Source: Candidatus Tectomicrobia bacterium (GTDB taxonomy: Bacteria; UBA8248). Taken from it: 64,000 nucleotides of DNA. The stretch spans positions 22,651-86,650 of the forward strand of contig JACPUR010000016.1 of the NCBI GenBank assembly GCA_016192135.1. The letters are read 5' to 3'. Shown here one piece after another: positions 1 through 64,000 of this stretch; position 1 is the stretch's first letter, and each line of letters starts with the position of its first letter. The notes under the pieces are model-generated. The model saw only the letters and a program-made list of their open reading frames with translations, was not told the origin of the DNA and did no database searches. Both the position numbers and the translations under genes were made by a program.

Positions 1-1
1 C

Positions 2-679
2 GCCACCAACAGGGCCAAGAGCTTCTTCCTCTCTACGGTCTCCCACGAACTGAGGTCTCCGCTCAATCAGATTATCGGCTACTGCGACATCATGATGATG
101 GAGTCCCCCGATAAGGCCGAGATGCTCAAATCCATTCTGAATGCGGCGGAGCATCTGATGAAGCTTGTCGAGGACCTTACCGACATTGCGAATCTGGGCC
201 GTCACAACATGCAGCTCCACTTGCAGGAGGTCCCCATCAACGAGTTGGTCAAGCATCTGACCGAAAGCCGGAGAGAGTCCTTCCCCGGCAAATTCCATCT
301 TTCGCTCCGGCTCGACCCCTCCAACCCGCGCTGCATCTGCGATCCCACCCGGGTGAACCAGATCCTCACCAACCTTCTCGACAATGCCATCAAGTATTCG
401 CCCAATGGGGGAACGATTTCCTTCGGCTCGCAGGAATATCCGACCGAAGTGTGGGTCTCCGTCAGCGACGAGGGGATCGGGATTGACGAAGCCGACAAAG
501 AGGTCATCTTCGAGCCTTTCTACCAGGGGGACAGCGGCTTCTCCCGGCGCTTCGGCGGCCTGGGAATTGGCCTGAGTCTGGTCCGTTCCATGGTCATCAT
601 GCAGGGCGGTCGCATCTGGGCCGAAAAAGGCGAATCGGGAAAAGGCAGCACCTTCACGTTTTCCCTGCCCAAGTTTTAG
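2..679 (+). CDS. Sensor histidine kinase, C-terminal part (gene begins before the window)
   Basis: This is the transmitter core of a two-component sensor kinase, which autophosphorylates on His and passes the phosphate to a response regulator not seen here. The frame is open from base 2, so the sensor region lies upstream of the window. The H-box reads FLSTVSHELRSPLNQIIGY, with the acceptor His codon at bases 44-46. The ATPase half follows in normal order: N-box NQILTNLLDNAIKYS, G1 DEGIGID, F-box FEPFYQGD and G2 GGLGIGLSLV. It ends at TAG 677-679. The domain order is that of a HisKA plus HATPase_c kinase with no C-terminal receiver. What it senses cannot be read from this part. Confidence 0.93.
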   Translation, partial: ATNRAKSFFLSTVSHELRSPLNQIIGYCDIMMMESPDKAEMLKSILNAAEHLMKLVEDLTDIANLGRHNMQLHLQEVPINELVKHLTESRRESFPGKFHLSLRLDPSNPRCICDPTRVNQILTNLLDNAIKYSPNGGTISFGSQEYPTEVWVSVSDEGIGIDEADKEVIFEPFYQGDSGFSRRFGGLGIGLSLVRSMVIMQGGRIWAEKGESGKGSTFTFSLPKF

Positions 680-1133
680 GCCAACCGGAAAGGGCAGGAG
701 ACGGCTCTTGCTGACCCTCCTTCTCGCCCCAAAGGGTGGCCGGGGGTGCCGGCCCGCATCCGTGCGGAAGCTTGCGGCACGAGGTCCCGCATAGGCTTCA
801 TGAAGCCATCGACTTTCTTTGAGGACCTAACCGGGACGTGGATGGTGTTGGCGGGGACAACACATCGCATTCCCCCATTTTCACAGGCGTTTCACCTCAA
901 CTTGATATCCTTTTCCGCTTTTTTACGGAGTTTTACGCCCTTTCACGCCCATTTTCGGCCAATTTAAACCGAAAAATCCGCCAAATCATTTCGCAAATAA
1001 CACGGGAGGCTCAAACGGCTCAGGCGCCCTCGACGGCGCGGGCCTCTACAGCATCGGAATTGGCCCGCCGGCGGGGAGCATCCGTCACCGCCATCGATCT
1101 CGGACCCGCGGTATTCGCGCCCGGCGCGTTTCC
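680..1133. other. Intergenic stretch, no gene recognised
   Basis: About 450 bases lie between the kinase and a small minus-strand gene. Open frames here have no recognisable protein, no ribosome binding site and unlike codon use. Around 905-985 the DNA becomes T-rich and loosely repetitive (tttttacggag, ttttacgccc, tttcacgccc), which may be a promoter or terminator zone. I could not assign a precise element. Confidence 0.5.
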
Positions 1134-1367
1134 TCATCCTTTGTCTTTTTTCTGCTTTCCACCCTTCTCCTCCGGCTCCCTCGGAATGGCCCCGGACAAG
1201 GCGAACGGAATCCCTCCCCCGCTCGTGCCGCCACCCTCGTCTCCCACCACATCCGGCAAGTGCCTGGCATCGAGGCCGGGTTTCGTTTTGTCCTCATTTT
1301 TCTTTCGCGCGCCCGGGCCGCCGGCCGCCTCAGCCGTGCCTTTCCGTCTCGCATCTTCTCGATTCAT
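1134..1367 (-). CDS. Small hydrophilic, probably disordered protein (77 aa)
   Basis: I do not recognise a family. The case for a real gene is the start: ATG at 1367 is preceded by an excellent ribosome binding site (TAAGGAGG, 5 nt spacing). The protein begins MNREDARRKGTAEAAGG and is rich in Gly, Lys, Glu and Asp. It ends in a lysine-rich tail (EEKGGKQKKDKG), with no membrane segment, signal peptide or Cys. Such composition suggests an intrinsically disordered cytoplasmic or DNA/RNA-associated protein, but no function can be assigned. It is divergent from the membrane-protein gene that starts near 1517. Confidence 0.5.
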   Translation of the reverse strand: MNREDARRKGTAEAAGGPGARKKNEDKTKPGLDARHLPDVVGDEGGGTSGGGIPFALSGAIPREPEEKGGKQKKDKG

Positions 1368-1516
1368 TTTGGCCTCCTTAAGGCTTGAAAATTTCACCTT
1401 CAAGCAATATGGGCGGCTGGTTTTCCCGGATCAATGAAATGCCTGGAGGCGTGGGAGAGGCGGATGCCGCTAGAATCCCCTTTGATTTCGTTTCTCGCCG
1501 CTGGGGGCTTTTCCGC

Positions 1517-2002
1517 ATGCTTCGAAGAGAAATGGTGAACGAGGACTTTCGGGCCCAACTGCGCGAATGGCGTGTCCAGCGGGCGCTGTGGATTCTTCTC
1601 ATCCTGATTTTGATCAGCGCCCTCGCCGGAGCCTTCGGCGGGGGGCCGCTCAGCCGGGCGGTGGCGGGAGACGCGGCGGAGTCTTTCTGGCTGGAGTATG
1701 AGAGATTCGGCCGCTACAAGTCGACGAGCCTTCTGAAGGTGCATGCGGGGGAAAGGACGGGGCGAACCATCGCGCTCCGCCTCTCCAACGATTACCTGGA
1801 TCAAATCGAAATCGAGAGAATCACGCCGGAACCGGCGTGGACCGAGACATTCTCCACCCACACCGCGTTTCATTTCGCGGCGGGCGCCGGCAGTACGCTC
1901 CTCGCCACCATCCAATTCCGGCCGAAGCGCATCGGCCGCATCCATGGGGCGGCCGGAGCGGGCGGAGCGTCCCTGCCGTTCGCGCATTGGGTATACCCGT
2001 AG
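1517..2002 (+). CDS. Small single-pass membrane protein preceding the DUF421 gene (161 aa)
   Basis: From ATG 1517 the product has a charged N-terminus (MLRREMVNEDFRAQLREWRV), one membrane segment (about residues 27-45, ALWILLILILISALAGAF), then a predicted outside domain of about 110 residues rich in beta-forming stretches. From memory, proteins of this pattern (membrane segment followed by FGGGPLSRA) are often encoded just before DUF421 genes, and the next gene here is one, 54 bases downstream. The two may form a unit. In-frame starts at 1439 or 1385 would add up to 44 residues without visible homology, so I prefer 1517. Function unknown. Confidence 0.65.
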   Translation: MLRREMVNEDFRAQLREWRVQRALWILLILILISALAGAFGGGPLSRAVAGDAAESFWLEYERFGRYKSTSLLKVHAGERTGRTIALRLSNDYLDQIEIERITPEPAWTETFSTHTAFHFAAGAGSTLLATIQFRPKRIGRIHGAAGAGGASLPFAHWVYP

Positions 2003-2056
2003 GGAATTGCCCCGCCGGCACACATCCCCCTTTGGCCAAGCTGCCTCGAGGCGATC

Positions 2057-2557
2057 ATGGAACCCGTCCTTCGCGCCACGGCGATTTACCTCGTGCTGAT
2101 GATCCTCTTCCGGGTGATGGGCAAGCGCTCGCTGGCCCAGATCACGCTGTTCGATTTCGTCTTGCTGCTCATCATCGGGGAGGCGACGCAGAACGCCTTG
2201 CTTTCGGACGATTATTCGGTAACCAACGGCGTCCTTGTCATCATCACGCTGCTGATGGTGGATTTGGGCTTCAGCCTGTGGAAGGAATACTCCCCTCGCA
2301 TGGAAAAGGCCGCCGAGGGGACGCCTCTCGTCCTGGTGGAGGACGGCAAACCGCTCGACGACCGCATCCAGAAGGAACGCGTCAACAACGAGGACATCAT
2401 CGAGGCGGCCCGGCACCAATACGGACTATGGAAGATGAGTCAGATCCGGATGGCGATTCTGGAGAAGAACGGGGGCATCACCATCATCCCCATGGAATTG
2501 CCTTACGTGACGGAGACGATTCGGCGAGAGCTGGACGCCCGCTTGGGCCGCTCCTGA
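2057..2557 (+). CDS. DUF421 (YetF-like) membrane protein
   Basis: This 166-residue protein has the YetF/DUF421 layout. Two or three membrane helices occupy the first 75 residues (IYLVLMILFRVMGKRSLAQ, then FDFVLLLIIGEATQNAL, then a helix before WKEYSP). A soluble domain follows with the family features GTPLVLVEDGK and NNEDIIEAARHQYGL. The RVMGKRSLAQ...TLFDFV signature is characteristic. It is somewhat short at the C-terminus compared with YetF (about 220), as in many proteobacterial members. Molecular function is not established for the family; a role in envelope stress or spore membranes has been suggested for relatives. It pairs with the preceding small membrane protein. Confidence 0.85.
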   Translation: MEPVLRATAIYLVLMILFRVMGKRSLAQITLFDFVLLLIIGEATQNALLSDDYSVTNGVLVIITLLMVDLGFSLWKEYSPRMEKAAEGTPLVLVEDGKPLDDRIQKERVNNEDIIEAARHQYGLWKMSQIRMAILEKNGGITIIPMELPYVTETIRRELDARLGRS

Positions 2558-2566
2558 GCCTGCTGA

Positions 2567-2845
2567 CTAGCGGCGCCATTTTCCCCGGAGGCGCCCGCCC
2601 AGGCGGTTCAGCCGCTCCATCAGGCGCTTTGCGGGAGGAAAATCGACGGCGAGGAGGGAGAGCCCCAGGGGAATCATCCAGAAGCCGACGATGGGCAGGA
2701 ACCCCGCGAATCCGGAAATCGTCAGCAGCAAGCCCAGGGGAACGCGCAGCCAGAACAAGGAAGGCTTCTTCAGCCATTCGAAACCGCGCCGGAGCCCTCC
2801 GGCGGGGCCGCTTTCGCCGGAACGTGATTGCCGATGCGGGGGCAT
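2567..2845 (-). CDS. Small two-helix membrane protein (92 aa)
   Basis: The product has a short charged N-terminus, then two adjoining hydrophobic stretches (about residues 33-68, containing LRVPLGLLLTISGFAGFLP and FWMIPLGLSLLAVDFP) and a basic C-terminal tail. The pattern R-(V/I)-P-LG-LL...GFLP..GFW..PLGL matches a widespread family of uncharacterised small bacterial inner-membrane proteins. The gene converges on the DUF421 gene with a 9-base gap. No function can be proposed. Confidence 0.65.
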   Translation of the reverse strand: MPPHRQSRSGESGPAGGLRRGFEWLKKPSLFWLRVPLGLLLTISGFAGFLPIVGFWMIPLGLSLLAVDFPPAKRLMERLNRLGGRLRGKWRR

Positions 2846-2978
2846 GAGATTTGGATGGCCCTGTCAGGGATGCCTATTGAACAGCGGACCGCAGGAGGAG
2901 GGCGGCGTGATCCGCGCCCGCCGCCGGAGCGCCGGCCGCCATCCTCCTGATGAGAGGATGGCGGCGCGGCCGGCTCAG

Positions 2979-3119
2979 CTATCTCCCTTGCATTCCCTCT
3001 CCGGCCCGTTCGATATCCCTGCCCATGCCTCTCCACGTCTCGCACCCGGAGAGCGCGAAGCTTCCCGCGAGAAGAACCGCGGCAAGGAACACCCTGAGCA
3101 TCCAATTCGCCTTGATCAT
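2979..3119 (-). CDS. Entericidin-like small lipoprotein, copy 1
   Basis: A 46-residue lipoprotein precursor: basic/polar start MIKANWMLR, hydrophobic core FLAAVLLAGSFA, lipobox LSGC with lipidated Cys at residue 26, then ETWRGMGRDIERAGEGMQGR. The mature end (Cys followed by T-x-R-G-x-G-x-D) matches the entericidin EcnA/EcnB family, small membrane-associated lipoproteins linked to cell lysis and stress. It is the last of three tandem copies on this strand and the closest relative of copy 2 (39 of 46 residues or more identical by eye). Its ribosome site is purine-rich (GAGAGAGA) but weaker than those of copies 2 and 3. Confidence 0.8.
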   Translation of the reverse strand: MIKANWMLRVFLAAVLLAGSFALSGCETWRGMGRDIERAGEGMQGR

Positions 3120-3200
3120 CTCGTTCTCTCTCTGTTTCATGGGGAATGAAGCGGCGTGTCTCTTTTTCAGCCCGGAGCGGCATGGCGCGGCCGGCTCGCC

Positions 3201-3341
3201 TCATCTGCCTTGCATTTCTTCTCCGGCCCTATCGAGATCCCGGCCCATGCCTCTCCACGTCTCGCACCCGGACAAAGCGAAGCTTCCCGCGAGAAGGACC
3301 GCGGCAAGAAACAACCTGAGCATCCAATTCGCCTTGATCAT
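3201..3341 (-). CDS. Entericidin-like small lipoprotein, copy 2
   Basis: A 46-residue precursor of the same design: MIKANWMLRL, hydrophobic FLAAVLLAGSFA, lipobox LSGC (Cys26), mature part ETWRGMGRDLDRAGEEMQGR. The start ATG 3341 has a strong ribosome site (CAGGAGG, 5 nt spacing). Length is exactly that of its two neighbours, and 81 bases separate it from copy 1. Expected location is the inner leaflet of the outer membrane or the inner membrane after Lol sorting. The family is too short for routine gene callers, so it is easily missed. Confidence 0.82.
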   Translation of the reverse strand: MIKANWMLRLFLAAVLLAGSFALSGCETWRGMGRDLDRAGEEMQGR

Positions 3342-3406
3342 CTCGTCCTCCTGTCGTCTCATGGGGAAATGGAGCGGCGAGCGTCGTCTTTGGCCCCATC
3401 AGGCTC

Positions 3407-3547
3407 TCAGCGCCCCCGAATGGCATCTCCGAGGTTTTCCATGTCCCGCCCGAATCCTCTCGCGGTTTCGCAGCCCGTCAACGAAACCGAGCCCGCCAAG
3501 AGAGCGGCCGCCAGAAACAATCTGAGAATCCAGTTCGCATTGTGCAT
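3407..3547 (-). CDS. Entericidin-like small lipoprotein, copy 3 (first in the array)
   Basis: The first and most divergent copy, again 46 residues: MHNANWILRLFLAAALLAGS, lipobox LTGC with Cys26, mature ETARGFGRDMENLGDAIRGR. The T-A-R-G-F-G-R-D core is the closest of the three to classical entericidins. The ribosome site is near perfect (AAGGAGGTGA before ATG 3547). A 65-base gap separates it from copy 2. The array is probably transcribed from the 3548-3880 region. In enterobacteria the EcnA/EcnB pair works as antidote and toxin; whether these copies divide roles that way is unknown. Confidence 0.82.
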   Translation of the reverse strand: MHNANWILRLFLAAALLAGSVSLTGCETARGFGRDMENLGDAIRGR

Positions 3548-3899
3548 TCGTCACCTCCTTGCCTAACCACGAACCAGAGAAAAATTCTCCCAGTTCTTGA
3601 ATTAACGTACCATTGGCCGGGGCCCGCTCCATTGAGCCCCTCTCCTGAAATCTGCGTCTTTTTCCGCTGAACTCCGTCCGGAAGAAACCTGAACTTTCGC
3701 TTCGAATGCGAACCCGCTCATGCCTGGGAGCGCATGCGAAAGCGGGGGCAGGGCTCTTCAGCCCTCGGGTAAAAAGCCGTGCGAATCCTTGCCCGCCAGC
3801 GCGACGGTCCCTAGATAGAAAAAAGGAGAAAAAACGCCGGCCGGTTCTTACCACGTTGAAAAGAGGGAGAGGTCGCCAGCTCACTTAAGGAGATCTTCT
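3548..3899. promoter_or_regulatory. Divergent intergenic region upstream of the lipoprotein array and the 3900 gene
   Basis: These 352 bases hold no credible gene. They must carry the promoter of the minus-strand lipoprotein array and that of the plus-strand membrane protein. I see an inverted repeat near 3695-3711 (TCGC...TTCGAA...GCGA) and AT-rich patches near 3580-3605 and 3810-3835. The plus-strand gene has a clear ribosome site, AAGGAG at about 3887. No confident -35/-10 pair was found. Confidence 0.35.
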
Positions 3900-4427
3900 A
3901 TGGCCGTATTCACCAAGCCGCATCCTCCCAAGACCACCCGTGGCGTCTCCCGGAAGACCCGGCTGGGCTCGGGGGCGCTGCAAGAAGGCGTGCTCGCGGG
4001 TTTGATAGGGGCCGCTATGATCGCCGTCTGGTTCCTGCTGGTCGATACGCTGCAGGGCCGGCCGTTCCACACGCCGGATATGCTGGGAAGGGTCTTGTTC
4101 CAAGGCGCGTCCCCGCTCGCGGCGGGGCCCGTTTCGTTCCAGACGGTGTTCCTCTTCACCTGGATCCACACGTTCGCCTTCATGGCGATCGGCGTGGCGG
4201 CGGCCTTCCTCATCCGGTTGGCGGGCCGGAACCCGAACTATGGGTTCGGGGTGCTGCTCCTGCTCGTCATCGTGGCGTTCGAGTTCACCGCCTTCTCCCT
4301 CGCCTTCGCCCGCGAAGTGATATACGCGATCACCCTTCCCTTCATCCTGATCGGGAATTTCCTGGCGGCGGGGGCGATGGCGTATCACTTCTGGCGCTGT
4401 CACCGCGGGATGAGGGTCTACCCTTGA
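3900..4427 (+). CDS. Four-helix integral membrane protein of unknown function (175 aa)
   Basis: After a basic 28-residue cytoplasmic start come four hydrophobic segments, roughly residues 29-50, 78-108, 113-135 and 139-165. The second contains TWIHTFAFMAIGVAAAF. No catalytic or metal-binding pattern stands out except two His residues near membrane borders (HTF, YHFWRCH). The start is well supported by AAGGAG 8 bases upstream. It converges on thpR. I do not recognise the family; similar small membrane proteins occur in many uncultured bacteria. Confidence 0.7.
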   Translation: MAVFTKPHPPKTTRGVSRKTRLGSGALQEGVLAGLIGAAMIAVWFLLVDTLQGRPFHTPDMLGRVLFQGASPLAAGPVSFQTVFLFTWIHTFAFMAIGVAAAFLIRLAGRNPNYGFGVLLLLVIVAFEFTAFSLAFAREVIYAITLPFILIGNFLAAGAMAYHFWRCHRGMRVYP

Positions 4428-4448
4428 CGCGCCCGAATCCGGGCGAGC

Positions 4449-5024
4449 TCAGGAGAACGGAGCGCGGCGGATGAGGGTGTAGATGGCGCCGCCGGGGCGG
4501 AGGGCGCTGCGGAAGAGCCCCGCCTCTCCCATCCGGAACCGGGGCGGAGGAGAGAGCCAGCGGCCCTCGGCGGCGGCGAGCTCTCCCTCGAGTCCCGCGG
4601 GCGGGCGCCCTTTCACGCGGCGGCGGGCGAGGGTCAGGTGCGCGCGGAAGGGGCGCTCCTCGGCCGGGAATCCGGCCGCGTCCATTTCTTCCAATAGCCT
4701 CTCCGCGAAATCCGCCAGCGGCCCGGGGGTCCGCTCGGGCCCTCCCCACAGCACGCTCGGGCTCCGCAGGTGGGGGAATACACCGAAGCGGTCGAGAGGC
4801 ATCTCGAAGGGGCGGCACCGCGCCGCGGCGGCTTCGAGTACATCGCCGGCCCGGGCTGCCTGGGATTCGCCGATATCGCCCAGAAAGCGCAGCGTCAGGT
4901 GGATGTTCTGGACGGGTGTCCAGCGGAATTCGCCGAGCGCTGGAAGGGAGGTCAGGGATTCCTGGAGCGCGCGGAGCTTCCCCGCTTCCTCGGGCACCAG
5001 GGGGATCGCCAGGAAAGCGCGCAT
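4449..5024 (-). CDS. thpR: RNA 2',3'-cyclic phosphodiesterase (2H family)
   Basis: ThpR (LigT) opens 2',3'-cyclic phosphate ends of RNA to 2'-phosphate. The product (191 residues, normal length) shows both HxT motifs of the 2H superfamily: NIHLTLRFLG near residue 42 and RAHLTLARRR near 128. It begins MRAFLAIPL, the usual opening. I place the start at ATG 5024, 21 bases after pncC; the frame stays open further upstream but only over pncC sequence. It is the last gene of the rpsB-to-thpR operon. In many proteobacteria recA follows pncC/thpR, but here the operon simply ends. Confidence 0.9.
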   Translation of the reverse strand: MRAFLAIPLVPEEAGKLRALQESLTSLPALGEFRWTPVQNIHLTLRFLGDIGESQAARAGDVLEAAAARCRPFEMPLDRFGVFPHLRSPSVLWGGPERTPGPLADFAERLLEEMDAAGFPAEERPFRAHLTLARRRVKGRPPAGLEGELAAAEGRWLSPPPRFRMGEAGLFRSALRPGGAIYTLIRRAPFS

Positions 5025-5044
5025 GGGAGTCCCCTCGGAGCGGG

Positions 5045-5527
5045 TCACGCCCCTCCTTCCAGGACTTCGCGCAGGAAGCGGAGCGCCGCTTCGGCCGTCT
5101 GCACCTGGATCGAAATGCGATCCCCTTGGAAGTGCTGCTCCCGGCAGCGGGTGCCCGAGGGAAGGGACACGGCCATGAAAACCGTCCCCACCGGCTTCTG
5201 CGGCGTCCCCCCCGAGGGCCCGGCGATGCCGGTGACCGAGAGGGCGGCTTCGCTGGCCGCCGCGCGGCGTGCGCCCTCGGCCATGGCTTGCGCGCATGGC
5301 TCGCTCACCGCTCCATGGGCGGCCAGGAGATCGGCCGGGACCCCGAGCTCCTCCATCTTGGCTTCATTGCTGTAGGTGATGAAGCCCCGGTCGAAGTAGC
5401 CCGAGCTCCCCGGGACGTTCGTGATGCGGTGCGCGATGAGGCCCCCCGTGCAGCTCTCGGCGGTGGCTATCTTCCACTCCCTCCGGAGCATCTCGGGGCC
5501 CAGCCACTCTTCCAGCTTCTCGGCCAA
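5045..5527 (-). CDS. pncC: Nicotinamide-nucleotide amidase (CinA C-terminal type)
   Basis: PncC deamidates nicotinamide mononucleotide to nicotinate mononucleotide in pyridine nucleotide salvage. The product is the stand-alone CinA C-terminal domain (160 residues), with the signature ATAESCTGGLIAHRIT containing the catalytic Ser, the YSNEAK motif and SVTGIAGPSGG. The first codon is TTG at 5527, preceded by AAGGAA; ATG at residue 13 would cut into the fold. It lies between pgpA and thpR, a common order. Confidence 0.92.
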   Translation of the reverse strand: MAEKLEEWLGPEMLRREWKIATAESCTGGLIAHRITNVPGSSGYFDRGFITYSNEAKMEELGVPADLLAAHGAVSEPCAQAMAEGARRAAASEAALSVTGIAGPSGGTPQKPVGTVFMAVSLPSGTRCREQHFQGDRISIQVQTAEAALRFLREVLEGGA

Positions 5528-5550
5528 AAAAATTCCTTTCCTTCAATCGA

Positions 5551-6027
5551 TCAAAAGAGAGAAGTGGCCCGCGCGACGGCCAGAAGAACCCATCCGGCCG
5601 CGCCCGCGGCGAGGTCGTCCGCCATGATGCCCCACCCGCCGGGCAGGGACTCCAAGCGCCTCCAGGGCTTCGCGATGTCGAGCGCGCGGAAAACCACCAG
5701 GCCCGCGGCCAGGAGGGCGAGGGAAGGCTCCGCCCCCAGGAGGCAGAGCATCTGCCCCGCCGCTTCGTCGACCACCACCTCGGGAGGATCCTTCCGATCC
5801 ACCTCCCGCTCCACCGCGCCGGCCGACCAGAGGCCGGCCGCCGCGACGAGGATGAACAGGACGAAGGGGAGCCAGGCGCCGGCCTGATAGGCCGCCCAGT
5901 AGAGCGCCAGACCCGCCGCCGACCCGGCGGTGCCGGGGGTCAGCGGGAACCGCCCGAGGCCCCCCAGGGTGGCGACCATCCAGGCCGGAGACGCCCCGGC
6001 GCGCCGCTCCGCCGCCCGCGCGTTCAC
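5551..6027 (-). CDS. pgpA: Phosphatidylglycerophosphatase A
   Basis: PgpA dephosphorylates phosphatidylglycerol phosphate in the inner membrane, the last step to phosphatidylglycerol. The family motifs are present: DPPEVVVDEAAGQM, then RALDIAKPWRRLE and GGWGIMADDLAAG. About three hydrophobic stretches are visible. I chose GTG 6027, which overlaps the dxr stop as GTGA and suggests translational coupling; ATG 5979 would drop 16 residues. The product is then 158 residues, close to the usual 160-170. It acts downstream of CdsA, encoded two genes before. Confidence 0.93.
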   Translation of the reverse strand: MNARAAERRAGASPAWMVATLGGLGRFPLTPGTAGSAAGLALYWAAYQAGAWLPFVLFILVAAAGLWSAGAVEREVDRKDPPEVVVDEAAGQMLCLLGAEPSLALLAAGLVVFRALDIAKPWRRLESLPGGWGIMADDLAAGAAGWVLLAVARATSLF

Positions 6028-7199
6028 CGCCGCCGCGCCCGGGCGGCTTGGCCGTTCAGGCAGGTCCGCGCGAATTCGCGCGCCCAATGGTCCGCCGCCA
6101 GGACGGCCTCCACGCCGGAGGCGGGGGCTCCGGCGTGGGCGTCGAGGGCGGCGCCCACCACGGCGGGGATGTCCATGAACCCGACTTCTCCCGCGAGGAA
6201 GGACGCCACCGCCTCCTCGTTCGCCGCGTTCAAGACGGCCGCCGCCGTCCCTCCCTCGCGCAGGGCCGCCTTGGCCAGGCACAGGCAGGGGAAGCGGTCG
6301 GAGTCGGGCTCCTCGAAGGTGAGCGTCCCCACCTCCGCCAGGTCCAGCCGGCGGACCGACAGGGGGATCCGCTCGGGATAGCTGAGCGCCTGCGCGATGG
6401 GGATCCGCATGTCGGGCTGGCTCATCTGGGCGATGAAGCTCCCGTCCACGAACTCCACCATGGCGTGGACGATGCTCTGCGGGTGCACCACCACGTCCAC
6501 CCGCTCGGGCGCCAGGCCGAAGAGCCAGTGCGCCTCGATGACCTCGAGGCCCTTGTTCATCATGGTGGCCGAGTCCACCGTCACCTTGGGCCCCATCTTC
6601 CAGGTCGGGTGGCGCAGCGCCTCCTCCGGCGTGATGCGGGCCATCGCGTCCAGCGGCAGGCCCCGGAAGGGCCCGCCCGAGGCGGTCAGCACCAGGCGTC
6701 TCACCTCCTCCGCCGGCCGCCCCTGGAGCGCCTGGGCGATCCCGGCGTGCTCGCTGTCCACCGGGAGGAGGGCCGCCCCCCGGGCCCGCGCCCGCCGGGT
6801 GACGATCTCCCCCGCCATCACCAGCACTTCCTTGTTGGCGAGGGCGACGGCCACGCCCGCGTCGATGGCGGCCAGCGTGGGATCGAGGCCCGCCGCCCCC
6901 ACCAGGGCCGAGACCACGACGCCGGCGCCCACTCCCGCGGCCACCTCGCGGAGCCCTTCCGCCCCGCTCAGGACCGCGGTTCCCTTCGGCACGATGCCCT
7001 CCAGGTGCGCGGCGTCCCGGGGATCGGCCACCGAGACGACCGCCGGCCGGAAAAGCCTGGCCTGCTCCGCCAGGCGCTCCCATCCCTTCCCGGCGGCCAG
7101 GCCCGCCACCTGGAAGCGGTCCGGATGCTCGGCCACGATGCGGAGGGCGTTCTCCCCGATGCTTCCCGTGGACCCGAGGATGGAGATGCGGCGCGGCAT
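6024..7199 (-). CDS. dxr: 1-deoxy-D-xylulose 5-phosphate reductoisomerase
   Basis: Dxr (IspC) makes 2-C-methyl-D-erythritol 4-phosphate, the committed step of the MEP isoprenoid pathway. Visible motifs: NADPH-binding LGSTGSIGENAL at the N-terminus, ANKEVLVMAGE, PVDSEHAG in the metal site, TASGGPFRG, HPTWKMGPKVTVDSATMM and NKGLEVIEAHWLF. At 391 residues it is full length. ATG 7199 with AGGTGA upstream is preferred over GTG 7208. The usual SEHSA sequence reads SEHAG here, a small departure next to the metal-binding Glu. It shares the operon with uppS, which uses the pathway's products. Confidence 0.97.
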   Translation of the reverse strand: MPRRISILGSTGSIGENALRIVAEHPDRFQVAGLAAGKGWERLAEQARLFRPAVVSVADPRDAAHLEGIVPKGTAVLSGAEGLREVAAGVGAGVVVSALVGAAGLDPTLAAIDAGVAVALANKEVLVMAGEIVTRRARARGAALLPVDSEHAGIAQALQGRPAEEVRRLVLTASGGPFRGLPLDAMARITPEEALRHPTWKMGPKVTVDSATMMNKGLEVIEAHWLFGLAPERVDVVVHPQSIVHAMVEFVDGSFIAQMSQPDMRIPIAQALSYPERIPLSVRRLDLAEVGTLTFEEPDSDRFPCLCLAKAALREGGTAAAVLNAANEEAVASFLAGEVGFMDIPAVVGAALDAHAGAPASGVEAVLAADHWAREFARTCLNGQAARARRR

Positions 7200-7220
7200 G
7201 GCGGTCACCTGGAGACGGTC

Positions 7221-8015
7221 CTATCGGCTCGCGAGCCAGTGCAGGAGATAGTAGAACGGCGGAGCGGAGAGGAGCAAACCATCGATCCGATCCAGCACCC
7301 CGCCATGGCCGGGGATGATGCCCGAGGCATCCTTCATCCCGGCGGCCCGCTTGAGAAGGGACTCGCACAGATCCCCCACCTGGGCCAGGAGCCCCAGGAG
7401 AAGGCTCGCCCCGACGGCGCCCGCGAAACCCAGCGCCGGCAGCGGGAAGAAGGCCGCGAAGAGCGCCCCCACCGCCGCGCCGGCGGCCAGCCCTCCGGCC
7501 GCGCCCTCCATCGTCTTGGCCGGGCTGATGACCGGGGCGAGCCGCCTCCGGCCCAGCCTGCGGCCCACGAAGTAGGCCGCCACATCGTTCGCCCACACCA
7601 CGGCGAAGAGGAAGAGCACCGCCGCCCGCCCGCCCGGGAGCGCGCTCGTCATGGACAGGAGCATGCCCGCGCCGCCGATCCACACGATCCCGAGGAGGGA
7701 GGCGCCCGATCCGGCGATGCCGAGGCGCGGCTCCGCCGCCCCCAGCGAGCGCACCAGGAGGCGCAGGAGGATGAGGGTGAGCGCCAGGCCCGGAAGCGCC
7801 CCCCCGGCCCACCCCGCGAGCAGAAGCGCCCCCGCGTCGAGCGCCGTCTCCCACTCCCGGCCCGGCCAGCCGCAGGCGGCCATGAGCCCCTGATACTCCC
7901 AGGCCGCGAGGAGGACGAACAGGAGCACGAGCCAGATGAAGGCAGTGGGGGGAGCGAACCACACGACAAAAACGGCGGGGATTCCGAGCGCGAGGGCGCT
8001 CAGGAGGCGGGCCAC
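7221..8015 (-). CDS. cdsA: Phosphatidate cytidylyltransferase
   Basis: CdsA forms CDP-diacylglycerol from phosphatidate and CTP in the inner membrane. The product (264 residues) has about seven hydrophobic segments and the C-terminal family signature: SPAKTMEGAAGG, QVGDLCESLLKR and GIIPGHGGVLDRIDGLL. The start is GTG 8015, eight bases after the uppS stop. The gene sits in the standard frr-uppS-cdsA-dxr order. Confidence 0.96.
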   Translation of the reverse strand: MARLLSALALGIPAVFVVWFAPPTAFIWLVLLFVLLAAWEYQGLMAACGWPGREWETALDAGALLLAGWAGGALPGLALTLILLRLLVRSLGAAEPRLGIAGSGASLLGIVWIGGAGMLLSMTSALPGGRAAVLFLFAVVWANDVAAYFVGRRLGRRRLAPVISPAKTMEGAAGGLAAGAAVGALFAAFFPLPALGFAGAVGASLLLGLLAQVGDLCESLLKRAAGMKDASGIIPGHGGVLDRIDGLLLSAPPFYYLLHWLASR

Positions 8016-8022
8016 GGCAGGC

Positions 8023-8781
8023 TCACGCCTTCCGGCCGGCCAACTGCTCCTCGGTCAGGCCGAATTTCCGCACCCGGGACTGGAAGTCGAGGATGGCTTC
8101 CTCCAGCTCCCGCTCGCCGAAATCGGGCCAGTAGAGGTCGGTGAAGTAGAGCTCCGCGTAGGCGGCCTGCCAGAGGAGGTAGTTGGAGAGGCGCAGCTCC
8201 CCGCTCGTCCGGATGAGGAGATCGAGCTCGGGCAGGTTCGCCGTGTAGAGATGCCGGGCGAGGTCCGCCTCGTCGATGTCCTCGGGATCCAGCTTGCCCG
8301 CCGCCGCCTCGCGCGCCAGGGCGCGGGCGGCGTCGGCGATCTCGCGGCGGGACCCGTAGCTCAGCGCCAGGGTCAGCACCATGCCCCGCTGGTCGGCCGT
8401 GTCGCGCATGGCGTCCGCGACCATCTTCTGGGCGAAGGGCGGGAGATCCTCCAGATGGCCGATGGCGTTGAAGCGGATCCCCTCTCGGAGCATGCGCCTC
8501 AGCTCGCGCTCGAGGTACTCGGCGAGGATGCCCATCAGGGCCTCCACCTCCTCGCGCGGCCGGCTCCAGTTCTCGAGGGAGAAGCTGTAGAGAGTGAGGG
8601 CCTGGACGCCCATCCGGCGGGCGTGGGCGACCACGCGGTCCACCGCCTTCACGCCCTCGCGGTGGCCGGCGATGCGGGGCAGGAACCGCTTCTTCGCCCA
8701 CCGGCCGTTGCCGTCCATGATGATGCCGATGTGGCGCGGCAGGCGCCCGAGGTCGACCCGCGGATCGATGCGAGGTTCCAT
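8023..8781 (-). CDS. uppS: Isoprenyl (undecaprenyl) diphosphate synthase
   Basis: UppS condenses isopentenyl diphosphate units in cis to make the C55 lipid carrier used for peptidoglycan and polysaccharide synthesis. Motifs: HIGIIMDGNGRWAKKR with the catalytic Asp, AGHREGVKAV, YSFSLENW, and LLIRTSGELRLSNYLLWQ followed by AELYFTDLYWPDF. The length of 252 residues is typical. It starts at ATG 8781, 17 bases after frr. Its product feeds the WecA-like transferase encoded at 39458. Confidence 0.97.
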   Translation of the reverse strand: MEPRIDPRVDLGRLPRHIGIIMDGNGRWAKKRFLPRIAGHREGVKAVDRVVAHARRMGVQALTLYSFSLENWSRPREEVEALMGILAEYLERELRRMLREGIRFNAIGHLEDLPPFAQKMVADAMRDTADQRGMVLTLALSYGSRREIADAARALAREAAAGKLDPEDIDEADLARHLYTANLPELDLLIRTSGELRLSNYLLWQAAYAELYFTDLYWPDFGERELEEAILDFQSRVRKFGLTEEQLAGRKA

Positions 8782-8797
8782 GAGCCGCCTCCCGGAC

Positions 8798-9352
8798 CTA
8801 CACCTCGAGGATTTCTTTTTCCTTGGACGCCAGCAACCCGTCGATCTGGGAGATGAACTGGTCGGTCATCTTCTGTATCTCGGCTTGGCCCTTCCGGGAC
8901 TGATCCTCGGTGATCTCCTTGCTCTTCTCCCGGGCCTTCAATCCCTCGTTCCCGTCCCGGCGGACGTTGCGGACCGCGACCTTGTTGTCCTCGGCCATCT
9001 TCTTGAGCATCTTGACCATTTCCTTGCGCCGCTCCTCCGTCAGGGGAGGGACGGGCACGCGGATCACCTTGCCGTCGTTCGCGGGGTTCAGGCCGAGGTC
9101 CGCCTTCTGGATGGCCTTCTCGATCTCGCCCAGCGCGTTGCGGTCGAAGGGCTGGACCACGAGGAGCTGGGGCTCGGGCGCGCTCAGGGTGGCGAGCTGG
9201 TTCAGGGGCGTCGGATTGCCGTAGTAGGCCACCTTCACGTGGCTGATGAGGCCGGTCGAGGCCCGGCCCGTGCGCACGCGGGAGAGCTCCTGCTTGAAGC
9301 TCTCCACCGTGGCCGTCATCCGCTTCCTTACGTCGGCCGCTACGTCGTCCAT
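8798..9352 (-). CDS. frr: Ribosome recycling factor
   Basis: Frr, with EF-G, splits post-termination ribosomes. The 184-residue product is full length and shows VRTGRASTGLISHVKVAYYG, NPTPLNQLATLS and LLVVQPFDRNALGEIEKAI. It closes with the long helical DNKVAVRNVRRDGNE region. It follows pyrH in the classical rpsB-tsf-pyrH-frr order. Start ATG 9352. Confidence 0.98.
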   Translation of the reverse strand: MDDVAADVRKRMTATVESFKQELSRVRTGRASTGLISHVKVAYYGNPTPLNQLATLSAPEPQLLVVQPFDRNALGEIEKAIQKADLGLNPANDGKVIRVPVPPLTEERRKEMVKMLKKMAEDNKVAVRNVRRDGNEGLKAREKSKEITEDQSRKGQAEIQKMTDQFISQIDGLLASKEKEILEV

Positions 9353-9386
9353 GAGGCGCGCCCTCCGTTCCCGGTCCCGTCCCCGC

Positions 9387-10112
9387 CTAGGCGGTCGCCG
9401 CCACCAGGGTCCCCACCTCCTCCCCCATCACGACGCGGCGGATGTTCCCCGGTTTGTTCAGGTTGAAGACGATGATCGGGAGGTTGTTGTCCATGCAAAG
9501 GCTGATGGCCGTGGTGTCCATCACGCTCAACTGGCGGTTGAGGACCTCGATGTAGGTCAGCCGGTGGATGAACTCGGCCGAGCTGTCCTCGTGCGGGTCG
9601 GCGGTGTACACGCCATCCACCTTGGTGGCCTTGAGGATGCACTCGCAGCCCACCTCGACCGCCCGCAGGCTGGCCGTGGTGTCGGTGGTGAAGTAAGGGT
9701 TCCCCGTGCCCCCGGCGAAGATCACGACGCGCCGCTTCTCCATGTGGCGGATGGCCCGCCGCCGGATGTAGGGCTCGCACAGCTCGGCCATGTGGATGGC
9801 GCTCAGGACGCGGGTGACGAGGCCGGCCTTCTCGAGCGCGTGCTGCAGGGCCAGGGCGTTGATGACGGTGGCCAGCATCCCCATGTAGTCGGCGTTGGTG
9901 CGCTCCATGCCCATCTCCGCCGCCTCGCCGCCGCGGAAGATGTTGCCGCCGCCGACCACGACGGCGATGTCCACGTTGAGCTTGTGGACCTCGGCGATCT
10001 CCTGGGCGATGTTGTCCACGGTGGCGTGGTCGATGCCGTAACTGCGCTTCCCTCCGAGGGCTTCCCCGGACAGCTTGAGGAGGATCCGGCGGAACCGCGG
10101 ACGCTGGGCCAT
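9387..10112 (-). CDS. pyrH: UMP kinase
   Basis: PyrH phosphorylates UMP to UDP in pyrimidine nucleotide synthesis and belongs to the amino acid kinase fold. Visible: [13 protein letters not shown] (phosphate loop), [26 protein letters not shown] and the [11 protein letters not shown] segment. At 241 residues it has normal length when started at ATG 10112. The frame is open upstream to 10199, but that stretch lies in the gap after tsf and has no family match. Confidence 0.97.
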
Positions 10113-10146
10113 TGCAGCTCCTTTCCCCGGAGCGCCTCCCGGAGGG

Positions 10147-11037
10147 CTAATTTCCTTCGCCGGGCTGGGACGCGGTCTCGCCCAGCTGGTACCGCACAAA
10201 ACGCACGACAGCGATGCTATCGCCGAGGGCCTTGCCCCGGCTCGCGAGCATGGCCCGGACGGTCTGGTCCGGATCCTTCACGAAGGGCTGCTCGAGCAGG
10301 CATATCTCCTTCTTGAACTTGGCGAGCCGTCCCTCGACGATCTTGGCGAGGATATTCTCGGGCTTGCCCGAGTCCTTCTGCTGGGCGAGCAGGATCTGGC
10401 GCTCGTTGTCGAGGAGCGACTGGGAGATCTCGCCCGGCTCCAGGAACTGGGGCGCGCTCGCCGCCACGTGCATGGCGACGTCCTTGGCCACCTCGGCGAA
10501 CTCGGGCGACGCTGCCTTGGCTTCCGACTGGACGGCCAGCACGGCCAGCACCCCGATGCGGCCGCCCGGATGCACGTAGCTCACCACCCGGCCCGCCTGG
10601 CCGGACGGCAGCTCGACGCGCTCCCCGCGGGCCACGATGATGTTCTCGCCCAGCTTCGCGATGGCGGCGCTCACCGCCTCCTGGACGGGCCCGCCGTCCG
10701 GCGCCGGCGGAAGGCTCTCCGGGCCCTTCTCGGAGACGTGCCTGGCCACGCGGGCGAGGAGCGCCCGAAAGTCGTCCGTGCGGGCGACGAAATCGGTTTC
10801 GCAGTTCACCTCGACGATGACGCCCTTGCGGCCGCCGGACTCCAGCATGGTGTACACCTGTCCGTCGCTGGCCGCGCGGCCGGCCTTCTTCGAGGCGCTG
10901 GCCAGGCCCTTCTCGCGGAGGTAGCGGACCGCCTCGTCGAAATCGCCCGCCTTCTCGCGGAGGGCCTCCTTGCAGTCCATGATCCCCGCGCCCGTCTGGG
11001 AGCGGAGCTCCTTGACCATCTGTGCCGTAACTTCCAT
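10147..11037 (-). CDS. tsf: Elongation factor Ts
   Basis: EF-Ts exchanges GDP for GTP on EF-Tu. The N-terminal motif [20 protein letters not shown] and the following KAGRAASDG are diagnostic, as is [10 protein letters not shown] in the core. The product is 296 residues, within the normal range. It starts at ATG 11037 and follows rpsB by 41 bases, as in almost all bacteria. Confidence 0.97.
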
Positions 11038-11078
11038 CCCCGCACGTTCTCCCTGTCAAGGCGGGCCGGGCCCGCCGG

Positions 11079-11888
11079 TTATGCTTCCCCCTTCCCGCCT
11101 TCGCCGGCCGGCTGGGGCTGCTTTTGGGCCGCGGCCATGATCTCGGCCGCCACCTTGTCGCCCGACGCCATCACGGCCTCCACCTCCGCGATTCCGCCCT
11201 CCTTGCGGAGCGTGGCCCCCTCGCCGATGGCCTCGGCGGAGCGGGAGAGGAAGTAGCGGATGGAGCGGAGAGCGTCGTCGTTGCCCGGCAGCACGTAATC
11301 GATCCCCTCGGGGTCGGAATTCGTGTCCACCAGCGCGATGACGGGAATACCCAGCTTGCGGGCCTCGCGCACGGCGATCTGCTCGTGGCCCGCGTCCACC
11401 ACGAACATGGCCTGGGGCAGGCGTTCCATGTTCTTGATGCCGCCCAGGAATTTCTCGAGGCGCTGGCGGTCCTTCTCCCGGCGGACGGATTCCTTCTTGG
11501 CCAGGAGATCGAAGGTTCCGTCCGCCTTCATGACATCAAGGTCCACAAGCCGGGCGATGGACTTCTTGATGGTGGCGAAGTTCGTCAGGGTGCCGCCCAG
11601 CCAGCGCTTGGTCACGTAGGGCATGCCGATCCCGCCGGCCTCCTCGGCCACGATGTCCTGGGCCTGCTGCTTGGTGCCCACGAAGAGTATCTTCCCGCCC
11701 TTGGCGGCCACCTCGCGCATGAACTCGCGCGCCTGGTTGAACAGGCGGACCGACTTCTGCAGGTCGATGATGTAGATGCCGTTCCGGGCCCCGAAGATGT
11801 AGGGGCGCATCCGGGGGTTCCAGCGGGTGGTCTGGTGCCCGAAGTGGGCACCCACTTCCAGAAGCTCGCGCAGCGAAATGGGGGTCAA
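11079..11888 (-). CDS. rpsB: 30S ribosomal protein S2
   Basis: S2 binds the head-body junction of the 30S subunit. The product (269 residues) has [46 protein letters not shown] and the nucleotide-like [19 protein letters not shown]. The start codon appears to be TTG 11888, preceded by GGAGGA at good spacing; no ATG is suitably placed. A weak start may serve its autoregulation. It is the first gene of the ten-gene operon. Confidence 0.96.
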
Positions 11889-11902
11889 AGACGCTCCTCC
11901 TG

Positions 11903-11925
11903 CTCCGCCTTTCTCCGAGGCGGAG
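11903..11925 (-). promoter_or_regulatory. Hairpin in the rpsB 5' leader
   Basis: A perfect 8-bp stem (ctccgcct paired with aggcggag) lies 15-37 bases before the rpsB start and overlaps the edge of its ribosome binding region. S2 operons are commonly autoregulated by leader structures, so this is a plausible regulatory hairpin. No comparison with known S2 leader classes was possible. Confidence 0.35.
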
Positions 11926-12083
11926 CCTTGCCAGCATCCCGGTGGACGGGGGCTGAGATTGAGAAAACCCAGGATTTACCGAGATTCACCGCGCCGGCCC
12001 GCTCCAAGGAGGCGAGCCGCCACCGCGCGGCGGCATGAATGTCTCACAAGCCGGGGAAGGATTCAACCCCGCCCCGGAACCCG

Positions 12084-13301
12084 TCAGGTCCGATAATCCG
12101 CGTTTATCTTGACGTATTCATAGCTGAGGTCGGTGGTCCAGACGGCCCCCTCGGCCCGCCCGGCGCCCAGGTGCAGATTGACCATAAACTCCGGGCGCTT
12201 GAGGACGGGAGCGAGCGGCCCCTCCCAGCCCTCGACCGGGGCCCCATACCGGACGACCGGCACCCCCCCGATTTCGAGAGACATCCGCTCGGGCGCGATG
12301 CGCGCCCCGCTCCGTCCGGCCGCGGCGAAAATGCGGCCCCAGTTGGGCAGGCCCCCGAAGAAGGCCGTCTTGACCAGGAGGCTCTCGGCCACGGTGCGCC
12401 CCGCCCGCCTGGCGTCCGCCGGGCTCGCGGCGCCCCGGATCCGTATCTCCACCACCCGCGTCACTCCCTCCCCGTCCCGCAGGATGGCGAGGGCGAGCGC
12501 CCGGCAGACCTTGTCCAGACCCGCCCGGAAGCGCTCCAGCGCCCTTCCGCCGGCGATCCGGACGCCCGAGGCCCCGGTCGCGGCCAGGATGGCGGTGTCG
12601 TTCGTGGAGGTGTCCCCGTCCACCGTCACGCAGTTGAACGTGAGGTCCGCCGCCTTGCGGAGGGCCGGCAGGAGGACCCGGGAGGGGACGGCCGCGTCCG
12701 TCGTCAGGAAGGCCAGCATGGTCGCCATGTTGGGAGCGATCATGCCCGCGCCCTTGGTCATCCCCCCCAGGCGCACGCGCTGGCCGCCCCCAAGGTCGAT
12801 CTCGACCGCGTGCTCCTTGGGGCGCGTGTCGGTGGTCATGATCGCGGCCGCCGCCTCGCGGCCCTTGCCAGGGGCGAGGTCCCGAACAAGCCCGCCCAGC
12901 GCCCGCTCCATGAGGTCCACGGGCAGCCGCTGGCCGATGAGCCCGGTCGAGCACATCGCCACCCGGGCCTGGGGGCAGCCGAGCTCTTTCGCGAGGGCCT
13001 GGGTGATCCGGCGGGCGTCCTTGAGGCCCTGCTTGCCGGTGCAGGCGTTGGCGTTGCCGCTGTTGACCAGGATGGCCCGCAGCGGCCCCTTGCCCACCCG
13101 TTCCCGGCAGAGCACGACCGGGGCGGCGCACACCTTGTTCCGGGTGTAGACGCCGGCCGCCTGGGCCGGGGAGTCGAAGGCGAGAAGAGTCATGTCGGGC
13201 CGGCCGGATTCCTTGATGCCGGCCGTGGCGGCGGAGGCCGCGACGCCCTGGGCGGCGCAGACTCCGCCCTCGATTTCCCGCAGGAAGGATTCCGCGCTCA
13301 C
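12084..13301 (-). CDS. argJ: Bifunctional ornithine acetyltransferase / N-acetylglutamate synthase
   Basis: ArgJ recycles the acetyl group from N-acetylornithine to glutamate in arginine synthesis. The precursor cleaves itself into two chains. The cleavage motif is NMATMLAF, with the new N-terminal Thr at about residue 194, preceded by GGMTKGAGMIAP. Other signatures are VNSGNANACTG, STGLIGQRLP, NCVTVDGDTSTNDT and PNWGRIFAAAG. GTG 13301 overlaps the argC stop as GTGA, giving 405 residues, the usual length. A cyclic acetyl pathway is implied; the glutamate-synthase activity itself is inferred from the family. Confidence 0.95.
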   Translation of the reverse strand: MSAESFLREIEGGVCAAQGVAASAATAGIKESGRPDMTLLAFDSPAQAAGVYTRNKVCAAPVVLCRERVGKGPLRAILVNSGNANACTGKQGLKDARRITQALAKELGCPQARVAMCSTGLIGQRLPVDLMERALGGLVRDLAPGKGREAAAAIMTTDTRPKEHAVEIDLGGGQRVRLGGMTKGAGMIAPNMATMLAFLTTDAAVPSRVLLPALRKAADLTFNCVTVDGDTSTNDTAILAATGASGVRIAGGRALERFRAGLDKVCRALALAILRDGEGVTRVVEIRIRGAASPADARRAGRTVAESLLVKTAFFGGLPNWGRIFAAAGRSGARIAPERMSLEIGGVPVVRYGAPVEGWEGPLAPVLKRPEFMVNLHLGAGRAEGAVWTTDLSYEYVKINADYRT

Positions 13302-14335
13302 ATCCAGAACCCGGGATGGGCGAGGCCCCGCGTCTCCGGGAGCCCCAGCATGAGGTTCATGTTCTGGATGGCGGCGCCGGAGGCGCCCTTCACCAGGTTG
13401 TCGATGGCGGTCACGACGATGAACCGCCCCGTCCGCTCGTCGAGGGTGAAGCCGATGTCGAGGAAGTTGCTCCCGGCCACCTGGCTCACGTCCGGGAAGG
13501 CCCCCTCCGGCATGAGCCGCATGAAGGGCTCGCCGTCGTAGGCGTCCCGGTAGGCCTGCCGCGCCCGGGCCGCCGTCGCGCCCGGGCCCGCCTCGGCGTA
13601 GATGGTGGAGAGGATGCCCCGCGTCATGGGGACGAGGTGCGGGGTGAAGGAAACCTTCACCGCCTCCCCCGCCATCGCGGAGAGTTCCTGCTCGATCTCG
13701 GGGGTGTGCCGGTGGGTGGCGATGCCGTAGGCGCGGAAGCGCTCGTTCACCTCGGAGAACTGGAGGCTGAGCTCGGCCTTCCGCCCGGCGCCCGAGACGC
13801 CCGACTTGGAGTCCACGATGATGGAGCCCGCCCGGATGAGCCGCGCCTTGAGCAGCGGATAGAGGCCCAGGATGGCGCCCGTGGGATAGCACCCCGGGTT
13901 GGCCACGAGGGAGGCCTTGCGGATTCTCTCCCGGTACAGCTCGGGGATGCCGTAGACGGCCTGGGGGATGCGCTCGGGGCAGATGTGGGCCGTCTTGTAC
14001 CAGGCGGTGTAGACCGAGGGGTCCTGAATGCGGAAGTCCGCCGAGAAATCCACCACCTTCAGATCCTGATCCAGCAGGCCCGGCACCGAATTCATGGCGA
14101 CCCGGTGGGGAAGGCAGCAGAAGACGAGGTCCACGCCCTTGAATGTCCCGGGTGCGAATTTCTCGAAGCGCCCCCGCACCACCCCGGCGAGCGCGGGAAA
14201 GACCTCTCCCACCTCCTTGCCGGCGTAGCTTTCGGAGGTCAGCGGACCGAACTCGATTTCCCCGTGGGAGGCCAGCAGGCGGAGGAGCTCAAAGCCGGTG
14301 TAGCCCGTGGCCCCCATCACACCGACGCGGTGCAT
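13298..14335 (-). CDS. argC: N-acetyl-gamma-glutamyl-phosphate reductase
   Basis: ArgC reduces N-acetylglutamyl phosphate to the semialdehyde in arginine synthesis. The NAD(P)-binding start VGVMGATGYTGFELLRLL and the catalytic ANPGCYPTGAILGL with Cys149 are clear, as is HRHTPEIEQEL. The length of 345 residues is normal. It lies 45 bases after rpsI and is coupled to argJ by a 4-base overlap, so the arginine genes may be read through from the ribosomal promoter at 15345-15374. Confidence 0.96.
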   Translation of the reverse strand: MHRVGVMGATGYTGFELLRLLASHGEIEFGPLTSESYAGKEVGEVFPALAGVVRGRFEKFAPGTFKGVDLVFCCLPHRVAMNSVPGLLDQDLKVVDFSADFRIQDPSVYTAWYKTAHICPERIPQAVYGIPELYRERIRKASLVANPGCYPTGAILGLYPLLKARLIRAGSIIVDSKSGVSGAGRKAELSLQFSEVNERFRAYGIATHRHTPEIEQELSAMAGEAVKVSFTPHLVPMTRGILSTIYAEAGPGATAARARQAYRDAYDGEPFMRLMPEGAFPDVSQVAGSNFLDIGFTLDERTGRFIVVTAIDNLVKGASGAAIQNMNLMLGLPETRGLAHPGFWM

Positions 14336-14380
14336 GGAAACCTCCCCCCGGAGGACGGGGCGCGGTGAGCGCGCGGACTG

Positions 14381-14776
14381 TTAGCGCTTGGAGAACTGGA
14401 AGCTCTTCCGGGCGGCCGCCCGGCCGTACTTCTTCCGTTCCTTGACGCGGGAGTCGCGGGTGATGAGGCCCGCCTTCTTCAGGATGCCGCGGAAGGCAGC
14501 GTCCACTCCGAGAAGCGCCTTGGAGATTCCGTGCCGGACGGCGCCCGCCTGGCCGGAGAGGCCTCCCCCCTGGACGCTGACGCGCACGTCGAAGCGCCCC
14601 CACGTGCCGGTCAGGTCGAACGGCTGCTTGATAATCATGAGGGAGGTGTCGCGCAGGAAATACTCGTCGACGGGGGTGTTGTTGACGAGGATGCGCCCGT
14701 CGCCGGGGAACATCCACACGCGCGCGATGGAGGTCTTCCGCTTGCCGGTTGCGTAGTAGGTGGTCGGGGTCGCCAT
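14381..14776 (-). CDS. rpsI: 30S ribosomal protein S9
   Basis: S9 contacts the P-site tRNA with its C-terminal tail. The product is 131 residues, with [14 protein letters not shown] at the N-terminus, [20 protein letters not shown] in the core and [13 protein letters not shown]...FQFSKR at the end. The last Lys-Arg is the conserved tRNA-contacting tail. It starts at ATG 14776, 47 bases after rplM, the standard pair. Confidence 0.97.
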
Positions 14777-14823
14777 CGTCAGGGTCCGCTTCGTTCCTTC
14801 GACGCGCGGCCGGAGGGGCCGCG

Positions 14824-15273
14824 CTAGCTAAAAGAGAGAGCCTCGGGCTTTTGGGCGGCGTGCGGATGGCTGCTTCCGCTGTACACCTTGAGCTTCTGCA
14901 TCATGGCCCGGCCCAGCTTCGTCTTGGGGAGCATTCCCCGGATCGCGAATTCCACGAGCCGCTCGGGATGGGTTTCGAGGACCCGCCGGGCGGTGACTTC
15001 CTTCAGGTGACCCGGGTACCCGGAGTGGCGGTAGTACTTCTTCTGGTCGAGCTTCCGGCCGGTGAGGACCACCTTCTCGGCGTTCACCACCACGACGTAG
15101 TCGCCCGAGTCCACGTGGGGCGTCCAGTCGGGGCGGTGCTTCCCGCGCAGGACCACGGCCACGCGCGAGGCCAGCCGCCCCAGGGTCTGGCCCTGGGCGT
15201 CCACCACCACCCACCGGCGCTTCCCGGGGGCCTGCTCCTTCGTGAGCATCACGCTTTTCTGATACATCCTCAC
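14824..15273 (-). CDS. rplM: 50S ribosomal protein L13
   Basis: L13 is an early assembly protein of the 50S subunit. The 149-residue product has [54 protein letters not shown] and [19 protein letters not shown]. It starts at ATG 15273 and is the first gene after a strong promoter at 15345-15374. Confidence 0.97.
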
Positions 15274-15344
15274 GCCTGATTCCTCCGGTCCGCCCGGCGG
15301 GGCGGCGAATCGCCCAAAATCCGCCCGGAACGGCGGAAGCGGCG

Positions 15345-15374
15345 ATTAAAGCCCCAAAAAAGGCCCGGTGTCAA
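15345..15374 (-). promoter_or_regulatory. Sigma70-type promoter for rplM-rpsI
   Basis: On the minus strand a perfect -35 box TTGACA (15374-15369) is followed after 18 bases by TTTAAT (15350-15345), five of six matches to the -10 consensus. The -10 box lies 72 bases before the rplM start. This is one of the clearest promoters in the window and suits a ribosomal protein operon. argC and argJ may also be read from it. Confidence 0.7.
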
Positions 15375-15397
15375 CTCAGGGGGAGGATTTCGCGGGG

Positions 15398-16702
15398 TTA
15401 CAGCTTGTAGAGCCGGCCGTCCGGCCGGGCGCCGGGATAGGCGTTCCGGGTGTCCACGATGCAGGGGGCGTGCTCGCGGACCAGCGCCAAGTCGATTTCC
15501 CCGTGGGCCGTGAGGATGACGGCGCAATCGATGTTCCGGAGGGAATCCGCCTCGACCGCCTGCGAAACGTGGCGCCGCCCCAGGAACTCGAGCTCCGGCA
15601 CGTGGGGGTCATGGTAGCTGATCTGGGCGCCCAGCTCGGAGAGCAGGTGCCACACGTCCAGGGCCGGGCTCTCGCGGATGTCGCTCACGCCGGCCTTGTA
15701 GGCCACCCCGACGAGGAAAATCCTGGCCCCGTTCAGGGCCTTTCCGCGGTCGTTCAACGCTTTCAGCACCAGATCCACCACGAACTGGGGCATACTGATG
15801 TTGATCTTGCTGGCCAGGCTGATGAACTGGGCCTCGAAGCCCACCTGCCGGGCCTTCCACGACAGGTAGATGGGGTCGATGGGGATGCAGTGTCCCCCCA
15901 GCCCGGGCCCGGGATAGAACGGCATGAAGCCGAAGGGCTTGGTCTTCGCCGCGTCGATGACCTCCCAGATGTCCACCCCGAGCTTGTGGCACATGCGGGC
16001 CAGCTCGTTCACCAGCCCGATGTTCACGCTCCGGTAGGTGTTCTCCAGGAGCTTCACCATCTCGGCCACGCGCGGGGAGCTTACCGTCACGACGCTCTCG
16101 ATGCAGTTGGAATAGAGCGCGGCGGCCACCTCGGAGCACCGGGCCGTCATCCCTCCCACCACCTTCGGGATGTTGCGGGTGTTGTATTGAGGGTTCCCCG
16201 GATCCACCCGCTCGGGCGAGAACGCCAGGAAGAAGTCTTCTCCGACCTGGTAGCCCGTCCGGCTCAGCACGGGCAGGAGCGCCTCCTCGGTGGTCCCCGG
16301 GTAGGTGGTGCTCTCCAGGATGTAGAGCTGGCCCCGCTGCTGGTTCGACGCGATGGACTGGACGGCGGACTGGACGTAGGAGAGGTCCGGATCGCCGGAC
16401 TTGCTAAGGGGAGTGGGCACGCAGATGTTCACCGTCTGGACCTCGGCGAGCACATCCGGGTCCGTGGTGACGTGGAAACGCCCCGTGTCCAGCGCCTCGC
16501 GCAGGTGCCCATCGGCCACGTCGGTGATGTAGGACTGCCCGTCCCGCATCCGCCGTACCCGGCCATCGTCCGCGTCCAGGCCCACCACCTGATAGCCCGC
16601 GCGAACGAACTCGAGCGCCAGCGGGAGGCCCACGTAGCCGAGTCCCATCACGCAGGAGCGGACCCGCCGGTTCTGGATGTCCTCGAGCAAGGTCGTGAAC
16701 AC
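15398..16702 (-). CDS. Nucleotide sugar dehydrogenase (UDP-GlcNAc/UDP-Glc 6-dehydrogenase family)
   Basis: This enzyme oxidises C6 of an NDP-sugar twice, giving a uronic acid for surface polysaccharide. Rossmann motif VMGLGYVGLPLALEF lies at about residues 18-32. TYPGTTEE and FSPERVDPGN follow, and the catalytic Cys272 sits in GPGLGGHCIPIDPIYL. The absence of the UDP-Glc dehydrogenase subgroup's longer insert and the GGHCIPIDP form favour the WbpA/TviB (UDP-HexNAc) group. I start it at GTG 16702, giving 434 residues; a TTG at 16777 would add 25 residues without homology. It lies next to the polysaccharide locus and probably supplies it. Confidence 0.9.
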   Translation of the reverse strand: MFTTLLEDIQNRRVRSCVMGLGYVGLPLALEFVRAGYQVVGLDADDGRVRRMRDGQSYITDVADGHLREALDTGRFHVTTDPDVLAEVQTVNICVPTPLSKSGDPDLSYVQSAVQSIASNQQRGQLYILESTTYPGTTEEALLPVLSRTGYQVGEDFFLAFSPERVDPGNPQYNTRNIPKVVGGMTARCSEVAAALYSNCIESVVTVSSPRVAEMVKLLENTYRSVNIGLVNELARMCHKLGVDIWEVIDAAKTKPFGFMPFYPGPGLGGHCIPIDPIYLSWKARQVGFEAQFISLASKINISMPQFVVDLVLKALNDRGKALNGARIFLVGVAYKAGVSDIRESPALDVWHLLSELGAQISYHDPHVPELEFLGRRHVSQAVEADSLRNIDCAVILTAHGEIDLALVREHAPCIVDTRNAYPGARPDGRLYKL

Positions 16703-16791
16703 TGAGAGGCTTCCCCCCTTCTCTCGTTCTCCGTGGAAAAACCACAGCTTTTTATATTCGCCCCGAAACGCTGTCAATGATATCGGGTGTT

Positions 16792-17016
16792 TTACCGACC
16801 GCCGCCCTTGGCTTTACGGGCGCCGAACTCCTTCTGGATCATGTCCCGAAGCTCCTTCTGCATTTCCCGCTCGCGCTCGGGGGAGATATAGGGATCGGTC
16901 GTCCCAAAGAGGAAGAAGCTGGCGACATCCATCATCGTGACGCGCTGGACGACAGCGAACAGGAAGGCCGCCAGGGCGCACACGGCCACCAGGGAAGCGA
17001 TGGCCTTCCAGGACAT
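16792..17016 (-). CDS. Small single-pass membrane protein (74 aa)
   Basis: From ATG 17016 the product is MSWKAIASLVAVCALAAFLF and so on, with one hydrophobic segment at residues 5-27. A polar part follows, with FFLFGTTDPYISPEREREMQ, and a basic tail KAKGGGR. The frame remains open to 17232, so a longer basic N-terminus is possible; no ribosome site clearly decides. I do not recognise the family. It lies 90 bases upstream of the sugar dehydrogenase on the same strand and could be co-transcribed. Confidence 0.5.
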   Translation of the reverse strand: MSWKAIASLVAVCALAAFLFAVVQRVTMMDVASFFLFGTTDPYISPEREREMQKELRDMIQKEFGARKAKGGGR

Positions 17017-17320
17017 CCGGCTTCGGCGGGCGCGCGGGCTGCGATGTTTCCCCTTTTCCAGGGACCCTTCCGATCCGAACCGGAGCCATGAGCGGGCGCT
17101 CGTTTTATCCTTGGCGGAGCGCCTTTTTCTCTTCCGGGAGCGGCCGGCAAGAGCGCCGGTCCCCTTCCCGTCCCCTGGCGCGGAATGCCTCGGACCTCTC
17201 ATGGATGGCTCCCCCGAGCGGACGCCAATCATCCGCCGAGGGCCCAGCTTGCCACAAACGGCGGAAGTCTTCCCATTGAAATTTCATCCCCTTCCGCCCC
17301 CGGGGCCCCCAAGGCGGCCA

Positions 17321-17343
17321 CCGCATGTGGGGGCCACATGCGG
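17321..17343. repeat. Perfect 10-bp inverted repeat upstream of the export gene
   Basis: ccgcatgtgg and ccacatgcgg flank a 3-base ggg centre. The repeat lies about 40 bases before the -35 box proposed for the polysaccharide locus. It could be an operator for a dimeric regulator, or a terminator-like hairpin for transcripts arriving from either side; no T-tract follows. Confidence 0.45.
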
Positions 17344-17380
17344 ATTCTGGGCCCAAAATCATGTAACACTGCAAAATCAA

Positions 17381-17410
17381 TTGATTATTGACCTAATATT
17401 ATTGTAAAAT
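17381..17410 (+). promoter_or_regulatory. Candidate sigma70 promoter of the polysaccharide locus
   Basis: TTGATT (17381-17386) and TAAAAT (17405-17410) are 18 bases apart, in the only strongly AT-rich patch of this region, 65 bases before the 17475 start. Each box departs from consensus by one or two bases. TTGACC at 17388 is an alternative -35 with poor -10 spacing. The choice is by pattern only. Confidence 0.45.
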
Positions 17411-17474
17411 CATAGCTTGGTCCGGAGCCCTTTGGCGTGGAATTGTTTGTCTCTTTCGTGAGGCGAAGCCGGGG

Positions 17475-19766
17475 ATGCGCAAGTGGGCGCTGGGGATCAT
17501 GGCGGCGTGCCTGGCCGCCGGGATGGCCGGGACGGATTTCCGTCTGGCCGCGAGAGCCGCCTTCGGGGCTCCGGGGCCCGCCGCGGACGCCCTCCAGCCC
17601 AAGGGGCCGGTCGGGAAAGGCTACTTCCGCGGGCTCGTCGCGGCCGACCTGGACGGCGACGGCAAGCGCGAGCTCATCTCCAGCGACTTGGCCTCGGGCC
17701 AGGTATTGATCTGGCGGCCCCGCCCGGACCCCGGGTGGACCGAGCCCATCGCATTGGGGACTGGCGCGGAGGTGCGTTCCATCGCGGTCGCCGACCTGGA
17801 CGGGGATTCTCTGCCGGAGATCATCGTCGCCCTCCGCGGCCAGGAAAAAGACGGGATCGAGATTTGGAAGAACATGGGGGGCCTCCGCTTCCAGCGGACG
17901 GCCGGCCCCGGCCAGGGCGAGGTGTTCTCGGACGTGGCCGTGGCCGATTTCAACTACGACGGGAGGCCGGACATCATCGCCTCCAAGGAGGAGGCGGGCG
18001 CCCAGGGCGGCCTCCGGGTCTGGCTGAACCTCGGCACCGACAAATGGCAGGAGGCGGCCGCCCCTCCGGCCGAAGGGCCCTTCCACAGCCTCGCCGTGGT
18101 GGACCTGAACCAGGACGGGATTCTCGACGTCGCCGCCGCCGGCACCGGCCCCTCGGGCGGCCTCCGGGCGTGGCTGGGCCGCGACAAGCACCTGAATTGG
18201 GGGAGGCCCAACCAGCTCTCGCAGGGGGACTTCTGGGGCGTCACCGTCGCCGACCTGAACGGGGACGGCCTGCCCGACCTCCTCGCCGCCGGCAGGAACA
18301 CGGGCATCCAGGTCTGGCAGGGCCTGGGAAAGGGCACGTTCAATCAGATGGCCAGCCCCACCCCGGAGGGCAGCTTCTTCCGCGTGGTGCCCGTCGACCG
18401 GGATTCGGACGGCCGCGCCGATCTGGTGGCCAGCACGATGGACGGCAAGGGCTTGCGCTATTGGCGGCAGGACCAGGCGCTGGGCTGGGTGGCCCATCGC
18501 CTCCTCGCCGAGTCGGGGATATTCCACCACCTGCTGGTGGCGGACCTCGACGGCGACGGCCGGCTCGATTTGGGCGCCGCGACCCACGGCGAGGGCGTCG
18601 CCGTCTGGCCCGGTTTCGGAAAGCCCCTGCCCGGCCAGGTCCCGGGCGAGAAAACCGCCAAACACGATCTCCCGCTCCCGCCGGGCGCCCGCATGCCCGA
18701 CCTGCGGACGGGCCGCCCCGCCCCTCCCCGCCAGCCCAAACAGCCGGCGCGGATCGAGGGGGCCTTCCCGGAGAAGCGGGTCCCGGGCGAGTACCTCATC
18801 GGCTCCGGCGACGTGCTGACCGTCAGCGTGTGGCGGGGGGTCATCTCCCAGAAAGAGCAGGTCCAGGTGAGCGAGCGGGGCGTGGTCAGCATCGGCCTCA
18901 TCGATGACGTCCAGGCGGCGGGCCTGACCGTGAAGGAGGTGACCGACCTCCTCAAGGAGAAGCTGAGGAAGTTCATCAAGAACCCGCGGGTGGACGTGGT
19001 GGTGTCGAGATTCGGGAGCAAGATCGTGCGGGTGATGGGCGCGGTGGCGCGGCCCCAGACCTATAACGTGTCCGCGACGGTCACCCTGCTGGACGCCATC
19101 CTCCTCGCCGGCGGCCACCTGCCCACGACGCCCGAGCGTCCCGGCGGCGACCTCACCCACGTCTCCCTCCGGCGAGGAGGAAGGACGCGGACCGTGAACA
19201 TCCTCCGCTACATCTCGGGAACCACGGGCGAGACCGACAACCCCGAGCTCCTGGACGGCGACCTGGTCTTCGTCCCGGAATCCAGCTCGGAGCTGGTCGA
19301 GCAGAAGCGCGTGTACGTATTCGGCGAGATCCGGTCGCCGGGCGTGCACCCCCTGACGTTCAACATGCGGGTGCTCGACGCCATCGCCAGGGCGGGAGGC
19401 TTCAACGAGTTCGCCCAGCAGGACGAGGTCCGCATCATCCGCGGCGACGCGGAGCGGCCCGAGGTCATCCACGCCGACATCAAGGCCATGCTCCGCCGCG
19501 GCGATCGCCGCGGGGATCACCTCCTGAAGCCGAACGACGTGGTGTTCGCCCCCCGGACCATCATCGGCGACCTCAACGAGTTCGCCCGCCACATGTCGCC
19601 GATTCTCGACTTCCTGTTCTACCCCTCCCGGTTCCGCGAGTCCTACTCGATCAACTCGAACCTCCTGAAGTTCGACCTGGGCGGCCCGAGCCGCACCACC
19701 GCGGAGCGGGGAGGCGAAGGCACATTCACCCCGGGCACGCGCACCGTCACCCTCATAGGGCAGTAG
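17475..19766 (+). CDS. FG-GAP propeller fused to Wza-type polysaccharide export protein
   Basis: A 763-residue exported protein with an unusual fusion. After a signal peptide (residues 1-30) come seven FG-GAP/VCBS repeats with calcium-loop motifs such as ADLDGDGKRELI. The loops start near residues 58, 107, 158, 210, 260, 308 and 357, a regular step of about 50, which predicts a seven-bladed beta-propeller. A Pro-rich linker (385-437) leads to a Poly_export domain (YLIGSGDVLTVSVW, 440-515) and two SLBB domains (about 516-610 and 627-710). The C-terminal half is a normal Wza/GumB-like outer membrane export protein, but I see no lipobox. The propeller may bind polysaccharide or protein at the cell surface or in the periplasm. 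It is followed after 6 bases by the Wzc-like gene. Confidence 0.9.
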   Translation: MRKWALGIMAACLAAGMAGTDFRLAARAAFGAPGPAADALQPKGPVGKGYFRGLVAADLDGDGKRELISSDLASGQVLIWRPRPDPGWTEPIALGTGAEVRSIAVADLDGDSLPEIIVALRGQEKDGIEIWKNMGGLRFQRTAGPGQGEVFSDVAVADFNYDGRPDIIASKEEAGAQGGLRVWLNLGTDKWQEAAAPPAEGPFHSLAVVDLNQDGILDVAAAGTGPSGGLRAWLGRDKHLNWGRPNQLSQGDFWGVTVADLNGDGLPDLLAAGRNTGIQVWQGLGKGTFNQMASPTPEGSFFRVVPVDRDSDGRADLVASTMDGKGLRYWRQDQALGWVAHRLLAESGIFHHLLVADLDGDGRLDLGAATHGEGVAVWPGFGKPLPGQVPGEKTAKHDLPLPPGARMPDLRTGRPAPPRQPKQPARIEGAFPEKRVPGEYLIGSGDVLTVSVWRGVISQKEQVQVSERGVVSIGLIDDVQAAGLTVKEVTDLLKEKLRKFIKNPRVDVVVSRFGSKIVRVMGAVARPQTYNVSATVTLLDAILLAGGHLPTTPERPGGDLTHVSLRRGGRTRTVNILRYISGTTGETDNPELLDGDLVFVPESSSELVEQKRVYVFGEIRSPGVHPLTFNMRVLDAIARAGGFNEFAQQDEVRIIRGDAERPEVIHADIKAMLRRGDRRGDHLLKPNDVVFAPRTIIGDLNEFARHMSPILDFLFYPSRFRESYSINSNLLKFDLGGPSRTTAERGGEGTFTPGTRTVTLIGQ

Positions 19767-19772
19767 CCGAAA

Positions 19773-22700
19773 ATGGGCCAGTATGACATCAACTTGCGCG
19801 ACTATTGGCGGATCATCCGCAAGCGCAAGCTCATCATCATCTTCACCGTCGTCATCCTGGGTTTCTTCAGCTTCGTCTTCGCGAAGCTGAACGAGCCGCC
19901 CCCCATCTACTCGGCTTCCAGCGCCGTCCGGCTCGAGCCGAACACGGCCCTCTCCGGCCTGGTGAGCGACCCCGGAGCCCTCGGCACGACCGCGGAGATC
20001 ACCACCCAGACCGCCGTCATCCGCAGCTACCCGGTCATGGAGCAGGTGGCCAAGGAGATGGGGATGGTGGACAAGTCCCTCTCCTCGGAGGATATCGCCA
20101 AGAACAGCCGGCTGGTTTCCATCATCAACGGCCTCGCGGGCCAAGTGAACACCGGCCAGGTGGGCGACACCAACATCATCTCCATCACGGTCATCTCGGG
20201 GGATCCCGACCAGGCGGCGCGGATGGCCAATACCACCGCGTCCGTTTTCCGGCAGTTCGACTACGAGAACCGGAACCAGACGGTCCTGCGCCAGCACGAC
20301 TTCATCAAGACCCAGCTCACCCAGAGCGAGGCCCGCCTCAAGGAGGCCGAGCGCATCATCAAGGAGTTCAAGGAGTCCAAGAACTTCCTTTCCATCGCCG
20401 TGGAGGCCGCCTCCATCGGGCGGCTGATGGAGCGCCTCCAGGAAGTCGTCGCGCAGCAGCAAGGGATGCTCAAGCGCGTCCGCGAGGCCATCGAGCAGGT
20501 CCGCAACATCCGTGACGTCCGGGCCGGCAGGACCGAGCGCGTGCCCGTGGACGACATCGATCCCGGCCTGGCCCGCCTCAACCAGCAGCTCGTGGAGCTC
20601 CAGGTCCAGCGCGACAACCTGCTCCAGGAGTTCACCCCGGAGCATCCCGCGGTCAACGACATCATCCAGCAGATCAACAACGTCGTCCGGCAGATGCTGC
20701 TCATCCTGCAGGGCCGGGAGCAGACCCTGGCGGCGCTCGCGAAGGCCCGCGAGGACGAACTCAACCAGATCGAGTCGCGCAACAAGGAGATCCCAGACCT
20801 CTCCCTCCAGCTCCAGCGGCACGAGCGCCAGCTCGCCACCAACCAGGAAGTCCACAACCTCCTGCGCCAGAAGTTCGAGGAGGTCAGCATCCGGCTCGCG
20901 GGCACCCAGCACCTCGTTCGCATCGTGAAGCCCGCCTTCCGGCCGCTGTGGCGCGACAACCCGCCGCAGATCTTCCTGAACACCTTCGTGGGCGCGCTCC
21001 TGGGCCTGGTGGTGGGCCTGGCGTTCGCCCTGGTGCTCGAGACGATGGATACCTCCATCGGCACCATCGAGGACGTGGAGTCCTATCTCGAAGTGCCCGT
21101 CCTGGGAGTCATCCCCATCCTCGACAACGAGGAACTCGAGCGCCAGTACATCGAGAGCAACCCGGAACGGGCGGGCCGCTTCACGCCCGACATCTACGGC
21201 CGGCTCGTCACGCACTTCGTCCCGCGCTCGCCCATCGCCGAGGCCTACCGCTCCTTCCGCACGCAGATGGAGTTCGTCTCCGTCGAGAAGGGCGGCAACA
21301 CCTTCGTCATCACGAGCAGCACGCCGGGCGAGGGCAAGACGACCACCTCCATCAACTTCGCCATCACCTGCGCCCAGTCCAACAAGCGCACCCTGCTCAT
21401 CGACGCCGACATGCGGAAGCCCGTCATCTACCGCATCTTCGGCATCGACCGGGAGCCCGGCCTCACCGATATCCTCCTGGGCAACAACACCTGGACGGAC
21501 TGCGTCCGCACCATGACCGACATCATGCTCGGCAAGTTCGACATGGAAGACATCATGCTGACGCCGGGCCTCGACAACCTGAACCTCCTGACCTGCGGGC
21601 ACATCCCGCCGAACCCGGCCGAGCTCCTGAACTCCACGCGCATGACTCAGTTCCTCGAGGAGATCCGGCAGGAGTTCGACGTGATCGTGATCGACACGCC
21701 GCCCCTCCTGCCGGTCACGGACGCGGCCATCCTCGGCACGCGCGTGGACGGCTGCGTGCTGGTCTACCGGGTGGGGGCCATCGCGCGGGGGGCGCTCAAG
21801 CGGGCGAAGATGCAGCTCGACAACGTGCACGCGAAGGTGTGGGGCGTGGTCCTTAACTCGATGCGCCCCGAGGCCACCTCCGACATCGACTCCATCCGCT
21901 ACCAGTCGACCTACTACTACGGCGGCTATACGGAAGAGCACGCCGAGGAAAACCTGGCCGAGCTGCCCTTCTATCAGCGCTGGTACCGCTCCGCGGTCGA
22001 GCTCGTCGCCCCCGCCGAGCGGGACGACGTGACCGAGGAAGCATCCTCCCTGGCCAAGACGCTCGCCGGCGTGGCCCTGGTCCTCTCCTTCTCCCTCATC
22101 GCTGCCAGCGCGGCCTGGCAGATGGGCGTGCGGCTCCCGTTCGTCGGCTCCCTCGCGGCGCGGGATCAGATGGTCGGCATGCCGCCGAAGGACTCGCTGG
22201 CGCCGCTGGGCGCGATCTGGAAGAGCACCCAGGAGGCGCCCGTGACCCCCGCGTCCGCCCCCGCCAGCCCCGCGGCCCCCGAGGGGAGCAAGGACGCGCC
22301 CCAGGCCCCCGCGAAGCCTCCCGCGCCCGCCCAGGGCGGGTCGCCCCCGCCGCAAGCTCCCGCCCGTCCCGGGCCGGGCGCCTCCCTCCTCCCGGGGCGG
22401 CGCTTCGCCTCGGCGCCCCCGGCCGCGCCCCGGGAAGACCTGACGGAGGCCGCCGCCGTCCGGCGGGCCGTCATGCGCCTCGCGGGCCAGACGCTCCCCG
22501 GCGGGCTCCTCCGCGAGGAGGAGAGCCGGAAGCCCTTCAGCGTCGTATTCAGCCACAACCGCCGCCGCGAGACGACGCGGCACCACCTGTCGATCCTGCG
22601 CCAGGCGGGGCTCGCCCCCTCCTTCGCCCCCGTCCGGGGGATCGAGGGCTCCGCCGACCGCGTCTTTCTCGGCGCCTTCGCCTCCGAGCGGGAGGCCAAG

Positions 22701-22982
22701 GCCTTCATCGAGAAGCGGCTCAGGCCCCTCCTCCAGCCGGGCGAGGAACCCTACGCGGACCGCCTGCCCTACACGCTCGAGGTGGGCCGCGATCTCGCGC
22801 CGGGCGAGGCCGACGTGATGCGCGTCATCCTGAAGGCGGCCGACCTCTACCCCGCCTTCGAGGAAACCTCGAGCGGCAAGGGCCGGCTGCTGGTCGGCGC
22901 CTTCCGGTCGCCGTCCGAGGCCGAGCACGCCGCCATCCTCCTCCAGCGGGAGAAGATCCCCTTCCAGCTCGTCACCCGCTAG
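19773..22982 (+). CDS. Wzc-like polysaccharide co-polymerase / tyrosine kinase with added SPOR-like domain
   Basis: A 1069-residue inner membrane protein. Residues 1-425 form a Wzz/GNVR unit (membrane helices about 20-38 and 400-422, with a long periplasmic coiled coil between). Residues 480-700 are a BY-kinase: Walker A SSTPGEGKTTT, Walker A' TLLIDADMRKP, Walker B VIVIDTPPLLP. A Tyr cluster follows at once (YQSTYYYGGY, about 710-719), which is normally the C-terminus. Here the chain goes on: a third helix (764-783), a Pro/Ala linker to about 890, and a C-terminal domain with two halves (FLGAFASEREAKAFI, LLVGAFRSPSEAEHAAILL) resembling SPOR peptidoglycan-binding repeats. It controls chain length and export together with the 17475 product. 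Confidence 0.92.
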   Translation: MGQYDINLRDYWRIIRKRKLIIIFTVVILGFFSFVFAKLNEPPPIYSASSAVRLEPNTALSGLVSDPGALGTTAEITTQTAVIRSYPVMEQVAKEMGMVDKSLSSEDIAKNSRLVSIINGLAGQVNTGQVGDTNIISITVISGDPDQAARMANTTASVFRQFDYENRNQTVLRQHDFIKTQLTQSEARLKEAERIIKEFKESKNFLSIAVEAASIGRLMERLQEVVAQQQGMLKRVREAIEQVRNIRDVRAGRTERVPVDDIDPGLARLNQQLVELQVQRDNLLQEFTPEHPAVNDIIQQINNVVRQMLLILQGREQTLAALAKAREDELNQIESRNKEIPDLSLQLQRHERQLATNQEVHNLLRQKFEEVSIRLAGTQHLVRIVKPAFRPLWRDNPPQIFLNTFVGALLGLVVGLAFALVLETMDTSIGTIEDVESYLEVPVLGVIPILDNEELERQYIESNPERAGRFTPDIYGRLVTHFVPRSPIAEAYRSFRTQMEFVSVEKGGNTFVITSSTPGEGKTTTSINFAITCAQSNKRTLLIDADMRKPVIYRIFGIDREPGLTDILLGNNTWTDCVRTMTDIMLGKFDMEDIMLTPGLDNLNLLTCGHIPPNPAELLNSTRMTQFLEEIRQEFDVIVIDTPPLLPVTDAAILGTRVDGCVLVYRVGAIARGALKRAKMQLDNVHAKVWGVVLNSMRPEATSDIDSIRYQSTYYYGGYTEEHAEENLAELPFYQRWYRSAVELVAPAERDDVTEEASSLAKTLAGVALVLSFSLIAASAAWQMGVRLPFVGSLAARDQMVGMPPKDSLAPLGAIWKSTQEAPVTPASAPASPAAPEGSKDAPQAPAKPPAPAQGGSPPPQAPARPGPGASLLPGRRFASAPPAAPREDLTEAAAVRRAVMRLAGQTLPGGLLREEESRKPFSVVFSHNRRRETTRHHLSILRQAGLAPSFAPVRGIEGSADRVFLGAFASEREAKAFIEKRLRPLLQPGEEPYADRLPYTLEVGRDLAPGEADVMRVILKAADLYPAFEETSSGKGRLLVGAFRSPSEAEHAAILLQREKIPFQLVTR

Positions 22983-23002
22983 CTCGACAGGACCGCCGCC
23001 GC

Positions 23003-24598
23003 ATGGAGCCGAAGCCGGAGCCCCACCGTCCATCCGGATCCGCCGCGGCGCTCTTCGTCGCCCTCGCCACGGCCCTTTTCCTGCTGGGCGTGTCGCTGAA
23101 GCTCCAAACCCCCTTGACTTACTGGGACTCGGCGCTGCTGGAATGGGCGCGGAGCCCTTCGCCCTCGCCCGCTCCGGCGGGAACGTCTCCCTTCTTCCTC
23201 ATCCTCCTCAAGGCGCTGGCCTCGGCCGGATGGCTCGAATCCGGTTTGCTGCGGTGGATCCAGGCGGGCGGATCCGTTCTGTCCGCGGCGGCGGCTTTTC
23301 TGCTCGCGCGCCGCCTCTGGGGGAGCCCCCGGGCCGGCGTCCTCGCCTATTGCCTTTACCTCCTCCACCCGGCCGTGGTGCAGGGAGCCCATAGCCTGGA
23401 CATGGCCGACGCCTCCTACTACCCCGCCTTCGCCTCGTTCTGGCTCCTCGCCTTTCTCGCCCCCGGCCCGGATGGGTGGCGGCGGGGCTTCCGTCTCGCG
23501 GCCTGGAGCGCGCTGGCCATGGGCTGGAAAATCACCTCGTCCCTGGGCCTCCTCCTCTTCGCCTTCCCCGCCGCCTGGCGCCGGAAGGGCGGGTGGCGGG
23601 ACTTCCTCGCCACCGGCGCCGGGCTCGCCCTCTTCGCGCTCCTCTGGTGGTCCCTGCAGAGCTGGGAGCGAGCCGGGGACTCGGCGGGAACCGCGGCGGA
23701 GTCCATCCTGGCGGGGCGGACGCCCGCGGCGGCCGCCTTTCACCTGATGCTGGGGATGGCCTGGCTGGGGCCTTTCCTCGCCCTGCTGGCGGCCGGGGGG
23801 GCCCTCGCCCTGCGGGCGCGGGGGGCGCCGCGCATGGGCCCGCTCCTCTGGGGGACCGTCCTCTATCTCGGGGGGTACTGGGCCGCGGGGGGCATGAACT
23901 ACGGCTTCCCGCGCTACTACGTGGCCCTCCTGCCCCTCCTGTGCGCCTTCGCGGCGAACCCGGAATGGATCCCGCGCCCGGGCGCCCTCTCCCTGGCCCT
24001 CCTGCTCCTCCCGGCCCTGGCGCTCGCCCTCTGGATGCCCGACCCCCTCCTGGCCCTGAACGCCGGGCTGCGGGAGGCCTACGCGGCCGGGGGGGCCGCA
24101 CCCGCCCTGGCGGAGCTGATCCTCCCCTGGGCGGCCGGGATCGGGCTGGCGGCGGGGGCCGCCTGGGCATTTCGTATCCCCTGGGCGAACCTTCTGGTAT
24201 TATTGGCCTTGGCCAACGCCTTGGGACTCGGAGCGGCGCAGGGGCGCGCCCCCTACGCCACCTCGTACGGCTACGGCGAGCGGGGGCGCGCGGAGGCGCT
24301 CGGGTGGCTGGCGGAGAACGTGCCCCCCGGGCGGGCCGTCCTGGCTCCGCCCAACCTGGAGCCCGGGCTCCGCGAGCGGGGCCTGCGGGGCGCGGGCCAC
24401 GGGGCATGGAGGTCGCGCGAGGCCGTCCTCGCGTTTCTCCGCCGGGAACGGCCGGCGGCGGTGGTTCTGGGCTCGACGGAGAATTCGGTATGGCAGCTTC
24501 GATGGCTCCTGCTCGAGCCGCCGATCGAGTTGGAGGCCTGCCGGGAGCGCTTCCGGCGGATCGGAACCTACCGGCTCTGCCGGCTTCCTCCCGGATGA
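23003..24598 (+). CDS. Polytopic GT-C type glycosyltransferase (GT39-like)
   Basis: The 531-residue product has about ten hydrophobic helices. The first long outside loop carries an acidic motif (TYWDSALLEWA) in the place where GT39/GT83-type enzymes hold their catalytic Asp. A C-terminal soluble part follows (about 420-531). Such enzymes use polyprenyl-phosphate sugars on the outer face of the inner membrane. It lies between the Wzc-like and O-antigen-ligase-like genes and is probably co-transcribed (20 and 37 base gaps). The sugar and acceptor are unknown; a purely structural membrane protein cannot be excluded. Confidence 0.65.
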   Translation: MEPKPEPHRPSGSAAALFVALATALFLLGVSLKLQTPLTYWDSALLEWARSPSPSPAPAGTSPFFLILLKALASAGWLESGLLRWIQAGGSVLSAAAAFLLARRLWGSPRAGVLAYCLYLLHPAVVQGAHSLDMADASYYPAFASFWLLAFLAPGPDGWRRGFRLAAWSALAMGWKITSSLGLLLFAFPAAWRRKGGWRDFLATGAGLALFALLWWSLQSWERAGDSAGTAAESILAGRTPAAAAFHLMLGMAWLGPFLALLAAGGALALRARGAPRMGPLLWGTVLYLGGYWAAGGMNYGFPRYYVALLPLLCAFAANPEWIPRPGALSLALLLLPALALALWMPDPLLALNAGLREAYAAGGAAPALAELILPWAAGIGLAAGAAWAFRIPWANLLVLLALANALGLGAAQGRAPYATSYGYGERGRAEALGWLAENVPPGRAVLAPPNLEPGLRERGLRGAGHGAWRSREAVLAFLRRERPAAVVLGSTENSVWQLRWLLLEPPIELEACRERFRRIGTYRLCRLPPG

Positions 24599-24635
24599 GG
24601 CCGCGCCGGCCCGTCCGCACCCGGGAATCCTGAGA

Positions 24636-26402
24636 ATGGCCCGAACCTCGCGCGCGATCGGCGGAGGCGGCTTGGCGGGCAGGGGCAGCCTGCTCCCCGT
24701 GGTGGCCGTGCTCGGCTTCCTCATCCTCAGCCTGGGCCTGTCCTACTCCCTCACGCAGACCTCGGCCTTCGTCGTCCTGGGGGGCTTCGTCGGCGCCATC
24801 ATCCTCGGCGCGAGCTTCATGAGCCCGATGTTCGGCGTCGCGCTGCTGATCATGTCCATGCTCCTCTCGCCCGAGTTCGGGGCCGGGGGCGGAGGCGGGG
24901 GCGGCACCGACGCCGGGCGCTCGGTCGTGGTGCGGATGGACGACGTCCTCCTCGCCATTCTCTCCATCGCCTGGTTCGCCCGCACCGCCGTCCACAAGGA
25001 GCTGGGCTTCATCCTCAAGAACCCCCTCAACCGCCCCATCGGCTTCTACATCCTGAGCTGCATCATCTCCACCATCCTGGGCTTCATGACGGGCGGGGTG
25101 CGGGGGCTGATCGGGACCTTCTTCGTGATCCGCTACTTCGAGTATTTCGTCGTCTTCTTCCTCGCCCTCAACTTCATGACCGACCTCAAGGTGATGAAGC
25201 GCTTCATGAAGCTGGCCTTCTTCACCTCCATCTGCATCGCCCTCTACGGGATGGTGCAGATCCCGCTCGGGGTGCGCGTGTCGGCTCCCTTCGAGGGGGA
25301 CTCGGGCGAGCCCAACACCATGGGCGGCTACCTCCTCCTGATGATGTGCATGGCGGGGGGCCAGCTCCTCTTCGCCCGGGGCCTGCGGGCCATCCTGGGC
25401 TGGGGCTCGCTGATCGCCCTCTTCTTCATCCCGCTGCTGTTCACCGGGAGCCGCGCCTCGTGGCTGGGCATCCCGGCCGTGATCGCGGCCTTCTTCATCT
25501 TCTCCCACAAGAAGAAGCAGATTGCGCTTTTCACCGTCGCCTTCGCCTTCTTGTCGATCGTCGTGCTTCCACAGTCGGTCAAGGAGCGCGTCCTCTTCAC
25601 CTTCCAGCAGAAGAAGCAGCTCCACGCCAAGCAGATCCAGGTGGGCGCGGTCCGCCTGGACAGCTCCACCAGCGCCCGGCTGGAGAGCTACGCCGAGTCG
25701 GTCGGCGGCTGGATGAAGAAGCCCATCCTGGGCTGGGGGGTGACCGGCTACATCTTCGTGGACTCGCAGCCCATCCGGACGCTGGTGGAGACGGGGCTGG
25801 TGGGGATGGTGGCCTTCCTTTGGCTTGTGTGGGTCTATTTCCAGGCGGGACGGAAAGCGATGCGGACCTCGACGGACGCCTTCCAGCGGGGGATCGCCGT
25901 CGGCTACATGGCCGGCCTGTTCGGCCTCCTCACCCACAGCAGCGGCTCCAACACCTTCATCATCCTGCGCATCATGGAGCCGTGGATGCTCTTCACCGCC
26001 ATGGTGGTGCGCATCCCCACCCTGGCCAAGGAGCGCCAGAAGCAGTGGGAGGAGCTGGAGCGCGAGGAGGGAAAGCTCATCGAGGCGCCGCCCGAGCCCC
26101 AGCCCGAGCCGGCGGAAGGCGAGGAGGCCCCCGGCGAGAAGCGCTTCGAGAAGAAACTCTCCGAGTACGAGGAATTCCTCGAGCGCGAGCGTGTAGAGAT
26201 GGCGCGGCGGGAGGTCGAGGCCAGGCGCCGGGAGGCCGCCAAGCCCAAGTTCCGGAAGGAGTTGCTAGCCGCGGCCCGGGCGGGCGGGCCGCCCGCCGCC
26301 CCCGGGCCGGAGCCGGCGGCGGGCTCGTTCCCCAAGGCGCCCCGGAACGTCGACCTGATCCGAGAGCCCGCGTCCGGCCCCTTCGGCAGGCGCCCCCGCT
26401 AA
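24636..26402 (+). CDS. O-antigen ligase/polymerase-like membrane protein with charged C-terminal tail
   Basis: The 588-residue product has about 11 membrane helices and a Wzy_C/WaaL-type large periplasmic loop: FTGSRASWLGIP and, further on, WMKKPILGWGVTGY, typical of O-antigen ligases and polymerases. These enzymes join polyprenyl-linked glycans. After the last helix comes an unusual cytoplasmic tail of about 130 residues. It is highly charged and probably coiled-coil (about 460-545), then disordered with Pro/Ala. A Gly-rich stretch near residue 85 lies in a short loop. It is fourth in the export operon. Confidence 0.8.
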   Translation: MARTSRAIGGGGLAGRGSLLPVVAVLGFLILSLGLSYSLTQTSAFVVLGGFVGAIILGASFMSPMFGVALLIMSMLLSPEFGAGGGGGGGTDAGRSVVVRMDDVLLAILSIAWFARTAVHKELGFILKNPLNRPIGFYILSCIISTILGFMTGGVRGLIGTFFVIRYFEYFVVFFLALNFMTDLKVMKRFMKLAFFTSICIALYGMVQIPLGVRVSAPFEGDSGEPNTMGGYLLLMMCMAGGQLLFARGLRAILGWGSLIALFFIPLLFTGSRASWLGIPAVIAAFFIFSHKKKQIALFTVAFAFLSIVVLPQSVKERVLFTFQQKKQLHAKQIQVGAVRLDSSTSARLESYAESVGGWMKKPILGWGVTGYIFVDSQPIRTLVETGLVGMVAFLWLVWVYFQAGRKAMRTSTDAFQRGIAVGYMAGLFGLLTHSSGSNTFIILRIMEPWMLFTAMVVRIPTLAKERQKQWEELEREEGKLIEAPPEPQPEPAEGEEAPGEKRFEKKLSEYEEFLERERVEMARREVEARRREAAKPKFRKELLAAARAGGPPAAPGPEPAAGSFPKAPRNVDLIREPASGPFGRRPR

Positions 26403-26428
26403 GCCCGCCCGCCTAAGCTGTCCCGCCC

Positions 26429-27649
26429 CTACCGCTGCCGCAGGAGCGCCCTCCCCGCCAAAATCCAGAACACGAGCGGCCCGAAGAACTTCGAGGAGCG
26501 GATCAGCTCCGGCCAGAAACCCGGCCCTTTCCAAAGTGAGTGGGGGTAGTGCTCCACCCCGATCAGCAGAAGGGCGGCGAGAAAGAGCCCCGCCTGGAGG
26601 CGCCCCTCGCGCACCGCCGGATCCGTCATGGTGAGCAGCAGGGGAGCGGCGAGCCAAGCCAAGTGGTGCTCCTCGCTCAGGGGCGAGAGCATCCAGACGG
26701 AGAGGAGCAGGAAACCCGTCTCGAGCCAGGGCGCCTCCCGGCGCTTCCGCCCCGCCCAGAGAACCCAGAATGTGACCAGGGCGATGGCCGCCGTCAGAAC
26801 GGCATTCAGGGTTGCGGCGAAGAGAGGCTCCGTCCAGGGCTGCACGGCCCGCGCCAGGAGCCCGCTCAGCGCGTAGTTCACGGAGTCCGGGTTCAGCCCC
26901 CCGCCCAGGTGGTCCCGGAGAAACCCCAGGTAGCCCGTCACCGATCCGGGGCCGAAGGCGGCGGCGGTGACACCCAGCCAGACCAGGCCGAAGATCGCCG
27001 TGGCCCACAGCCCCCGGCGCATCCGGCCCATCCAGGCGAGGAACACGATCACGGCCCCGAGCTGGATCTTCATCCATCCCATGAGCAGGGCGAGAACCCC
27101 CGCCCAGGCGCCCCGTCCCCGCGCCAGCGCCAGCCCCATCCCCGCGGCGGCCAGCCCGAGGAGGAGGTCCATCTGCCCCAGCGTCGTGGCCTGCTTCGCC
27201 GGGTAGAACACGGCGAGGAAGGCCGCCGCCCCCAGGGCGCTCTCCAGGCGGGGCAGGCCCCGCCGCGTCATCTCGCGCCAGGCGATCCAGCCGATCCCGG
27301 CCAGGGCCGCCTGGGAGAGAAGCGTCCAGAGCGCCTTCGCCGCCGCCCAGGGCAGGAGGGCGGCCGGCAGGAACAGGAAATAGAACGTGGGCGGGTTCAG
27401 CCCCCGGAGGGCCCTCAGGCCCAGCCGCCGGGCGTATTCTTCGAGCGCCGCGGCATCGGCGGGATTCGCCCCCTCCCAGAGCATCCGCGCATGGACGTAG
27501 TAGGTGCTCAAGTCCACCGGGTCGGTCAGAACGACCGTCCGCAACACCAGGACGATGTGCCTCCCAACCAGGAGCAAGACCAGGACCAGGAAGAGCGGGC
27601 GCAGCGGGTATTCGAGCCCGCCGGAGCGGCCTTTTTCGGGGGCGTTCAT
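26429..27649 (-). CDS. GT87-like (DUF2029) membrane mannosyltransferase family protein
   Basis: The 406-residue product has about ten membrane segments and the DUF2029 opening VDLSTYYVHARMLWEGANPAD, where the Asp is the proposed catalytic residue of this GT-C family. NPPTFYFLFLPAALLPW, GQMDLLLGLAAAG and SEEHHLAW are further family-like stretches. Characterised relatives transfer mannose from polyprenyl-phosphomannose. ATG 27649 overlaps the previous gene's stop as ATGA, so it is coupled to the ChbG-like deacetylase. It belongs to a four-gene minus-strand group inside the polysaccharide locus. Confidence 0.75.
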   Translation of the reverse strand: MNAPEKGRSGGLEYPLRPLFLVLVLLLVGRHIVLVLRTVVLTDPVDLSTYYVHARMLWEGANPADAAALEEYARRLGLRALRGLNPPTFYFLFLPAALLPWAAAKALWTLLSQAALAGIGWIAWREMTRRGLPRLESALGAAAFLAVFYPAKQATTLGQMDLLLGLAAAGMGLALARGRGAWAGVLALLMGWMKIQLGAVIVFLAWMGRMRRGLWATAIFGLVWLGVTAAAFGPGSVTGYLGFLRDHLGGGLNPDSVNYALSGLLARAVQPWTEPLFAATLNAVLTAAIALVTFWVLWAGRKRREAPWLETGFLLLSVWMLSPLSEEHHLAWLAAPLLLTMTDPAVREGRLQAGLFLAALLLIGVEHYPHSLWKGPGFWPELIRSSKFFGPLVFWILAGRALLRQR

Positions 27650-28503
27650 CCCGCCCGCACCTCCCCGGCCAGCTCCCGGAAGCCGATGAGCCTCAGCCGC
27701 GGGCTGGCGAGGGCCGCCCGGATTTCGTCGCAGCGTAGGGCGCGCATCTCCTCCTCCCGCCGGGCCTGATAGGAATCGAACGATGGGACGGCATAGCCCG
27801 GGTGGAGGGCGATCTCCGTCACGCCCGGCCCCGCGCTCTCCAGCGCCGCCTGGAGCGCCCGAATGAAGTCGCGGCCCCGGGTGAGGCCCGTGGCATAGAA
27901 GGCGTCGGGGCGGCGCAGCCCGGCCGCCGCGATGCGCCCGGGAGCCTCCCGGGCGAGAGTGCGCAGCAGGAGCGCCTTCCAGGAGGGGACGCTCCCGGGA
28001 AGAAGGTCCTCGCGCGGGTTGCGGAGGGCGGGGATCTGGAATTCCCGCGCCAGCCGGATGAGCACCTCCAGTAGCGCCGGGAAGCCGTGCAGGTGATGGT
28101 GGACGTCGAGGTGCCACACCCGGCCCGCCCCCGCCCCCAGCACCCGCTCGATCTGCGCCCGGGCCTCCCGCTCCAGGGCCTCCATGAGCGCGCGCCCCCC
28201 CGCCGCCAGCCGGAGGGCGGCGGCGGCCAGGCCCGGGAAGCGGCTCCCGCGCCCGGCGAGGGCCCGGGCGTCCGCGCCCTTCAGGAGGGGCTCGCCCAGC
28301 GTGAAGTTCAGATGCACCCCCAGGCTGCCCGGCAGGCCGCCGCGCAGCCTCGCGCAGGCGTCCTCGAAGCCCGGCAGGTTCGCCATGAGCGAGAAGCTCG
28401 TGACGGCGCCCGCCCCGGCGCACTCGGCGATGCCCCGGTTGGTCTCGGGCGCCATGCCGAGATCGTCCGCGTTCAGGATGATTCGGGCCGGTCCCGCTTC
28501 CAC
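27646..28503 (-). CDS. ChbG/HpnK-type carbohydrate deacetylase (YdjC family)
   Basis: Family members remove N-acetyl groups from sugars with a metal bound by Asp and His. The motifs are in order: IILNADDLGM (metal Asp), LGVHLNFTLGEPL, HLDVHHHLHGFP (metal His residues), TEIALHPGY and RREEEMRAL. I chose GTG 28503, giving 285 residues. It overlaps the upstream glycosyltransferase by about 31 bases, a tight coupling. With a GT2 and a GT87-like enzyme next to it, it probably deacetylates a lipid-linked or glycan sugar, as HpnK does for hopanoids. Confidence 0.85.
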   Translation of the reverse strand: MEAGPARIILNADDLGMAPETNRGIAECAGAGAVTSFSLMANLPGFEDACARLRGGLPGSLGVHLNFTLGEPLLKGADARALAGRGSRFPGLAAAALRLAAGGRALMEALEREARAQIERVLGAGAGRVWHLDVHHHLHGFPALLEVLIRLAREFQIPALRNPREDLLPGSVPSWKALLLRTLAREAPGRIAAAGLRRPDAFYATGLTRGRDFIRALQAALESAGPGVTEIALHPGYAVPSFDSYQARREEEMRALRCDEIRAALASPRLRLIGFRELAGEVRAG

Positions 28504-29264
28504 GTCCCCTCCCGCTCCCAAATCTTGATTCGGACGAGGTCGCGGATCATCCGGAAGGAATCGGCCGCGAACTCCACCGTGGTGAGCTCGGACTCGTAGT
28601 GAAAGACGACGGGGATCTCCACGATCCGGAAGCCCGCGACCTGGGCGATCCGCAGCACCTCCGGGTCGTAGGAGAAGCGGTTCAGCCGCTGGCGAGAGAA
28701 GATGTGGAGCGCGGCTTCCTTGCTGAATCCCTTGAGGCCCGCCTGGGTGTCGAGGACCCCGGGGACGACGAGGCGGATGATGCGGTTCCCGAGGCGGCTC
28801 AGCCAGTGCCGGGTGACGAGCTTGGAGAACATCCGGGGGCTGATGAGGTAGCGGCTCTCGGGGTGGACGCGGGAGACGATGACCGCGTCCGCCCCGGATT
28901 CGAGAAGGCGGAGCATCTGCCCAACCGTGTCCAGCCCGTAGGGCAGGTCGGCGTCCATCGTGATCCGGTAGAGCCCCTCCGCCGCGAGCATGCCCTTCCG
29001 GACGGAGGCCCCCTTGCCCATGTTCCGGTCGTTCCGGAGGAGGCGGATGATGCCCCCCCGCTGGCCCTCCACCTGCTGGATGGCGGCGACCGTGCCGTCG
29101 TCGCTGCAATCGTCCACCACGATAAGCTCGAAGGGGTGCCCGGAACGGCTCAGCCAGGACAGGAGGTCTTCCAGCGACCGGCGGATGAAGCCCACGCTCC
29201 GGTAGACCGGCAGGATGACGCTCAGGCGCGGCGAGGACGGCAAAGACCCGCTCGGGCTGCGCAC
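28473..29264 (-). CDS. Family 2 glycosyltransferase (polyprenyl-phosphate sugar synthase-like)
   Basis: The 263-residue product is a GT-A enzyme: LSVILPVYRSVGFIRRSLED, VVDDCSDDGT, NMGKGASVRKGML and the metal-binding DADLPYG, then TQAGLKGFSKEAA. The pattern GKGASVRKGML...DADLP is typical of dolichyl/undecaprenyl-phosphate glucosyltransferases (Alg5/DPM1 group), which would supply donors for the GT-C enzymes nearby. It has no membrane helix at the C-terminus. The start is taken as GTG 29264; the catalytic domain begins about 13 residues in. Confidence 0.85.
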   Translation of the reverse strand: MRSPSGSLPSSPRLSVILPVYRSVGFIRRSLEDLLSWLSRSGHPFELIVVDDCSDDGTVAAIQQVEGQRGGIIRLLRNDRNMGKGASVRKGMLAAEGLYRITMDADLPYGLDTVGQMLRLLESGADAVIVSRVHPESRYLISPRMFSKLVTRHWLSRLGNRIIRLVVPGVLDTQAGLKGFSKEAALHIFSRQRLNRFSYDPEVLRIAQVAGFRIVEIPVVFHYESELTTVEFAADSFRMIRDLVRIKIWEREGTWKRDRPESS

Positions 29265-29298
29265 CTCATCCCCCTTGGTCCCGCCGGCCGCCGGGCGA

Positions 29299-29955
29299 TC
29301 AGGTCTTGCGGCAGCGGAAGAGAAAATGCGCGTAGGGCTTCCCGCGGTGGAAGGGAACCGTCTCGACCGCGAATCCGCACGCCCGGAGAAGCCCCTCGTT
29401 CTCTTCCTTCGACGCGTAGTGGATCCCGCGGCCGGCCGTGGTGCGGAGAACGTTCAGGGCGAGCCACTCCTGGAGCAGCGCCACTCCGTACTTCCAGGCG
29501 GGCCGCGTGGTAATCTCATGCACCAGGAGCAATCCTCCCGTCCGGATGGCCCGCCGCGCGTTCTCCACGATCCGCCGTTTCTCCTCCCCCGGCCACAGGT
29601 AGAGCACGTCCAGCAGGAGGGCCGCGTCGAACCCTTCCTCCGGCTCGTCCAGCGCCAGGAGGTCTCCCCGCCGGAAGGAGAGGTTCCCCAGCCCCTCCCC
29701 CGCACGGCGGGCGGCCTCCACCTTGCGCGCCTCCCGCTCGATCCCCACCACCGAGCGGCCCGGGGCCGAGGCCGCCAGCATGACCGCGGCGAGACCCTGC
29801 CCGCAGCCGAGGTCCGCCACCCGGCCCTGCCGGGGGACCTCCGCCTCGAGAAGCCAGAGGTTCATCATCCGGCAGCGGAGCGCCACGTGGAAGCGCTCCC
29901 GCGGCGGGCAGAAGCGGTAGCGCGCGAGAAGCGACCGGGAATCCCCCCTCTCCAA
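29299..29955 (-). CDS. Class I SAM-dependent methyltransferase
   Basis: Motif I VADLGCGQGLAAVML, an acidic residue in VVGIERE ending beta-2, and LLLDVLYLWPGEEKRRIV mark a Rossmann methyltransferase of 218 residues. The substrate is not evident; its place beside sugar-modifying genes suggests a glycan or lipid intermediate. TTG 29955 with GGAGGAG upstream is the best start. It is the first gene of the minus-strand group ending at 26429. Confidence 0.82.
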   Translation of the reverse strand: MERGDSRSLLARYRFCPPRERFHVALRCRMMNLWLLEAEVPRQGRVADLGCGQGLAAVMLAASAPGRSVVGIEREARKVEAARRAGEGLGNLSFRRGDLLALDEPEEGFDAALLLDVLYLWPGEEKRRIVENARRAIRTGGLLLVHEITTRPAWKYGVALLQEWLALNVLRTTAGRGIHYASKEENEGLLRACGFAVETVPFHRGKPYAHFLFRCRKT

Positions 29956-30114
29956 GCGCCTCCTCCGGCCTCATGTGCTCGGGCATCCGTATTCTAGCCG
30001 GAGGGGAGGAAAAAGGGCAGGAGAGAGGGCCTCAATCCCAGGCCCCTTTCAGGCCTTTTTTCCCCGGGGGCCAAGTGCTAGGTTGTCCCGGCGGCTCCCA
30101 CGGGCGGGGGATCA

Positions 30115-31245
30115 ATGCACACGATTCTCTACTGCCACCATTACACCCGGATCAGCGGCGGGGAAACCAGCCTCCTCGAATTGTTCCGCCGCCTGGACCG
30201 CGGCCGCTTCCGCCCCCTCCTGGCGGCGCCGCCTGAGGGGCCCTTCCCGGACGCGGCGCGGGAACTGGGGGTCGAGGTCATCCCGGCCCAGTACGGCCCC
30301 CTCCGCCGCCTGGACCTCCTGGCCCGCGCCGCCCGCCGCCTATGGGGGGTGGCCCGCGCCCGCGCCGTCTCGCTCCTCCACGCGAACGGCCCCCTCACCA
30401 ACATCCCCGCCGCGCTGGCCGGCCGCCTCGCGGGGCGCCCCGTCGTCTGGCACGCCCGCAACCTCATCGTCCCGGGGGAGGAGATCGACCTCGACCGCCT
30501 CCTCCTGCCCCTCGCCTCCCTCCTCATCGCCAACTCGGACGCCATCCGGGAGCGCTTCCGCTTCCGGGGCGGGCTCTCCCCGAAGACGATGACCATCATC
30601 AACGGCGTGGACGTGGAGCGCTTCCACCCCTCCGTCTCGGGCGAGGAGGTGCGCGCCCGCTACGGCGCGGGGCCGGGGGATCTGCTCGCCGGGGTGGTGG
30701 GACGGATCTCCCCCATCAAGGGCCAGCGCACCTTCATCGAGGCGGCGGAGCGGCTCGTCCCGCGCTTCCCGAACCTGCGCTTCCTCATCGTGGGGGCGGG
30801 GCTCTTCGAGGGCGAGAAGAAGTGTGAAGAGGAGCTCCGGGCGCTCGTCGCCGCGCGCAACCTGGGCGGCCGCGTCTTCTTCTCGGGCTACCAGCGCGAT
30901 GTGCGGGCCCACACCGCCGCCCTCGACATCTGCGTCATCCCCTCGGACGCCGAGCCCTGCGGCCGCGTCATCTTCGAGGCCATGGCCATGGCCAAGCCGG
31001 TCGTGGGCACCGCGGCGGGCGGCACGCCCGAGATCGCCGCCGAGGGCGAGACGGGCCTCCTCGTCCCGCCGCGCGACCCGGAGGCCCTCGCCGCCGCCAT
31101 CGCCCGCCTCGCGGGAGAGCCCGGTCTCAGGCGGCGCATGGGCGAGGCCGGCCGGCGGCGGGTGGCCGAGCGGTTCACCATCCAGGCCCACGTCGGCCGG
31201 ACCGAGGAAGCCTACCTCCGCCTCCTGGGGGAGCCCCGTGGCTAG
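30115..31245 (+). CDS. Family 4 glycosyltransferase
   Basis: A GT-B retaining transferase of 376 residues. The N-terminal domain starts TILYCHHYTRISGGETSLLEL. The C-terminal domain has VVGRISPIKGQRTFIEAAE for the nucleotide site and EPCGRVIFEAMAMAKPVVGT, the E-x7-E motif. No membrane helix. It probably adds a sugar from an NDP donor to a lipid-linked chain at the cytoplasmic face. It overlaps the next gene by 8 bases. Confidence 0.9.
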   Translation: MHTILYCHHYTRISGGETSLLELFRRLDRGRFRPLLAAPPEGPFPDAARELGVEVIPAQYGPLRRLDLLARAARRLWGVARARAVSLLHANGPLTNIPAALAGRLAGRPVVWHARNLIVPGEEIDLDRLLLPLASLLIANSDAIRERFRFRGGLSPKTMTIINGVDVERFHPSVSGEEVRARYGAGPGDLLAGVVGRISPIKGQRTFIEAAERLVPRFPNLRFLIVGAGLFEGEKKCEEELRALVAARNLGGRVFFSGYQRDVRAHTAALDICVIPSDAEPCGRVIFEAMAMAKPVVGTAAGGTPEIAAEGETGLLVPPRDPEALAAAIARLAGEPGLRRRMGEAGRRRVAERFTIQAHVGRTEEAYLRLLGEPRG

Positions 31246-32908
31246 CCTTTCGGGCGCGCTCCGGCGGGAGAACGGCGCCGCCAGCCTCGCCTGGGGCGAG
31301 GACTGCCGCTTCCAGGCGGCCGGGGACGCCCAGGCCGCCGTCCTGGGCCCGGCCCGCCGGGAGCTGCCCGCCGAGGCGCTCGCCCTGGCCGCCCGCCCCG
31401 GGGACGCGGAGGCCATCCTGCGGGCCCACCTCCTCGCCGGGATGGGCTTCTCGTTCGCCGTCTGGGAAGGGGGAAGGCTCACCCTCGGGGCGGACCCCTG
31501 GGGGCTCCAGACGCTCTACTACCGCGAAGCGGACGCCGGGGTGCGCTTCAGCGACCGCCTCGCCGACCTCGCGCGCCCGGGGGAGGAGAAGCTCCACCTC
31601 GCCTCCTGCGAGCACTACATGCGCTACTTCACCGTCCCCCCCGGGCGCACCCTGCTGGGAGGGGTGCGGCGGGTCTGCCCGGGCGAGCGGCTCGTCGTTT
31701 CGGCGGAAGGGATCACGGCCGAGCCCTTCATCGTCCTCGGCGGGGAGCGCCTCCAGGACCCCATCGAGGCCCGGTGGCAGCTCAGGGAAAGCGTCGAGGA
31801 GGCGGTGGCCGCGGCGGCGGATCTCCCGCCGGGAGAGGCCGTGGGGCTCCTCCTCAGCGGGGGAGCGGACAGCACCGCCCTCCTCGCGCTCCTCCGGCAG
31901 GTTCGGGGCAGCGGCCCCATCGTCGCCATTCACGCCGGGGACGAGGGAAGCCCGGATCGGGACTTCGCCCGGGCCGTGGCGGAGCGCCACGCGGCGAAGT
32001 TCGTGGACCTGACCCTCACCGGCCGCGACGCCTGGGAGAGCCTCGTCTGGATCGTGGGGAGCATGGAGGCCCCCGGCGGCAACGCCTCGGCCGTCGCGAG
32101 CTGCCGGGCGTTCTCGCAGGCGCGGGAGATGGGGCTTCGGCGGGTGATCTCGGGCCTGGGCGCGGACGAGGCCTTCGGCGGCCACGGCAAGCATCTCCTC
32201 GCTCCCTGGTGGCCGTGGATGAGCCGGCTCCCCCTCTCCCTCCGGAAGCCGCTGGCGCGCTGGGGCCGCACCCCCGCCCTCCGGGCTGCCCTGGCGGCCG
32301 AAGGGGGTCCCGCCGAGATGCACCGGGCGATGTACTGCCTGATGGAGGAGGAGGCCGCCGACCGCTTGCGGGGCGGGCTGGCGCGGTTCGCCCAGCCGCG
32401 CCCGGAGGGCGGCCCGGGGCATCCCCCCGATTATTCCTCCGCCCTCCTCCAGGTGGACCTGGATCAATGGCTGCGGGCCGCTCTCGCCCCCATGGCGGGC
32501 GCCCTGGCGGCCGCGAACGGGCTGGAGCTGGCCCTCCCGCTGGCCTCCGTCCCCCTGCTCAGGCTCTCGGCCGCGATGCCGCTCTCCTGGAAGGTCCGCG
32601 GGCGCTCGGGCAAGCACATCTTCCGCCAGGCCCTGGAGGACCTGCTGCCCGCCGAGATTCGGGTCCGCTCCCGCAAGGGCTTCACGGTGCCTTCCTCGGA
32701 GTGGCTGCGCGGCGGCTTGGGGGAGACGGCGCGCCAGCTCCTGGACCCGGGCCGGGTGGAGCGTTGGTGCCTGCTCGACAAGGAGGGGCCGGGGCGGCTC
32801 CTGCAGGACCACCTGGCGGGCCGGGCCGACTGGGGGCTCGTCCTGTGGGGCTGGATGACCTTCTCGGAGTGGCACGACCGTTTTTTCCCTCCGAAGGGGG
32901 GGATGTGA
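31238..32908 (+). CDS. Asparagine-synthetase-like amidotransferase lacking the glutaminase Cys
   Basis: The 556-residue product has an N-terminal Ntn-like domain and a C-terminal ATP-pyrophosphatase domain with PP-loop LLLSGGADSTALLALL (about 210-225), GLGADEAFGGHGKH and a late VRSRKGFTVPSSEWL. Classical AsnB begins Met-Cys; here translation starts at GTG and reads (M)ASLSGALRREN, with no Cys at position 2, so glutamine hydrolysis is unlikely. It may use ammonia or another amine to amidate a carboxylate. In this locus, with a sugar dehydrogenase making uronic acids, uronamide formation (as by WbpS) is a reasonable guess. Lasso-peptide cyclases are also of this type, but no precursor or protease gene is near. 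Confidence 0.8.
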   Translation: MASLSGALRRENGAASLAWGEDCRFQAAGDAQAAVLGPARRELPAEALALAARPGDAEAILRAHLLAGMGFSFAVWEGGRLTLGADPWGLQTLYYREADAGVRFSDRLADLARPGEEKLHLASCEHYMRYFTVPPGRTLLGGVRRVCPGERLVVSAEGITAEPFIVLGGERLQDPIEARWQLRESVEEAVAAAADLPPGEAVGLLLSGGADSTALLALLRQVRGSGPIVAIHAGDEGSPDRDFARAVAERHAAKFVDLTLTGRDAWESLVWIVGSMEAPGGNASAVASCRAFSQAREMGLRRVISGLGADEAFGGHGKHLLAPWWPWMSRLPLSLRKPLARWGRTPALRAALAAEGGPAEMHRAMYCLMEEEAADRLRGGLARFAQPRPEGGPGHPPDYSSALLQVDLDQWLRAALAPMAGALAAANGLELALPLASVPLLRLSAAMPLSWKVRGRSGKHIFRQALEDLLPAEIRVRSRKGFTVPSSEWLRGGLGETARQLLDPGRVERWCLLDKEGPGRLLQDHLAGRADWGLVLWGWMTFSEWHDRFFPPKGGM

Positions 32909-32977
32909 TAGATTGACCGGCGCCCATCTCCGTCGTCCCGCCGGCGCGGGCCGCCGCTCCGCCGCGAGGAGTTTTCA

Positions 32978-34753
32978 TTGAAGAGCCCGGCTTCGCGGCT
33001 TCGCGCGCCCTCGGAACGAACCCAGGTCGTCGAGACCGACGTCCTCGTGGTGGGCGGGGGCGTGGCCGGCTGCCTCGCCGTGCTCGGCGCCGCCGAGGCC
33101 GGGGCCAGGGTCGCGGTGTGCGAGAAGGGCGGCATCATCGAGCGCTCCGGGAGCGTCGCCGCCGGGGTGGACCACTTCTTCTCCATCCTGGAGGAAGGCC
33201 CGGAGTGGGACACGCCGGATTATCTCCTCCGGCACGTCCCCCGCCTCACCGACGGCATCGCCGACCTCGACTCGGCGGCCCGCCTGCTCCACGGCCTCAA
33301 GCCCATGGTCCACTACCTCGAGAAGCTGGGGGTGGACTTCACCGACCCCGAGACGGGGCGCAGGTACTACCGCCACCGCTCCTTCGGGATGCCGGGCGAG
33401 TACACCATCAACTTCGACGGGCGCGACTTCAAGCACCACATCGGCCGCGCGGCCCGGAACACCGGCGCGCTGGTGCTCGAGCGGGTGATGGTGCCCGAGA
33501 TCCTGGTCGAGGACGGCCAGGTGCGCGGTGCCGTGGCCTTCCACATCCGCCACGGCACCTTCTACTTCATCCTGGCGCGCGCCGTGGTGATGGCCACCGG
33601 CGAGACCAACCGCATGTCCCGAAACGCCTCGGGCGTCCCTTTCGACAGCTGGCACACTCCCTACAACACGGGGGACGGCCAGGCCATGTCCCTGCGCCGG
33701 GGCGCCCGGCTGGCCAACATGGAGTTCTTCGACTGCACCCTCTGCCCGAAGGGCTACTCCACCCAGGGCACCAACGCCTTCGTGGGCGGGGGCGGGCACC
33801 TCAAGAACCGCCTCGGCGAGCGCTTCATGTTCAAGTACCACCCGGACGGAGAGCGCGCCCGCCGGGGGGACCTCATCCTCGGCATCGTCACCGAGATCAT
33901 GGCGGGGCGGGGGCCCATCTGCTGCGACTGCACCCATCTGCCCCCGGACGAGATCCACCGCCTCAAGGAAACCCTCGGGGTGGACCGCCCGGCCATGCCC
34001 GCCTTCTTCGAGCAGAAGGGCATCGACATCGCCAAGGCCCCCTTCGAGATCACGGTGTCGGAGCTCTCGAGCCGCCACGGCGGCACCTTCTTCCGATCGA
34101 GCGGCATCCTCATCGACCCCGAGACCCGGACGAACGTGGAGGGCCTCTTCGCCGCGGGGGACTGCTCCACCATGAGCGCGGGCATATCGGGTGCCGCGGT
34201 GATGGGCAGGGTCGCGGGCGAGGAGGCGGCGCGCCACGCCCTGGCCTCCCCCCGGCCCCGTCCGCTCGGGGACAAGGAAACCGCCTCGATCCGGGACTCC
34301 ATCCTCCGTCCCCTCCGGAGGCCCGGGGGCTGCACCTTCTCCGAGTTCGAGGACGAGGTGCGCGCCGTCGTGACGGATTACGTCGGCTTCTACCGGGACG
34401 AGCCCCACATGCGCGAGGGCCTGCGCCGGCTCAAGGCGCTCCGGGCGCGCGAGGCCGAGATGACCGCCGGGGACCACCACGGGCTCATGCGCGTCCACGA
34501 GGCGCGGAACATCCGGGCGGTCGCGGAGGCCATGGCCGCGAGCGCCGTCGAGCGGCGGGAGACGCGCGGGGGCGGCGCCCACATCCGGGCGGACTACCCA
34601 CGCCAGGACGACGCCAAAGGGCTGAAGATGATCATCGTGGAGCTCGACGGGGAGGACCTCCGCGTCTCCTCCAGGCCCACGGGCATCACGCCCGAGGACA
34701 TCCGCTCCACCGCCGCGCTCGGGGAGGCGAGGGCCCATGCCCATCCTGATTGA
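32978..34753 (+). CDS. FAD-dependent oxidoreductase of the fumarate reductase/AprA flavoprotein family
   Basis: The 591-residue product has the dinucleotide fold VLVVGGGVAGCLAVLGAAEA with KGG after beta-2. A central substrate domain follows, then ISELS-like SSRHGGTFFRSSGILID and GLFAAGDCSTMSAGISGAA, the FAD-binding end of the FrdA/SdhA/AprA/NadB family. A tail of about 130 helical residues follows. TTG 32978 has GAGGAG upstream. The next gene, overlapping by 17 bases, encodes an eight-Cys ferredoxin, as in adenylylsulfate reductase AprAB. There is no QmoABC or sat gene here, so the substrate is unknown. It may not take part in polysaccharide synthesis. Confidence 0.82.
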   Translation: MKSPASRLRAPSERTQVVETDVLVVGGGVAGCLAVLGAAEAGARVAVCEKGGIIERSGSVAAGVDHFFSILEEGPEWDTPDYLLRHVPRLTDGIADLDSAARLLHGLKPMVHYLEKLGVDFTDPETGRRYYRHRSFGMPGEYTINFDGRDFKHHIGRAARNTGALVLERVMVPEILVEDGQVRGAVAFHIRHGTFYFILARAVVMATGETNRMSRNASGVPFDSWHTPYNTGDGQAMSLRRGARLANMEFFDCTLCPKGYSTQGTNAFVGGGGHLKNRLGERFMFKYHPDGERARRGDLILGIVTEIMAGRGPICCDCTHLPPDEIHRLKETLGVDRPAMPAFFEQKGIDIAKAPFEITVSELSSRHGGTFFRSSGILIDPETRTNVEGLFAAGDCSTMSAGISGAAVMGRVAGEEAARHALASPRPRPLGDKETASIRDSILRPLRRPGGCTFSEFEDEVRAVVTDYVGFYRDEPHMREGLRRLKALRAREAEMTAGDHHGLMRVHEARNIRAVAEAMAASAVERRETRGGGAHIRADYPRQDDAKGLKMIIVELDGEDLRVSSRPTGITPEDIRSTAALGEARAHAHPD

Positions 34754-35027
34754 CGAGAAGACCTGCCTCTCCGGGTGCACGATCTGCGACTTCTTCTGTC
34801 CGGGCGACATCATCTGGCGCGAGTCGCGCGAGAAGCCGCCCGAGGTGAAGTACCCGGACGAGTGCTGGTACTGCGGCGCCTGCGAGGACCACTGCCCCGT
34901 CGACGCCGTCAAGGTGATCTTCCCGCCCGAGATGCTCAACTGCCAGACGCCGGTCGAGACCCTCATGGGGCTCCCCGCCCGGGGCCTGGCCCGGCCCGAC
35001 GCGGGAGAGGCAGGCGCAACCAATTGA
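34737..35027 (+). CDS. Two-[4Fe-4S] ferredoxin, partner of the flavoprotein
   Basis: The 96-residue product has two cluster motifs: C-x3-C-x2-C-x3-CP at residues 10-22 and C-x2-C-x2-C-x3-CP at about 43-54. The middle sequence ECWYCGACEDHCPVDAVKV is typical of AprB-like and other dicluster electron carriers. Its overlap with the flavoprotein gene argues for an obligate complex in which the clusters pass electrons to or from FAD. The C-terminal 35 residues contain one extra Cys (MLNCQTP) and are probably a docking tail as in AprB. Confidence 0.88.
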   Translation: MPILIDEKTCLSGCTICDFFCPGDIIWRESREKPPEVKYPDECWYCGACEDHCPVDAVKVIFPPEMLNCQTPVETLMGLPARGLARPDAGEAGATN

Positions 35028-35046
35028 TTTAATTGGAAGTCTTGCC

Positions 35047-35075
35047 TTTACCGCTCTTCGTTCGCCTGATATGAT
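35047..35075 (+). promoter_or_regulatory. Candidate promoter for the 35115-40648 group
   Basis: TATGAT at 35070-35075 matches the -10 consensus at five of six positions, with TTTACC (35047-35052) 17 bases before it as a weak -35. The stretch 35020-35075 is clearly richer in A and T than its surroundings, and the next start lies 40 bases on. Assignment is by pattern only. Confidence 0.4.
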
Positions 35076-35114
35076 TTCCGCCCTGGGGCCGATGGAGGGC
35101 CGGGGAGCGCCGGC

Positions 35115-36269
35115 TTGAGAGTTCTCCACATCATCACCCGGCTCGACCGGGGGGGCTCGGCCGACAACACCCTGCTCTGCTGCATCGGCCAGCGGCGGAG
35201 CGGCCACGAGGTGGTGCTCGCCGCCGGAAGCGGCATGACCGGGGAATCGCCCTTGCTGCCCCGGGCGGAGGCGGAGGGCGTAGCGCTGGTCCGGATCCCG
35301 CCGCTCGTCCGCGCCATTCATCCCGCGAGGGACGCGGGCGCGCTGTGGGCCTGCTACCGCCTGATCCGAGGGGGAAGGTTCGACCTCGTGCACACCCACA
35401 CCTCGAAGGCCGGGATCCTGGGCCGCGCCGCCGCCCGCCTCGCCGGGGGCTGCCGGGTCGTCCACACCCCGCACGGCCACGTCTTCTACGGCTATTTCGG
35501 CCCGTGGAAGACCCGCCTGTTCGTCTGGGCCGAGCGCCTGATGGCCCGCTGGACCGACGCCATCGTCACCCTCACCGACCGGGAGGCCGAGGAGCACCTC
35601 GCCCTGGGCGTGGGGCGCCCCGGCCAGTTCGTCACCATCTTCAGCGGCATCCCCCTCCCCCCGGCTCCTCCCGCCGACCGGGCCGCCCGGCGGAGGGCAC
35701 TGGGCCTTCCCGAGGACGGCCCGCTCGTCGGCTCGGTGGGCCGCCTCGACCCGGTGAAGGGGCACGGGCTCCTCATCCGCGCCTTCGCCCGGCTCCGCGA
35801 CCCCAAGGCGCGGCTCGCCCTCGCCGGGGACGGGGAAAAGCGCGGGGAGTACGAGGCCCTGGCCCGGGAACTGGGAATATCGGAGCGCGTCCATTTCATG
35901 GGCTGGCGCGAGGACGTGGATGATCTGCTCGGGGCGCTCGACCTCTTCGTCTTCCCCTCTCTGAACGAGGGCATGGGCCGGGCGGCGGTCGAGGCCATGG
36001 CGGCGGGGCTCGCGGTGGTGGCCTCCCGCACGGGGGGCCTGCCCGAGGTGGTGAGGGACGGGGAGACGGGCCTGCTCGTCCCGCCCGGCGACGCGGAGGC
36101 CCTCGCCTCGGCCATGGAGCGGCTCCTGGCGCGGCCGGAGGAGCGCCGGGCCATGGGCGAGGCCGGGCGCAGGCTGGCCCGGGACTACGGCGCCGAGCGG
36201 ATGTGCGAGAGGCTGGAGGCTCTCTACGCGAGACTTCTGGCGCCCTCCGCCGCGGGGGCCGCCCGGTGA
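35115..36269 (+). CDS. Family 4 glycosyltransferase
   Basis: A second GT-B transferase, 384 residues from TTG 35115. N-terminal VLHIITRLDRGGSADNTLL, hinge GRLDPVKGHGLLIRAFA, C-terminal FPSLNEGMGRAAVEAMAAG with the E-x7-E pair, then GLLVPPGDAEALASAM. The form VLHIITRLDRGG is common in WcoF/PslF-like and undecaprenyl-linked HexNAc transferases. It overlaps the PHP-domain gene by four bases (GTGA). Confidence 0.9.
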   Translation: MRVLHIITRLDRGGSADNTLLCCIGQRRSGHEVVLAAGSGMTGESPLLPRAEAEGVALVRIPPLVRAIHPARDAGALWACYRLIRGGRFDLVHTHTSKAGILGRAAARLAGGCRVVHTPHGHVFYGYFGPWKTRLFVWAERLMARWTDAIVTLTDREAEEHLALGVGRPGQFVTIFSGIPLPPAPPADRAARRRALGLPEDGPLVGSVGRLDPVKGHGLLIRAFARLRDPKARLALAGDGEKRGEYEALARELGISERVHFMGWREDVDDLLGALDLFVFPSLNEGMGRAAVEAMAAGLAVVASRTGGLPEVVRDGETGLLVPPGDAEALASAMERLLARPEERRAMGEAGRRLARDYGAERMCERLEALYARLLAPSAAGAAR

Positions 36270-37744
36270 GGCTCGCTCTCCTCCTGGCCGCCGCTCTCGT
36301 GCTCCTGCCGCCCGCTGCGCCCGCCCAGCCGGCCCGGCCCGCCCAGCCCCAGGCCCCCGCCTCCCAGCGGCAGAGCGGGCTGACCCCCCACCGGGCCGTC
36401 ATCCACATCCACACCACCTTCAGCACCGGCGAGTTCACCGCCGAGGAGATCGTGGCCAAGGCCAAGGCGGCGGGCATCACGGTCGTCGTCTTCACCGACC
36501 ACGACTACGTCCGCATGGCCTGGGGGCCGCCCCCCTTCCGCCACCTCTTCAGCTACAGCGTGGACTACCGGCCCTCCGTCCTGCGCATCGGGGTGGACGA
36601 GTACTACAACACCATCGAGAAGCTCCAGCGCGAAAACCCGGGGATGGTCCTCATCCCCGGCATCGAGAGCGCGCCCTTTTACTACGTCACGGGCGGCCCC
36701 CTGGCGGGCGATCTCGAGATCCACGACTGGCGCCGGCACATCCTCCTCCTCGGGATGGGCCGCCAGGCGGTGAAGAAGCTGCCCATCCAGAACAACGGCC
36801 TGAGCACCCGCTACTTTTCCGTCCTGCTCCCGGGCTGGCTGATGTACCTGGGGGGCATCTTCCTCTCCCTCGTCCTCCTCATCTTCCCGGGATGGCTCCG
36901 GTGGACGGGCGCCGCGCTCTTGCTCCTCAACGTGATGGGGGCCATCGACGCCCACCCCTTCAAGTCGAGCCCCTTCAGCCCCTACCTGGGCCCGCGCGGC
37001 ATGCGCCCCTACCAGGAGATCATCAACTACACCGAGGAGAACGGGGGGTTCGCCCTCTGGGCCCACCAGGGCTCGCTCCTCGGCCGCGAGAAGACCGGCA
37101 CGGCCGCCATGCGCACCGCGCCCTACACCCAGGTGCTCCACGAGACGGTCAACTTCTGGGGCTTCGACGCCATCTACGAGGACAACTTCAAGGCCAGCCT
37201 GCCCGGCCAGGAGTGGGACCAGTACCTCGTCGGCTACGTCAACGGCCTCAGGCCCAGGCCCATCTGGGGCTACGGCGGGCTCGACTTCCACGCCGAGAGC
37301 GAGCTCGGGGGGCGCAAGCGGCTCACCGACATCCAGAACGTCTTCCTCCTCGAGGAGGCCTCCGAGGACGCCTTCTTCCGCGCCCTGGTGAACGGCCGCT
37401 TCTACGTCTCCCGGGGCTACACCCCGGCCCGCCTCCAGATGAACGCCTTCCAGGTCGCATCGCCCGACGGCAAGGCCGCGGCGACCTACGGCGGGGAGGC
37501 GCAGTTCGGGGGGGCGCCCCGGATCACCTTCGAGGTCGCGGCCCAGGACGGCAGCGCGGTGAGCGTGAAGGCCCAGCTCGTCCGGATGGGGAAGGTGATC
37601 CGCACCTTCGAGGGCAAGACGCCGCTCAAGGTGGACTTCACGGACGGCGACAACTTTCCCTTCAAGCGGTTCTACTACCGCGTCGACGCCCAGGTGGACC
37701 GGAGCAACCACGTCATCACGAACCCCGTTTTCGTCCGGCGCTGA
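36266..37744 (+). CDS. Exported PHP-domain phosphoesterase-like protein with internal membrane helices
   Basis: GTG 36266 overlaps the previous stop as GTGA and gives a signal peptide (RLALLLAAALVLLPPAAPAQ). The PHP domain then shows HIHTTFSTGEFTAEEIV, VVFTDHDY and IPGIES, the first metal-binding set, and later ALWAHQG and GGLDFHAESE. Between these halves are two adjoining membrane helices (about residues 192-231, LMYLGGIFLSLVLLIFPGW and LRWTGAALLLLNVMGAI), an unusual insertion. The C-terminal 130 residues look beta-rich. Family members hydrolyse phosphoesters; in polysaccharide loci PHP proteins may be tyrosine phosphatases for the BY-kinase, but this one is exported, so a glycan or lipid phosphate is more likely. 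Confidence 0.75.
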   Translation: MRLALLLAAALVLLPPAAPAQPARPAQPQAPASQRQSGLTPHRAVIHIHTTFSTGEFTAEEIVAKAKAAGITVVVFTDHDYVRMAWGPPPFRHLFSYSVDYRPSVLRIGVDEYYNTIEKLQRENPGMVLIPGIESAPFYYVTGGPLAGDLEIHDWRRHILLLGMGRQAVKKLPIQNNGLSTRYFSVLLPGWLMYLGGIFLSLVLLIFPGWLRWTGAALLLLNVMGAIDAHPFKSSPFSPYLGPRGMRPYQEIINYTEENGGFALWAHQGSLLGREKTGTAAMRTAPYTQVLHETVNFWGFDAIYEDNFKASLPGQEWDQYLVGYVNGLRPRPIWGYGGLDFHAESELGGRKRLTDIQNVFLLEEASEDAFFRALVNGRFYVSRGYTPARLQMNAFQVASPDGKAAATYGGEAQFGGAPRITFEVAAQDGSAVSVKAQLVRMGKVIRTFEGKTPLKVDFTDGDNFPFKRFYYRVDAQVDRSNHVITNPVFVRR

Positions 37745-37765
37745 ACGCCGGGCCAGGGAGCGGCC

Positions 37766-38380
37766 ATGAACATCCTCGCCATCGGGTCCCATCCGGACGA
37801 CATCGAGTTCGGCTGCGGGGGCGCCCTCGCCCGCTACGCCGAGTCCGGCCACCGGGTGATCATGCTCGTGGTGACAGGCGGGGAGCAGGGGGGCGTCTCG
37901 GCCACCCGCCGGAAGGAGCAGCAGGCCGCGGCGGACATCCTGAAGGCGGCCGAGGCCATCTTCGGGGCCTACGAGGACACGCGGGTGCCCCTCACCCGGG
38001 AGTTCATCTCCTACCTGGAGGACATCCTCCAGAGGACCCGGCCGCACATGATCTTCGTCCACCACGGGGAGGACACCCACCAGGACCACCGCACGGTGCA
38101 CACGGCCATCCTCTCGGCCGCGCGCTACGTCCCCAACCTCCTTTTCTACGAAGGCCCCACGACCATCGACTTTCAGCCCACGATCTACGTGAACATCCAG
38201 GGAACGCTGGACAGGAAGCTGCGCGCCCTCGAGGCCCACGCTTCCCAGGTCCAGAAAACGAACATCCCCAACACCAACATCCTGGAGATGGCCCGGGCGA
38301 CGGCCGTGTTCCGGGGCACCCAGGGCCGCGTCCCCGCCGCCGAGGCTTTCCGCTCGGCCCGCCTCTTCCTCGAGCCCTGA
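37766..38380 (+). CDS. PIG-L/LmbE family N-deacetylase
   Basis: The 204-residue product begins MNILAIGSHPDDIEFGCGG, with the zinc-binding HPDD motif, and has HHGEDTHQDHRTVHTA, supplying the third zinc ligand. These zinc enzymes deacetylate N-acetylglucosamine-like sugars. With the ChbG-like enzyme at 27646 the locus has two unrelated sugar deacetylases. It follows the PHP gene by 21 bases and precedes an aminotransferase. Confidence 0.9.
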   Translation: MNILAIGSHPDDIEFGCGGALARYAESGHRVIMLVVTGGEQGGVSATRRKEQQAAADILKAAEAIFGAYEDTRVPLTREFISYLEDILQRTRPHMIFVHHGEDTHQDHRTVHTAILSAARYVPNLLFYEGPTTIDFQPTIYVNIQGTLDRKLRALEAHASQVQKTNIPNTNILEMARATAVFRGTQGRVPAAEAFRSARLFLEP

Positions 38381-38385
38381 CCGCC

Positions 38386-39450
38386 ATGGCGCCCGCCGCC
38401 ATCCCCCACTCCCGGCCCACGCTGGGCGAGGAGGAGGCCCGCGCCGCCGCCGAGGCGGTGCGCTCGGGGCAGATCGCCCAGGGCCCCCGCACGGCCGCCT
38501 TCGAGGAGGCCGTGGCCCGCTACGCGGGCAGGGCCTGGGGCGCGGCGGTGAGCAGCGGCACGGCGGCCCTCGGGCTCGCGCTCCACGCGATGGGGGTGGG
38601 CGCGGGAGACGAGGTGGTGGTCCCGAGCTACAACTGCCCCGCCCTCGCCCACGCCGTCCGCCACCTGGGCGCCCGGCCCCGCCTGTGCGACGTGGAGCCC
38701 GCCACCGGGAACCCGACCCCCGAGACGGTGGGCGCGGCGGCCCGGGGGGCGCGGGCGATCATCGCCGCCCACCTGTTCGGTTTGGCCGCCGACGCGGCGG
38801 GCATCGCCGCCCTGGGGGTCCCGCTGGTCGAGGATCTCGCCCAGGCGCTCGGAGCCCGCCGCGCGGAAGGCAAGGCGGGAGGATTCGGGAGGCTCGCCAT
38901 CTGCAGCTTCTACGCGACGAAGCCCCTCGCGGCGGGCGAGGGAGGGATGGTGCTGGGGGACGAGGAGGCCCTCCTCGCCCGGATCCGGGACGCGCGGGAC
39001 TACGACGAGCGCGACGACCTCGCCCCGCGCTGGAACTGCAAGCTGACCGACGTCCAGGCGGCGATCGGCCTCGTCCAGCTCTCCCGCTACGAGGGCTTCA
39101 TCGCGCGCCGGAGGGAGATCGCCGCCCGCTACGCCGAGGGGCTCGCCGGGACCCCGCTGGAGCTGCCCGGCGACCCGCCCGGCGGCCGCCACATCTACCA
39201 CCGCTACGTGGTGCGCCTGCCGGAGGAATACGCCCGGCGGGGCGGCCCCGGGGCGGCGGAGGAGGCCCTTCAGGCGAAGGGGATCGGGGCGCGGCGCCCC
39301 ATCTACCGCCCCCTCCACCGCCTCATGGGCGAAGCGGGCTTCCCGGGGGCCGAGGAGGCGTGGGCCCGGCATCTCTCCCTCCCGATCTATCCATCCTTGA
39401 CGGAGGGGGAGATCGAACGGATCATGGGCGCCGTTCGCTCCCTGTTCTGA
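38386..39450 (+). CDS. DegT/DnrJ/EryC1/StrS family sugar aminotransferase
   Basis: A PLP enzyme of 354 residues that makes amino sugars from keto-sugar nucleotides. Signatures: SSGTAALGLALHAMGVGAGDEVVVP, VEDLAQALGA, and the PLP lysine Lys179 in CSFYATKPLAAGEGGMV. WNCKLTDVQAAIGL follows. The start ATG 38386 is 5 bases after the deacetylase stop. No NDP-sugar dehydratase is visible in the window, so its keto substrate may come from genes elsewhere. Confidence 0.92.
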   Translation: MAPAAIPHSRPTLGEEEARAAAEAVRSGQIAQGPRTAAFEEAVARYAGRAWGAAVSSGTAALGLALHAMGVGAGDEVVVPSYNCPALAHAVRHLGARPRLCDVEPATGNPTPETVGAAARGARAIIAAHLFGLAADAAGIAALGVPLVEDLAQALGARRAEGKAGGFGRLAICSFYATKPLAAGEGGMVLGDEEALLARIRDARDYDERDDLAPRWNCKLTDVQAAIGLVQLSRYEGFIARRREIAARYAEGLAGTPLELPGDPPGGRHIYHRYVVRLPEEYARRGGPGAAEEALQAKGIGARRPIYRPLHRLMGEAGFPGAEEAWARHLSLPIYPSLTEGEIERIMGAVRSLF

Positions 39451-39457
39451 GGAGAAG

Positions 39458-40648
39458 ATGGCCACGGCGGACCGCGGCACGACCCCTGCCCAGGAGACCG
39501 GCGGCGGCTTCGCCTTCGCTTATCTCTATGGGGCCGCCTTCATCATCCTGGGCTTCATCCTCATGCCCCAGGTGAGGGGCTGGATGAAGGACCACGGCCA
39601 CCGCTGGGCCTACGTCCCCGCCATCTCCCTGCTCGCCTCGTTCCTGGTCACCCCCATCGTCCGGGCCATCGCCGTCAAGATGGGCGTGGTGGACGTCCCC
39701 GACGCCCGGAAGATCCACGCCTCCCCCACGCCGCTCCTCGGGGGTCTGGCCGTCTTCTTCGGCTTCGCCTTCTCCGTCTTCGTGAACAACCTCTACTCGC
39801 CGGAGATGATGGGCGTGGCCGTGGCCGCCGCGATCCTCCTCATCGTGGGGGCCTGGGACGACATGCGCCGGGTCCGCGCGACCGTGAAGATGGCCGCCCA
39901 GCTCCTCGCCTGCGCCATCGTCGTCTACTCGGGCGTGCGGCTCTCCTTCTTCCCGCCGGGCATCCTGGAGGACACGGTCGAGATATTCCTCACCTTCCTC
40001 TGGCTCATCGGCATCTCGAACGCCCTCAACTTCCTCGACGGCATGGACGGCCTCGCCTCGGGCCTGGGGGCCATCGCCGCGCTCTTCTTCGGCGTCTCGG
40101 CGCTCCAGACCAACCAGCCTTTCGTCATGTTCCTGAGCCTGGGGCTGATGGGCGGGTGCCTGGGCTTCCTGCCCTACAACCTGCGTTCCGGCAAGCCGGC
40201 CGCCATCTTCCTGGGGGACGCCGGGAGCACCTTCATCGGCTTCACCCTGGCCTCCCTCGGCGTCATGGGCACATGGGACGTGAACGACCCCATCAAGGCC
40301 TTCGCGATGCCCATGCTGATCCTGGGGGTGCCGATCTTCGACACGACCTTCATCACCGCCTCCCGCGTCGTCTCGGGCCGGGTCGCCTCGGTGCGCGAGT
40401 GGCTGGAGTACGTGGGCCGGGACCACATCCACCACAAGCTGGTGGACGTGGGGCTCTCGCGGCGCCAGACCGTCTTCTTCATCTTCCTGGTGGCCGCCTC
40501 GCTCGGCATCTCGGCCCTCGTCCTCAGGAACGGCCGCACGGTGGACGCCCTCCTCCTCCTCATCCAGAGCTTCAACATCCTCTTCCTGCTCGTCATCCTG
40601 ATGCAGAAGGGCGCCGACACCCGCCGCCGCAACGGGGACCCTTCCTGA
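39458..40648 (+). CDS. WecA-like undecaprenyl-phosphate sugar-1-phosphate transferase
   Basis: A polyprenyl-phosphate HexNAc-1-phosphate transferase family protein of 396 residues, with about 11 membrane helices. Motifs: HASPTPLLGGLAVFFGF, GAWDDMRRV, ALNFLDGMDGLASG (catalytic Asp pair) and FLGDAGSTFIGF. A HIHH sequence (RDHIHHKLVDVG) is the UDP-sugar recognition part. It starts glycan assembly by loading HexNAc-1-phosphate on undecaprenyl phosphate. An N-terminal extension with one extra helix precedes the usual start. A good ribosome site (GAGGAG) precedes ATG 39458. Last gene of the locus. Confidence 0.92.
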   Translation: MATADRGTTPAQETGGGFAFAYLYGAAFIILGFILMPQVRGWMKDHGHRWAYVPAISLLASFLVTPIVRAIAVKMGVVDVPDARKIHASPTPLLGGLAVFFGFAFSVFVNNLYSPEMMGVAVAAAILLIVGAWDDMRRVRATVKMAAQLLACAIVVYSGVRLSFFPPGILEDTVEIFLTFLWLIGISNALNFLDGMDGLASGLGAIAALFFGVSALQTNQPFVMFLSLGLMGGCLGFLPYNLRSGKPAAIFLGDAGSTFIGFTLASLGVMGTWDVNDPIKAFAMPMLILGVPIFDTTFITASRVVSGRVASVREWLEYVGRDHIHHKLVDVGLSRRQTVFFIFLVAASLGISALVLRNGRTVDALLLLIQSFNILFLLVILMQKGADTRRRNGDPS

Positions 40649-40657
40649 CCCGTCCTG

Positions 40658-40676
40658 GGGAAAAAAATTTTTTCCC
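40658..40676 (+). terminator. Terminator-like hairpin after the WecA-like gene
   Basis: gggaaaaaa and ttttttccc form an almost perfect inverted repeat 10 bases after the stop at 40648. The A-rich arm and following T-run suit a rho-independent terminator that may work in both directions, although the stem is weak in G+C. Confidence 0.5.
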
Positions 40677-40749
40677 TTGAAGCCGGGGAGGGATGCGTAT
40701 CCTCCCTCCGCCCGTCCAGTTCCGGGAGGCTCCCCTTCGGGCAGCGCCG

Positions 40750-40812
40750 TTTTTTTTGCCTCGTATATAGGTGAAGATTGGTGAAAAACAGGGAAAGACG
40801 GGACTTTTTTAA
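40750..40812. repeat. Tandem repeat unit A (most divergent)
   Basis: The unit runs ttttttgcctcgtatatagg through gggacttttttaaaa. It shares with units B and C the T-run plus gcct, a central tg(a)a(t)at motif, caggaaa-like sequence, acggg and a closing T-run. It starts 121 bases before unit B. Confidence 0.6.
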
Positions 40813-40870
40813 AAGGAAGCGGGGGGTGCTTCCCCCGCCCGCCCCGGCGGGATTCAGGCCCGCCCGATGA

Positions 40871-40930
40871 AATTTTTTGGCTAGAATATCGGTGAATATC
40901 GTAGACAGCCCAGGAAAGACGGGCTTTTTA
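40871..40930. repeat. Tandem repeat unit B
   Basis: The unit runs aattttttggctagaatatc to acgggcttttta. The core gaatatcgg-tgaatatcgta with gacagcccaggaaa is nearly the same as in unit C. Both are followed by about 60 unrelated GC-rich bases. Step to unit C is 123 bases. Confidence 0.65.
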
Positions 40931-40992
40931 CGCCGAAACTCCCGACCCTGCGAACCCTTTGTCCCTCCGTCCGCGTCCGCCCCCGTCCCGAG

Positions 40993-41052
40993 AAATTTTT
41001 TGCCTGGAATATCGTGAAATATCGTAGACAGTCCAGGAAAACGGGGCTTTCT
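40993..41052. repeat. Tandem repeat unit C
   Basis: The unit runs gaaattttttgcctggaat to acggggctttctt. Shared with unit B: atatcg-tgaa-atatcgta, gacag-ccaggaaa and acgggg. In the minus direction units B and C both read FPGLSTIF in the same frame, but with no start site or known domain, so they are more likely non-coding. Confidence 0.65.
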
Positions 41053-41450
41053 TAGTGAAATTCCTCTCAGGTCCGAAATGCCCTTCCATCCCCGGCATCT
41101 CCCCGGCCGGAAACCGGGCGGGCGAGGCCGGCTCTCCTTGAAGATAGGCCGGGAGAGGGAAACCTCCGCTACCGCAATTTCGTCCAATTTCGCGCACGTT
41201 CATGCTTGGTCCTCAGGGGGAGCAGATTTTCAAACTTCAAAGTGGGGGACGAGGGAGGCCCGGGTATTGGAGTTCCCCCCATGTTCCCTCCCCCCTGCCA
41301 CCTCCGCCTACGCGGGCCTCAGCCCTCTCGCCTTCGAGAAGCTCGCTTCGGCGGACGAAGGCCCGGAGGGAGGGGGAGAGGCCAGGGCGTGGACGGGGGT
41401 GGTGAATTTCCCTCCCCCTCCGGGGAGAACCCAAGAACCGGTGGAGTAAA

Positions 41451-41492
41451 GTGTCACCCATGTCCCAGGTCTGATGTGTTACCCATGTACCC
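41451..41492. repeat. Short direct repeat pair (gtgtcacccatgtccc / gtgttacccatgtaccc)
   Basis: Two 16-17 base copies with two differences lie 25 bases apart in the gene-free region, followed by ggttgcacag. Paired sequences of this look often mark ends of integrase-type insertion elements, but no transposase is present and no target duplication was seen, so this can only be a remnant. Confidence 0.35.
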
Positions 41493-41631
41493 GGTTGCAC
41501 AGAGGGGGAAGCGCCGAGCGCTCCCCCCTGAGGGAAGACGAATCTTGTAATAGCCCCTCGTCCTAGCCTCAGCCAGAGGGCGACCAGGAGATTCGCCCCT
41601 ACGGATACGACCTTCCCCCGCAAGTGTAGGC

Positions 41632-42306
41632 CTACAGCCGGGGATAGCGCCCGCGCCAGATCTCGTACAGGGGCGCCCAGTACATGGAGAAGGTGAAGAT
41701 CCAGGCGAACTCCTCGATGGGGATGCCCTCGATGGCGAACCCCGAGAAGTTCACGAGCTGGTAGCTCGCCCGGAGCGAGGGGAAGGCCCTCCAGAAGACG
41801 TAGTAGATGGCCCCGTAGATGAGGGTGGCGGCGAGGCCCGAGAAGAGAATGGGCCGCACCGCGTCCCATCCCAGGAAGCCGAGGAGGACGATCGTCCCCA
41901 GCAGCATGGCCCCCCCGGGGAACCAGGCGAAGTTGACGGGCACCTCCGTCCCGCCCGGCAGGTAGAGGGCGAGGAACAGCGCGGGCGCCGCGAGGGTCCA
42001 GGCGGGGTGGACCCGCCGCAGGAGGAAGAGGCCCTTCCCCGCCACGGCCTGGTAGGAGCAGGCGCAGAAGCCCCCCAGCACGCCGCAGAAGAGCAGGCTC
42101 TCGAGGAAGAGCTCATTGCCCAGGGGGATGGCCTTGAACTTGGGAATCCAGTAGGACGGGATGAAGAGGGGCTCGGTGAACCCGAGGAAGAAGGAAACCC
42201 CGCTGGAGAAGAGGAGCTTCCGGCGCAGGTCCTTCCGGAGATGGAAGTAAGCGGCCCATACCGCGCCGAAGGCGAGGGCCAGCCACAGGTAAACGTAGTC
42301 CCGCAT
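41632..42306 (-). CDS. Lycopene-cyclase-domain-like membrane protein
   Basis: The 224-residue product has about seven membrane helices. The stretch GFAIEGIPIEEFAWIFTF carries the P-x-EE motif seen in the CrtYc/CrtYd heterodimeric lycopene beta-cyclases and related domains. The N-terminal half (LFSSGVSFFLGFTEPLFIP) may hold a degenerate second copy. No carotenoid genes are nearby, so carotenoid cyclisation is only a family-level suggestion. It starts at ATG 42306, 8 bases after the phosphatase gene. Confidence 0.65.
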   Translation of the reverse strand: MRDYVYLWLALAFGAVWAAYFHLRKDLRRKLLFSSGVSFFLGFTEPLFIPSYWIPKFKAIPLGNELFLESLLFCGVLGGFCACSYQAVAGKGLFLLRRVHPAWTLAAPALFLALYLPGGTEVPVNFAWFPGGAMLLGTIVLLGFLGWDAVRPILFSGLAATLIYGAIYYVFWRAFPSLRASYQLVNFSGFAIEGIPIEEFAWIFTFSMYWAPLYEIWRGRYPRL

Positions 42307-42314
42307 CCGATTCC

Positions 42315-43016
42315 TCAGCCGTTCACGAGGCGGACGAGGGGCCTCTCCCCGTGGTACTCGATGATGTTGAGGGCGGCGAAGTCCTGCTCGATGCGGAAGA
42401 AGTTCTCGAGGGGGACGCCGAGCGCGTCGCACAAAATCACCCGGTTCACCCCGGCGTGCGCCATCACCATGATGTTCTTTCCCGCCATCTTCTCGCGGAG
42501 GCGCCGCAGCGCCCGGCGCACCCTGAGGGCGAGGTCCTGCAGGGACTCCCCGCCCGGCGGCCGGGAGCGCACGAAATCGGCGTAGTGGGCCCTGAGGCGC
42601 TCGGGCTCCTTCGCGCTCAGGGAGGCGTAGGTTTCCCCCTCCCATTTCCCCAGGTCCAGCTCGGAGAGCCCCTCCACCACCTCGCCCTCCCCCGGGGGCT
42701 CCAGGCCGAGCTCCTCCCGCAGGAGGAGCGAGCTGCGGCGGGCCCGGCGCAGCGGGCTCGTGAAGCAGCGGATCTCCCCGCCGCCGTCCAGCCAGGGCGC
42801 GAGGCGCGCGCCGGCCTCCCGCATCTGCGCCTCCCCGCGCGGGGAAAGCTCCACGTCGGTCCGCCCGAAGAAGCGGCCCTGCTCGGAGCCCACCCCCGCG
42901 CCGTGCCGCACGAGGAGGAGCCGGATCGGGTGGGAAGCCTTTCCCGGCATGGAGACCGACGGATCGCTCCGGTCCGCCGTCACCGGCTCGGGAAGCTGCG
43001 AAACGGGATTCTCCAT
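42315..43016 (-). CDS. Histidine phosphatase family protein (phosphoglycerate mutase-like)
   Basis: The catalytic start LLLVRHGAGVGSEQGRFFG contains the phosphorylated His of the RHG motif. The second conserved His is in MVMAHAGVNRVILCD. FTSPLRRARRSSLL supplies the phosphate-binding Arg, and ELDLGKWEGETYASL completes the family pattern. At 233 residues, with an extended first 30, it resembles CobC-like or broad-specificity phosphatases. The exact substrate cannot be told. Confidence 0.88.
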   Translation of the reverse strand: MENPVSQLPEPVTADRSDPSVSMPGKASHPIRLLLVRHGAGVGSEQGRFFGRTDVELSPRGEAQMREAGARLAPWLDGGGEIRCFTSPLRRARRSSLLLREELGLEPPGEGEVVEGLSELDLGKWEGETYASLSAKEPERLRAHYADFVRSRPPGGESLQDLALRVRRALRRLREKMAGKNIMVMAHAGVNRVILCDALGVPLENFFRIEQDFAALNIIEYHGERPLVRLVNG

Positions 43017-43026
43017 AAAGAGGGCC

Positions 43027-43425
43027 TCATTCCTTGACCGCGACCGAGATGTCGCGGATGCCCGCCGAAAAGCTGCTGCCCATGATCTGGACCACGAAGC
43101 CGTAGTCGAGGCGCTTGTCCGCCTTGATGGTGAGGGTGTGCCGGCCGGGCTTCGCCGCCGCCTCCTTCAGGCGGCGCTCGAGGGCCGGGAGGGAGAGCGG
43201 CTGGCCGTTCAGGCGGATGTCCTTCTCCACCCCGACCTCGACGAGGAAGTCCTGCTTCTGCTGGGCCTGGGCGCTCTGCTTCGACTCGGGCAGCTCGATG
43301 TCGAGCCGCCGCGTGAAGTCCACGAACGAGGTGGAAACCATGAAGAAGATGAGGAGGAGGAAGACGAGGTCCGTCATCGAGATGAGCTGGAGGCTGTAGT
43401 CCTCCTCCTGCTTCTGGAAGCGCAT
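43027..43425 (-). CDS. ExbD/TolR-type proton channel component
   Basis: The 132-residue product has a short cytoplasmic N-terminus, one membrane helix MTDLVFLLLIFFMVSTSF with the proton-carrying Asp, and a periplasmic domain ending KADKRLDYGFVVQIMGSS. It works with the ExbB-like protein of the next gene to use proton motive force for an outer-membrane task. The stop of exbB and the start of this gene touch (43426/43425). No TonB or TolA is nearby, so ExbD and TolR roles cannot be separated. Confidence 0.9.
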   Translation of the reverse strand: MRFQKQEEDYSLQLISMTDLVFLLLIFFMVSTSFVDFTRRLDIELPESKQSAQAQQKQDFLVEVGVEKDIRLNGQPLSLPALERRLKEAAAKPGRHTLTIKADKRLDYGFVVQIMGSSFSAGIRDISVAVKE

Positions 43426-44226
43426 CTAGGCGTCCTCCCCCGCCTCGGCCGGCGCGGACGCACGCAGGGGCTTTCGGCCCGGCGTCTCGGCCACGACAAG
43501 GGCGTCGAGGAGGTTGAGCGCGATGTTCTCCATCTCGAAGATGAGCCGGTCGGCGCGGGAGCGGAGGTAGTGGTAGCCCGCCAGCGCCGGGATGCCCACG
43601 GCCAGCCCCGCCACCGTGGTGATGAGGGCCTCGGAGATGCCCCCGGCCACAAGGCTCGGCGTCACCGTCCCCGCGCGCCCGATGGCCTCGAAGGCGCTGA
43701 GCATCCCCAGGACCGTCCCGAAGAAGCCCAGCATGGGGGCCAGGTTGGCGATGACGCCCAGCGCCCGCAGGTTGCGCCCCAGGACGGAGGACTCGTGCTG
43801 CCCCGTGCCCACCATGGCGCGCTCCATCTCGTCGATCCCCAGGTGGCGCCGCTGGACCCCCGCCCGGAGGATGCGGGCCAGCGGCACGTCGAAGCGCTCG
43901 TACACCCGCAGCGCGGCGTCGAAGTCCGCCCGCCGCCAGTAGCGCTCGCTGGCGTGGACCACCTCGTTCGGGATCACCTTCTCGCGGCGGAAGGCGAAGA
44001 GGCGCTCGAACACCACGGCCAGGGCCACGATGGAACAGACGCCGAGGGGGACCATGGTGATGCCCCCCTTCTTGACGAAGTCCCAGGCCGCCGGGGAGAG
44101 GCCGAAGAGGCCGCCTCCCCCGGCGGGGGGGGCCGGGGCCGCCTGCCCCGCCTGGGCCGCCAAGGCCGCCCCGGCGGCCATAAGAAGCGCCGCGCCCGCC
44201 CATGCTCCCGCCTTCCACGCTGTCAC
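43426..44226 (-). CDS. MotA/TolQ/ExbB-type proton channel protein with signal-like N-terminus
   Basis: GTG 44226 with GGAGGA upstream gives 266 residues: a hydrophobic leader (about 1-22), an Ala/Pro/Gly-rich linker, then a TolQ/ExbB core. The core has KKGGITMVPLGVCSIVALAV, then the pore helices LGFFGTVLGMLSAFEAIG and ISEALITTVAGLAVGIPAL with the conserved Thr/Ala patterns. The leader resembles that of ExbB forms with an extra N-terminal extension. It is coupled to the ExbD-like gene and follows lipB by 16 bases. Confidence 0.88.
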   Translation of the reverse strand: MTAWKAGAWAGAALLMAAGAALAAQAGQAAPAPPAGGGGLFGLSPAAWDFVKKGGITMVPLGVCSIVALAVVFERLFAFRREKVIPNEVVHASERYWRRADFDAALRVYERFDVPLARILRAGVQRRHLGIDEMERAMVGTGQHESSVLGRNLRALGVIANLAPMLGFFGTVLGMLSAFEAIGRAGTVTPSLVAGGISEALITTVAGLAVGIPALAGYHYLRSRADRLIFEMENIALNLLDALVVAETPGRKPLRASAPAEAGEDA

Positions 44227-44242
44227 TTTCGGATTCCTCCGC

Positions 44243-44929
44243 TCACGCCGCGCCGGCCGAGGCGGCCAGCAGGCTCTCGACATCTGGCTCGATACGGATG
44301 CGCTCCCCGAACACGTCCGCGCAGAGCGGGACGATCGCCTCCGCCACCTGGCTGAGCGGGGGAGCCGCGCCGAGGAGGCGATCGAGCGAGGTCACCCGGG
44401 CGCCCGCCTCGCCGCAAGGGTGAATCATCTCGAAAAACCGCAGGTCCGTCGAGACGTTGAAAGCGACCCCGTGCATGGTGATCCACCTCCGGGCGCCCAC
44501 GCCCAGGGAGAGGATCTTCGCTCCCGCCACCCAGAGGCCCGGCTGCCCCGGCCGGCGCTCGGCCCGGAAGCCGAGATCGGCCAGGTGGCGCACGAACACC
44601 TCCTCGAGCCTCCGGCAGTGGCGGTGGACGTCCCGGTCCCGCGCGCGCAGGTCGCACACCGCGTAGAGCATGAGCTGCCCGGGGCCGTGGTAGGTCACCT
44701 CGCCGCCCCGGTTGATGCGGACGACGGGCACCTCCGTGCCGTCCCAGGGCGCCCGGGTGCGGAGCACGTTCGCCTCCGCCCCTCCCTGCCCCAGCGTGAA
44801 CACCGGCTCGTGGTCGAGGAGGAGGAGCGCGTCCTCGGCCAGGCGGCCCGCGGCCCGCTCCTCCCAGAGGCGCCGCTGGAGCGCCCACGCCTCGCCGAAG
44901 GCCATCCGCCCCAGGTGGAGGGCTTTCAC
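44243..44929 (-). CDS. lipB: Octanoyl-ACP:protein N-octanoyltransferase
   Basis: LipB moves octanoate from ACP to lipoyl domains, the first step of lipoate synthesis. The signature RGGEVTYHGPGQLMLYAVCD is clear, with the catalytic Cys in MIHPCGEAG and the catalytic Lys in VAGAKILSLGV; WITMHGVAFNV follows. At 228 residues it is full length. lipA is not in the window. The start ATG 44929 is 9 bases after the dnaE stop. Confidence 0.95.
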   Translation of the reverse strand: MKALHLGRMAFGEAWALQRRLWEERAAGRLAEDALLLLDHEPVFTLGQGGAEANVLRTRAPWDGTEVPVVRINRGGEVTYHGPGQLMLYAVCDLRARDRDVHRHCRRLEEVFVRHLADLGFRAERRPGQPGLWVAGAKILSLGVGARRWITMHGVAFNVSTDLRFFEMIHPCGEAGARVTSLDRLLGAAPPLSQVAEAIVPLCADVFGERIRIEPDVESLLAASAGAA

Positions 44930-44938
44930 CGGGAGGCC

Positions 44939-47900
44939 CTACTCAAAGTAGACCGCCCCCTCCCCCACCAGCTCGCCCAGCTCGGCGGAGAGCGACTCCG
45001 AGGGCGCGACGACGAACTCCCGGCCCGCCTGCACCAGCACCTCGCGCTCCGGGAACTGGAGGGCGAAGAGGACGGGCACCTCGCCCGGGTGGCGGGCCAG
45101 CACCTCGCGCACCGCCGTCAGCCGGCCGTGGGCGCGGCCCGTCTCGCCCAGATGGAGGACCATCCGCTGGGTGCGCGCCATCTGCGCCTGGGCCAGCGGC
45201 TCCACCGAGCGCACCACCACCTGCACCCCCTCCTCCGAGACCTCGGCCATCCCCTCGACCAGGACGGGCTCCTCCGTCTCCAGGCGCGGGAAGAAGGCCT
45301 CGAAAACGTCGGGGAACATGGTCATCTCGGCCGTGCCCTCGCGGTCCTCCAGGACGAAGCTGGCCATCCGGCGCCCGGCCCTCGTGGTGCGGATCTTCGA
45401 GGAGCGGATGAGGCCCGCCATGCGCACCCGGTGGGTGCCCTCGAGCTCGGCCAGCCGGCGGGAGTCCATGTTGGCGAGGCGGCGGATGGTCTCCTGGTGG
45501 TCGTTCAGGGGGTGGCCCGAGACGTAGAAGCCCAGCACCTCCTTCTCGAAGGCGAGCCGCTGACGGGCGGGCCACTCGGGTACATCCGGCAGGGCGGCGG
45601 AGAGGGAGGGCGCCTCCTCGGGGGAGAAGAGGCTCGTTTGGCCCATGGCGGTGGTGCGCTGCTCGCGGACCCCCGCCTCCAAGGCGGCGTCGAGCGCGGC
45701 CATGGCCTGGGCCCGGCCGATCCCCAGGCTGTCGAAGGCGCACGCCTTGACGAGGCTCTCGACCGCCCGGCGGTTCAAGTGGCGGTGCTCCACCCGGCGG
45801 CAGAAGTCGCCCAGGGTGCGGAAGGGCCCCTCCGCCGCCCGGGCGGCCAGGATGGCGTCCACCATGGCCTCCCCCACGTTCTTGACCGCGAGGAGCCCGA
45901 AGCGGATGGAGTCGCCCTCGACGGTGAAGTCCTTGTCGCTCGCGTTCACGTCGGGGGGGAGCACCGCGATGCCCATGTCGCGGCACTCGGCGATGTCCTT
46001 GATCACCTTGTCCGCGTTGTCGCGGTCGCAGGTCAGGAGGGCCGCCATGAACTCCCGCGGGTGATGGGCCTTGAGGTAGGCCGTGCGGTAGGCGATGAGG
46101 GCGTAGGCCGCGCTGTGGCTCTTGTTGAAGCCGTAGCCCGCGAACTGCTGGATCTGGTCCCACAGGGCCTCGACCTTGCGGCGGTCGTGCCCCCAGGCGG
46201 CCGCCCCCTCGACGAAGTCCCGCATCTGCTGGGCCATGAGCTCGGGGCTCTTCTTCCCCATGGCCTTGCGCAGCACGTCCGCGCGGCCCAGGGAGAAGCC
46301 CGAGAGCGCGTTCGATATCTGCATCACCTGCTCCTGGTACACCATGACGCCGTAGGTGCTCTCCAGGATGGGCTTGAGCTCGGGAAAGAAGTAATCGATC
46401 TGCGCCCGCCCGTGCTTGCGGTTGATGAAGGCGTCCACCATCCCGCTGTTGAGGGGCCCGGGGCGGTAGAGGGCCACCATGGCGATGAGGTCCTCGAAGC
46501 TCGAGGGGGCGAGCTTCCGGAGGTACTCGCGGATGCCCCGGCTCTCGAGCTGGAAGATGCCCGTGGTGCGGCCCTCGGAGAGGAGCCTGTAGGAGGCCTC
46601 GTCGCCGAGCGGCAGGGTGTCGAGGTCGAGCTCCACCCCCTTCAGGCGCACGAGGTCGACGGTCCGCTTGAGGGCGGTCAGGGTCTTGAGGCCCAGGAAG
46701 TCCATCTTGAGGAGGCCGAGCTGCTCGACGTCCTTCATGTCGAACTGCGTCATGACCTCGCCGCCGGACCCCTTGTAGAGGGGCACGAAATCCGTGAGCT
46801 TCGAGGGCGCGATCACCACCCCCGCCGCGTGGGTGCCCGCGTGGCGGATGTTCCCCTCGAGCTTGCGGGCCGTCTCCATGAGCCGGCCCACGTTCGGGTC
46901 GCGGCTCACCGCCTCGCGCAGGCGGGGCTCCTTCTGGAGGGCGTCGTCCAGGGTGATCTTGAGCTCGTTCGGGACGAGCTTGGCGATGCGGTCCACCTCG
47001 CCGTAGGGCATGTCCATCACCCGGCCCACGTCGCGGAGCACTCCCTTGGCCAGCATGCTGCCGAAGGTGATGATCTGGCAGACGTTCTCGCGGCCGTACT
47101 TCTCCTGCACGTAGCGGATGACCTCGTCCCGGCGGTCCATGCAGAAGTCGATGTCGATGTCGGGGGGGCTCACCCGCTCGGGGTTCAGGAAGCGCTCGAA
47201 GAGGAGGGAGTAGCGGAGCGGGTCGATGCCCGTGATCCCCAAGGCGAAGGCGGCGAGGCTCCCCGCCGCCGAGCCCCGCCCCGGCCCCACGGGGATGCCG
47301 TTCTCGCGGGCGTAGCGGATGAAGTCCGAGACGACGAGGAAGTAGCCCTCGTATCCCTGGCTGTTGATGACGCCCAGCTCCATGGCGAGGCGCTCGCGGT
47401 AGCGCCTGGCCTCGCTCCCGCCGATGCCGAGCTGCTTGAGCCGCTGCTCGAGCCCCTCCTCGGCCAGCTTCCGGAGGTAGGTCTTGCGGTCCGAGCCGTC
47501 CGGGATGGGGAAGTCCGGGTAGTGGCTCCCCCCGAACTCGAAGGCGAAGTCGCAGCGCTCGGCCACGGCCAGGGTGTTCCGGAGCGCCTCGGGCACCTCC
47601 TTGAACAGGGCCCCCATCTCCCCGGCGCTCTTCAGGTAGAACTCGTGGCTCTTGATGTGCATCCGGTTGGGATCGGTCAGGGTCTTGCCCGTCTGGATGC
47701 AGATGAGGACCTCCTGGACGCTGTGGTCGCCCTGGTCCAGGTAGTGCACGTCGTTCGTGGCAACGAGGGGGAGAGCGAGCTCCCGGGCGAGGGCGACGGC
47801 CTCGGGGACGAGGCGCTTGTCCTCCTCCATCCCGTGGTCCTGGATCTCCAGGTAGTAGCGGCCCGGGAAGAGCTCCTTGTAGAAGGAGGCTGCCTCGCGG

Positions 47901-48376
47901 GCGGCGGCGCGGTCCCCCCTCAGGAGGGCCTCGTTCACCTCCCCCTTCAGGCAGGCCGAGGTGCAGATGAGGCCCTCGGCGTGCCGGGCGAGGATCTCCC
48001 GGTCCACGCGCGGGAAGTAGTACATCCCCTCGGTGAAGCCCGCCGTCACCAGCTCGCAGAGGTTGCGGTAGCCCTTCGCGTTCTCGGCCAGGAGCAGCAT
48101 GTGCCAGGAACGGGAGCCCCCCGTGCTGTTGTTCGCCCGGTCGTGGCGGCTGCCCGGGGCGACGTACACCTCGCAGCCGATGATGGGCTTCACCCCCGCC
48201 TTCCTGGCCGCCTCGAAGAACTTGATCGCCCCGCACATGTTGCCGTGATCGGTGAGGGCCATGGCGGGCATGCCGAGCGACGCCCCGCGCTGGACCAGGT
48301 CGTCGATGCGCGCCGCGCCGTCGAGGAGGCTGTACTGGCTGTGCAGGTGGAGGTGGACGAACTCGGCGGCCCCCAT
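44939..48376 (-). CDS. dnaE: DNA polymerase III subunit alpha
   Basis: The replicative polymerase, 1145 residues from ATG 48376 (four bases after guaA). The N-terminal PHP domain shows FVHLHLHSQYSLLDGAARI and ALTDHGNMCGAI. The palm has GPGRGSAAGSLAAFALGI and the catalytic PDIDIDFCMDRRDEVI. MDFLGLKTLTAL and YQEQVMQISNALSGFSLG follow, then the HhH region and an OB fold near the C-terminus (MAGLIRSSKIRTTRAGRRMA). The PHP His residues seem intact, so a proofreading-like or pyrophosphatase activity in this domain is possible. Confidence 0.97.
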   Translation of the reverse strand: MGAAEFVHLHLHSQYSLLDGAARIDDLVQRGASLGMPAMALTDHGNMCGAIKFFEAARKAGVKPIIGCEVYVAPGSRHDRANNSTGGSRSWHMLLLAENAKGYRNLCELVTAGFTEGMYYFPRVDREILARHAEGLICTSACLKGEVNEALLRGDRAAAREAASFYKELFPGRYYLEIQDHGMEEDKRLVPEAVALARELALPLVATNDVHYLDQGDHSVQEVLICIQTGKTLTDPNRMHIKSHEFYLKSAGEMGALFKEVPEALRNTLAVAERCDFAFEFGGSHYPDFPIPDGSDRKTYLRKLAEEGLEQRLKQLGIGGSEARRYRERLAMELGVINSQGYEGYFLVVSDFIRYARENGIPVGPGRGSAAGSLAAFALGITGIDPLRYSLLFERFLNPERVSPPDIDIDFCMDRRDEVIRYVQEKYGRENVCQIITFGSMLAKGVLRDVGRVMDMPYGEVDRIAKLVPNELKITLDDALQKEPRLREAVSRDPNVGRLMETARKLEGNIRHAGTHAAGVVIAPSKLTDFVPLYKGSGGEVMTQFDMKDVEQLGLLKMDFLGLKTLTALKRTVDLVRLKGVELDLDTLPLGDEASYRLLSEGRTTGIFQLESRGIREYLRKLAPSSFEDLIAMVALYRPGPLNSGMVDAFINRKHGRAQIDYFFPELKPILESTYGVMVYQEQVMQISNALSGFSLGRADVLRKAMGKKSPELMAQQMRDFVEGAAAWGHDRRKVEALWDQIQQFAGYGFNKSHSAAYALIAYRTAYLKAHHPREFMAALLTCDRDNADKVIKDIAECRDMGIAVLPPDVNASDKDFTVEGDSIRFGLLAVKNVGEAMVDAILAARAAEGPFRTLGDFCRRVEHRHLNRRAVESLVKACAFDSLGIGRAQAMAALDAALEAGVREQRTTAMGQTSLFSPEEAPSLSAALPDVPEWPARQRLAFEKEVLGFYVSGHPLNDHQETIRRLANMDSRRLAELEGTHRVRMAGLIRSSKIRTTRAGRRMASFVLEDREGTAEMTMFPDVFEAFFPRLETEEPVLVEGMAEVSEEGVQVVVRSVEPLAQAQMARTQRMVLHLGETGRAHGRLTAVREVLARHPGEVPVLFALQFPEREVLVQAGREFVVAPSESLSAELGELVGEGAVYFE

Positions 48377-48380
48377 GAGG

Positions 48381-49916
48381 CTACTCCCACTCGATGGTGG
48401 CGGGCGGTTTGGACGAGACATCGTACACCACGCGGTTGATGCCGCGCACTTCGTTGATGATGCGGTTCGAGGCCTCGGCCAGGAGATCGTAGGGCAGGTG
48501 GGCCCAGTCGGCCGTCATGCCGTCCTGGCTGGTGACGGCGCGGAGCGCCAGCGCGTTCTCGTAGGTGCGCGCGTCCCCCATCACCCCCACCGTCCGCACG
48601 GGCAGCAGGACCGAGAAGGCCTGCCACACCTTGTCGTACCAGCCGCGCTCCCGGAGTATCCCGATGAAGATGGCGTCCGCCTCGCGGAGCACCCGCAGAC
48701 GATCCTCGGTGATCTCGCCCAGCACCCGCACCGCGAGCCCCGGCCCCGGGAAGGGGTGCCGCCAGAGGATGTCCTCCGGCAGGCCCAGTTCCTCCCCCGC
48801 GGCGCGCACCTCGTCCTTGAAGAGCTCCCGCAGCGGCTCGACGAGGGCGAGTTCCATCCGCTCGGGAAGCCCCCCCACGTTGTGGTGGCTCTTGATGGTG
48901 GCCGAGGGGCCCTTGAAGGAGACGCTCTCGATCACGTCCGGGTAGAGGGTGCCCTGGGCGAGGAACTTGACCCGCCCGAGCTTGCGGGCCTCCTTCTCGA
49001 AGACCCGGATGAAGGTTTCGCCGATGCGCTTGCGCTTGGCCTCGGGGTCGGTCACCCCGGCCAGGGCGGCCAGGAACTCCCGCCGCGCGTCCACCGGGAC
49101 GAGGTTCATCTCGAGCCTCCGGCCGAAGGTCTCGATGACGCCGGCCCCCTCGTCCTTCCGGAGAAGGCCGTTGTCCACGAAGATGCAGGTGAGCTGGTCC
49201 CCCACCGCGCGGTGGATGAGGGTGGCCGCGACGGAGGAGTCCACGCCCCCCGAGAGCCCGCAGATGACCTTCCCGCCCCCGACCTGGGCGCGGATGCGCT
49301 CGGTGGCCTCGTCGATGAAGGAGCGCATGTTCCAGTCGCCCTTGCACCCGCACACCCCGAAGACGAAGTTGCGCAGGATCTCCTTCCCCCTCGGGGTGTG
49401 CACCACCTCGGGGTGGAACTGGATGCCGTAGCGCAGGCCATCCTCGGAACCCATCGCGGCGACGGGGGAGCCCGCCGAGTGGGCCAGGGGCCGGTAGCCG
49501 GGCGGCGGGGCCTCGATGGCGTCGCCGTGGCTCATCCACACCGTCTCGCGCCCCGCCGAGCCCTCGAAGATGCCCACGGGCCGGTCCACCACCAGCTCGG
49601 CCCGGCCGTACTCGCGGCGGTGGACGGGGGCCACCCGCCCCCCGAGCAGGTGGGTCATGAGCTGCATGCCGTAGCAGATGCCCAGGACGGGGGCGTCCCC
49701 CCGCAGCAGATCGGCGTCCACCGTGGGGGCGCCGTTCTCGTAGACGCTCGACGGGCCTCCCGAGAGGATCACCCCCCTGGTCTCCGGCGTCAGGAGCTCG
49801 CGCCAGGAGGCGGTGCAGGGGTGGATTTCGCAGTAGACCTGCATCTCGCGGACGCGACGCGCGATCAACTGGGTGTACTGGGAGCCGAAGTCGAGGATGA
49901 GGATCCGCTCGCGCAT
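48381..49916 (-). CDS. guaA: GMP synthase (glutamine-hydrolysing)
   Basis: GuaA aminates XMP to GMP. It begins with the class I amidotransferase domain ([20 protein letters not shown], catalytic Cys in GICYGMQLM, His/Glu in [12 protein letters not shown]). The ATP-PPase domain follows with [17 protein letters not shown], then the dimerisation domain ending [18 protein letters not shown]. Full length at 511 residues. It is grouped with guaB, two genes upstream. Confidence 0.97.
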
Positions 49917-49921
49917 GATGC

Positions 49922-50791
49922 TCAGCGGGTGAAGAATTCTTCGAAATAGACCGAGCGCACTTGCCCCTGGACCACCTCCTTCGACAGCCGGGCGATGAGG
50001 GCGGCCTTGGCCTGCTCGCGCCCCTTGGGGCTGGCCAGGTCCTGGGGGGTCATGCGGTTGAAATGGTCGAAGACGGCCTCGCGGATGACGGAGCGCTTGC
50101 CCGCCACCTCGCGCAAGGCCGCCTGGTTAGAGACGCCCAGGGTGAGGGAGAGGTGAAGGAAGACGGTGGGGCCCTTCTCCCTCGCGTTCCGCCGGCTCCC
50201 TTCCAGGGGGATGAAGAAGGGCTCCTCGAGGGCGATCTTCCCGGCGTCGGTCTCGTCCCCCTTGCCGCCGGGGGAGATGGAGGGGAGCGCTGGCTCCTGC
50301 GGCCCCGGGGCGAGCACCTTCATCGTCTCGCGCGGGTCCGCCGGGGCCTTGGGCGCCTCCTTGGGCGGGAGCACCCGGGCCTGCTCGACCGCCTTGGGGG
50401 CCTCGGCCCGGGGCGCGAGCCCCTGGCGGATGATGAAGGCGAAGGTCCAGCCCATGGACAGGATGAGGGCCGCGCCGGCCGCGGGGACGACGTAGTACAT
50501 GAGGGCGGAGGGGCGCTTGGCGCCCCGCTTCCGGCCCGCGCCCCCGGCTTCCTCGTCTTCATCCGCCTCCTCCGCCGCCTTGGCCGCGGCGGGCTTTTTC
50601 TCCGGGGCGGGCTCGACGAGAGGGGGCCGCTCCTTCTTCGGCGGCGCCGCGACCTCGATGGGATGCTCGTCGCGCTCGAGCTGCGGCCCCGCAGGCGCGG
50701 CGGCGGGGGCCGCGGCGGCGCCCCCGGCGAACAGGTCGTCGGCGACGTCGATCTCGGTGGAGCGGCTGGCTTGCGCGGGCGTCTTGGCCAT
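49922..50791 (-). CDS. Orphan FliL-like single-pass membrane protein
   Basis: The 289-residue product has a disordered Pro/Ala/Glu-rich cytoplasmic start (1-95), one membrane helix (about 98-122, [20 protein letters not shown]), a Pro-rich linker and a C-terminal domain (about 188-289) with the FliL pattern: [58 protein letters not shown]. FliL is a stomatin/SPFH-like regulator of flagellar stators, but no flagellar gene is in the window. It may regulate the ExbB/ExbD-type channel encoded nearby. It sits between guaB and guaA. Confidence 0.65.
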
Positions 50792-50842
50792 CTTCCGTCC
50801 AATCTGAACGGGGGGGCCGGGCCGCCCCTCCGGGGAACGCGC

Positions 50843-52447
<1,605 letters not shown>

Positions 52448-52575
52448 TTATGAAATAAAGGGCTCAGGAAAAGAAGAAACCCCACGTTCCCTCCTCCCGC
52501 GACAGGCAGCATTTTCCGCCCGGGGGAGGCCCCTGTCAAGAAGAAGGCGGGCGCGCCTCGGCCGGACAGCCACCC

Positions 52576-54483
52576 TCAGGAGCGCAGGAAGCGCCGCCGG
52601 ACGGGCCCCGTCCCCAGCACCAGCATCAGGGGGCGCCCGTGGGGGCAGGTCCAGCTCCCCGGCATCCCGTCCACCGCCTTGATGAGGGCCGCCACCTCCT
52701 CGGGGTGGAGCGCCTGGGCCGCCTTGACCGCCCCCCGGCAGCTCATCCGGGCGATGATGCCGTCGATGAGGTCGGGGAAGCTCATGGGCTCCTCCCACTC
52801 GGCCAGGCCCTCGACCACCCGCCGCACCGCCCCCACCGGGTCGCGCTCGGCGAGGAGCGCGGGCACCGAGCGGATGAGGTACTCCCCCGGGCCCGCCGGC
52901 TCGAGCTCGAAGCCCGAGCGCTCGAGCGCCGCGCGGTGCGCCTCGAGCCGGATGGCCTCCTCGGGCCGGAGGCGGATGGAGGCGGGCACCAGGCAGGCCT
53001 GGGTCTCGACTCTCCCCTCCCGGAACTCGTCCCGGAAGCGGTTGTAGAGCACCCGCTCGTGGGCCGCGTGCTGGTCCATGAACACGAGGCCCTGGGGCGA
53101 GGCGAAGAGGAGGAAGCACTCATCCCACTGCCCCAGGTAGCGGCACTCGCCCAGTCGGATGGGCCGCGAGGGATGGGGCGGCTGGAGCACCCGCTCGAGC
53201 GGCCCCGCCAGGGCCGAGGCGCGGAAGACGGGGAGGTTCTTCTCCGCGAGCCCGGGCGGGAGCGGAGGCGCCTCCTCCGGGGCCTGCGCGTACTCGGCGG
53301 CCGGCTCGTAGACGAGGGGAGCGGCCTCGCCTTCACGAGAAGGGTCCTCGGGCGCGCGGGGGGGGATGTAGCCCCCTCCCCCGAGCAGGGAGGGCGGGGC
53401 GGGCCTCCCGCCGGGGCGGGTCTCCCCCAGCCGCCCCGCCGGGATGGGGGCCTCGGGCCTCCGGTAGGTCAGCCGGGGGCGGGGCGCGGGGGCCCCCAGC
53501 GTCCCGGTGAGGGCGTCGCGCACCAGGGCGTAGACGGCCGAGGCGCGGCGGAAGCGCACTTCCTCCTTCGCCGGGTGGACGTTCACGTCCACCTCCTCGG
53601 GGGGCAGGTCCAGGAAGAGCACGAAGAGGGGGTGCCGCCCCGAGGGCAGGAAGCTCCGGTAGGCCTCGTAGGCGGCCCGCACCAGGACGGGATCGCGCAC
53701 CGGGCGGCCGTTCACGAAAAGATACTGCCCGTCCCGGCCCGAGCGGGTGAGGCTGGGGGCTGCGGCCCAGCCGGTGAGCCGCACCCCCTCGCTTTCCCCG
53801 TTCACCTCCAGGAGGTGGGGCGCCGAGTCCTTCCCGAGAAGGGCGGCCGCGCGGGAGAGGCGTTCCTCTCCCGCCCGGAGATCCAGGAGCACCTTCCCGC
53901 CGTGGCGGAGCACGAAGGCCGCCTCGGGCCGCGCCATCGCCGCCCGGCTCACCACCTCGACGCAGCGCGCCAGCTCGGTCTCGGGCCGCCGGAGGAACTT
54001 CCGCCGCGCGGGGACGTTGAAGAAGAGCGAGCGGGCCTCGATCTGGGTGCCCTCGGGCGCCCCCATCTCGGTCACCCGCTTGACCTGCCCCCCCTCGATC
54101 ACCACCTCGGTGCCGAGCGGCTCGCCGGGCCTCCGGGTGGTGAGGGTCACCTTGCTCACCGCCGCGATGGAGGGCAGCGCCTCCCCCCGGAAGCCCAGGG
54201 TGGAGACCCGGTGCAGGTCCTCGGAGGAGGCGATCTTGCTCGTGGCGTGGCGCTCGAAGGCGAGCAGCGCGTCGTCCCGGCCCATGCCTTCGCCGTCGTC
54301 CCGCACCCGAATGCTCTGGGCGCCGCCGCCTTCGAGGTCCACCTGGATGCGGCGGGCCCCGGCGTCGAGGGCGTTCTCGACCAGCTCCTTCAGGGCCGCG
54401 GCGGGCCGCTGGACCACCTCTCCGGCCGCGATCTGGTTCGCGAGCGCCTCGGGGAGGACGCGGATGCGGCTCGGCTGGGGCAT
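52576..54483 (-). CDS. mutL: DNA mismatch repair protein MutL
   Basis: A 635-residue MutL. The GHKL ATPase has ELVENALDAGARRI (catalytic Glu), DDGEGMGRDDALLAF, STLGFRGEALPSIAAV and GTQIEARSLFFNVPAR. The linker (about 335-440) is Pro/Gly-rich. In the C-terminal domain the endonuclease motif DQHA-x2-E-x4-E reads DQHAAHERVLYN at 470-481, with Asn replacing the last Glu. SCRGAVKAAQ and CPHGRP motifs are kept. The change may weaken nicking. No mutS is nearby. It begins at ATG 54483. Confidence 0.95.
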   Translation of the reverse strand: MPQPSRIRVLPEALANQIAAGEVVQRPAAALKELVENALDAGARRIQVDLEGGGAQSIRVRDDGEGMGRDDALLAFERHATSKIASSEDLHRVSTLGFRGEALPSIAAVSKVTLTTRRPGEPLGTEVVIEGGQVKRVTEMGAPEGTQIEARSLFFNVPARRKFLRRPETELARCVEVVSRAAMARPEAAFVLRHGGKVLLDLRAGEERLSRAAALLGKDSAPHLLEVNGESEGVRLTGWAAAPSLTRSGRDGQYLFVNGRPVRDPVLVRAAYEAYRSFLPSGRHPLFVLFLDLPPEEVDVNVHPAKEEVRFRRASAVYALVRDALTGTLGAPAPRPRLTYRRPEAPIPAGRLGETRPGGRPAPPSLLGGGGYIPPRAPEDPSREGEAAPLVYEPAAEYAQAPEEAPPLPPGLAEKNLPVFRASALAGPLERVLQPPHPSRPIRLGECRYLGQWDECFLLFASPQGLVFMDQHAAHERVLYNRFRDEFREGRVETQACLVPASIRLRPEEAIRLEAHRAALERSGFELEPAGPGEYLIRSVPALLAERDPVGAVRRVVEGLAEWEEPMSFPDLIDGIIARMSCRGAVKAAQALHPEEVAALIKAVDGMPGSWTCPHGRPLMLVLGTGPVRRRFLRS

Positions 54484-54647
54484 GGGGGGCCTCCCGGGGG
54501 AACGAAGGAGCCCCATGCTCCCCCATCCCGGCGGGGCTGTCAAGGCGGACCACAAGATTTAGTGGGGTGAATTGGAAATGATGGCCATATGTGCGCAAAG
54601 TGTCCGCGCTAGCGAAGGGGAATCGGCCGCCTCCCCAGCTCATGTCC

Positions 54648-54676
54648 TTGACAATCAGGCATATCGTGATTTAAAT
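54648..54676 (+). promoter_or_regulatory. Sigma70-type promoter of the multicopper oxidase gene
   Basis: A perfect -35 TTGACA (54648-54653) is followed after 17 bases by TTAAAT (54671-54676), four of six matches to the -10 box, in a distinctly AT-rich patch. The start codon lies 90 bases downstream. mutL is transcribed in the opposite direction from the same intergenic region. Confidence 0.6.
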
Positions 54677-54766
54677 TTAGATAAGCCTAATTATTCTTTT
54701 GATCCCCCTCTATCTTACCCGTGAAAAGCTCACACCCGCATCGACGACCCCTGGAGACGTGCTCCA

Positions 54767-55915
54767 ATGAAAAAGCGGACCCAGTCCCCCAACCGCGAAG
54801 AAAGCTCATCCGGGCCTCCCGGGTTCTCTTTCAACCGCCGGCGGCTCCTGCAAGGCCTTCTCACCCTCGGCGTCGGGGGAGGTGCCCTCGCCGCGGGGGC
54901 GAAGCTGGCGGCGCCCCTCGCCGCGCCCAGCCACGGTGGCCCAGGACATGGGGGCACCGTTTCCTCTTCCTCGCCGCACGAAAACGCCCACGCGGGAGGG
55001 CACGGAACTTACCTGGTGCGCGAGCGGATCAGCGACGCCGAGCTCGCGGCCCTGACGGCCCGGGTGAAGCCGCTGCGCCCGAAGAGCCCGATGGAGGTGC
55101 TCACCTCCTTCGACTACGGCACCGTCACCCGCCTCGGGGACGGCACCCTGCAGCGCGAGTACGTGATGATCGCCGAGGACGCCGAGATCGAGGTGGCCAG
55201 GGGCGTGAAATACCCCGCCTGGACCTACAACGGCTCCGTGCCCGGCCCGACCCTCCGGGCCACCCAGGGCGACCGGCTCAAGATCCACTTCATCAACCAG
55301 GGCGGGATGCCCCACACCATCCACTTCCACGGAATCCACGCCGCCAATATGGACGGCGTCCTCGAGGTGGTGCCGAGCGGGGGCAAGTTCACCTACGAGT
55401 TCACGGCCGAGCCCTTTGGCATCCACCTCTACCACTGCCACACCATGCCGCTCAAGAAACACGTCGAGAAGGGCCTCTACGGCGCCTTCATCGTGGACCC
55501 GCCCGAGCCCCGGCCCAAGGCCCGGGAGCTCGTCATGGTCATGAACGGCTACGACACCGACCTGGACGGGGAGAACGAGTTCTACACCGTGAACGGGGTG
55601 GCGAACTACTTCCTGGACCATCCCATCCCCCTCAAGACGGGCGATCCGGTGCGGATCTATCTCGTGAACCTGACCGAGTTCGACCTCCTCAACTCGATGC
55701 ACATCCACGCCCAGTTCTTCAAGCTCTACCGGACGGGCACGCGGCTCGGCCAATACGAGATCACGGACACCGTGATGCTCTGCCAGGGCGAGCGCTGCAT
55801 CCTGGAGTTCGCCTACAACTTCCCGGGCCGGTTCATGTTCCACGCCCACCAGTCGGAGTTCGCCGAGCTCGGCTGGATGGGCTTCTTCAACGTGGAGGGG
55901 CCGCCTTCCGCCTGA
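54767..55915 (+). CDS. Tat-exported two-domain multicopper oxidase
   Basis: The 382-residue product has a Tat leader (NRRRLLQGLLTLGVGGG) and a His/Gly-rich segment (HGGPGHGG). Two cupredoxin domains follow. Domain 1 has HTIHFHGIHAANMDGVLE and YHCHTMPLKKHVEKGLYG, which supplies a type 1 copper site (Cys, two His and a possible Met). Domain 2 has SMHIHAQFF and MFHAHQSEFAELGWMG without a Cys. This layout is that of two-domain laccases or copper nitrite reductases. The next gene encodes a ZIP transporter, so metal oxidation or detoxification is likely. Confidence 0.88.
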   Translation: MKKRTQSPNREESSSGPPGFSFNRRRLLQGLLTLGVGGGALAAGAKLAAPLAAPSHGGPGHGGTVSSSSPHENAHAGGHGTYLVRERISDAELAALTARVKPLRPKSPMEVLTSFDYGTVTRLGDGTLQREYVMIAEDAEIEVARGVKYPAWTYNGSVPGPTLRATQGDRLKIHFINQGGMPHTIHFHGIHAANMDGVLEVVPSGGKFTYEFTAEPFGIHLYHCHTMPLKKHVEKGLYGAFIVDPPEPRPKARELVMVMNGYDTDLDGENEFYTVNGVANYFLDHPIPLKTGDPVRIYLVNLTEFDLLNSMHIHAQFFKLYRTGTRLGQYEITDTVMLCQGERCILEFAYNFPGRFMFHAHQSEFAELGWMGFFNVEGPPSA

Positions 55916-55973
55916 TGGGCGTCAAAGGGACGATTCCCGCGCGGGCTCCACGCTTGAAAAGAGGTGACGAACA

Positions 55974-57206
55974 ATGGCCGTCCATCATGCGGAACATGCC
56001 TCCCGGCCCGTCACGGGCGGCGCCCTGTGGCGGACGTGCGCCTGGGGGCTCCTACCCCTCCTCCTGCTGGCGGGGCTGGTCTATTACGTCATGACCAGCG
56101 GCGAGAATCTCCTCGGCCGCTCCCCGGTCTCCCAGGACGCCCTCCAGAAGCTGGAGTTCCAGCGCGTGGTGCTCCGGCCCGGGAGCATCCTCGTCCAGGC
56201 CGTCAACACCGGGCCGGGCCCCGTCGCCGTGGGCCAGGTCACGGTGAACGAGGCGATGTGGAACTTCACGGCCGAGCCCAAGGGCGAGGTCGCCCGCCTG
56301 GGCCGGGTCCGGATCTCCATCCCCTATCCCTGGCACGCGGAGGAGCCGCTCAAGATCGCGGTCATCTCCTCGGCCGGGGTGAAGTTCGAGAAAGAAATCA
56401 GCGTGGCCATCGAAACCCCCGAGATGGGGATGGCCTCGGTCGGCTACTTCTCCCTCATCGGCATCTACGTGGGCGTCATCCCCGTGTTTTTGGGCTTCTT
56501 GTGGAAGCCCTTCTTGGGGCGGCTTGGCCCCGGGGCCATGTCGTTCCTCATCAGCTTCACCGTGGGCGTCCTGCTCGCCCTCGGCGTGGACGTGATGGCC
56601 GAGGCCGTGGAGACGGCCGGGCGGGTGGGGAGCGCCCTGAGGGGCGGGGGGGTGGTCACCCTGGGCTTCCTGGCGGGCCTGCTCGTCCTGGGCGGGGTGG
56701 AGCAGAGCGTGCCGCGCGGCGCCCCCCTCGAAAGGAAGGACGGCGGGTTCCGGGACAAGCTGATCCTGGCCTACCTCATCTCGGTGGGCATCGGGCTCCA
56801 CAACTTCGGCGAGGGGGTGGCCATCGGCTCGGCCTACGTGGTGGGCAACGTGGCGCTGGGGGCCCTCCTCATCGTGGGCTTCATGATCCACAACGTGACC
56901 GAGGGCATCGCCATCGTGGCCCCCGTGGCCCAGGGGCGCGTCGCGCTCAAGCACCTGGCCTGGATGTGCCTCCTGGCCGGCGCCCCCACCATCGCGGGCG
57001 CGGTGATCGGCGGCTTCGCCTACTACGACTCCCTCGCGGCCCTCTTCTTCGCCATCGGGGGCGGCGCCGTCTTCTACGTCGTCTACCAGATCGTGCGGGA
57101 CATGGCGCGGGGGCGGGGCCTATCCCAAATCACCTGGGCCGAGATCGCGGGCCTCCTCCTGGGCGTCGGGGCGATGTACGCGACGGGGCTCCTCGTGGCC
57201 ACCTGA
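55974..57206 (+). CDS. ZIP family metal transporter with exported N-terminal domain
   Basis: The 410-residue product begins with one membrane helix (about 23-42) and a beta-rich domain of about 110 residues outside (VVLRPGSILVQAVNTGPG, WNFTAEP). The ZIP core follows from about 150, with eight helices. The metal-binding helix IV reads SVGIGLHNFGEGVAIGSA and helix V HNVTEGIAIVAP, the classic ZIP pair. Ordinary ZIP proteins lack the extra domain, which may receive metal from the multicopper oxidase encoded 58 bases upstream. The start has GAGGTGA upstream. Direction and metal (Zn, Fe, Mn or Cu) are not determined. Confidence 0.85.
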   Translation: MAVHHAEHASRPVTGGALWRTCAWGLLPLLLLAGLVYYVMTSGENLLGRSPVSQDALQKLEFQRVVLRPGSILVQAVNTGPGPVAVGQVTVNEAMWNFTAEPKGEVARLGRVRISIPYPWHAEEPLKIAVISSAGVKFEKEISVAIETPEMGMASVGYFSLIGIYVGVIPVFLGFLWKPFLGRLGPGAMSFLISFTVGVLLALGVDVMAEAVETAGRVGSALRGGGVVTLGFLAGLLVLGGVEQSVPRGAPLERKDGGFRDKLILAYLISVGIGLHNFGEGVAIGSAYVVGNVALGALLIVGFMIHNVTEGIAIVAPVAQGRVALKHLAWMCLLAGAPTIAGAVIGGFAYYDSLAALFFAIGGGAVFYVVYQIVRDMARGRGLSQITWAEIAGLLLGVGAMYATGLLVAT

Positions 57207-57305
57207 GGCAGGGCGTAGCCGCCGTCGGCCCCATTGCTCCTCCCCCCCATGACATCCCCCCTCCCCTCCGTGTAAATTAAGGGGCGGGAAACCGCCTGTC
57301 CGAGG

Positions 57306-58151
57306 ATGTTTCGCATGCCCCACGCACCCGACAGCCGCGGGAGGCACCCCGACGGCTTCGACAAGGCCCTGGACGTGATGGCCCGCCTCCGGGCGCCGGA
57401 GGGCTGCCCCTGGGACCGGGAGCAGGACCACAAGACCCTCAAGCCCTACTTGATCGAGGAGGCCTACGAGGTCATCGAGGCCATCGAGGCGGGCGATTCC
57501 GACAGGCTCCGCGAGGAGCTGGGGGACCTCCTGCTCCAGGTCATCTTCCACTGCCAGCTCGCGAAGGAGCGGGGGCTCTTCGACGCCTTCGAGGTGGCCG
57601 GGGCCCTGGCCGAGAAGATGATCGAGCGCCACCCCCACGTCTTCGGCGAAGGGCAGGCCAAGACGAGCGGGGAGGTGCTCCGCAACTGGGAGATCCAGAA
57701 GCGCAACGGCCGCGCCCGGAAGGGCGAGAAGGAGGGGAAGCCCTCCATCCTGGACGGGGTGCCCGCCGCGCTCCCGGCCCTGCTGCGCGCCCAGCGGCTC
57801 CAGGGTAAGGCCGCGCGCGTGGGCTTCGACTGGAAGGACGCCGGGGGCCCCGCGAAGAAGGTGGAGGAGGAGTGGGGCGAGCTCCGCCGGGCCGTCGAGG
57901 CCGGGGACGCGGAGGCCGCCGAGCGCGAGCTGGGGGATCTCCTCTTCGCCGCCGTGAACCTCGCCCGCAAGCTCCGGGTGGACGCCGAGCAGGCCGCCCA
58001 GGCCGCGGTGGGCCGCTTCGTGGCGCGCTTCCACCACATCGAGGCCGCGCTCCGCGCCCGGGGCCTCTCGCCCGAGCAGGTCCCGCTCGGGGAGCTCGAC
58101 CGGCTCTGGGAGGAGGCCAAGGCGCGCGAGGCGGGGCCCTCTCCCGCCTGA
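57306..58151 (+). CDS. mazG: Nucleoside triphosphate pyrophosphohydrolase MazG
   Basis: MazG hydrolyses (d)NTPs to monophosphates and cleans the nucleotide pool. The product (281 residues) has two MazG repeats. The first is LRAPEGCPWDREQDHKTL, with EEAYEVIEAIEAGD and EELGDLLLQVIFH, giving the ExxE and ExxD metal motifs. The second has VEEEWGELRRAVEAGD and ERELGDLLFAAVNLAR. Length and layout match the enterobacterial enzyme. It starts at ATG 57306; relA/spoT is not adjacent. Confidence 0.95.
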   Translation: MFRMPHAPDSRGRHPDGFDKALDVMARLRAPEGCPWDREQDHKTLKPYLIEEAYEVIEAIEAGDSDRLREELGDLLLQVIFHCQLAKERGLFDAFEVAGALAEKMIERHPHVFGEGQAKTSGEVLRNWEIQKRNGRARKGEKEGKPSILDGVPAALPALLRAQRLQGKAARVGFDWKDAGGPAKKVEEEWGELRRAVEAGDAEAAERELGDLLFAAVNLARKLRVDAEQAAQAAVGRFVARFHHIEAALRARGLSPEQVPLGELDRLWEEAKAREAGPSPA

Positions 58152-58165
58152 GCCCCCAGGGTTAA

Positions 58166-58792
58166 ATGGACCTCCTCTCGTCCTTCCTCCTCGCCTACTC
58201 CACCCTCTTCGCCATCGTGGACCCGATCGGCGTCGCCGCCGTCTTCGTGGCCATGACCGAGGCCAATACCCCGGCCGAGCGCCTGCGCATGGCCCGGGCG
58301 GGCTCCCTCACGGCGGGCGGGGTGCTCGCCTTCTTCGCCCTGGGCGGGCGGACCCTCTTCGAGATCATCGGGATCACCTACCCGGCCTTCCAGATCGCGG
58401 GGGGCGTCATTCTCCTCCTGGCCGCGCTGGACATGGTGCGGGGGGAGCGCGTGGCGGTGCGCACGAGCGCCGAGGAGCACCACGCCGCCGTGGCGAAGGC
58501 GGACATCGCCATCACCCCGCTGGCCGTCCCCCTCCTCGCCGGGCCCGGGGCCATCTCGGCCGTCCTGGTCCTGAGCGGGCGGGGCGGCCCGGCCCAGGGC
58601 GCGGTGGTCCTCCTGGCCATCGGGGCCATCACCCTCACCTCCTGGCTGGCCCTGCGCGGGTCCATCCGCCTCGCGCGCTTCCTCGGGACCCTGGGAGCGC
58701 GGGTGCTGGAGCGCCTCGTGGGGCTCCTCCTCACCGCCCTGGCCGTGCAGTTCATCGTGAGCGGAGTGACGGCGGCGATGGGGAGGGGATGA
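58166..58792 (+). CDS. MarC family integral membrane protein (UPF0056)
   Basis: The 208-residue product has six membrane helices with the family patterns FAIVDPIGVAAVFVAMT, ITPLAVPLLAGPGAISAVLV and the C-terminal ALAVQFIVSGV. Function in transport is not established; the original link with antibiotic resistance was withdrawn. It follows mazG by 14 bases. A diverged copy of its last 20 codons occurs at 59226-59296, as part of the duplicated flank of the inserted gene. Confidence 0.9.
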   Translation: MDLLSSFLLAYSTLFAIVDPIGVAAVFVAMTEANTPAERLRMARAGSLTAGGVLAFFALGGRTLFEIIGITYPAFQIAGGVILLLAALDMVRGERVAVRTSAEEHHAAVAKADIAITPLAVPLLAGPGAISAVLVLSGRGGPAQGAVVLLAIGAITLTSWLALRGSIRLARFLGTLGARVLERLVGLLLTALAVQFIVSGVTAAMGRG

Positions 58793-58873
58793 TAAAAGGG
58801 CGCCTGAATTCCAGCCAGAATGGGTCAATTTCGCGCTTGAATTCTTTCCTGGCGAAAATCCGGCCGGGGGAAC

Positions 58874-59001
58874 TATATTAAAAATAACCCGCTGAGGCGG
58901 GCCAAAGACTCCCGCAAGGGAGCAGGCACCGCAAGGAGGCGATAAAGCCCGCGGTGCCTCAGCCATCAACGGCCCCGGAGCCCCGGCCCCGGGGTTTTTT
59001 T
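58874..59001 (+). ncRNA. Candidate structured RNA with terminator between marC and recD2
   Basis: Starting just after a -10-like TATATT (58874-58879), the DNA folds into three clean hairpins. P1 is cccgc/gcggg at 58888-58901. P2 is ctccc/gggag with a GCAA tetraloop at 58909-58922. P3 is a 9-bp stem aggcaccgc/gcggtgcct at 58924-58959 with an inner ggc-gataaa-gcc loop-hairpin. A terminator follows. A GNRA-capped stem beside a stem with a purine-rich inner loop is a layout known from riboswitch aptamers, but conserved cores of the classes I know (GEMM, TPP, SAM, glycine, fluoride, ZTP) do not match. It could be a small RNA or the old leader of recD2. Confidence 0.5.
58973..59001 (+). terminator. 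Rho-independent terminator closing the structured RNA
   Basis: ccccgg (58973-58978 or 58981-58986) can pair with ccgggg at 58989-58994, followed directly by seven T residues (58995-59001). The two alternative 5' arms leave room for a switch with the upstream structure. It is one of the clearest T-tract terminators in the window. Confidence 0.65.
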
Positions 59002-59097
59002 GTATCTTCCCCGCCAATCCAAGACGCGCCCCCGCATGCCGTCTCTCCGGCCCGTGTGGTAGGGTAGGAGCGCCCGCAACGAGAATGAGGCTCTGCC

Positions 59098-59165
59098 CAT
59101 GCCCCGCTTCCCCCGCAGGCCCGCGCCCCCGTCCGGAGGCGCGTCCCAGGCCGGCCTCTTCGGCG
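59098..59165 (+). repeat. Left copy of a 68-bp direct repeat (recD2 start)
   Basis: These 68 bases are identical to 60233-60300, the first codons of intact recD2 plus one base before the ATG. After 59165 the two copies diverge but remain alignable for about 40 bases. The pair brackets the inserted gene and looks like the product of homologous integration. Confidence 0.9.
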
Positions 59166-59296
59166 CGGGGACCTTGACCGGCATAATCGAGCACATCCGC
59201 TTTAGGGCTGGGTACTTTGTGCGCTGGCGGTTCCTTGGTGCCCTGGCCGTCCAGTTCATCGTGAACGGTATAATGTCGTTCCTGGGGAGAATATAA
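59099..59296 (+). pseudogene. Chimeric remnant: recD2 5' end joined to a marC 3' end
   Basis: The open frame of 65 codons starts like RecD2 (MPRFPRRPAPPSGGASQAGL, then a diverged LTGIIEHIRFRAG to about residue 37). It then switches to a MarC C-terminus (ALAVQFIVNGIMSFLGRI, compare ALAVQFIVSGVTAAMGRG in the intact marC). Both pieces after base 59165 differ from the local recD2 and marC and have lower G+C, so they seem to come from a related but foreign genome. A functional protein is unlikely. The native recD2 leader lies directly upstream. Confidence 0.8.
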
Positions 59297-60232
59297 ATGG
59301 CCTGTTATCTATGCCTTGATGAGAAAGCAACAATTAAGGGGGACTTGCGGAAAACCGTGCATTGTCGCAATTGCGGCGACTATGAAATAGGACGCGATTT
59401 AATAGAAGATATTCCAAGCAAACTGAGAACTGACCATGTACGGCGGTATCTGAGTTATAAGGTTCGACAAATGCAGGGTGGAGCGACACGGCCAATTCTT
59501 TACACGGATACGATCAACGCCTTATTAGAAAATATTTCTTATCCTCGTCCACGAGAACAAGCGGATAACTTGGTACGCTGGTTGGGCAACCAGCTTGCTC
59601 AGGTCGATCCTGCAGGATGGCAAGAAATCGGCTGGCCCGAAGGTGGTTCCCTTATAGGTGCGCTCACTAAAGATGGATTCTATCGAATACGCGACCAATT
59701 AATTCATAAGGACAAATTGGTAGAAATTGAACAAGTAGAGAAGAGAAAAATCAGCCTCACCTTTGCAGGATGGGAACGATATGAAGAAATAATGCGCGGA
59801 TATACCGAAGAGCGCCTAGCTTTTATGGCTATGCCTTTTGATGTCCCGGAACTCGAAGACATGTTCAAGAATTGGCTCAAGCCTGCCGTGGACAAGACTG
59901 GGTTTGAACTTCGCGCGGTCAATGAGAAACCCAAAGCGGGACTAATTGACGACCGAATTCTAGTTGAGATTCGGCGTTCGCGTTTTCTTGTCGCCGAGGT
60001 TAGCGACAAGAATTGGAACGTATCTTGGGAGGCGGGATTTGCTGCGGGATTGGGTAAACCTGTCTTTTACCTTTGCGAGAAATCAAAATTTGAAAGTGGC
60101 AAGGGAATGTTTGATACCAGCCATCAACATACAGTTCTATGGACCGCGAACAACTTCGCAGCAGCGATGGAAGAACTCAAGGCGGCCATCCGAAATACTC
60201 TCCCGACCGAAGCCAAAATGGCGGATGGCTAA
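59297..60232 (+). CDS. Zinc-ribbon / nucleoside-deoxyribosyltransferase (TIR-like) protein, probable defence effector
   Basis: A 311-residue protein encoded in DNA visibly richer in A+T than any neighbour. Residues 3-26 form a zinc ribbon (CYLC and CRNC). Residues about 115-168 look like a winged helix (LTKDGFYRIRDQLI, ISLTFAGWERYEEI). Residues 173-285 match the DRT/TIR-like fold: LAFMAMPFDVPELEDMF, AGLIDDRILVEIRRSRFLVA and SWEAGFAAGLGKPVFYLCE. The Glu in WEAGFAAGLGKP is where related enzymes hold the catalytic residue for cleaving N-glycosidic bonds of NAD or nucleotides. Proteins of this design are found in phage-defence settings; that role is inferred. It ends one base before recD2 and may be co-expressed with it. 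Confidence 0.8.
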   Translation: MACYLCLDEKATIKGDLRKTVHCRNCGDYEIGRDLIEDIPSKLRTDHVRRYLSYKVRQMQGGATRPILYTDTINALLENISYPRPREQADNLVRWLGNQLAQVDPAGWQEIGWPEGGSLIGALTKDGFYRIRDQLIHKDKLVEIEQVEKRKISLTFAGWERYEEIMRGYTEERLAFMAMPFDVPELEDMFKNWLKPAVDKTGFELRAVNEKPKAGLIDDRILVEIRRSRFLVAEVSDKNWNVSWEAGFAAGLGKPVFYLCEKSKFESGKGMFDTSHQHTVLWTANNFAAAMEELKAAIRNTLPTEAKMADG

Positions 60233-60300
60233 CATGCCCCGCTTCCCCCGCAGGCCCGCGCCCCCGTCCGGAGGCGCGTCCCAGGCCGGCCTCTTCGGCG
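60233..60300 (+). repeat. Right copy of the 68-bp direct repeat (start of intact recD2)
   Basis: Identical to 59098-59165. Here it opens the complete recD2. The base before its ATG is the single base between the stop of the inserted gene and the recD2 start, so the native recD2 upstream sequence is no longer attached to the intact gene. Confidence 0.9.
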
Positions 60301-62579
60301 TGGGGACGCTCACCGGCACGATCGAGCGCGTCCGCTTCCGGGCCGAGGACACGGGCTACACCGTCCTGGTGATCGTGCCCGACGAGCTGGCCGAGTCCGT
60401 CGTGGCGGTGGGCCACCTGGGGGCGCTCCGCGAGGGGGAGCGGGTGCGCTTCGAGGGGGAGTGGAAGGATCACCCCCGCTACGGGCGTCAGTTCCAGGTG
60501 AGGGTGGCCCAGCCGCTCGCCCCGGCCACGGCCGAGGGGATCGAGAAGTTCCTCGCGGCGGGCCCGGTCAAGCACATCGGGCCCGCCCTGGCCCGGCGCA
60601 TCGTGGAGCGCTTCGGGGAGCGCACGCTCGAGGTCTTCGACCAGGAGCCCCAGCGCCTGCTGGAGATCCCGGGCCTCGGCCAGAAGAAGCTGGCCGAGGC
60701 GCTCGATAGCTGGCGCAGCCACGGCGAGGCGCGGGAGGTGATGCTCTTCCTCCAGCAGAACGGCCTCTCGCTGCACCTGGCCGAGAAGATATTCCGGGCC
60801 TACGGCGCCCAGGCCATCCCCATCCTCCGCGAGAACCCCTACCGGCTCGCGACCGACATCTTCGGCGTGGGCTTCCGCACCGCCGACCGGGTGGCGCGGC
60901 AGATCGGCTTCCCGCAGGACGACCCCGCCCGCTGCGCCGCGGGGGCGCTCTACCTCCTCCAGCAGCTTTCGGAGCGCGACGGGCACGTGTTCGTCCCCTG
61001 GCGGGGGGCGGCCGAGGAGGCGGCGGGGCTCCTGGGGGTCGAGCCGGCCCGGGTGGAGGAGGCGCTGGAGTCGCTCCGGAGGCAGGGGGCGGTGGTGGTG
61101 GAGGAGGCGGCGGGGGAGCGCCGCCTCTACGCCAAGGCCCTCCACGCCTCGGAGTGCGAGGTGGCCCGGCGGCTGGCGGGCCTGCTCAAGACTCCGCGCG
61201 ACGAGGCGCGGCTCGAGTCCGCCCTGCGGGGCCTGGGGGTCTCGGGCGGGAACCTCAGGGAGCGCCTCAGGCGGCTCGCCCAGCGGGCGCTGGAGGGGGG
61301 CCAGGCCACGGGGGACCAGGCCCGGGCCATCGAGGACGCCCTGGCCGAGAAGGCCCTGGTGGTGACCGGGGGCCCGGGGACGGGCAAGACCACCATCGTC
61401 AACGCGGTGACCCGGCTCTACGGCCAGCTCGGCCTCCAGGTCTTGCTCGCCGCCCCCACCGGGCGGGCGGCCAAGCGGCTGGCCGAGGTGACGGGCCACG
61501 AGGCCTCGACCATCCACCGGCTGCTCGAGTACAGCTGGACGCTCGGCGGCTTCGCCCGGAACGCCTCCCAGCCCCTCGCGGCGGACGCGGTGATCATCGA
61601 CGAGGCCTCGATGCTGGACATACACCTCGCGGCGAGCCTCCTGCGCGCGGTGCCGGACATGGCCACCTTCGTCCTGGTGGGGGACGTGGACCAGCTCCCC
61701 TCTGTGGGGCCGGGGAACGTGCTCCGGGACGTGATCGAGTCGGGCGGGGTGCCGGTGGTGCGCCTCAAGGAGGTGTTCCGCCAGGCGAAGGAGAGCCTCA
61801 TCGTCGAGAACGCCCACCGGGTGAACGGGGGGGAGATGCCCCTCGAGGCGCCTCCCGAGCGCGAGGGGGCGGACTTCTTCTTCATCGAGGAGGCGGACCC
61901 GGCCCGCTGCGCCGATCTCATCGTCGAGCTGTGCCGGGAGCGCATCCCCCGGCGCTTCGGCCTCGACCCCATCCAGGACATCCAGGTGCTCGCCCCCATG
62001 CAGCGGGGGGTGCTCGGGGTGCGGAGCCTGAACGAGCGGCTCCAGGAGGCGCTGAACCCGGCCGGCGGGGGGCCGCTCCTCCTCAGCGGGGGGCGCGCCT
62101 TCCGCAAGGGGGACAAGCTCATCCAGATCCGCAACAACTACGACAAGAACGTCTTCAACGGGGATATCGGGGTGGTGGAGCGGGTGGACCCGGCCGAGGG
62201 CGCGCTCTGGGCCGCCTTCGACGGGGAGATCGTCGAGTACACGGCGGGGAGCCTGGACGAGGTGGTCCACGCCTTCGCCGTGACGGTCCACAAGAGCCAG
62301 GGGAGCGAGTACCCGGCGGTGGTGGTGCCGCTGCACACCCAGCACTTCCCCATGCTCCAGCGGAACCTGGTCTACACGGCCCTCACCCGGGCGAGGCGGC
62401 TGGCGGTGTTCGTGGGGACCAAGAAGGCGCTCGCCATCGCCCTCAAGAACGCGCGCGTCAGGCGGCGCTGGAGCCGCCTGGCCGAGCGCCTGCGCTCCGC
62501 GGCGGGGCTGCCCCCGGCGGCCGCCGGGGAACCGCCCGCCGAGCCGATGCCGGACGTGGACGGGGACGAGGCGATCTGA
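60234..62579 (+). CDS. recD2: RecD-like DNA helicase (RecD2 / YrrC)
   Basis: A 5'-3' SF1B helicase of 781 residues, the RecBC-independent form. An OB-like N-terminal part (TLTGTIERVRFRAEDTGYTV) and helix-hairpin-helix region (FGVGFRTADRVARQIGF) precede the motor. The motor has Walker A VVTGGPGTGKTTIVNAV, motif Ia APTGRAAKRLAEVTG, Walker B VIIDEASMLD, motif III VGDVDQLPSVGPG, and motifs V/VI in VHKSQGSEYPAVVVP and LVYTALTRARRL. RecD2 limits replication fork stalling and mutations. In its present setting it must be translated from the transcript of the inserted gene (stop TAA, one base, ATG), with only a weak ribosome site. Confidence 0.96.
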   Translation: MPRFPRRPAPPSGGASQAGLFGVGTLTGTIERVRFRAEDTGYTVLVIVPDELAESVVAVGHLGALREGERVRFEGEWKDHPRYGRQFQVRVAQPLAPATAEGIEKFLAAGPVKHIGPALARRIVERFGERTLEVFDQEPQRLLEIPGLGQKKLAEALDSWRSHGEAREVMLFLQQNGLSLHLAEKIFRAYGAQAIPILRENPYRLATDIFGVGFRTADRVARQIGFPQDDPARCAAGALYLLQQLSERDGHVFVPWRGAAEEAAGLLGVEPARVEEALESLRRQGAVVVEEAAGERRLYAKALHASECEVARRLAGLLKTPRDEARLESALRGLGVSGGNLRERLRRLAQRALEGGQATGDQARAIEDALAEKALVVTGGPGTGKTTIVNAVTRLYGQLGLQVLLAAPTGRAAKRLAEVTGHEASTIHRLLEYSWTLGGFARNASQPLAADAVIIDEASMLDIHLAASLLRAVPDMATFVLVGDVDQLPSVGPGNVLRDVIESGGVPVVRLKEVFRQAKESLIVENAHRVNGGEMPLEAPPEREGADFFFIEEADPARCADLIVELCRERIPRRFGLDPIQDIQVLAPMQRGVLGVRSLNERLQEALNPAGGGPLLLSGGRAFRKGDKLIQIRNNYDKNVFNGDIGVVERVDPAEGALWAAFDGEIVEYTAGSLDEVVHAFAVTVHKSQGSEYPAVVVPLHTQHFPMLQRNLVYTALTRARRLAVFVGTKKALAIALKNARVRRRWSRLAERLRSAAGLPPAAAGEPPAEPMPDVDGDEAI

Positions 62580-62604
62580 AACGGCGTTCGAGACGCCCGA
62601 ATCC

Positions 62605-62632
62605 GTAGGGGCGGTTCGCGAACCGCCCCTAC
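62605..62632. repeat. Perfect 28-bp palindrome (gtaggggcggttcg and complement)
   Basis: The sequence gtaggggcggttcg is followed at once by its exact reverse complement. It lies between the convergent recD2 and pit genes and may stop transcription from both sides. From general knowledge, near-identical gtaggggc palindromes are scattered in many bacterial genomes as REP- or MITE-like elements. Confidence 0.7.
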
Positions 62633-62657
62633 AACGGCCTCGCCCTATTCGTCCGTG

Positions 62658-62679
62658 GGGGCGAGGCATGCCTCGCCCC
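62658..62679. repeat. Perfect 22-bp palindrome (ggggcgaggca and complement)
   Basis: A second perfect palindrome, 25 bases after the first, with the same gggg...cccc borders and the frame t-ggggg...cccct-g. The similar outer parts and different centres (ggttcgcgaacc versus aggcatgcct) suggest two members of one repeat family placed as a pair. Confidence 0.65.
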
Positions 62680-62753
62680 TGCCAGATTGTGTGAGAGGCG
62701 ACCGACCGGCCGCCCCTCGAAACGTGAGCCAGATGGGCTTGCGAAAGCGCGAC

Positions 62754-63989
62754 CTACCGGAAGAAATACTCCAGCACCCGGAAGACGATCATGGTGGCCC
62801 CCGCCGCGAAGGGCAGGGTCACCACCCACGCATAGACGATGTTCCGGATGACCCGCAGGTTCAGGGCCCCCACGCCGCGCGCCATGCCCACCCCGATGAC
62901 CGCCCCCACGATGGTGTGGGAGGTCGAGATGGGCAGCCCGAGTTGGGAGGCGACGAGGACGGTGGCCGCCGCCCCGAACTGGGCGGCGAAGCCGTTCTGG
63001 GGGTTGATCTCGGTGATCTTCCCCCCGATGGTGGCGATGACCTTCCGGCCGTAGACGGCGAGCCCCGCGACGATGCCCACCCCGCCCAGTCCCAGCACCC
63101 ACCAGGGGACCTCCACCTTGGCCGTGGGCACCGTGCCCGAGCGGTAGATGTCCAGGACGGCGGCCATCGGCCCCACGGCGTTCCCCACGTCGTTCGCGCC
63201 GTGGGCGAAGGCGACGTAGCCCGCCGTGGCGACCATCAGGAAGCCGAAGAAGCGGTTCGTGAGCTCCTTCCCCTGCGGCCGGCCCTCCGCCCCCAGCCAG
63301 GAGCGGGTGACGAGGGCGACGAGCCCCCCGAGGAGGACGCCCAGGAGCAGCACGCTCCAGAAGGTCACCGGGAGCTTCAGGTTCTTCATGCCCTTGAAGA
63401 CGAAGGACTGGAGCAGCACCACCACCACGATGAAGAGGATGAGCGGAGCGTAGCGCCTTGTGGCATCGTCCCGGTCGCGCACGGCCAGGATCTTGTCGCG
63501 GATAAAGCCGTAGATCCAATAGCTCAGCAGCCCGCCCGCAAGGGGCGAGACGAACCAGCTCGCCACGATCTTGGCGAGGTTCCAGAGGTAGAGGCCATCC
63601 ATCCCCCGGGCGACCAGCCCGAAGCCCACCACCGAGCCGACGATGGAGTGGGTGGTCGAGACGGGGAGGCCCAGCATCGTGGCGGCGTGCAGCCAGAAGG
63701 CGGAGCCCAGGAGGGCCGCCGACATCCCCAGCATGAACTCGAGCGGCTGCCCTCGGAAGAGGGCCGGCTTCACGATGCCCTGGTGGATGGTGGAGGTGAC
63801 GTGCTCGCCCACGAGGACGGCGCCCAGGAACTCGGCCACGCCGGCGATGACAAGAGCCGCGCCCAGGGAGAGCGCCCCGCTCCCCACGGGGGCCCCCATG
63901 GCGTTCGCCACGTCGTTCGCGCCGATGGCCCACGCCATGTAGAAGGCGAAGACGCAGGTCAGGATGAGCAGCGTGAAGGGCAAGGCCAT
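62754..63989 (-). CDS. pit: PiT family inorganic phosphate transporter
   Basis: A 411-residue inner-membrane symporter for metal-phosphate. The inverted duplication of the family is clear: IGANDVANAMGAPVGSGALS with PVSTTHSIVGSVVGFG in the first half, and HGANDVGNAVGPMAAVLD with PISTSHTIVGAVIGVG in the second. About ten helices with a central loop. A DUF47 (PhoU-like) partner, often next to pit, would lie outside the window if present. It starts at ATG 63989, close to the window end. Confidence 0.95.
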   Translation of the reverse strand: MALPFTLLILTCVFAFYMAWAIGANDVANAMGAPVGSGALSLGAALVIAGVAEFLGAVLVGEHVTSTIHQGIVKPALFRGQPLEFMLGMSAALLGSAFWLHAATMLGLPVSTTHSIVGSVVGFGLVARGMDGLYLWNLAKIVASWFVSPLAGGLLSYWIYGFIRDKILAVRDRDDATRRYAPLILFIVVVVLLQSFVFKGMKNLKLPVTFWSVLLLGVLLGGLVALVTRSWLGAEGRPQGKELTNRFFGFLMVATAGYVAFAHGANDVGNAVGPMAAVLDIYRSGTVPTAKVEVPWWVLGLGGVGIVAGLAVYGRKVIATIGGKITEINPQNGFAAQFGAAATVLVASQLGLPISTSHTIVGAVIGVGMARGVGALNLRVIRNIVYAWVVTLPFAAGATMIVFRVLEYFFR

Positions 63990-64000
63990 GCCGCTTAATC

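Follow-up and report, generated by a model that had tools for sequence, protein, structure and literature searches.

The published classes of OPX (outer-membrane polysaccharide export) proteins, which are built on four domain models only, differ in median length: class 1 (Wza-type) has 378 aa, class 3 has 256 aa, and classes 2A and 2B, which contain GfcC, have 605 and 824 aa (PMC9603273). A lipoprotein signal is usual in class 1 (about 78%) but not strictly defining (PMC9603273). In the Wza-Wzc complex the polymer travels inside a continuous closed channel (PMC12881504). Wza of E. coli, whose gene has a Wzc-type kinase beside it, consists of a Poly_export domain and two SLBB domains, with no propeller. 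A propeller is tied to an exopolysaccharide system in Bap1 and RbmC of V. cholerae (PMC10102183); it has eight blades there, and the protein is a secreted matrix adhesin, not an exporter. Two published OPX surveys make no mention of propellers, and among open-licence papers we found none that brings FG-GAP together with Wza, or with both polysaccharide export and SLBB.

The window, by which we mean the whole stretch of 64,000 nucleotides analysed, encodes a protein in which a propeller precedes the exporter domains:

17475..19766, plus strand: propeller-exporter fusion protein, 763 aa, open reading frame with ATG start (Pfam, AlphaFold2)
17475..17558, plus strand: signal peptide, residues about 1-28 (sequence and alignment)
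17592..18623, plus strand: seven-bladed FG-GAP beta-propeller, residues 40-383 (Pfam, AlphaFold2, VIA-align)
18627..18779, plus strand: Pro-rich flexible linker, residues 385-435 (pLDDT about 30 for 385-424)
18780..19004, plus strand: Poly_export (PES, D1) domain, residues 436-510 (Pfam)
19023..19286, plus strand: first SLBB domain, about residues 517-604, bounds approximate (Pfam, AlphaFold2)
19305..19547, plus strand: second SLBB domain, residues 611-691 (Pfam)
19548..19763, plus strand: C-terminal segment, residues 692-763, candidate outer-membrane helix (Pfam, AlphaFold2)

The domain order of the exporter half is that of E. coli Wza, which it matches in sequence at 7e-13. Poly_export (PF02563) was found at 2.8e-18 (66.3 bits versus a cut-off of 28), followed by two SLBB stretches (SLBB_2 2.5e-21, SLBB 7.3e-19), and the Wza structures 2j58 and 9r64 (Wza-Wzc complex) are the best Foldseek matches of this half. 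We read the fusion as the OPX protein, of Wza type, that serves an exopolysaccharide locus associated with Wzc and Wzy. Apart from the propeller, it differs from Wza in that its C-terminal segment gave no match in a search with Pfam Wza_C (PF18412); this segment is kept among homologues, and AlphaFold2 predicts in it, at low confidence, a short helix at 700-714. The initial annotation had put usual exporters at about 360-400 residues with no propeller; long exporters exist but carry other extra domains (PMC9603273). The best NCBIfam match of the exporter half is the XrtA/PEP-CTERM export protein (TIGR03027), at 135 bits versus a curated cut-off of 180. Membership in an exosortase/PEP-CTERM system was rejected on this score and on the lack of an exosortase (PF09721) match in the window's genome. 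An antisense ORF of 1882 residues (17385-23033, minus strand) spans the exporter and the kinase that follows it; it is most likely spurious because GC3 is about 0.9 and the Pfam domains lie on the opposite strand.

A second difference from Wza lies at the N-terminus. Four homologues, spread over three other genera of the window's family (g2, g3, g6), have a lipobox, as do homologues in the other families, and there it would place the N-terminus at the inner leaflet of the outer membrane by usual sorting. The window's protein and two congeners are without the lipobox Cys; the window's protein reads ..GMAGTDF.. at the homologues' site, and its cleavage by SPase I between ..AARA and AFG is possible. 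On this alignment, the simplest reading is that the lipobox was lost in the window's genus by a change to an ordinary signal peptide, and we did not use its absence to exclude the protein from OPX at large.

The N-terminal part scores well above the Pfam cut-off (FG-GAP_3 3.9e-46, 155.9 bits versus 26.9; FG-GAP 3.5e-22) and contains seven D-x-[DN]-x-D-[GS] loops:

17646..17663, plus strand: loop 1, DLDGDG, residue 58 (motif scan)
17793..17810, plus strand: loop 2, DLDGDS, residue 107 (motif scan)
17946..17963, plus strand: loop 3, DFNYDG, residue 158 (motif scan)
18102..18119, plus strand: loop 4, DLNQDG, residue 210 (motif scan)
18252..18269, plus strand: loop 5, DLNGDG, residue 260 (motif scan)
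18396..18413, plus strand: loop 6, DRDSDG, residue 308 (motif scan)
18543..18560, plus strand: loop 7, DLDGDG, residue 357 (motif scan)

The loops are spaced at 49, 51, 52, 50, 48 and 49 residues, and compared with the seven observed, 20,000 shuffles of the fusion protein gave a mean of 0.07 loops and a maximum of 2. Judged by their motif, the loops likely bind calcium; the calcium sensing proposed in the initial annotation is a conjecture. AlphaFold2 modelled seven blades whose strands fall within residues 49-378, with propeller blocks at pLDDT about 82-96, so the complete seven-repeat propeller predicted from the loops alone is borne out. VIA-align placed it with seven-bladed propellers (LGI1, CRTAC1, integrin alpha) at Z about 29-33, a list filled by propellers and thus little test of the exporter half, which Foldseek covered. 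Foldseek matched the propeller to CRTAC1, LGI1 and integrin alpha, and also to rhamnogalacturonan lyases and the PHL lectin. These matches reflect a shared fold and say nothing on function; CRTAC1 and integrin alpha share the fold and the calcium-loop motif, have no exporter domain, and their function is not transferable.

Structure prediction of the full chain, as the initial annotation had proposed, yielded a confident propeller, a floppy tether of ~40 residues and a Wza-like half. The exporter blocks are mostly at pLDDT 77-93 and the linker (385-424) at about 30. The model was built from a 28-row alignment, an earlier run with 7 sequences having given a poor exporter half. With a pTM of 0.51 and a floppy linker, it leaves the position of the propeller relative to the ring unfixed.

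The genes around the fusion are those of a polysaccharide locus:

15398..16777, minus strand: nucleotide-sugar dehydrogenase, divergent to the exporter (TIGR03026, 432 bits; conserved)
19773..22982, plus strand: Wzc-type chain-length/tyrosine-kinase protein, 1069 aa (Wzz, GNVR and AAA_31 matches; TIGR01007 over cut-off)
23003..24598, plus strand: probable polytopic membrane protein between kinase and ligase (hydrophobic by eye; no Pfam match)
24636..26402, plus strand: Wzy_C / O-antigen-ligase family protein (Pfam)

The dehydrogenase is kept in 6/6 related loci (68-83%), and its nearest equivalogs are UDP-ManNAc dehydrogenases, with scores below their cut-offs. Since this gene is conserved, the polymer probably contains a uronic acid. 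Further along the locus are two GT4 glycosyltransferases, an asparagine-synthase-type amidotransferase and a WecA-like initiating transferase; no flippase was identified among the genes scanned. The amidotransferase (30824-32908, plus strand) is distantly like the XrtA/PEP-CTERM one, and a GT87-family glycosyltransferase lies on the opposite strand inside the locus (26429-28423, minus strand). Plus-strand ORFs at 15368-16705, 12039-13541 and 13316-14368 were dropped as genes, the Pfam domains and conservation being on minus-strand frames.

The window's kinase is unusually long: it has an extra (third) hydrophobic segment at 758-786 and also a Pro-rich stretch, and its C-terminus is SPOR-like. 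The SPOR matches of such kinases are weak: against a Pfam cut-off of 21, L002 scores 27.7 bits (3.6e-6), the window's kinase 22.1 (2e-4) and L036 18.6 (0.0024), and no SPOR match was found in the shorter kinases tested from related loci. The f88 and f174 kinases possess a hydrophobic segment at the C-terminus but no SPOR; in those of f165 and f72 both are absent.

In the window's Tectomicrobia-like family, we found five other species, from independent assemblies, that encode the fusion in a single frame; in one of the five the contig ends within the second SLBB domain. A sixth species has the gene cut inside the propeller by a contig end. Identity to the family members is 51-85% over the propeller, 52-98% over the exporter domains and 27-84% over the linker, so that the propeller is conserved about as strongly as the exporter. 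In a phylum sample of 18 genomes from six genera, four of the genera carry the fusion. A propeller ahead of Poly_export and SLBB in one open frame, as first noticed in the window, is therefore conserved in relatives, and the single chain is an inherited variant architecture of a known exporter family. In a plasmid comparison 152 records match the fusion, none of which covers over 80% of the query.

A search for the same domain order elsewhere, also suggested by the initial annotation, found it to be rare and to recur in four other lineages; the search also brought up OmpA-containing relatives, which had not been foreseen, nor had the probable origin in common with fusions of other lineages or the lipobox loss in the window's genus. 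With a family profile over 389 relatives, we found the same order in single frames in G214 (764 residues), G104 (862), G316 (876) and G158 (853), and contig-split copies in G343 and G199. Further fusions occur in the family of G104 (G399, G400 and G401, with G402 split), and 6/8 genomes of the phylum of G104 have one. Running a second profile against 385 genomes brought up no further lineage with the fusion. For the set that was sampled, all these counts are minimum values, and they make no statement on the rest of GTDB. The fusion is present in four lineages besides the window's family, all of them poorly studied. A Wzc gene directly follows the fusion gene in 4/5 lineages (f1, f88, f165 and f174), and none adjoins the G158 fusion within the stretch read.

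The lineages differ in what lies between propeller and exporter. An OmpA domain (PF00691) occupies this position in f88, f165 and f142 (2.4e-9 to 9e-11), whereas the window's family and G214 have a plain linker with no OmpA. The exporter of f72 (G088) has OmpA (1.2e-12) without a propeller. The Asp of the GH-x-D motif is not always kept (L061 has GHAQ and L072 GHAS), so peptidoglycan binding by these domains is likely in some relatives and unsure in others.

In a quick exporter tree, all fused exporters fall within one 20-row clade (SH-aLRT 99), to which the OPX proteins of f72, f88, f165 and f142 belong. The clade also includes the two OmpA-group exporters, two copies that lack their N-terminal part because the contig ends there (L068 and L075), and a plain exporter (G023) on a long branch. 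In a quick propeller tree, whose branches are long, one branch (SH-aLRT 85) has all the fused propellers to the same side. A single origin of the fusions is compatible with both trees and is favoured, short of proof. In the exporter tree, plain exporters of the same family (L043, L044 and L045, in G008, G010 and G007) belong to another clade. Stand-alone propellers also occur: a 417-aa FG-GAP protein elsewhere in the window's genome (L039:3623-4873, G000:C3) has its propeller outside the fused group in the tree, and G077 (L088) encodes a 395-aa propeller with no exporter beside it.

Since it comes before the periplasmic Poly_export domain in the chain and sits on a tether, the propeller is expected in the periplasm outside the channel. 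The exporter half would form a ring that meets its Wzc partner, and each subunit would hold one propeller on a tether of ~40-50 residues, beside the ring and near the outer membrane, so that the propellers together would make a collar outside the channel. Beta-propellers bind many kinds of things. Our best-supported guess, to which we give a probability of roughly 0.45, is that this collar serves to dock the exporter in the envelope through contacts with peptidoglycan, another glycan, or a periplasmic or outer-membrane protein, while calcium in the loops would stabilise the fold. Envelope docking is favoured because relatives carry OmpA, or propeller plus OmpA, at the same position. In the sister lineages, the OmpA domain next to the propeller would contribute binding to peptidoglycan, and in the window's family the SPOR-like C-terminus of the kinase may substitute for the absent OmpA.

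Another possibility, one we hold doubtful, is that the propeller binds glycans: it would recognise the exported polysaccharide, or a precursor, in the periplasm and help to select, retain or gate it. The initial annotation had also raised recognition of the exported glycan. The Bap1/RbmC propeller directly binds its own organism's exopolysaccharide (PMC10102183), rhamnogalacturonan lyases and the PHL lectin are among the propeller's Foldseek matches, and the probable uronic acid in the polymer could bind with calcium. But with the polymer in a closed Wza-Wzc channel (PMC12881504) and the propeller tethered outside the ring, recognition of a passing polymer is weakened. In the cross-lineage sequence alignment, moreover, the invariant propeller residues are mostly loop and core positions of the fold, with no obvious conserved binding patch.

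Docking could also be part of a wider history, which we regard as rather improbable: an old, separate exporter clade with built-in envelope-binding modules (propeller, OmpA or both) would moor the translocon to the cell wall, and the window's family would have moved the mooring from the exporter's OmpA to a SPOR-like domain on the third membrane span of the kinase.

It is quite unlikely that the propeller is mainly structural, its calcium-filled loops stiffening an N-terminal platform that aids ring assembly or contact with Wzc. The seven conserved acidic loops and the Wzc gene adjoining in 4/5 lineages would fit such a part, but usual Wza proteins assemble without a propeller, and f72 has the same exporter type with OmpA and no propeller. 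Some lipoproteins are exposed at the cell surface, and a propeller displayed there might anchor the exporter or capsule to another surface structure, as had been suggested; however, no membrane span separates the propeller from the periplasmic Poly_export domain that follows it, its expected periplasmic place outside the channel counts against display, and the window's own protein is without a lipobox, making this very unlikely. An assembly or sequencing error that fused two genes near 18640-18790, for which we found no supporting point, is excluded for practical purposes by the unbroken frame, a linker that can be aligned elsewhere, and a domain order shared with five more species and with four other lineages.

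The propeller-OPX protein is a new domain-architecture variant of an exporter family that is itself already known. Confined in the sampled genomes to little-studied lineages, the fusion is a variant and no change of principle. Surveys restricted to Poly_export, SLBB, Wza_C and GfcC overlook N-terminal modules, and an exporter clade with fused propeller and cell-wall-type domains offers a handle on how the Wza-Wzc channel is held across the cell wall. A further extended exporter, of 814 aa, is encoded in G106 (L065:3762-6203), where a Pfam scan found TPR repeats and AMIN ahead of Poly_export and SLBB; G451 has a frame of similar length, the Pfam scan covering the G106 protein.

Follow-up and report, generated by a model that had tools for sequence, protein, structure and literature searches.

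In the window, by which we mean the whole 64,000-nucleotide stretch of DNA analysed here, marC and recD2 are separated by a structured intergenic element, a partial second copy of the recD2 start, a marC-like 3′ end and a foreign gene, referred to below as the cargo. The host is an uncultured soil/groundwater Tectomicrobia bacterium whose genome is a draft assembly of 41 contigs. It was compared with a family of 18 genomes and in particular with two congeners, the Candidatus Tectomicrobia MAGs G001 and G002. The order given in a preliminary description of the locus (marC, RNA element, recD2 5′ copy, marC 3′ end, gene, intact recD2) was confirmed with the following coordinates.

58166..58792, + strand: native marC (208 aa), the left neighbour; Pfam MarC, E=3e-49
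58887..59001, + strand: structured intergenic element (fold z = -3.07) with a terminator at its end (58977-58998)
59036..59098, + strand: native recD2 upstream region, now before the partial copy; alignable with the gap between marC and recD2 in both congeners
59098..~59211, + strand: left (partial) recD2 5′ copy; 59098-59165 match 60233-60300 without a difference, and the copy diverges beyond this
59212..59239, + strand: stretch containing the recD2′/marC′ joint, from the alignment
59240..59296, + strand: marC-like 3′ end of donor type (ALAVQFIVNGIMSFLGRI*), 57 bp, from sequence comparison and alignment
59099..59296, + strand: chimeric 65-aa open frame recD2′::marC′, its stop abutting the cargo ATG; no Pfam match
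59297..60232, + strand: cargo gene (311 aa) with a Cys-rich N-terminus, a helical, winged-helix-like middle part and a C-terminal nucleoside-deoxyribosyltransferase/TIR-like domain
60233..60300, + strand: right copy of the 68-bp identical block, the start of intact recD2
60234..62579, + strand: intact recD2 (781 aa); TIGR01448, E=4e-249

Results

The left recD2 copy lies ~306 bp from marC. On entering the cargo gene the G+C content drops from ~0.73 to 0.48, in agreement with the earlier view of an AT-rich foreign gene. The recD2 gene was left intact, with the TAA of the cargo one base upstream of its ATG. On the other side, the chimeric frame opens at the former recD2 start and closes with a TAA touching the ATG of the cargo. 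As the chimeric leader, the cargo and recD2 abut in this way (TAA/ATG and a 1-nt gap), they look translationally coupled, and the insertion appears to have created a three-frame operon in which the cargo would be read together with recD2. Within the left copy, the joint between recD2 and marC can be placed no more exactly than 59212-59239. Neither a transposase or integrase nor terminal inverted repeats occur in the insert, as expected from the proposal of an integrase-free insertion. A transposon or integron reading, examined through the ORFs and repeats of the insert, was rejected for the lack of a recombinase and of terminal inverted repeats, and a search of IMG/VR turned up no viral origin for the recD2 start.

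The two recD2 5′ copies (59098-59211 and 60233-60346) comprise 114 bp, the first 68 of which are identical. In the next 51 columns there are 14 mismatches (27%; p = 2e-5 in a Fisher test for uneven distribution), so that the identical-then-diverged pattern noted in the preliminary description holds to the base pair. When the native recD2 of the window genome is compared with that of G001, 10 of 67 sites plus three gap columns differ across the identical stretch (15%), and 8 of 51 sites (16%) differ in the stretch that follows. Since the congeners differ by 15-16% in both segments, the 68-bp identity is not due to conservation, and the block was thus exchanged, copied or converted. In its diverged part, the left copy has the G001 state against native recD2 at three sites (75, 97 and 106), which is the divergence in the direction of a donor that had been suggested before. 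It also carries about ten private changes, most of them toward A/T. The outer 68 bp of the left copy are recipient-derived, and the inner 46 bp look either donor-like or decayed; judged by these substitutions, the diverged part may come from a more distant donor, result from decay of the copy, or reflect a combination of the two. Over 50 nt, 78% of positions agree between the marC-like piece and native marC.

In G001, the site is empty: marC is followed by 65 bp and an uninterrupted recD2, and there is no second recD2 copy. Such an empty site in a close relative was one of two states that the preliminary description had set out to be looked for; the other, a donor state with the gene between marC and recD2 and no duplication, was found neither in the 18 family genomes nor in genome_contigs. 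In G002, the same point is occupied by another insert. Here, marC and 65 bp are followed by a repeat of the recD2 start that spans 165 bp or more, a 47-N gap, and a cargo consisting of a DNA methyltransferase (N6_N4_Mtase, E = 3e-40) and an ORF without known family, and the ATG of intact recD2 comes directly after this cargo as it does in the window genome. A different cargo at the same point supports the idea of a marC-recD2 site that is used repeatedly. The recD2 genes of G001 and G002 are 91-93% identical, and either is 89% identical to that of the window genome. The cargo gene of the window is absent from G001, G002 and the other genera among the 18 family genomes. As G001 is nearer to G002 than to the window genome and neither has the gene, two independent insertions are the simplest history, and the window and G002 insertions are thus most simply read from these comparisons as independent events at one gene start. 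Within the family, marC could be traced in this genus alone, G001 and G002 included; the family genomes of other genera yielded no marC protein, and their matches to mazG and recD2 lie side by side.

In G001 and G002 the gap after marC measures 65 bp and lacks about 240 bp, the structured element among them. A stretch 76% identical to the element is present in a genome of another genus (G003), and an Rfam search returned no family at gathering score. The element is probably unrelated to the insertion.

The preliminary description had assigned a zinc ribbon and a DRT/TIR-like domain to the cargo protein, and both assignments stand, as a zinc-ribbon-like N-terminus and a predicted fold. The N-terminal CxxC...CxxCG motif, which reads CYLC...CRNCG in the cargo, is found in several relatives. 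At the C-terminus, the match to Pfam nucleoside deoxyribosyltransferase (PF05014) reached 21.2 bits, under the gathering cut-off of 28.8, and the PADLOC match to 'TIR effector' was weak (E=1e-4). In an AlphaFold model (pLDDT 75) built from a 17-sequence alignment that included 16 distant relatives from IMG/VR contigs, the segment 170-306 resembles DNPH1 as well as TIR domains from SPARTA and from plant receptors, with Z scores of 13-15 (maximum 14.9, for DNPH1), an rmsd of ~2.7-3.2 over 110-135 residues and 11-20% sequence identity. Among the relatives of the cargo, D219 is nearly invariant and E245 invariant. The C-terminus is thus predicted to adopt a Rossmann-like nucleoside deoxyribosyltransferase/TIR-like fold with a putative catalytic Asp/Glu pair. 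The modelled fold is thus common to the cargo, to the DNPH1/nucleoside 2′-deoxyribosyltransferase proteins and to the two kinds of TIR domain just named, whereas the Cys-rich and helical N-terminal region is an addition of the cargo.

Searches of genome_contigs, of IMG/VR directly and of phages yielded no close relatives of the cargo; the relatives that were found are all distant, and those in IMG/VR contigs stand alone. There is no partner gene beside the cargo either, and it therefore does not appear to be a SPARTA, Thoeris or CBASS system. The protein would most likely act as an effector that cleaves nucleotides or NAD, probably an N-glycosidase or NADase, for which we infer a role in defence.

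A scan of 2.39 Mb (61% of the genome) for direct repeats of 45 bp or more around lower-GC DNA gave, besides the recD2 locus, at least two insertions of the same shape. At C39:9631-10680, a HigB-like toxin (Gp49, E=1e-21) and an XRE-like antitoxin are enclosed by two identical 78-bp repeats of a glyoxalase-family gene end, beyond which nothing clear is left at the DNA level. At C1:190956-191926, a DUF3105 gene is enclosed by ~70-bp copies of another gene's end that differ by one mismatch, and the outer copy diverges past the near-identical block as at recD2. Candidates that are less convincing or more complicated comprise an epimerase end (C1:6279-10622), the end of a WbqC-like gene (C4:55797-57029) and a mer region (C19:31335-33400). 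Two repeat families were set aside as not being insertions of this form, namely a REP-like one at C1:300483 and a GAF tandem repeat at C14:66219. The near-identical blocks at the three clearer loci are of similar length (68, 70 and 78 bp), three cases being too few to build on. Empty-site comparisons of the HigBA and DUF3105 loci gave no clean picture, as the neighbours differ in G002 and the glyoxalase-family gene is matched by paralogues only. Around low-GC interiors within 5 kb, eight repeats were direct and none inverted. The same 61% of the genome holds 77 low-GC islands as against ~4-5 repeat-flanked cases, so that repeat-bracketed insertion is a minority route and not the main route of gene gain.

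Discussion

The mosaic order of the left copy, the exact abutment of the cargo to recD2, the identical-then-diverged pattern, the occupied site of G002 beside the empty one of G001, the like insertions elsewhere in the genome and the excess of direct over inverted repeats are the basis of the mechanism that we favour with modest confidence, in which a foreign gene was inserted before recD2 by one exchange with a rejoined, circular donor segment marC′-gene-recD2′. The donor would have been a relative in which the cargo gene stood between marC and recD2. The ends of a fragment carrying the marC end, the gene and the recD2 start would have been joined as a circle or through an equivalent joint, possibly by Ku/LigD end joining, and a single recombination of the joined fragment at the recD2 start of the recipient would yield native upstream sequence, the native recD2 start, the inner part of donor recD2, the joint, the donor marC end, the gene and intact recD2. 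A recD2′-marC′ joint of two donor ends is indeed present in the left copy. Moreover, genes for Ku, next to a LigD-polymerase-like one, and for ComEC are present in the genome, and with these both end joining and DNA uptake are possible. The circularity of the segment, the enzymes used and the identity of the donor are inferred from this arrangement. Neither a free circle nor a donor-state genome was found in the 18 family genomes, genome_contigs or IMG/VR.

The preliminary description held that one crossover inside the 68 bp gives exactly this arrangement. This is true of the order. A donor that is 27% diverged over 51 bp is, however, unlikely to have been identical over the adjoining 68 bp, and a further step is therefore needed: the outer block may have become identical through gap repair from the recipient during the event or through later gene conversion between the copies. 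Alternatively, the donor circle may have been excised from a chromosome of the same species. Decay of an unselected copy could explain part of the divergence, and in this respect the A/T-ward private changes speak against the donor model, as does the fact that the left copy of G002 runs into the 47-N gap.

A clearly less probable possibility, although one to be taken seriously, dispenses with the circle. Linear donor DNA taken up by transformation might have paired with one sister chromosome at the recD2 start and become joined to the other at a different place, illegitimately or via a second short homology, with a duplication as the outcome, as in pneumococcal merodiploids or homology-facilitated illegitimate recombination. 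The ComEC and Ku/LigD-like genes suit this route as well, inter-chromatid integration of linear DNA yields duplications in S. pneumoniae (PMC3784515), and the abrupt end of identity after 78 bp in the toxin-antitoxin case fits an illegitimate joint. At recD2, in contrast, the left copy continues in diverged form and shares states with G001, which points to donor DNA past the exchange rather than to a plain duplicate of the recipient. A further reading is an old tandem duplication of an ancestral marC-gene-recD2 segment, in which the first gene copy was lost by exchange with an empty allele, the left remnant decayed and conversion kept the 68 bp. The mainly A/T-ward private changes and the apparently shortened marC-like piece would be accounted for in this way; yet several steps are required, perfect outer identity adjoins 27% divergence, and the gene is missing from G001, G002 and other genera, all of which makes such a history improbable.

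We consider an assembly artefact from mixed strains, one empty and one carrying the gene, to be decidedly unlikely. The window genome is a draft of 41 contigs, G001 and G002 are MAGs, and the N gap of G002 falls exactly at the repeat. The novel recD2′-marC′ joint, on the other hand, would occur in neither strain, the contig is continuous across it, and similar structures are seen in separate assemblies and at other loci. Insertion of a transposon or an integrase-type element at the recD2 start, which might explain the insertion point common to two species, hardly deserves credence, as neither cargo comes with a recombinase and the ends are only long partial gene copies of differing extent.

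Returning to the rejoined donor segment, by its sequence organization the window insertion is an 'insertion with long target duplication', i.e. a well-preserved variant of a described process and not a new kind of element. To judge from the accounts in PMC3031569 and PMC1643837, insertion with a long (variable) target duplication is known for restriction-modification genes (Nobusato et al. 2000; Furuta et al. 2010) and has been reported in Helicobacter and elsewhere, mainly in Helicobacter. In those cases as in ours, a foreign unit lies between long direct copies of host sequence, transposases and integrases are absent, and the insertion is seen against empty sites. The G002 insert itself even contains a DNA methyltransferase. 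The cargo of the window, in contrast, is a single DRT/TIR-like gene, a restriction-modification unit being usual in such insertions and not obligatory. The locus further differs in that two congeners received unlike cargo at one and the same gene start and, as far as the published descriptions in these sources go, in its chimeric left copy composed of an identical part, donor-like recD2 and a donor-like marC end. Merodiploids and homology-facilitated illegitimate recombination in transformation (PMC3784515, PMC3240628) likewise combine one homologous anchor with another joint and involve no mobile element. They concern competent laboratory species and duplications much larger than that of the window, and the accounts given there describe no donor-derived second gene end.

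It is conceivable, albeit speculative, that these bacteria practise recurrent integrase-free capture, in which small foreign genes, for defence or of the toxin-antitoxin type, are bracketed by ~70-bp copies of host gene ends, and the unit excises and re-enters the same gene of relatives as a circle. The end of a core gene would then serve as an attachment site by homology alone.

Many single defence genes sit between core genes without a visible mobile element. At the locus presented here, a likely joint of the DNA that came in has been kept, the site has been used a second time for different cargo, and its empty state is known as well; the three together make gene movement by homology plus end joining testable. 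With it, a phenomenon linked to restriction-modification genes would extend to an uncultured phylum and to cargo other than restriction-modification.

Repeat-flanked segments elsewhere in the genome

In the genome of the window, direct repeats also bracket lower-GC DNA at the following sites:

C39:9631-10680 (L184), HigBA-type toxin-antitoxin pair flanked on both sides by a glyoxalase-family gene's 3′ end in direct repeat
C1:190956-191926 (L083), DUF3105 gene with the duplicated 3′ end of a DUF7482 gene on either side
C1:6279-10622 (L055), duplicated sugar-epimerase 3′ end

The glyoxalase-family copies (78 bp) are identical and the DUF7482 copies (~70 bp) nearly so; as at the recD2 locus, the outer DUF7482 copy diverges past its ~70-bp block. 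The sugar-epimerase copies (283 bp, 89% identity) enclose 3.8 kb of lower-GC DNA that carries sugar genes together with an apparent remnant of a transposase.

The mazG-recD2 region

Window 58887-59001, structured element with terminator between marC and recD2 (fold z = -3.07)
Window 62595-62690, palindromic repeats 3′ of recD2 (GTAGGGGCGGTTCGCGAACCGCCCCTAC and a relative of GAGGCATGCCTC)
Congener G002, C34:3512-3535 (L037), palindrome CCCCAAGCGGCNNGCCGCTTGGGG inside the first codons of intact recD2

The structured element matches no Rfam family at gathering score and is missing from both congeners (G001 and G002), while a genome of another genus holds a counterpart (G003:C75:2296-2410) with 76% identity across 115 bp. 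It is a candidate small RNA of this bacterial family. The palindromes downstream of recD2 are REP-like. The G002 palindrome forms an extra stretch in recD2 that keeps the reading frame, and that genome has five sites of this kind.

Within the family, the order mazG-marC-recD2 (marC at window 58166-58792) occurs only in this genus, so DNA has been added at the boundary between mazG and recD2 on more than one occasion.
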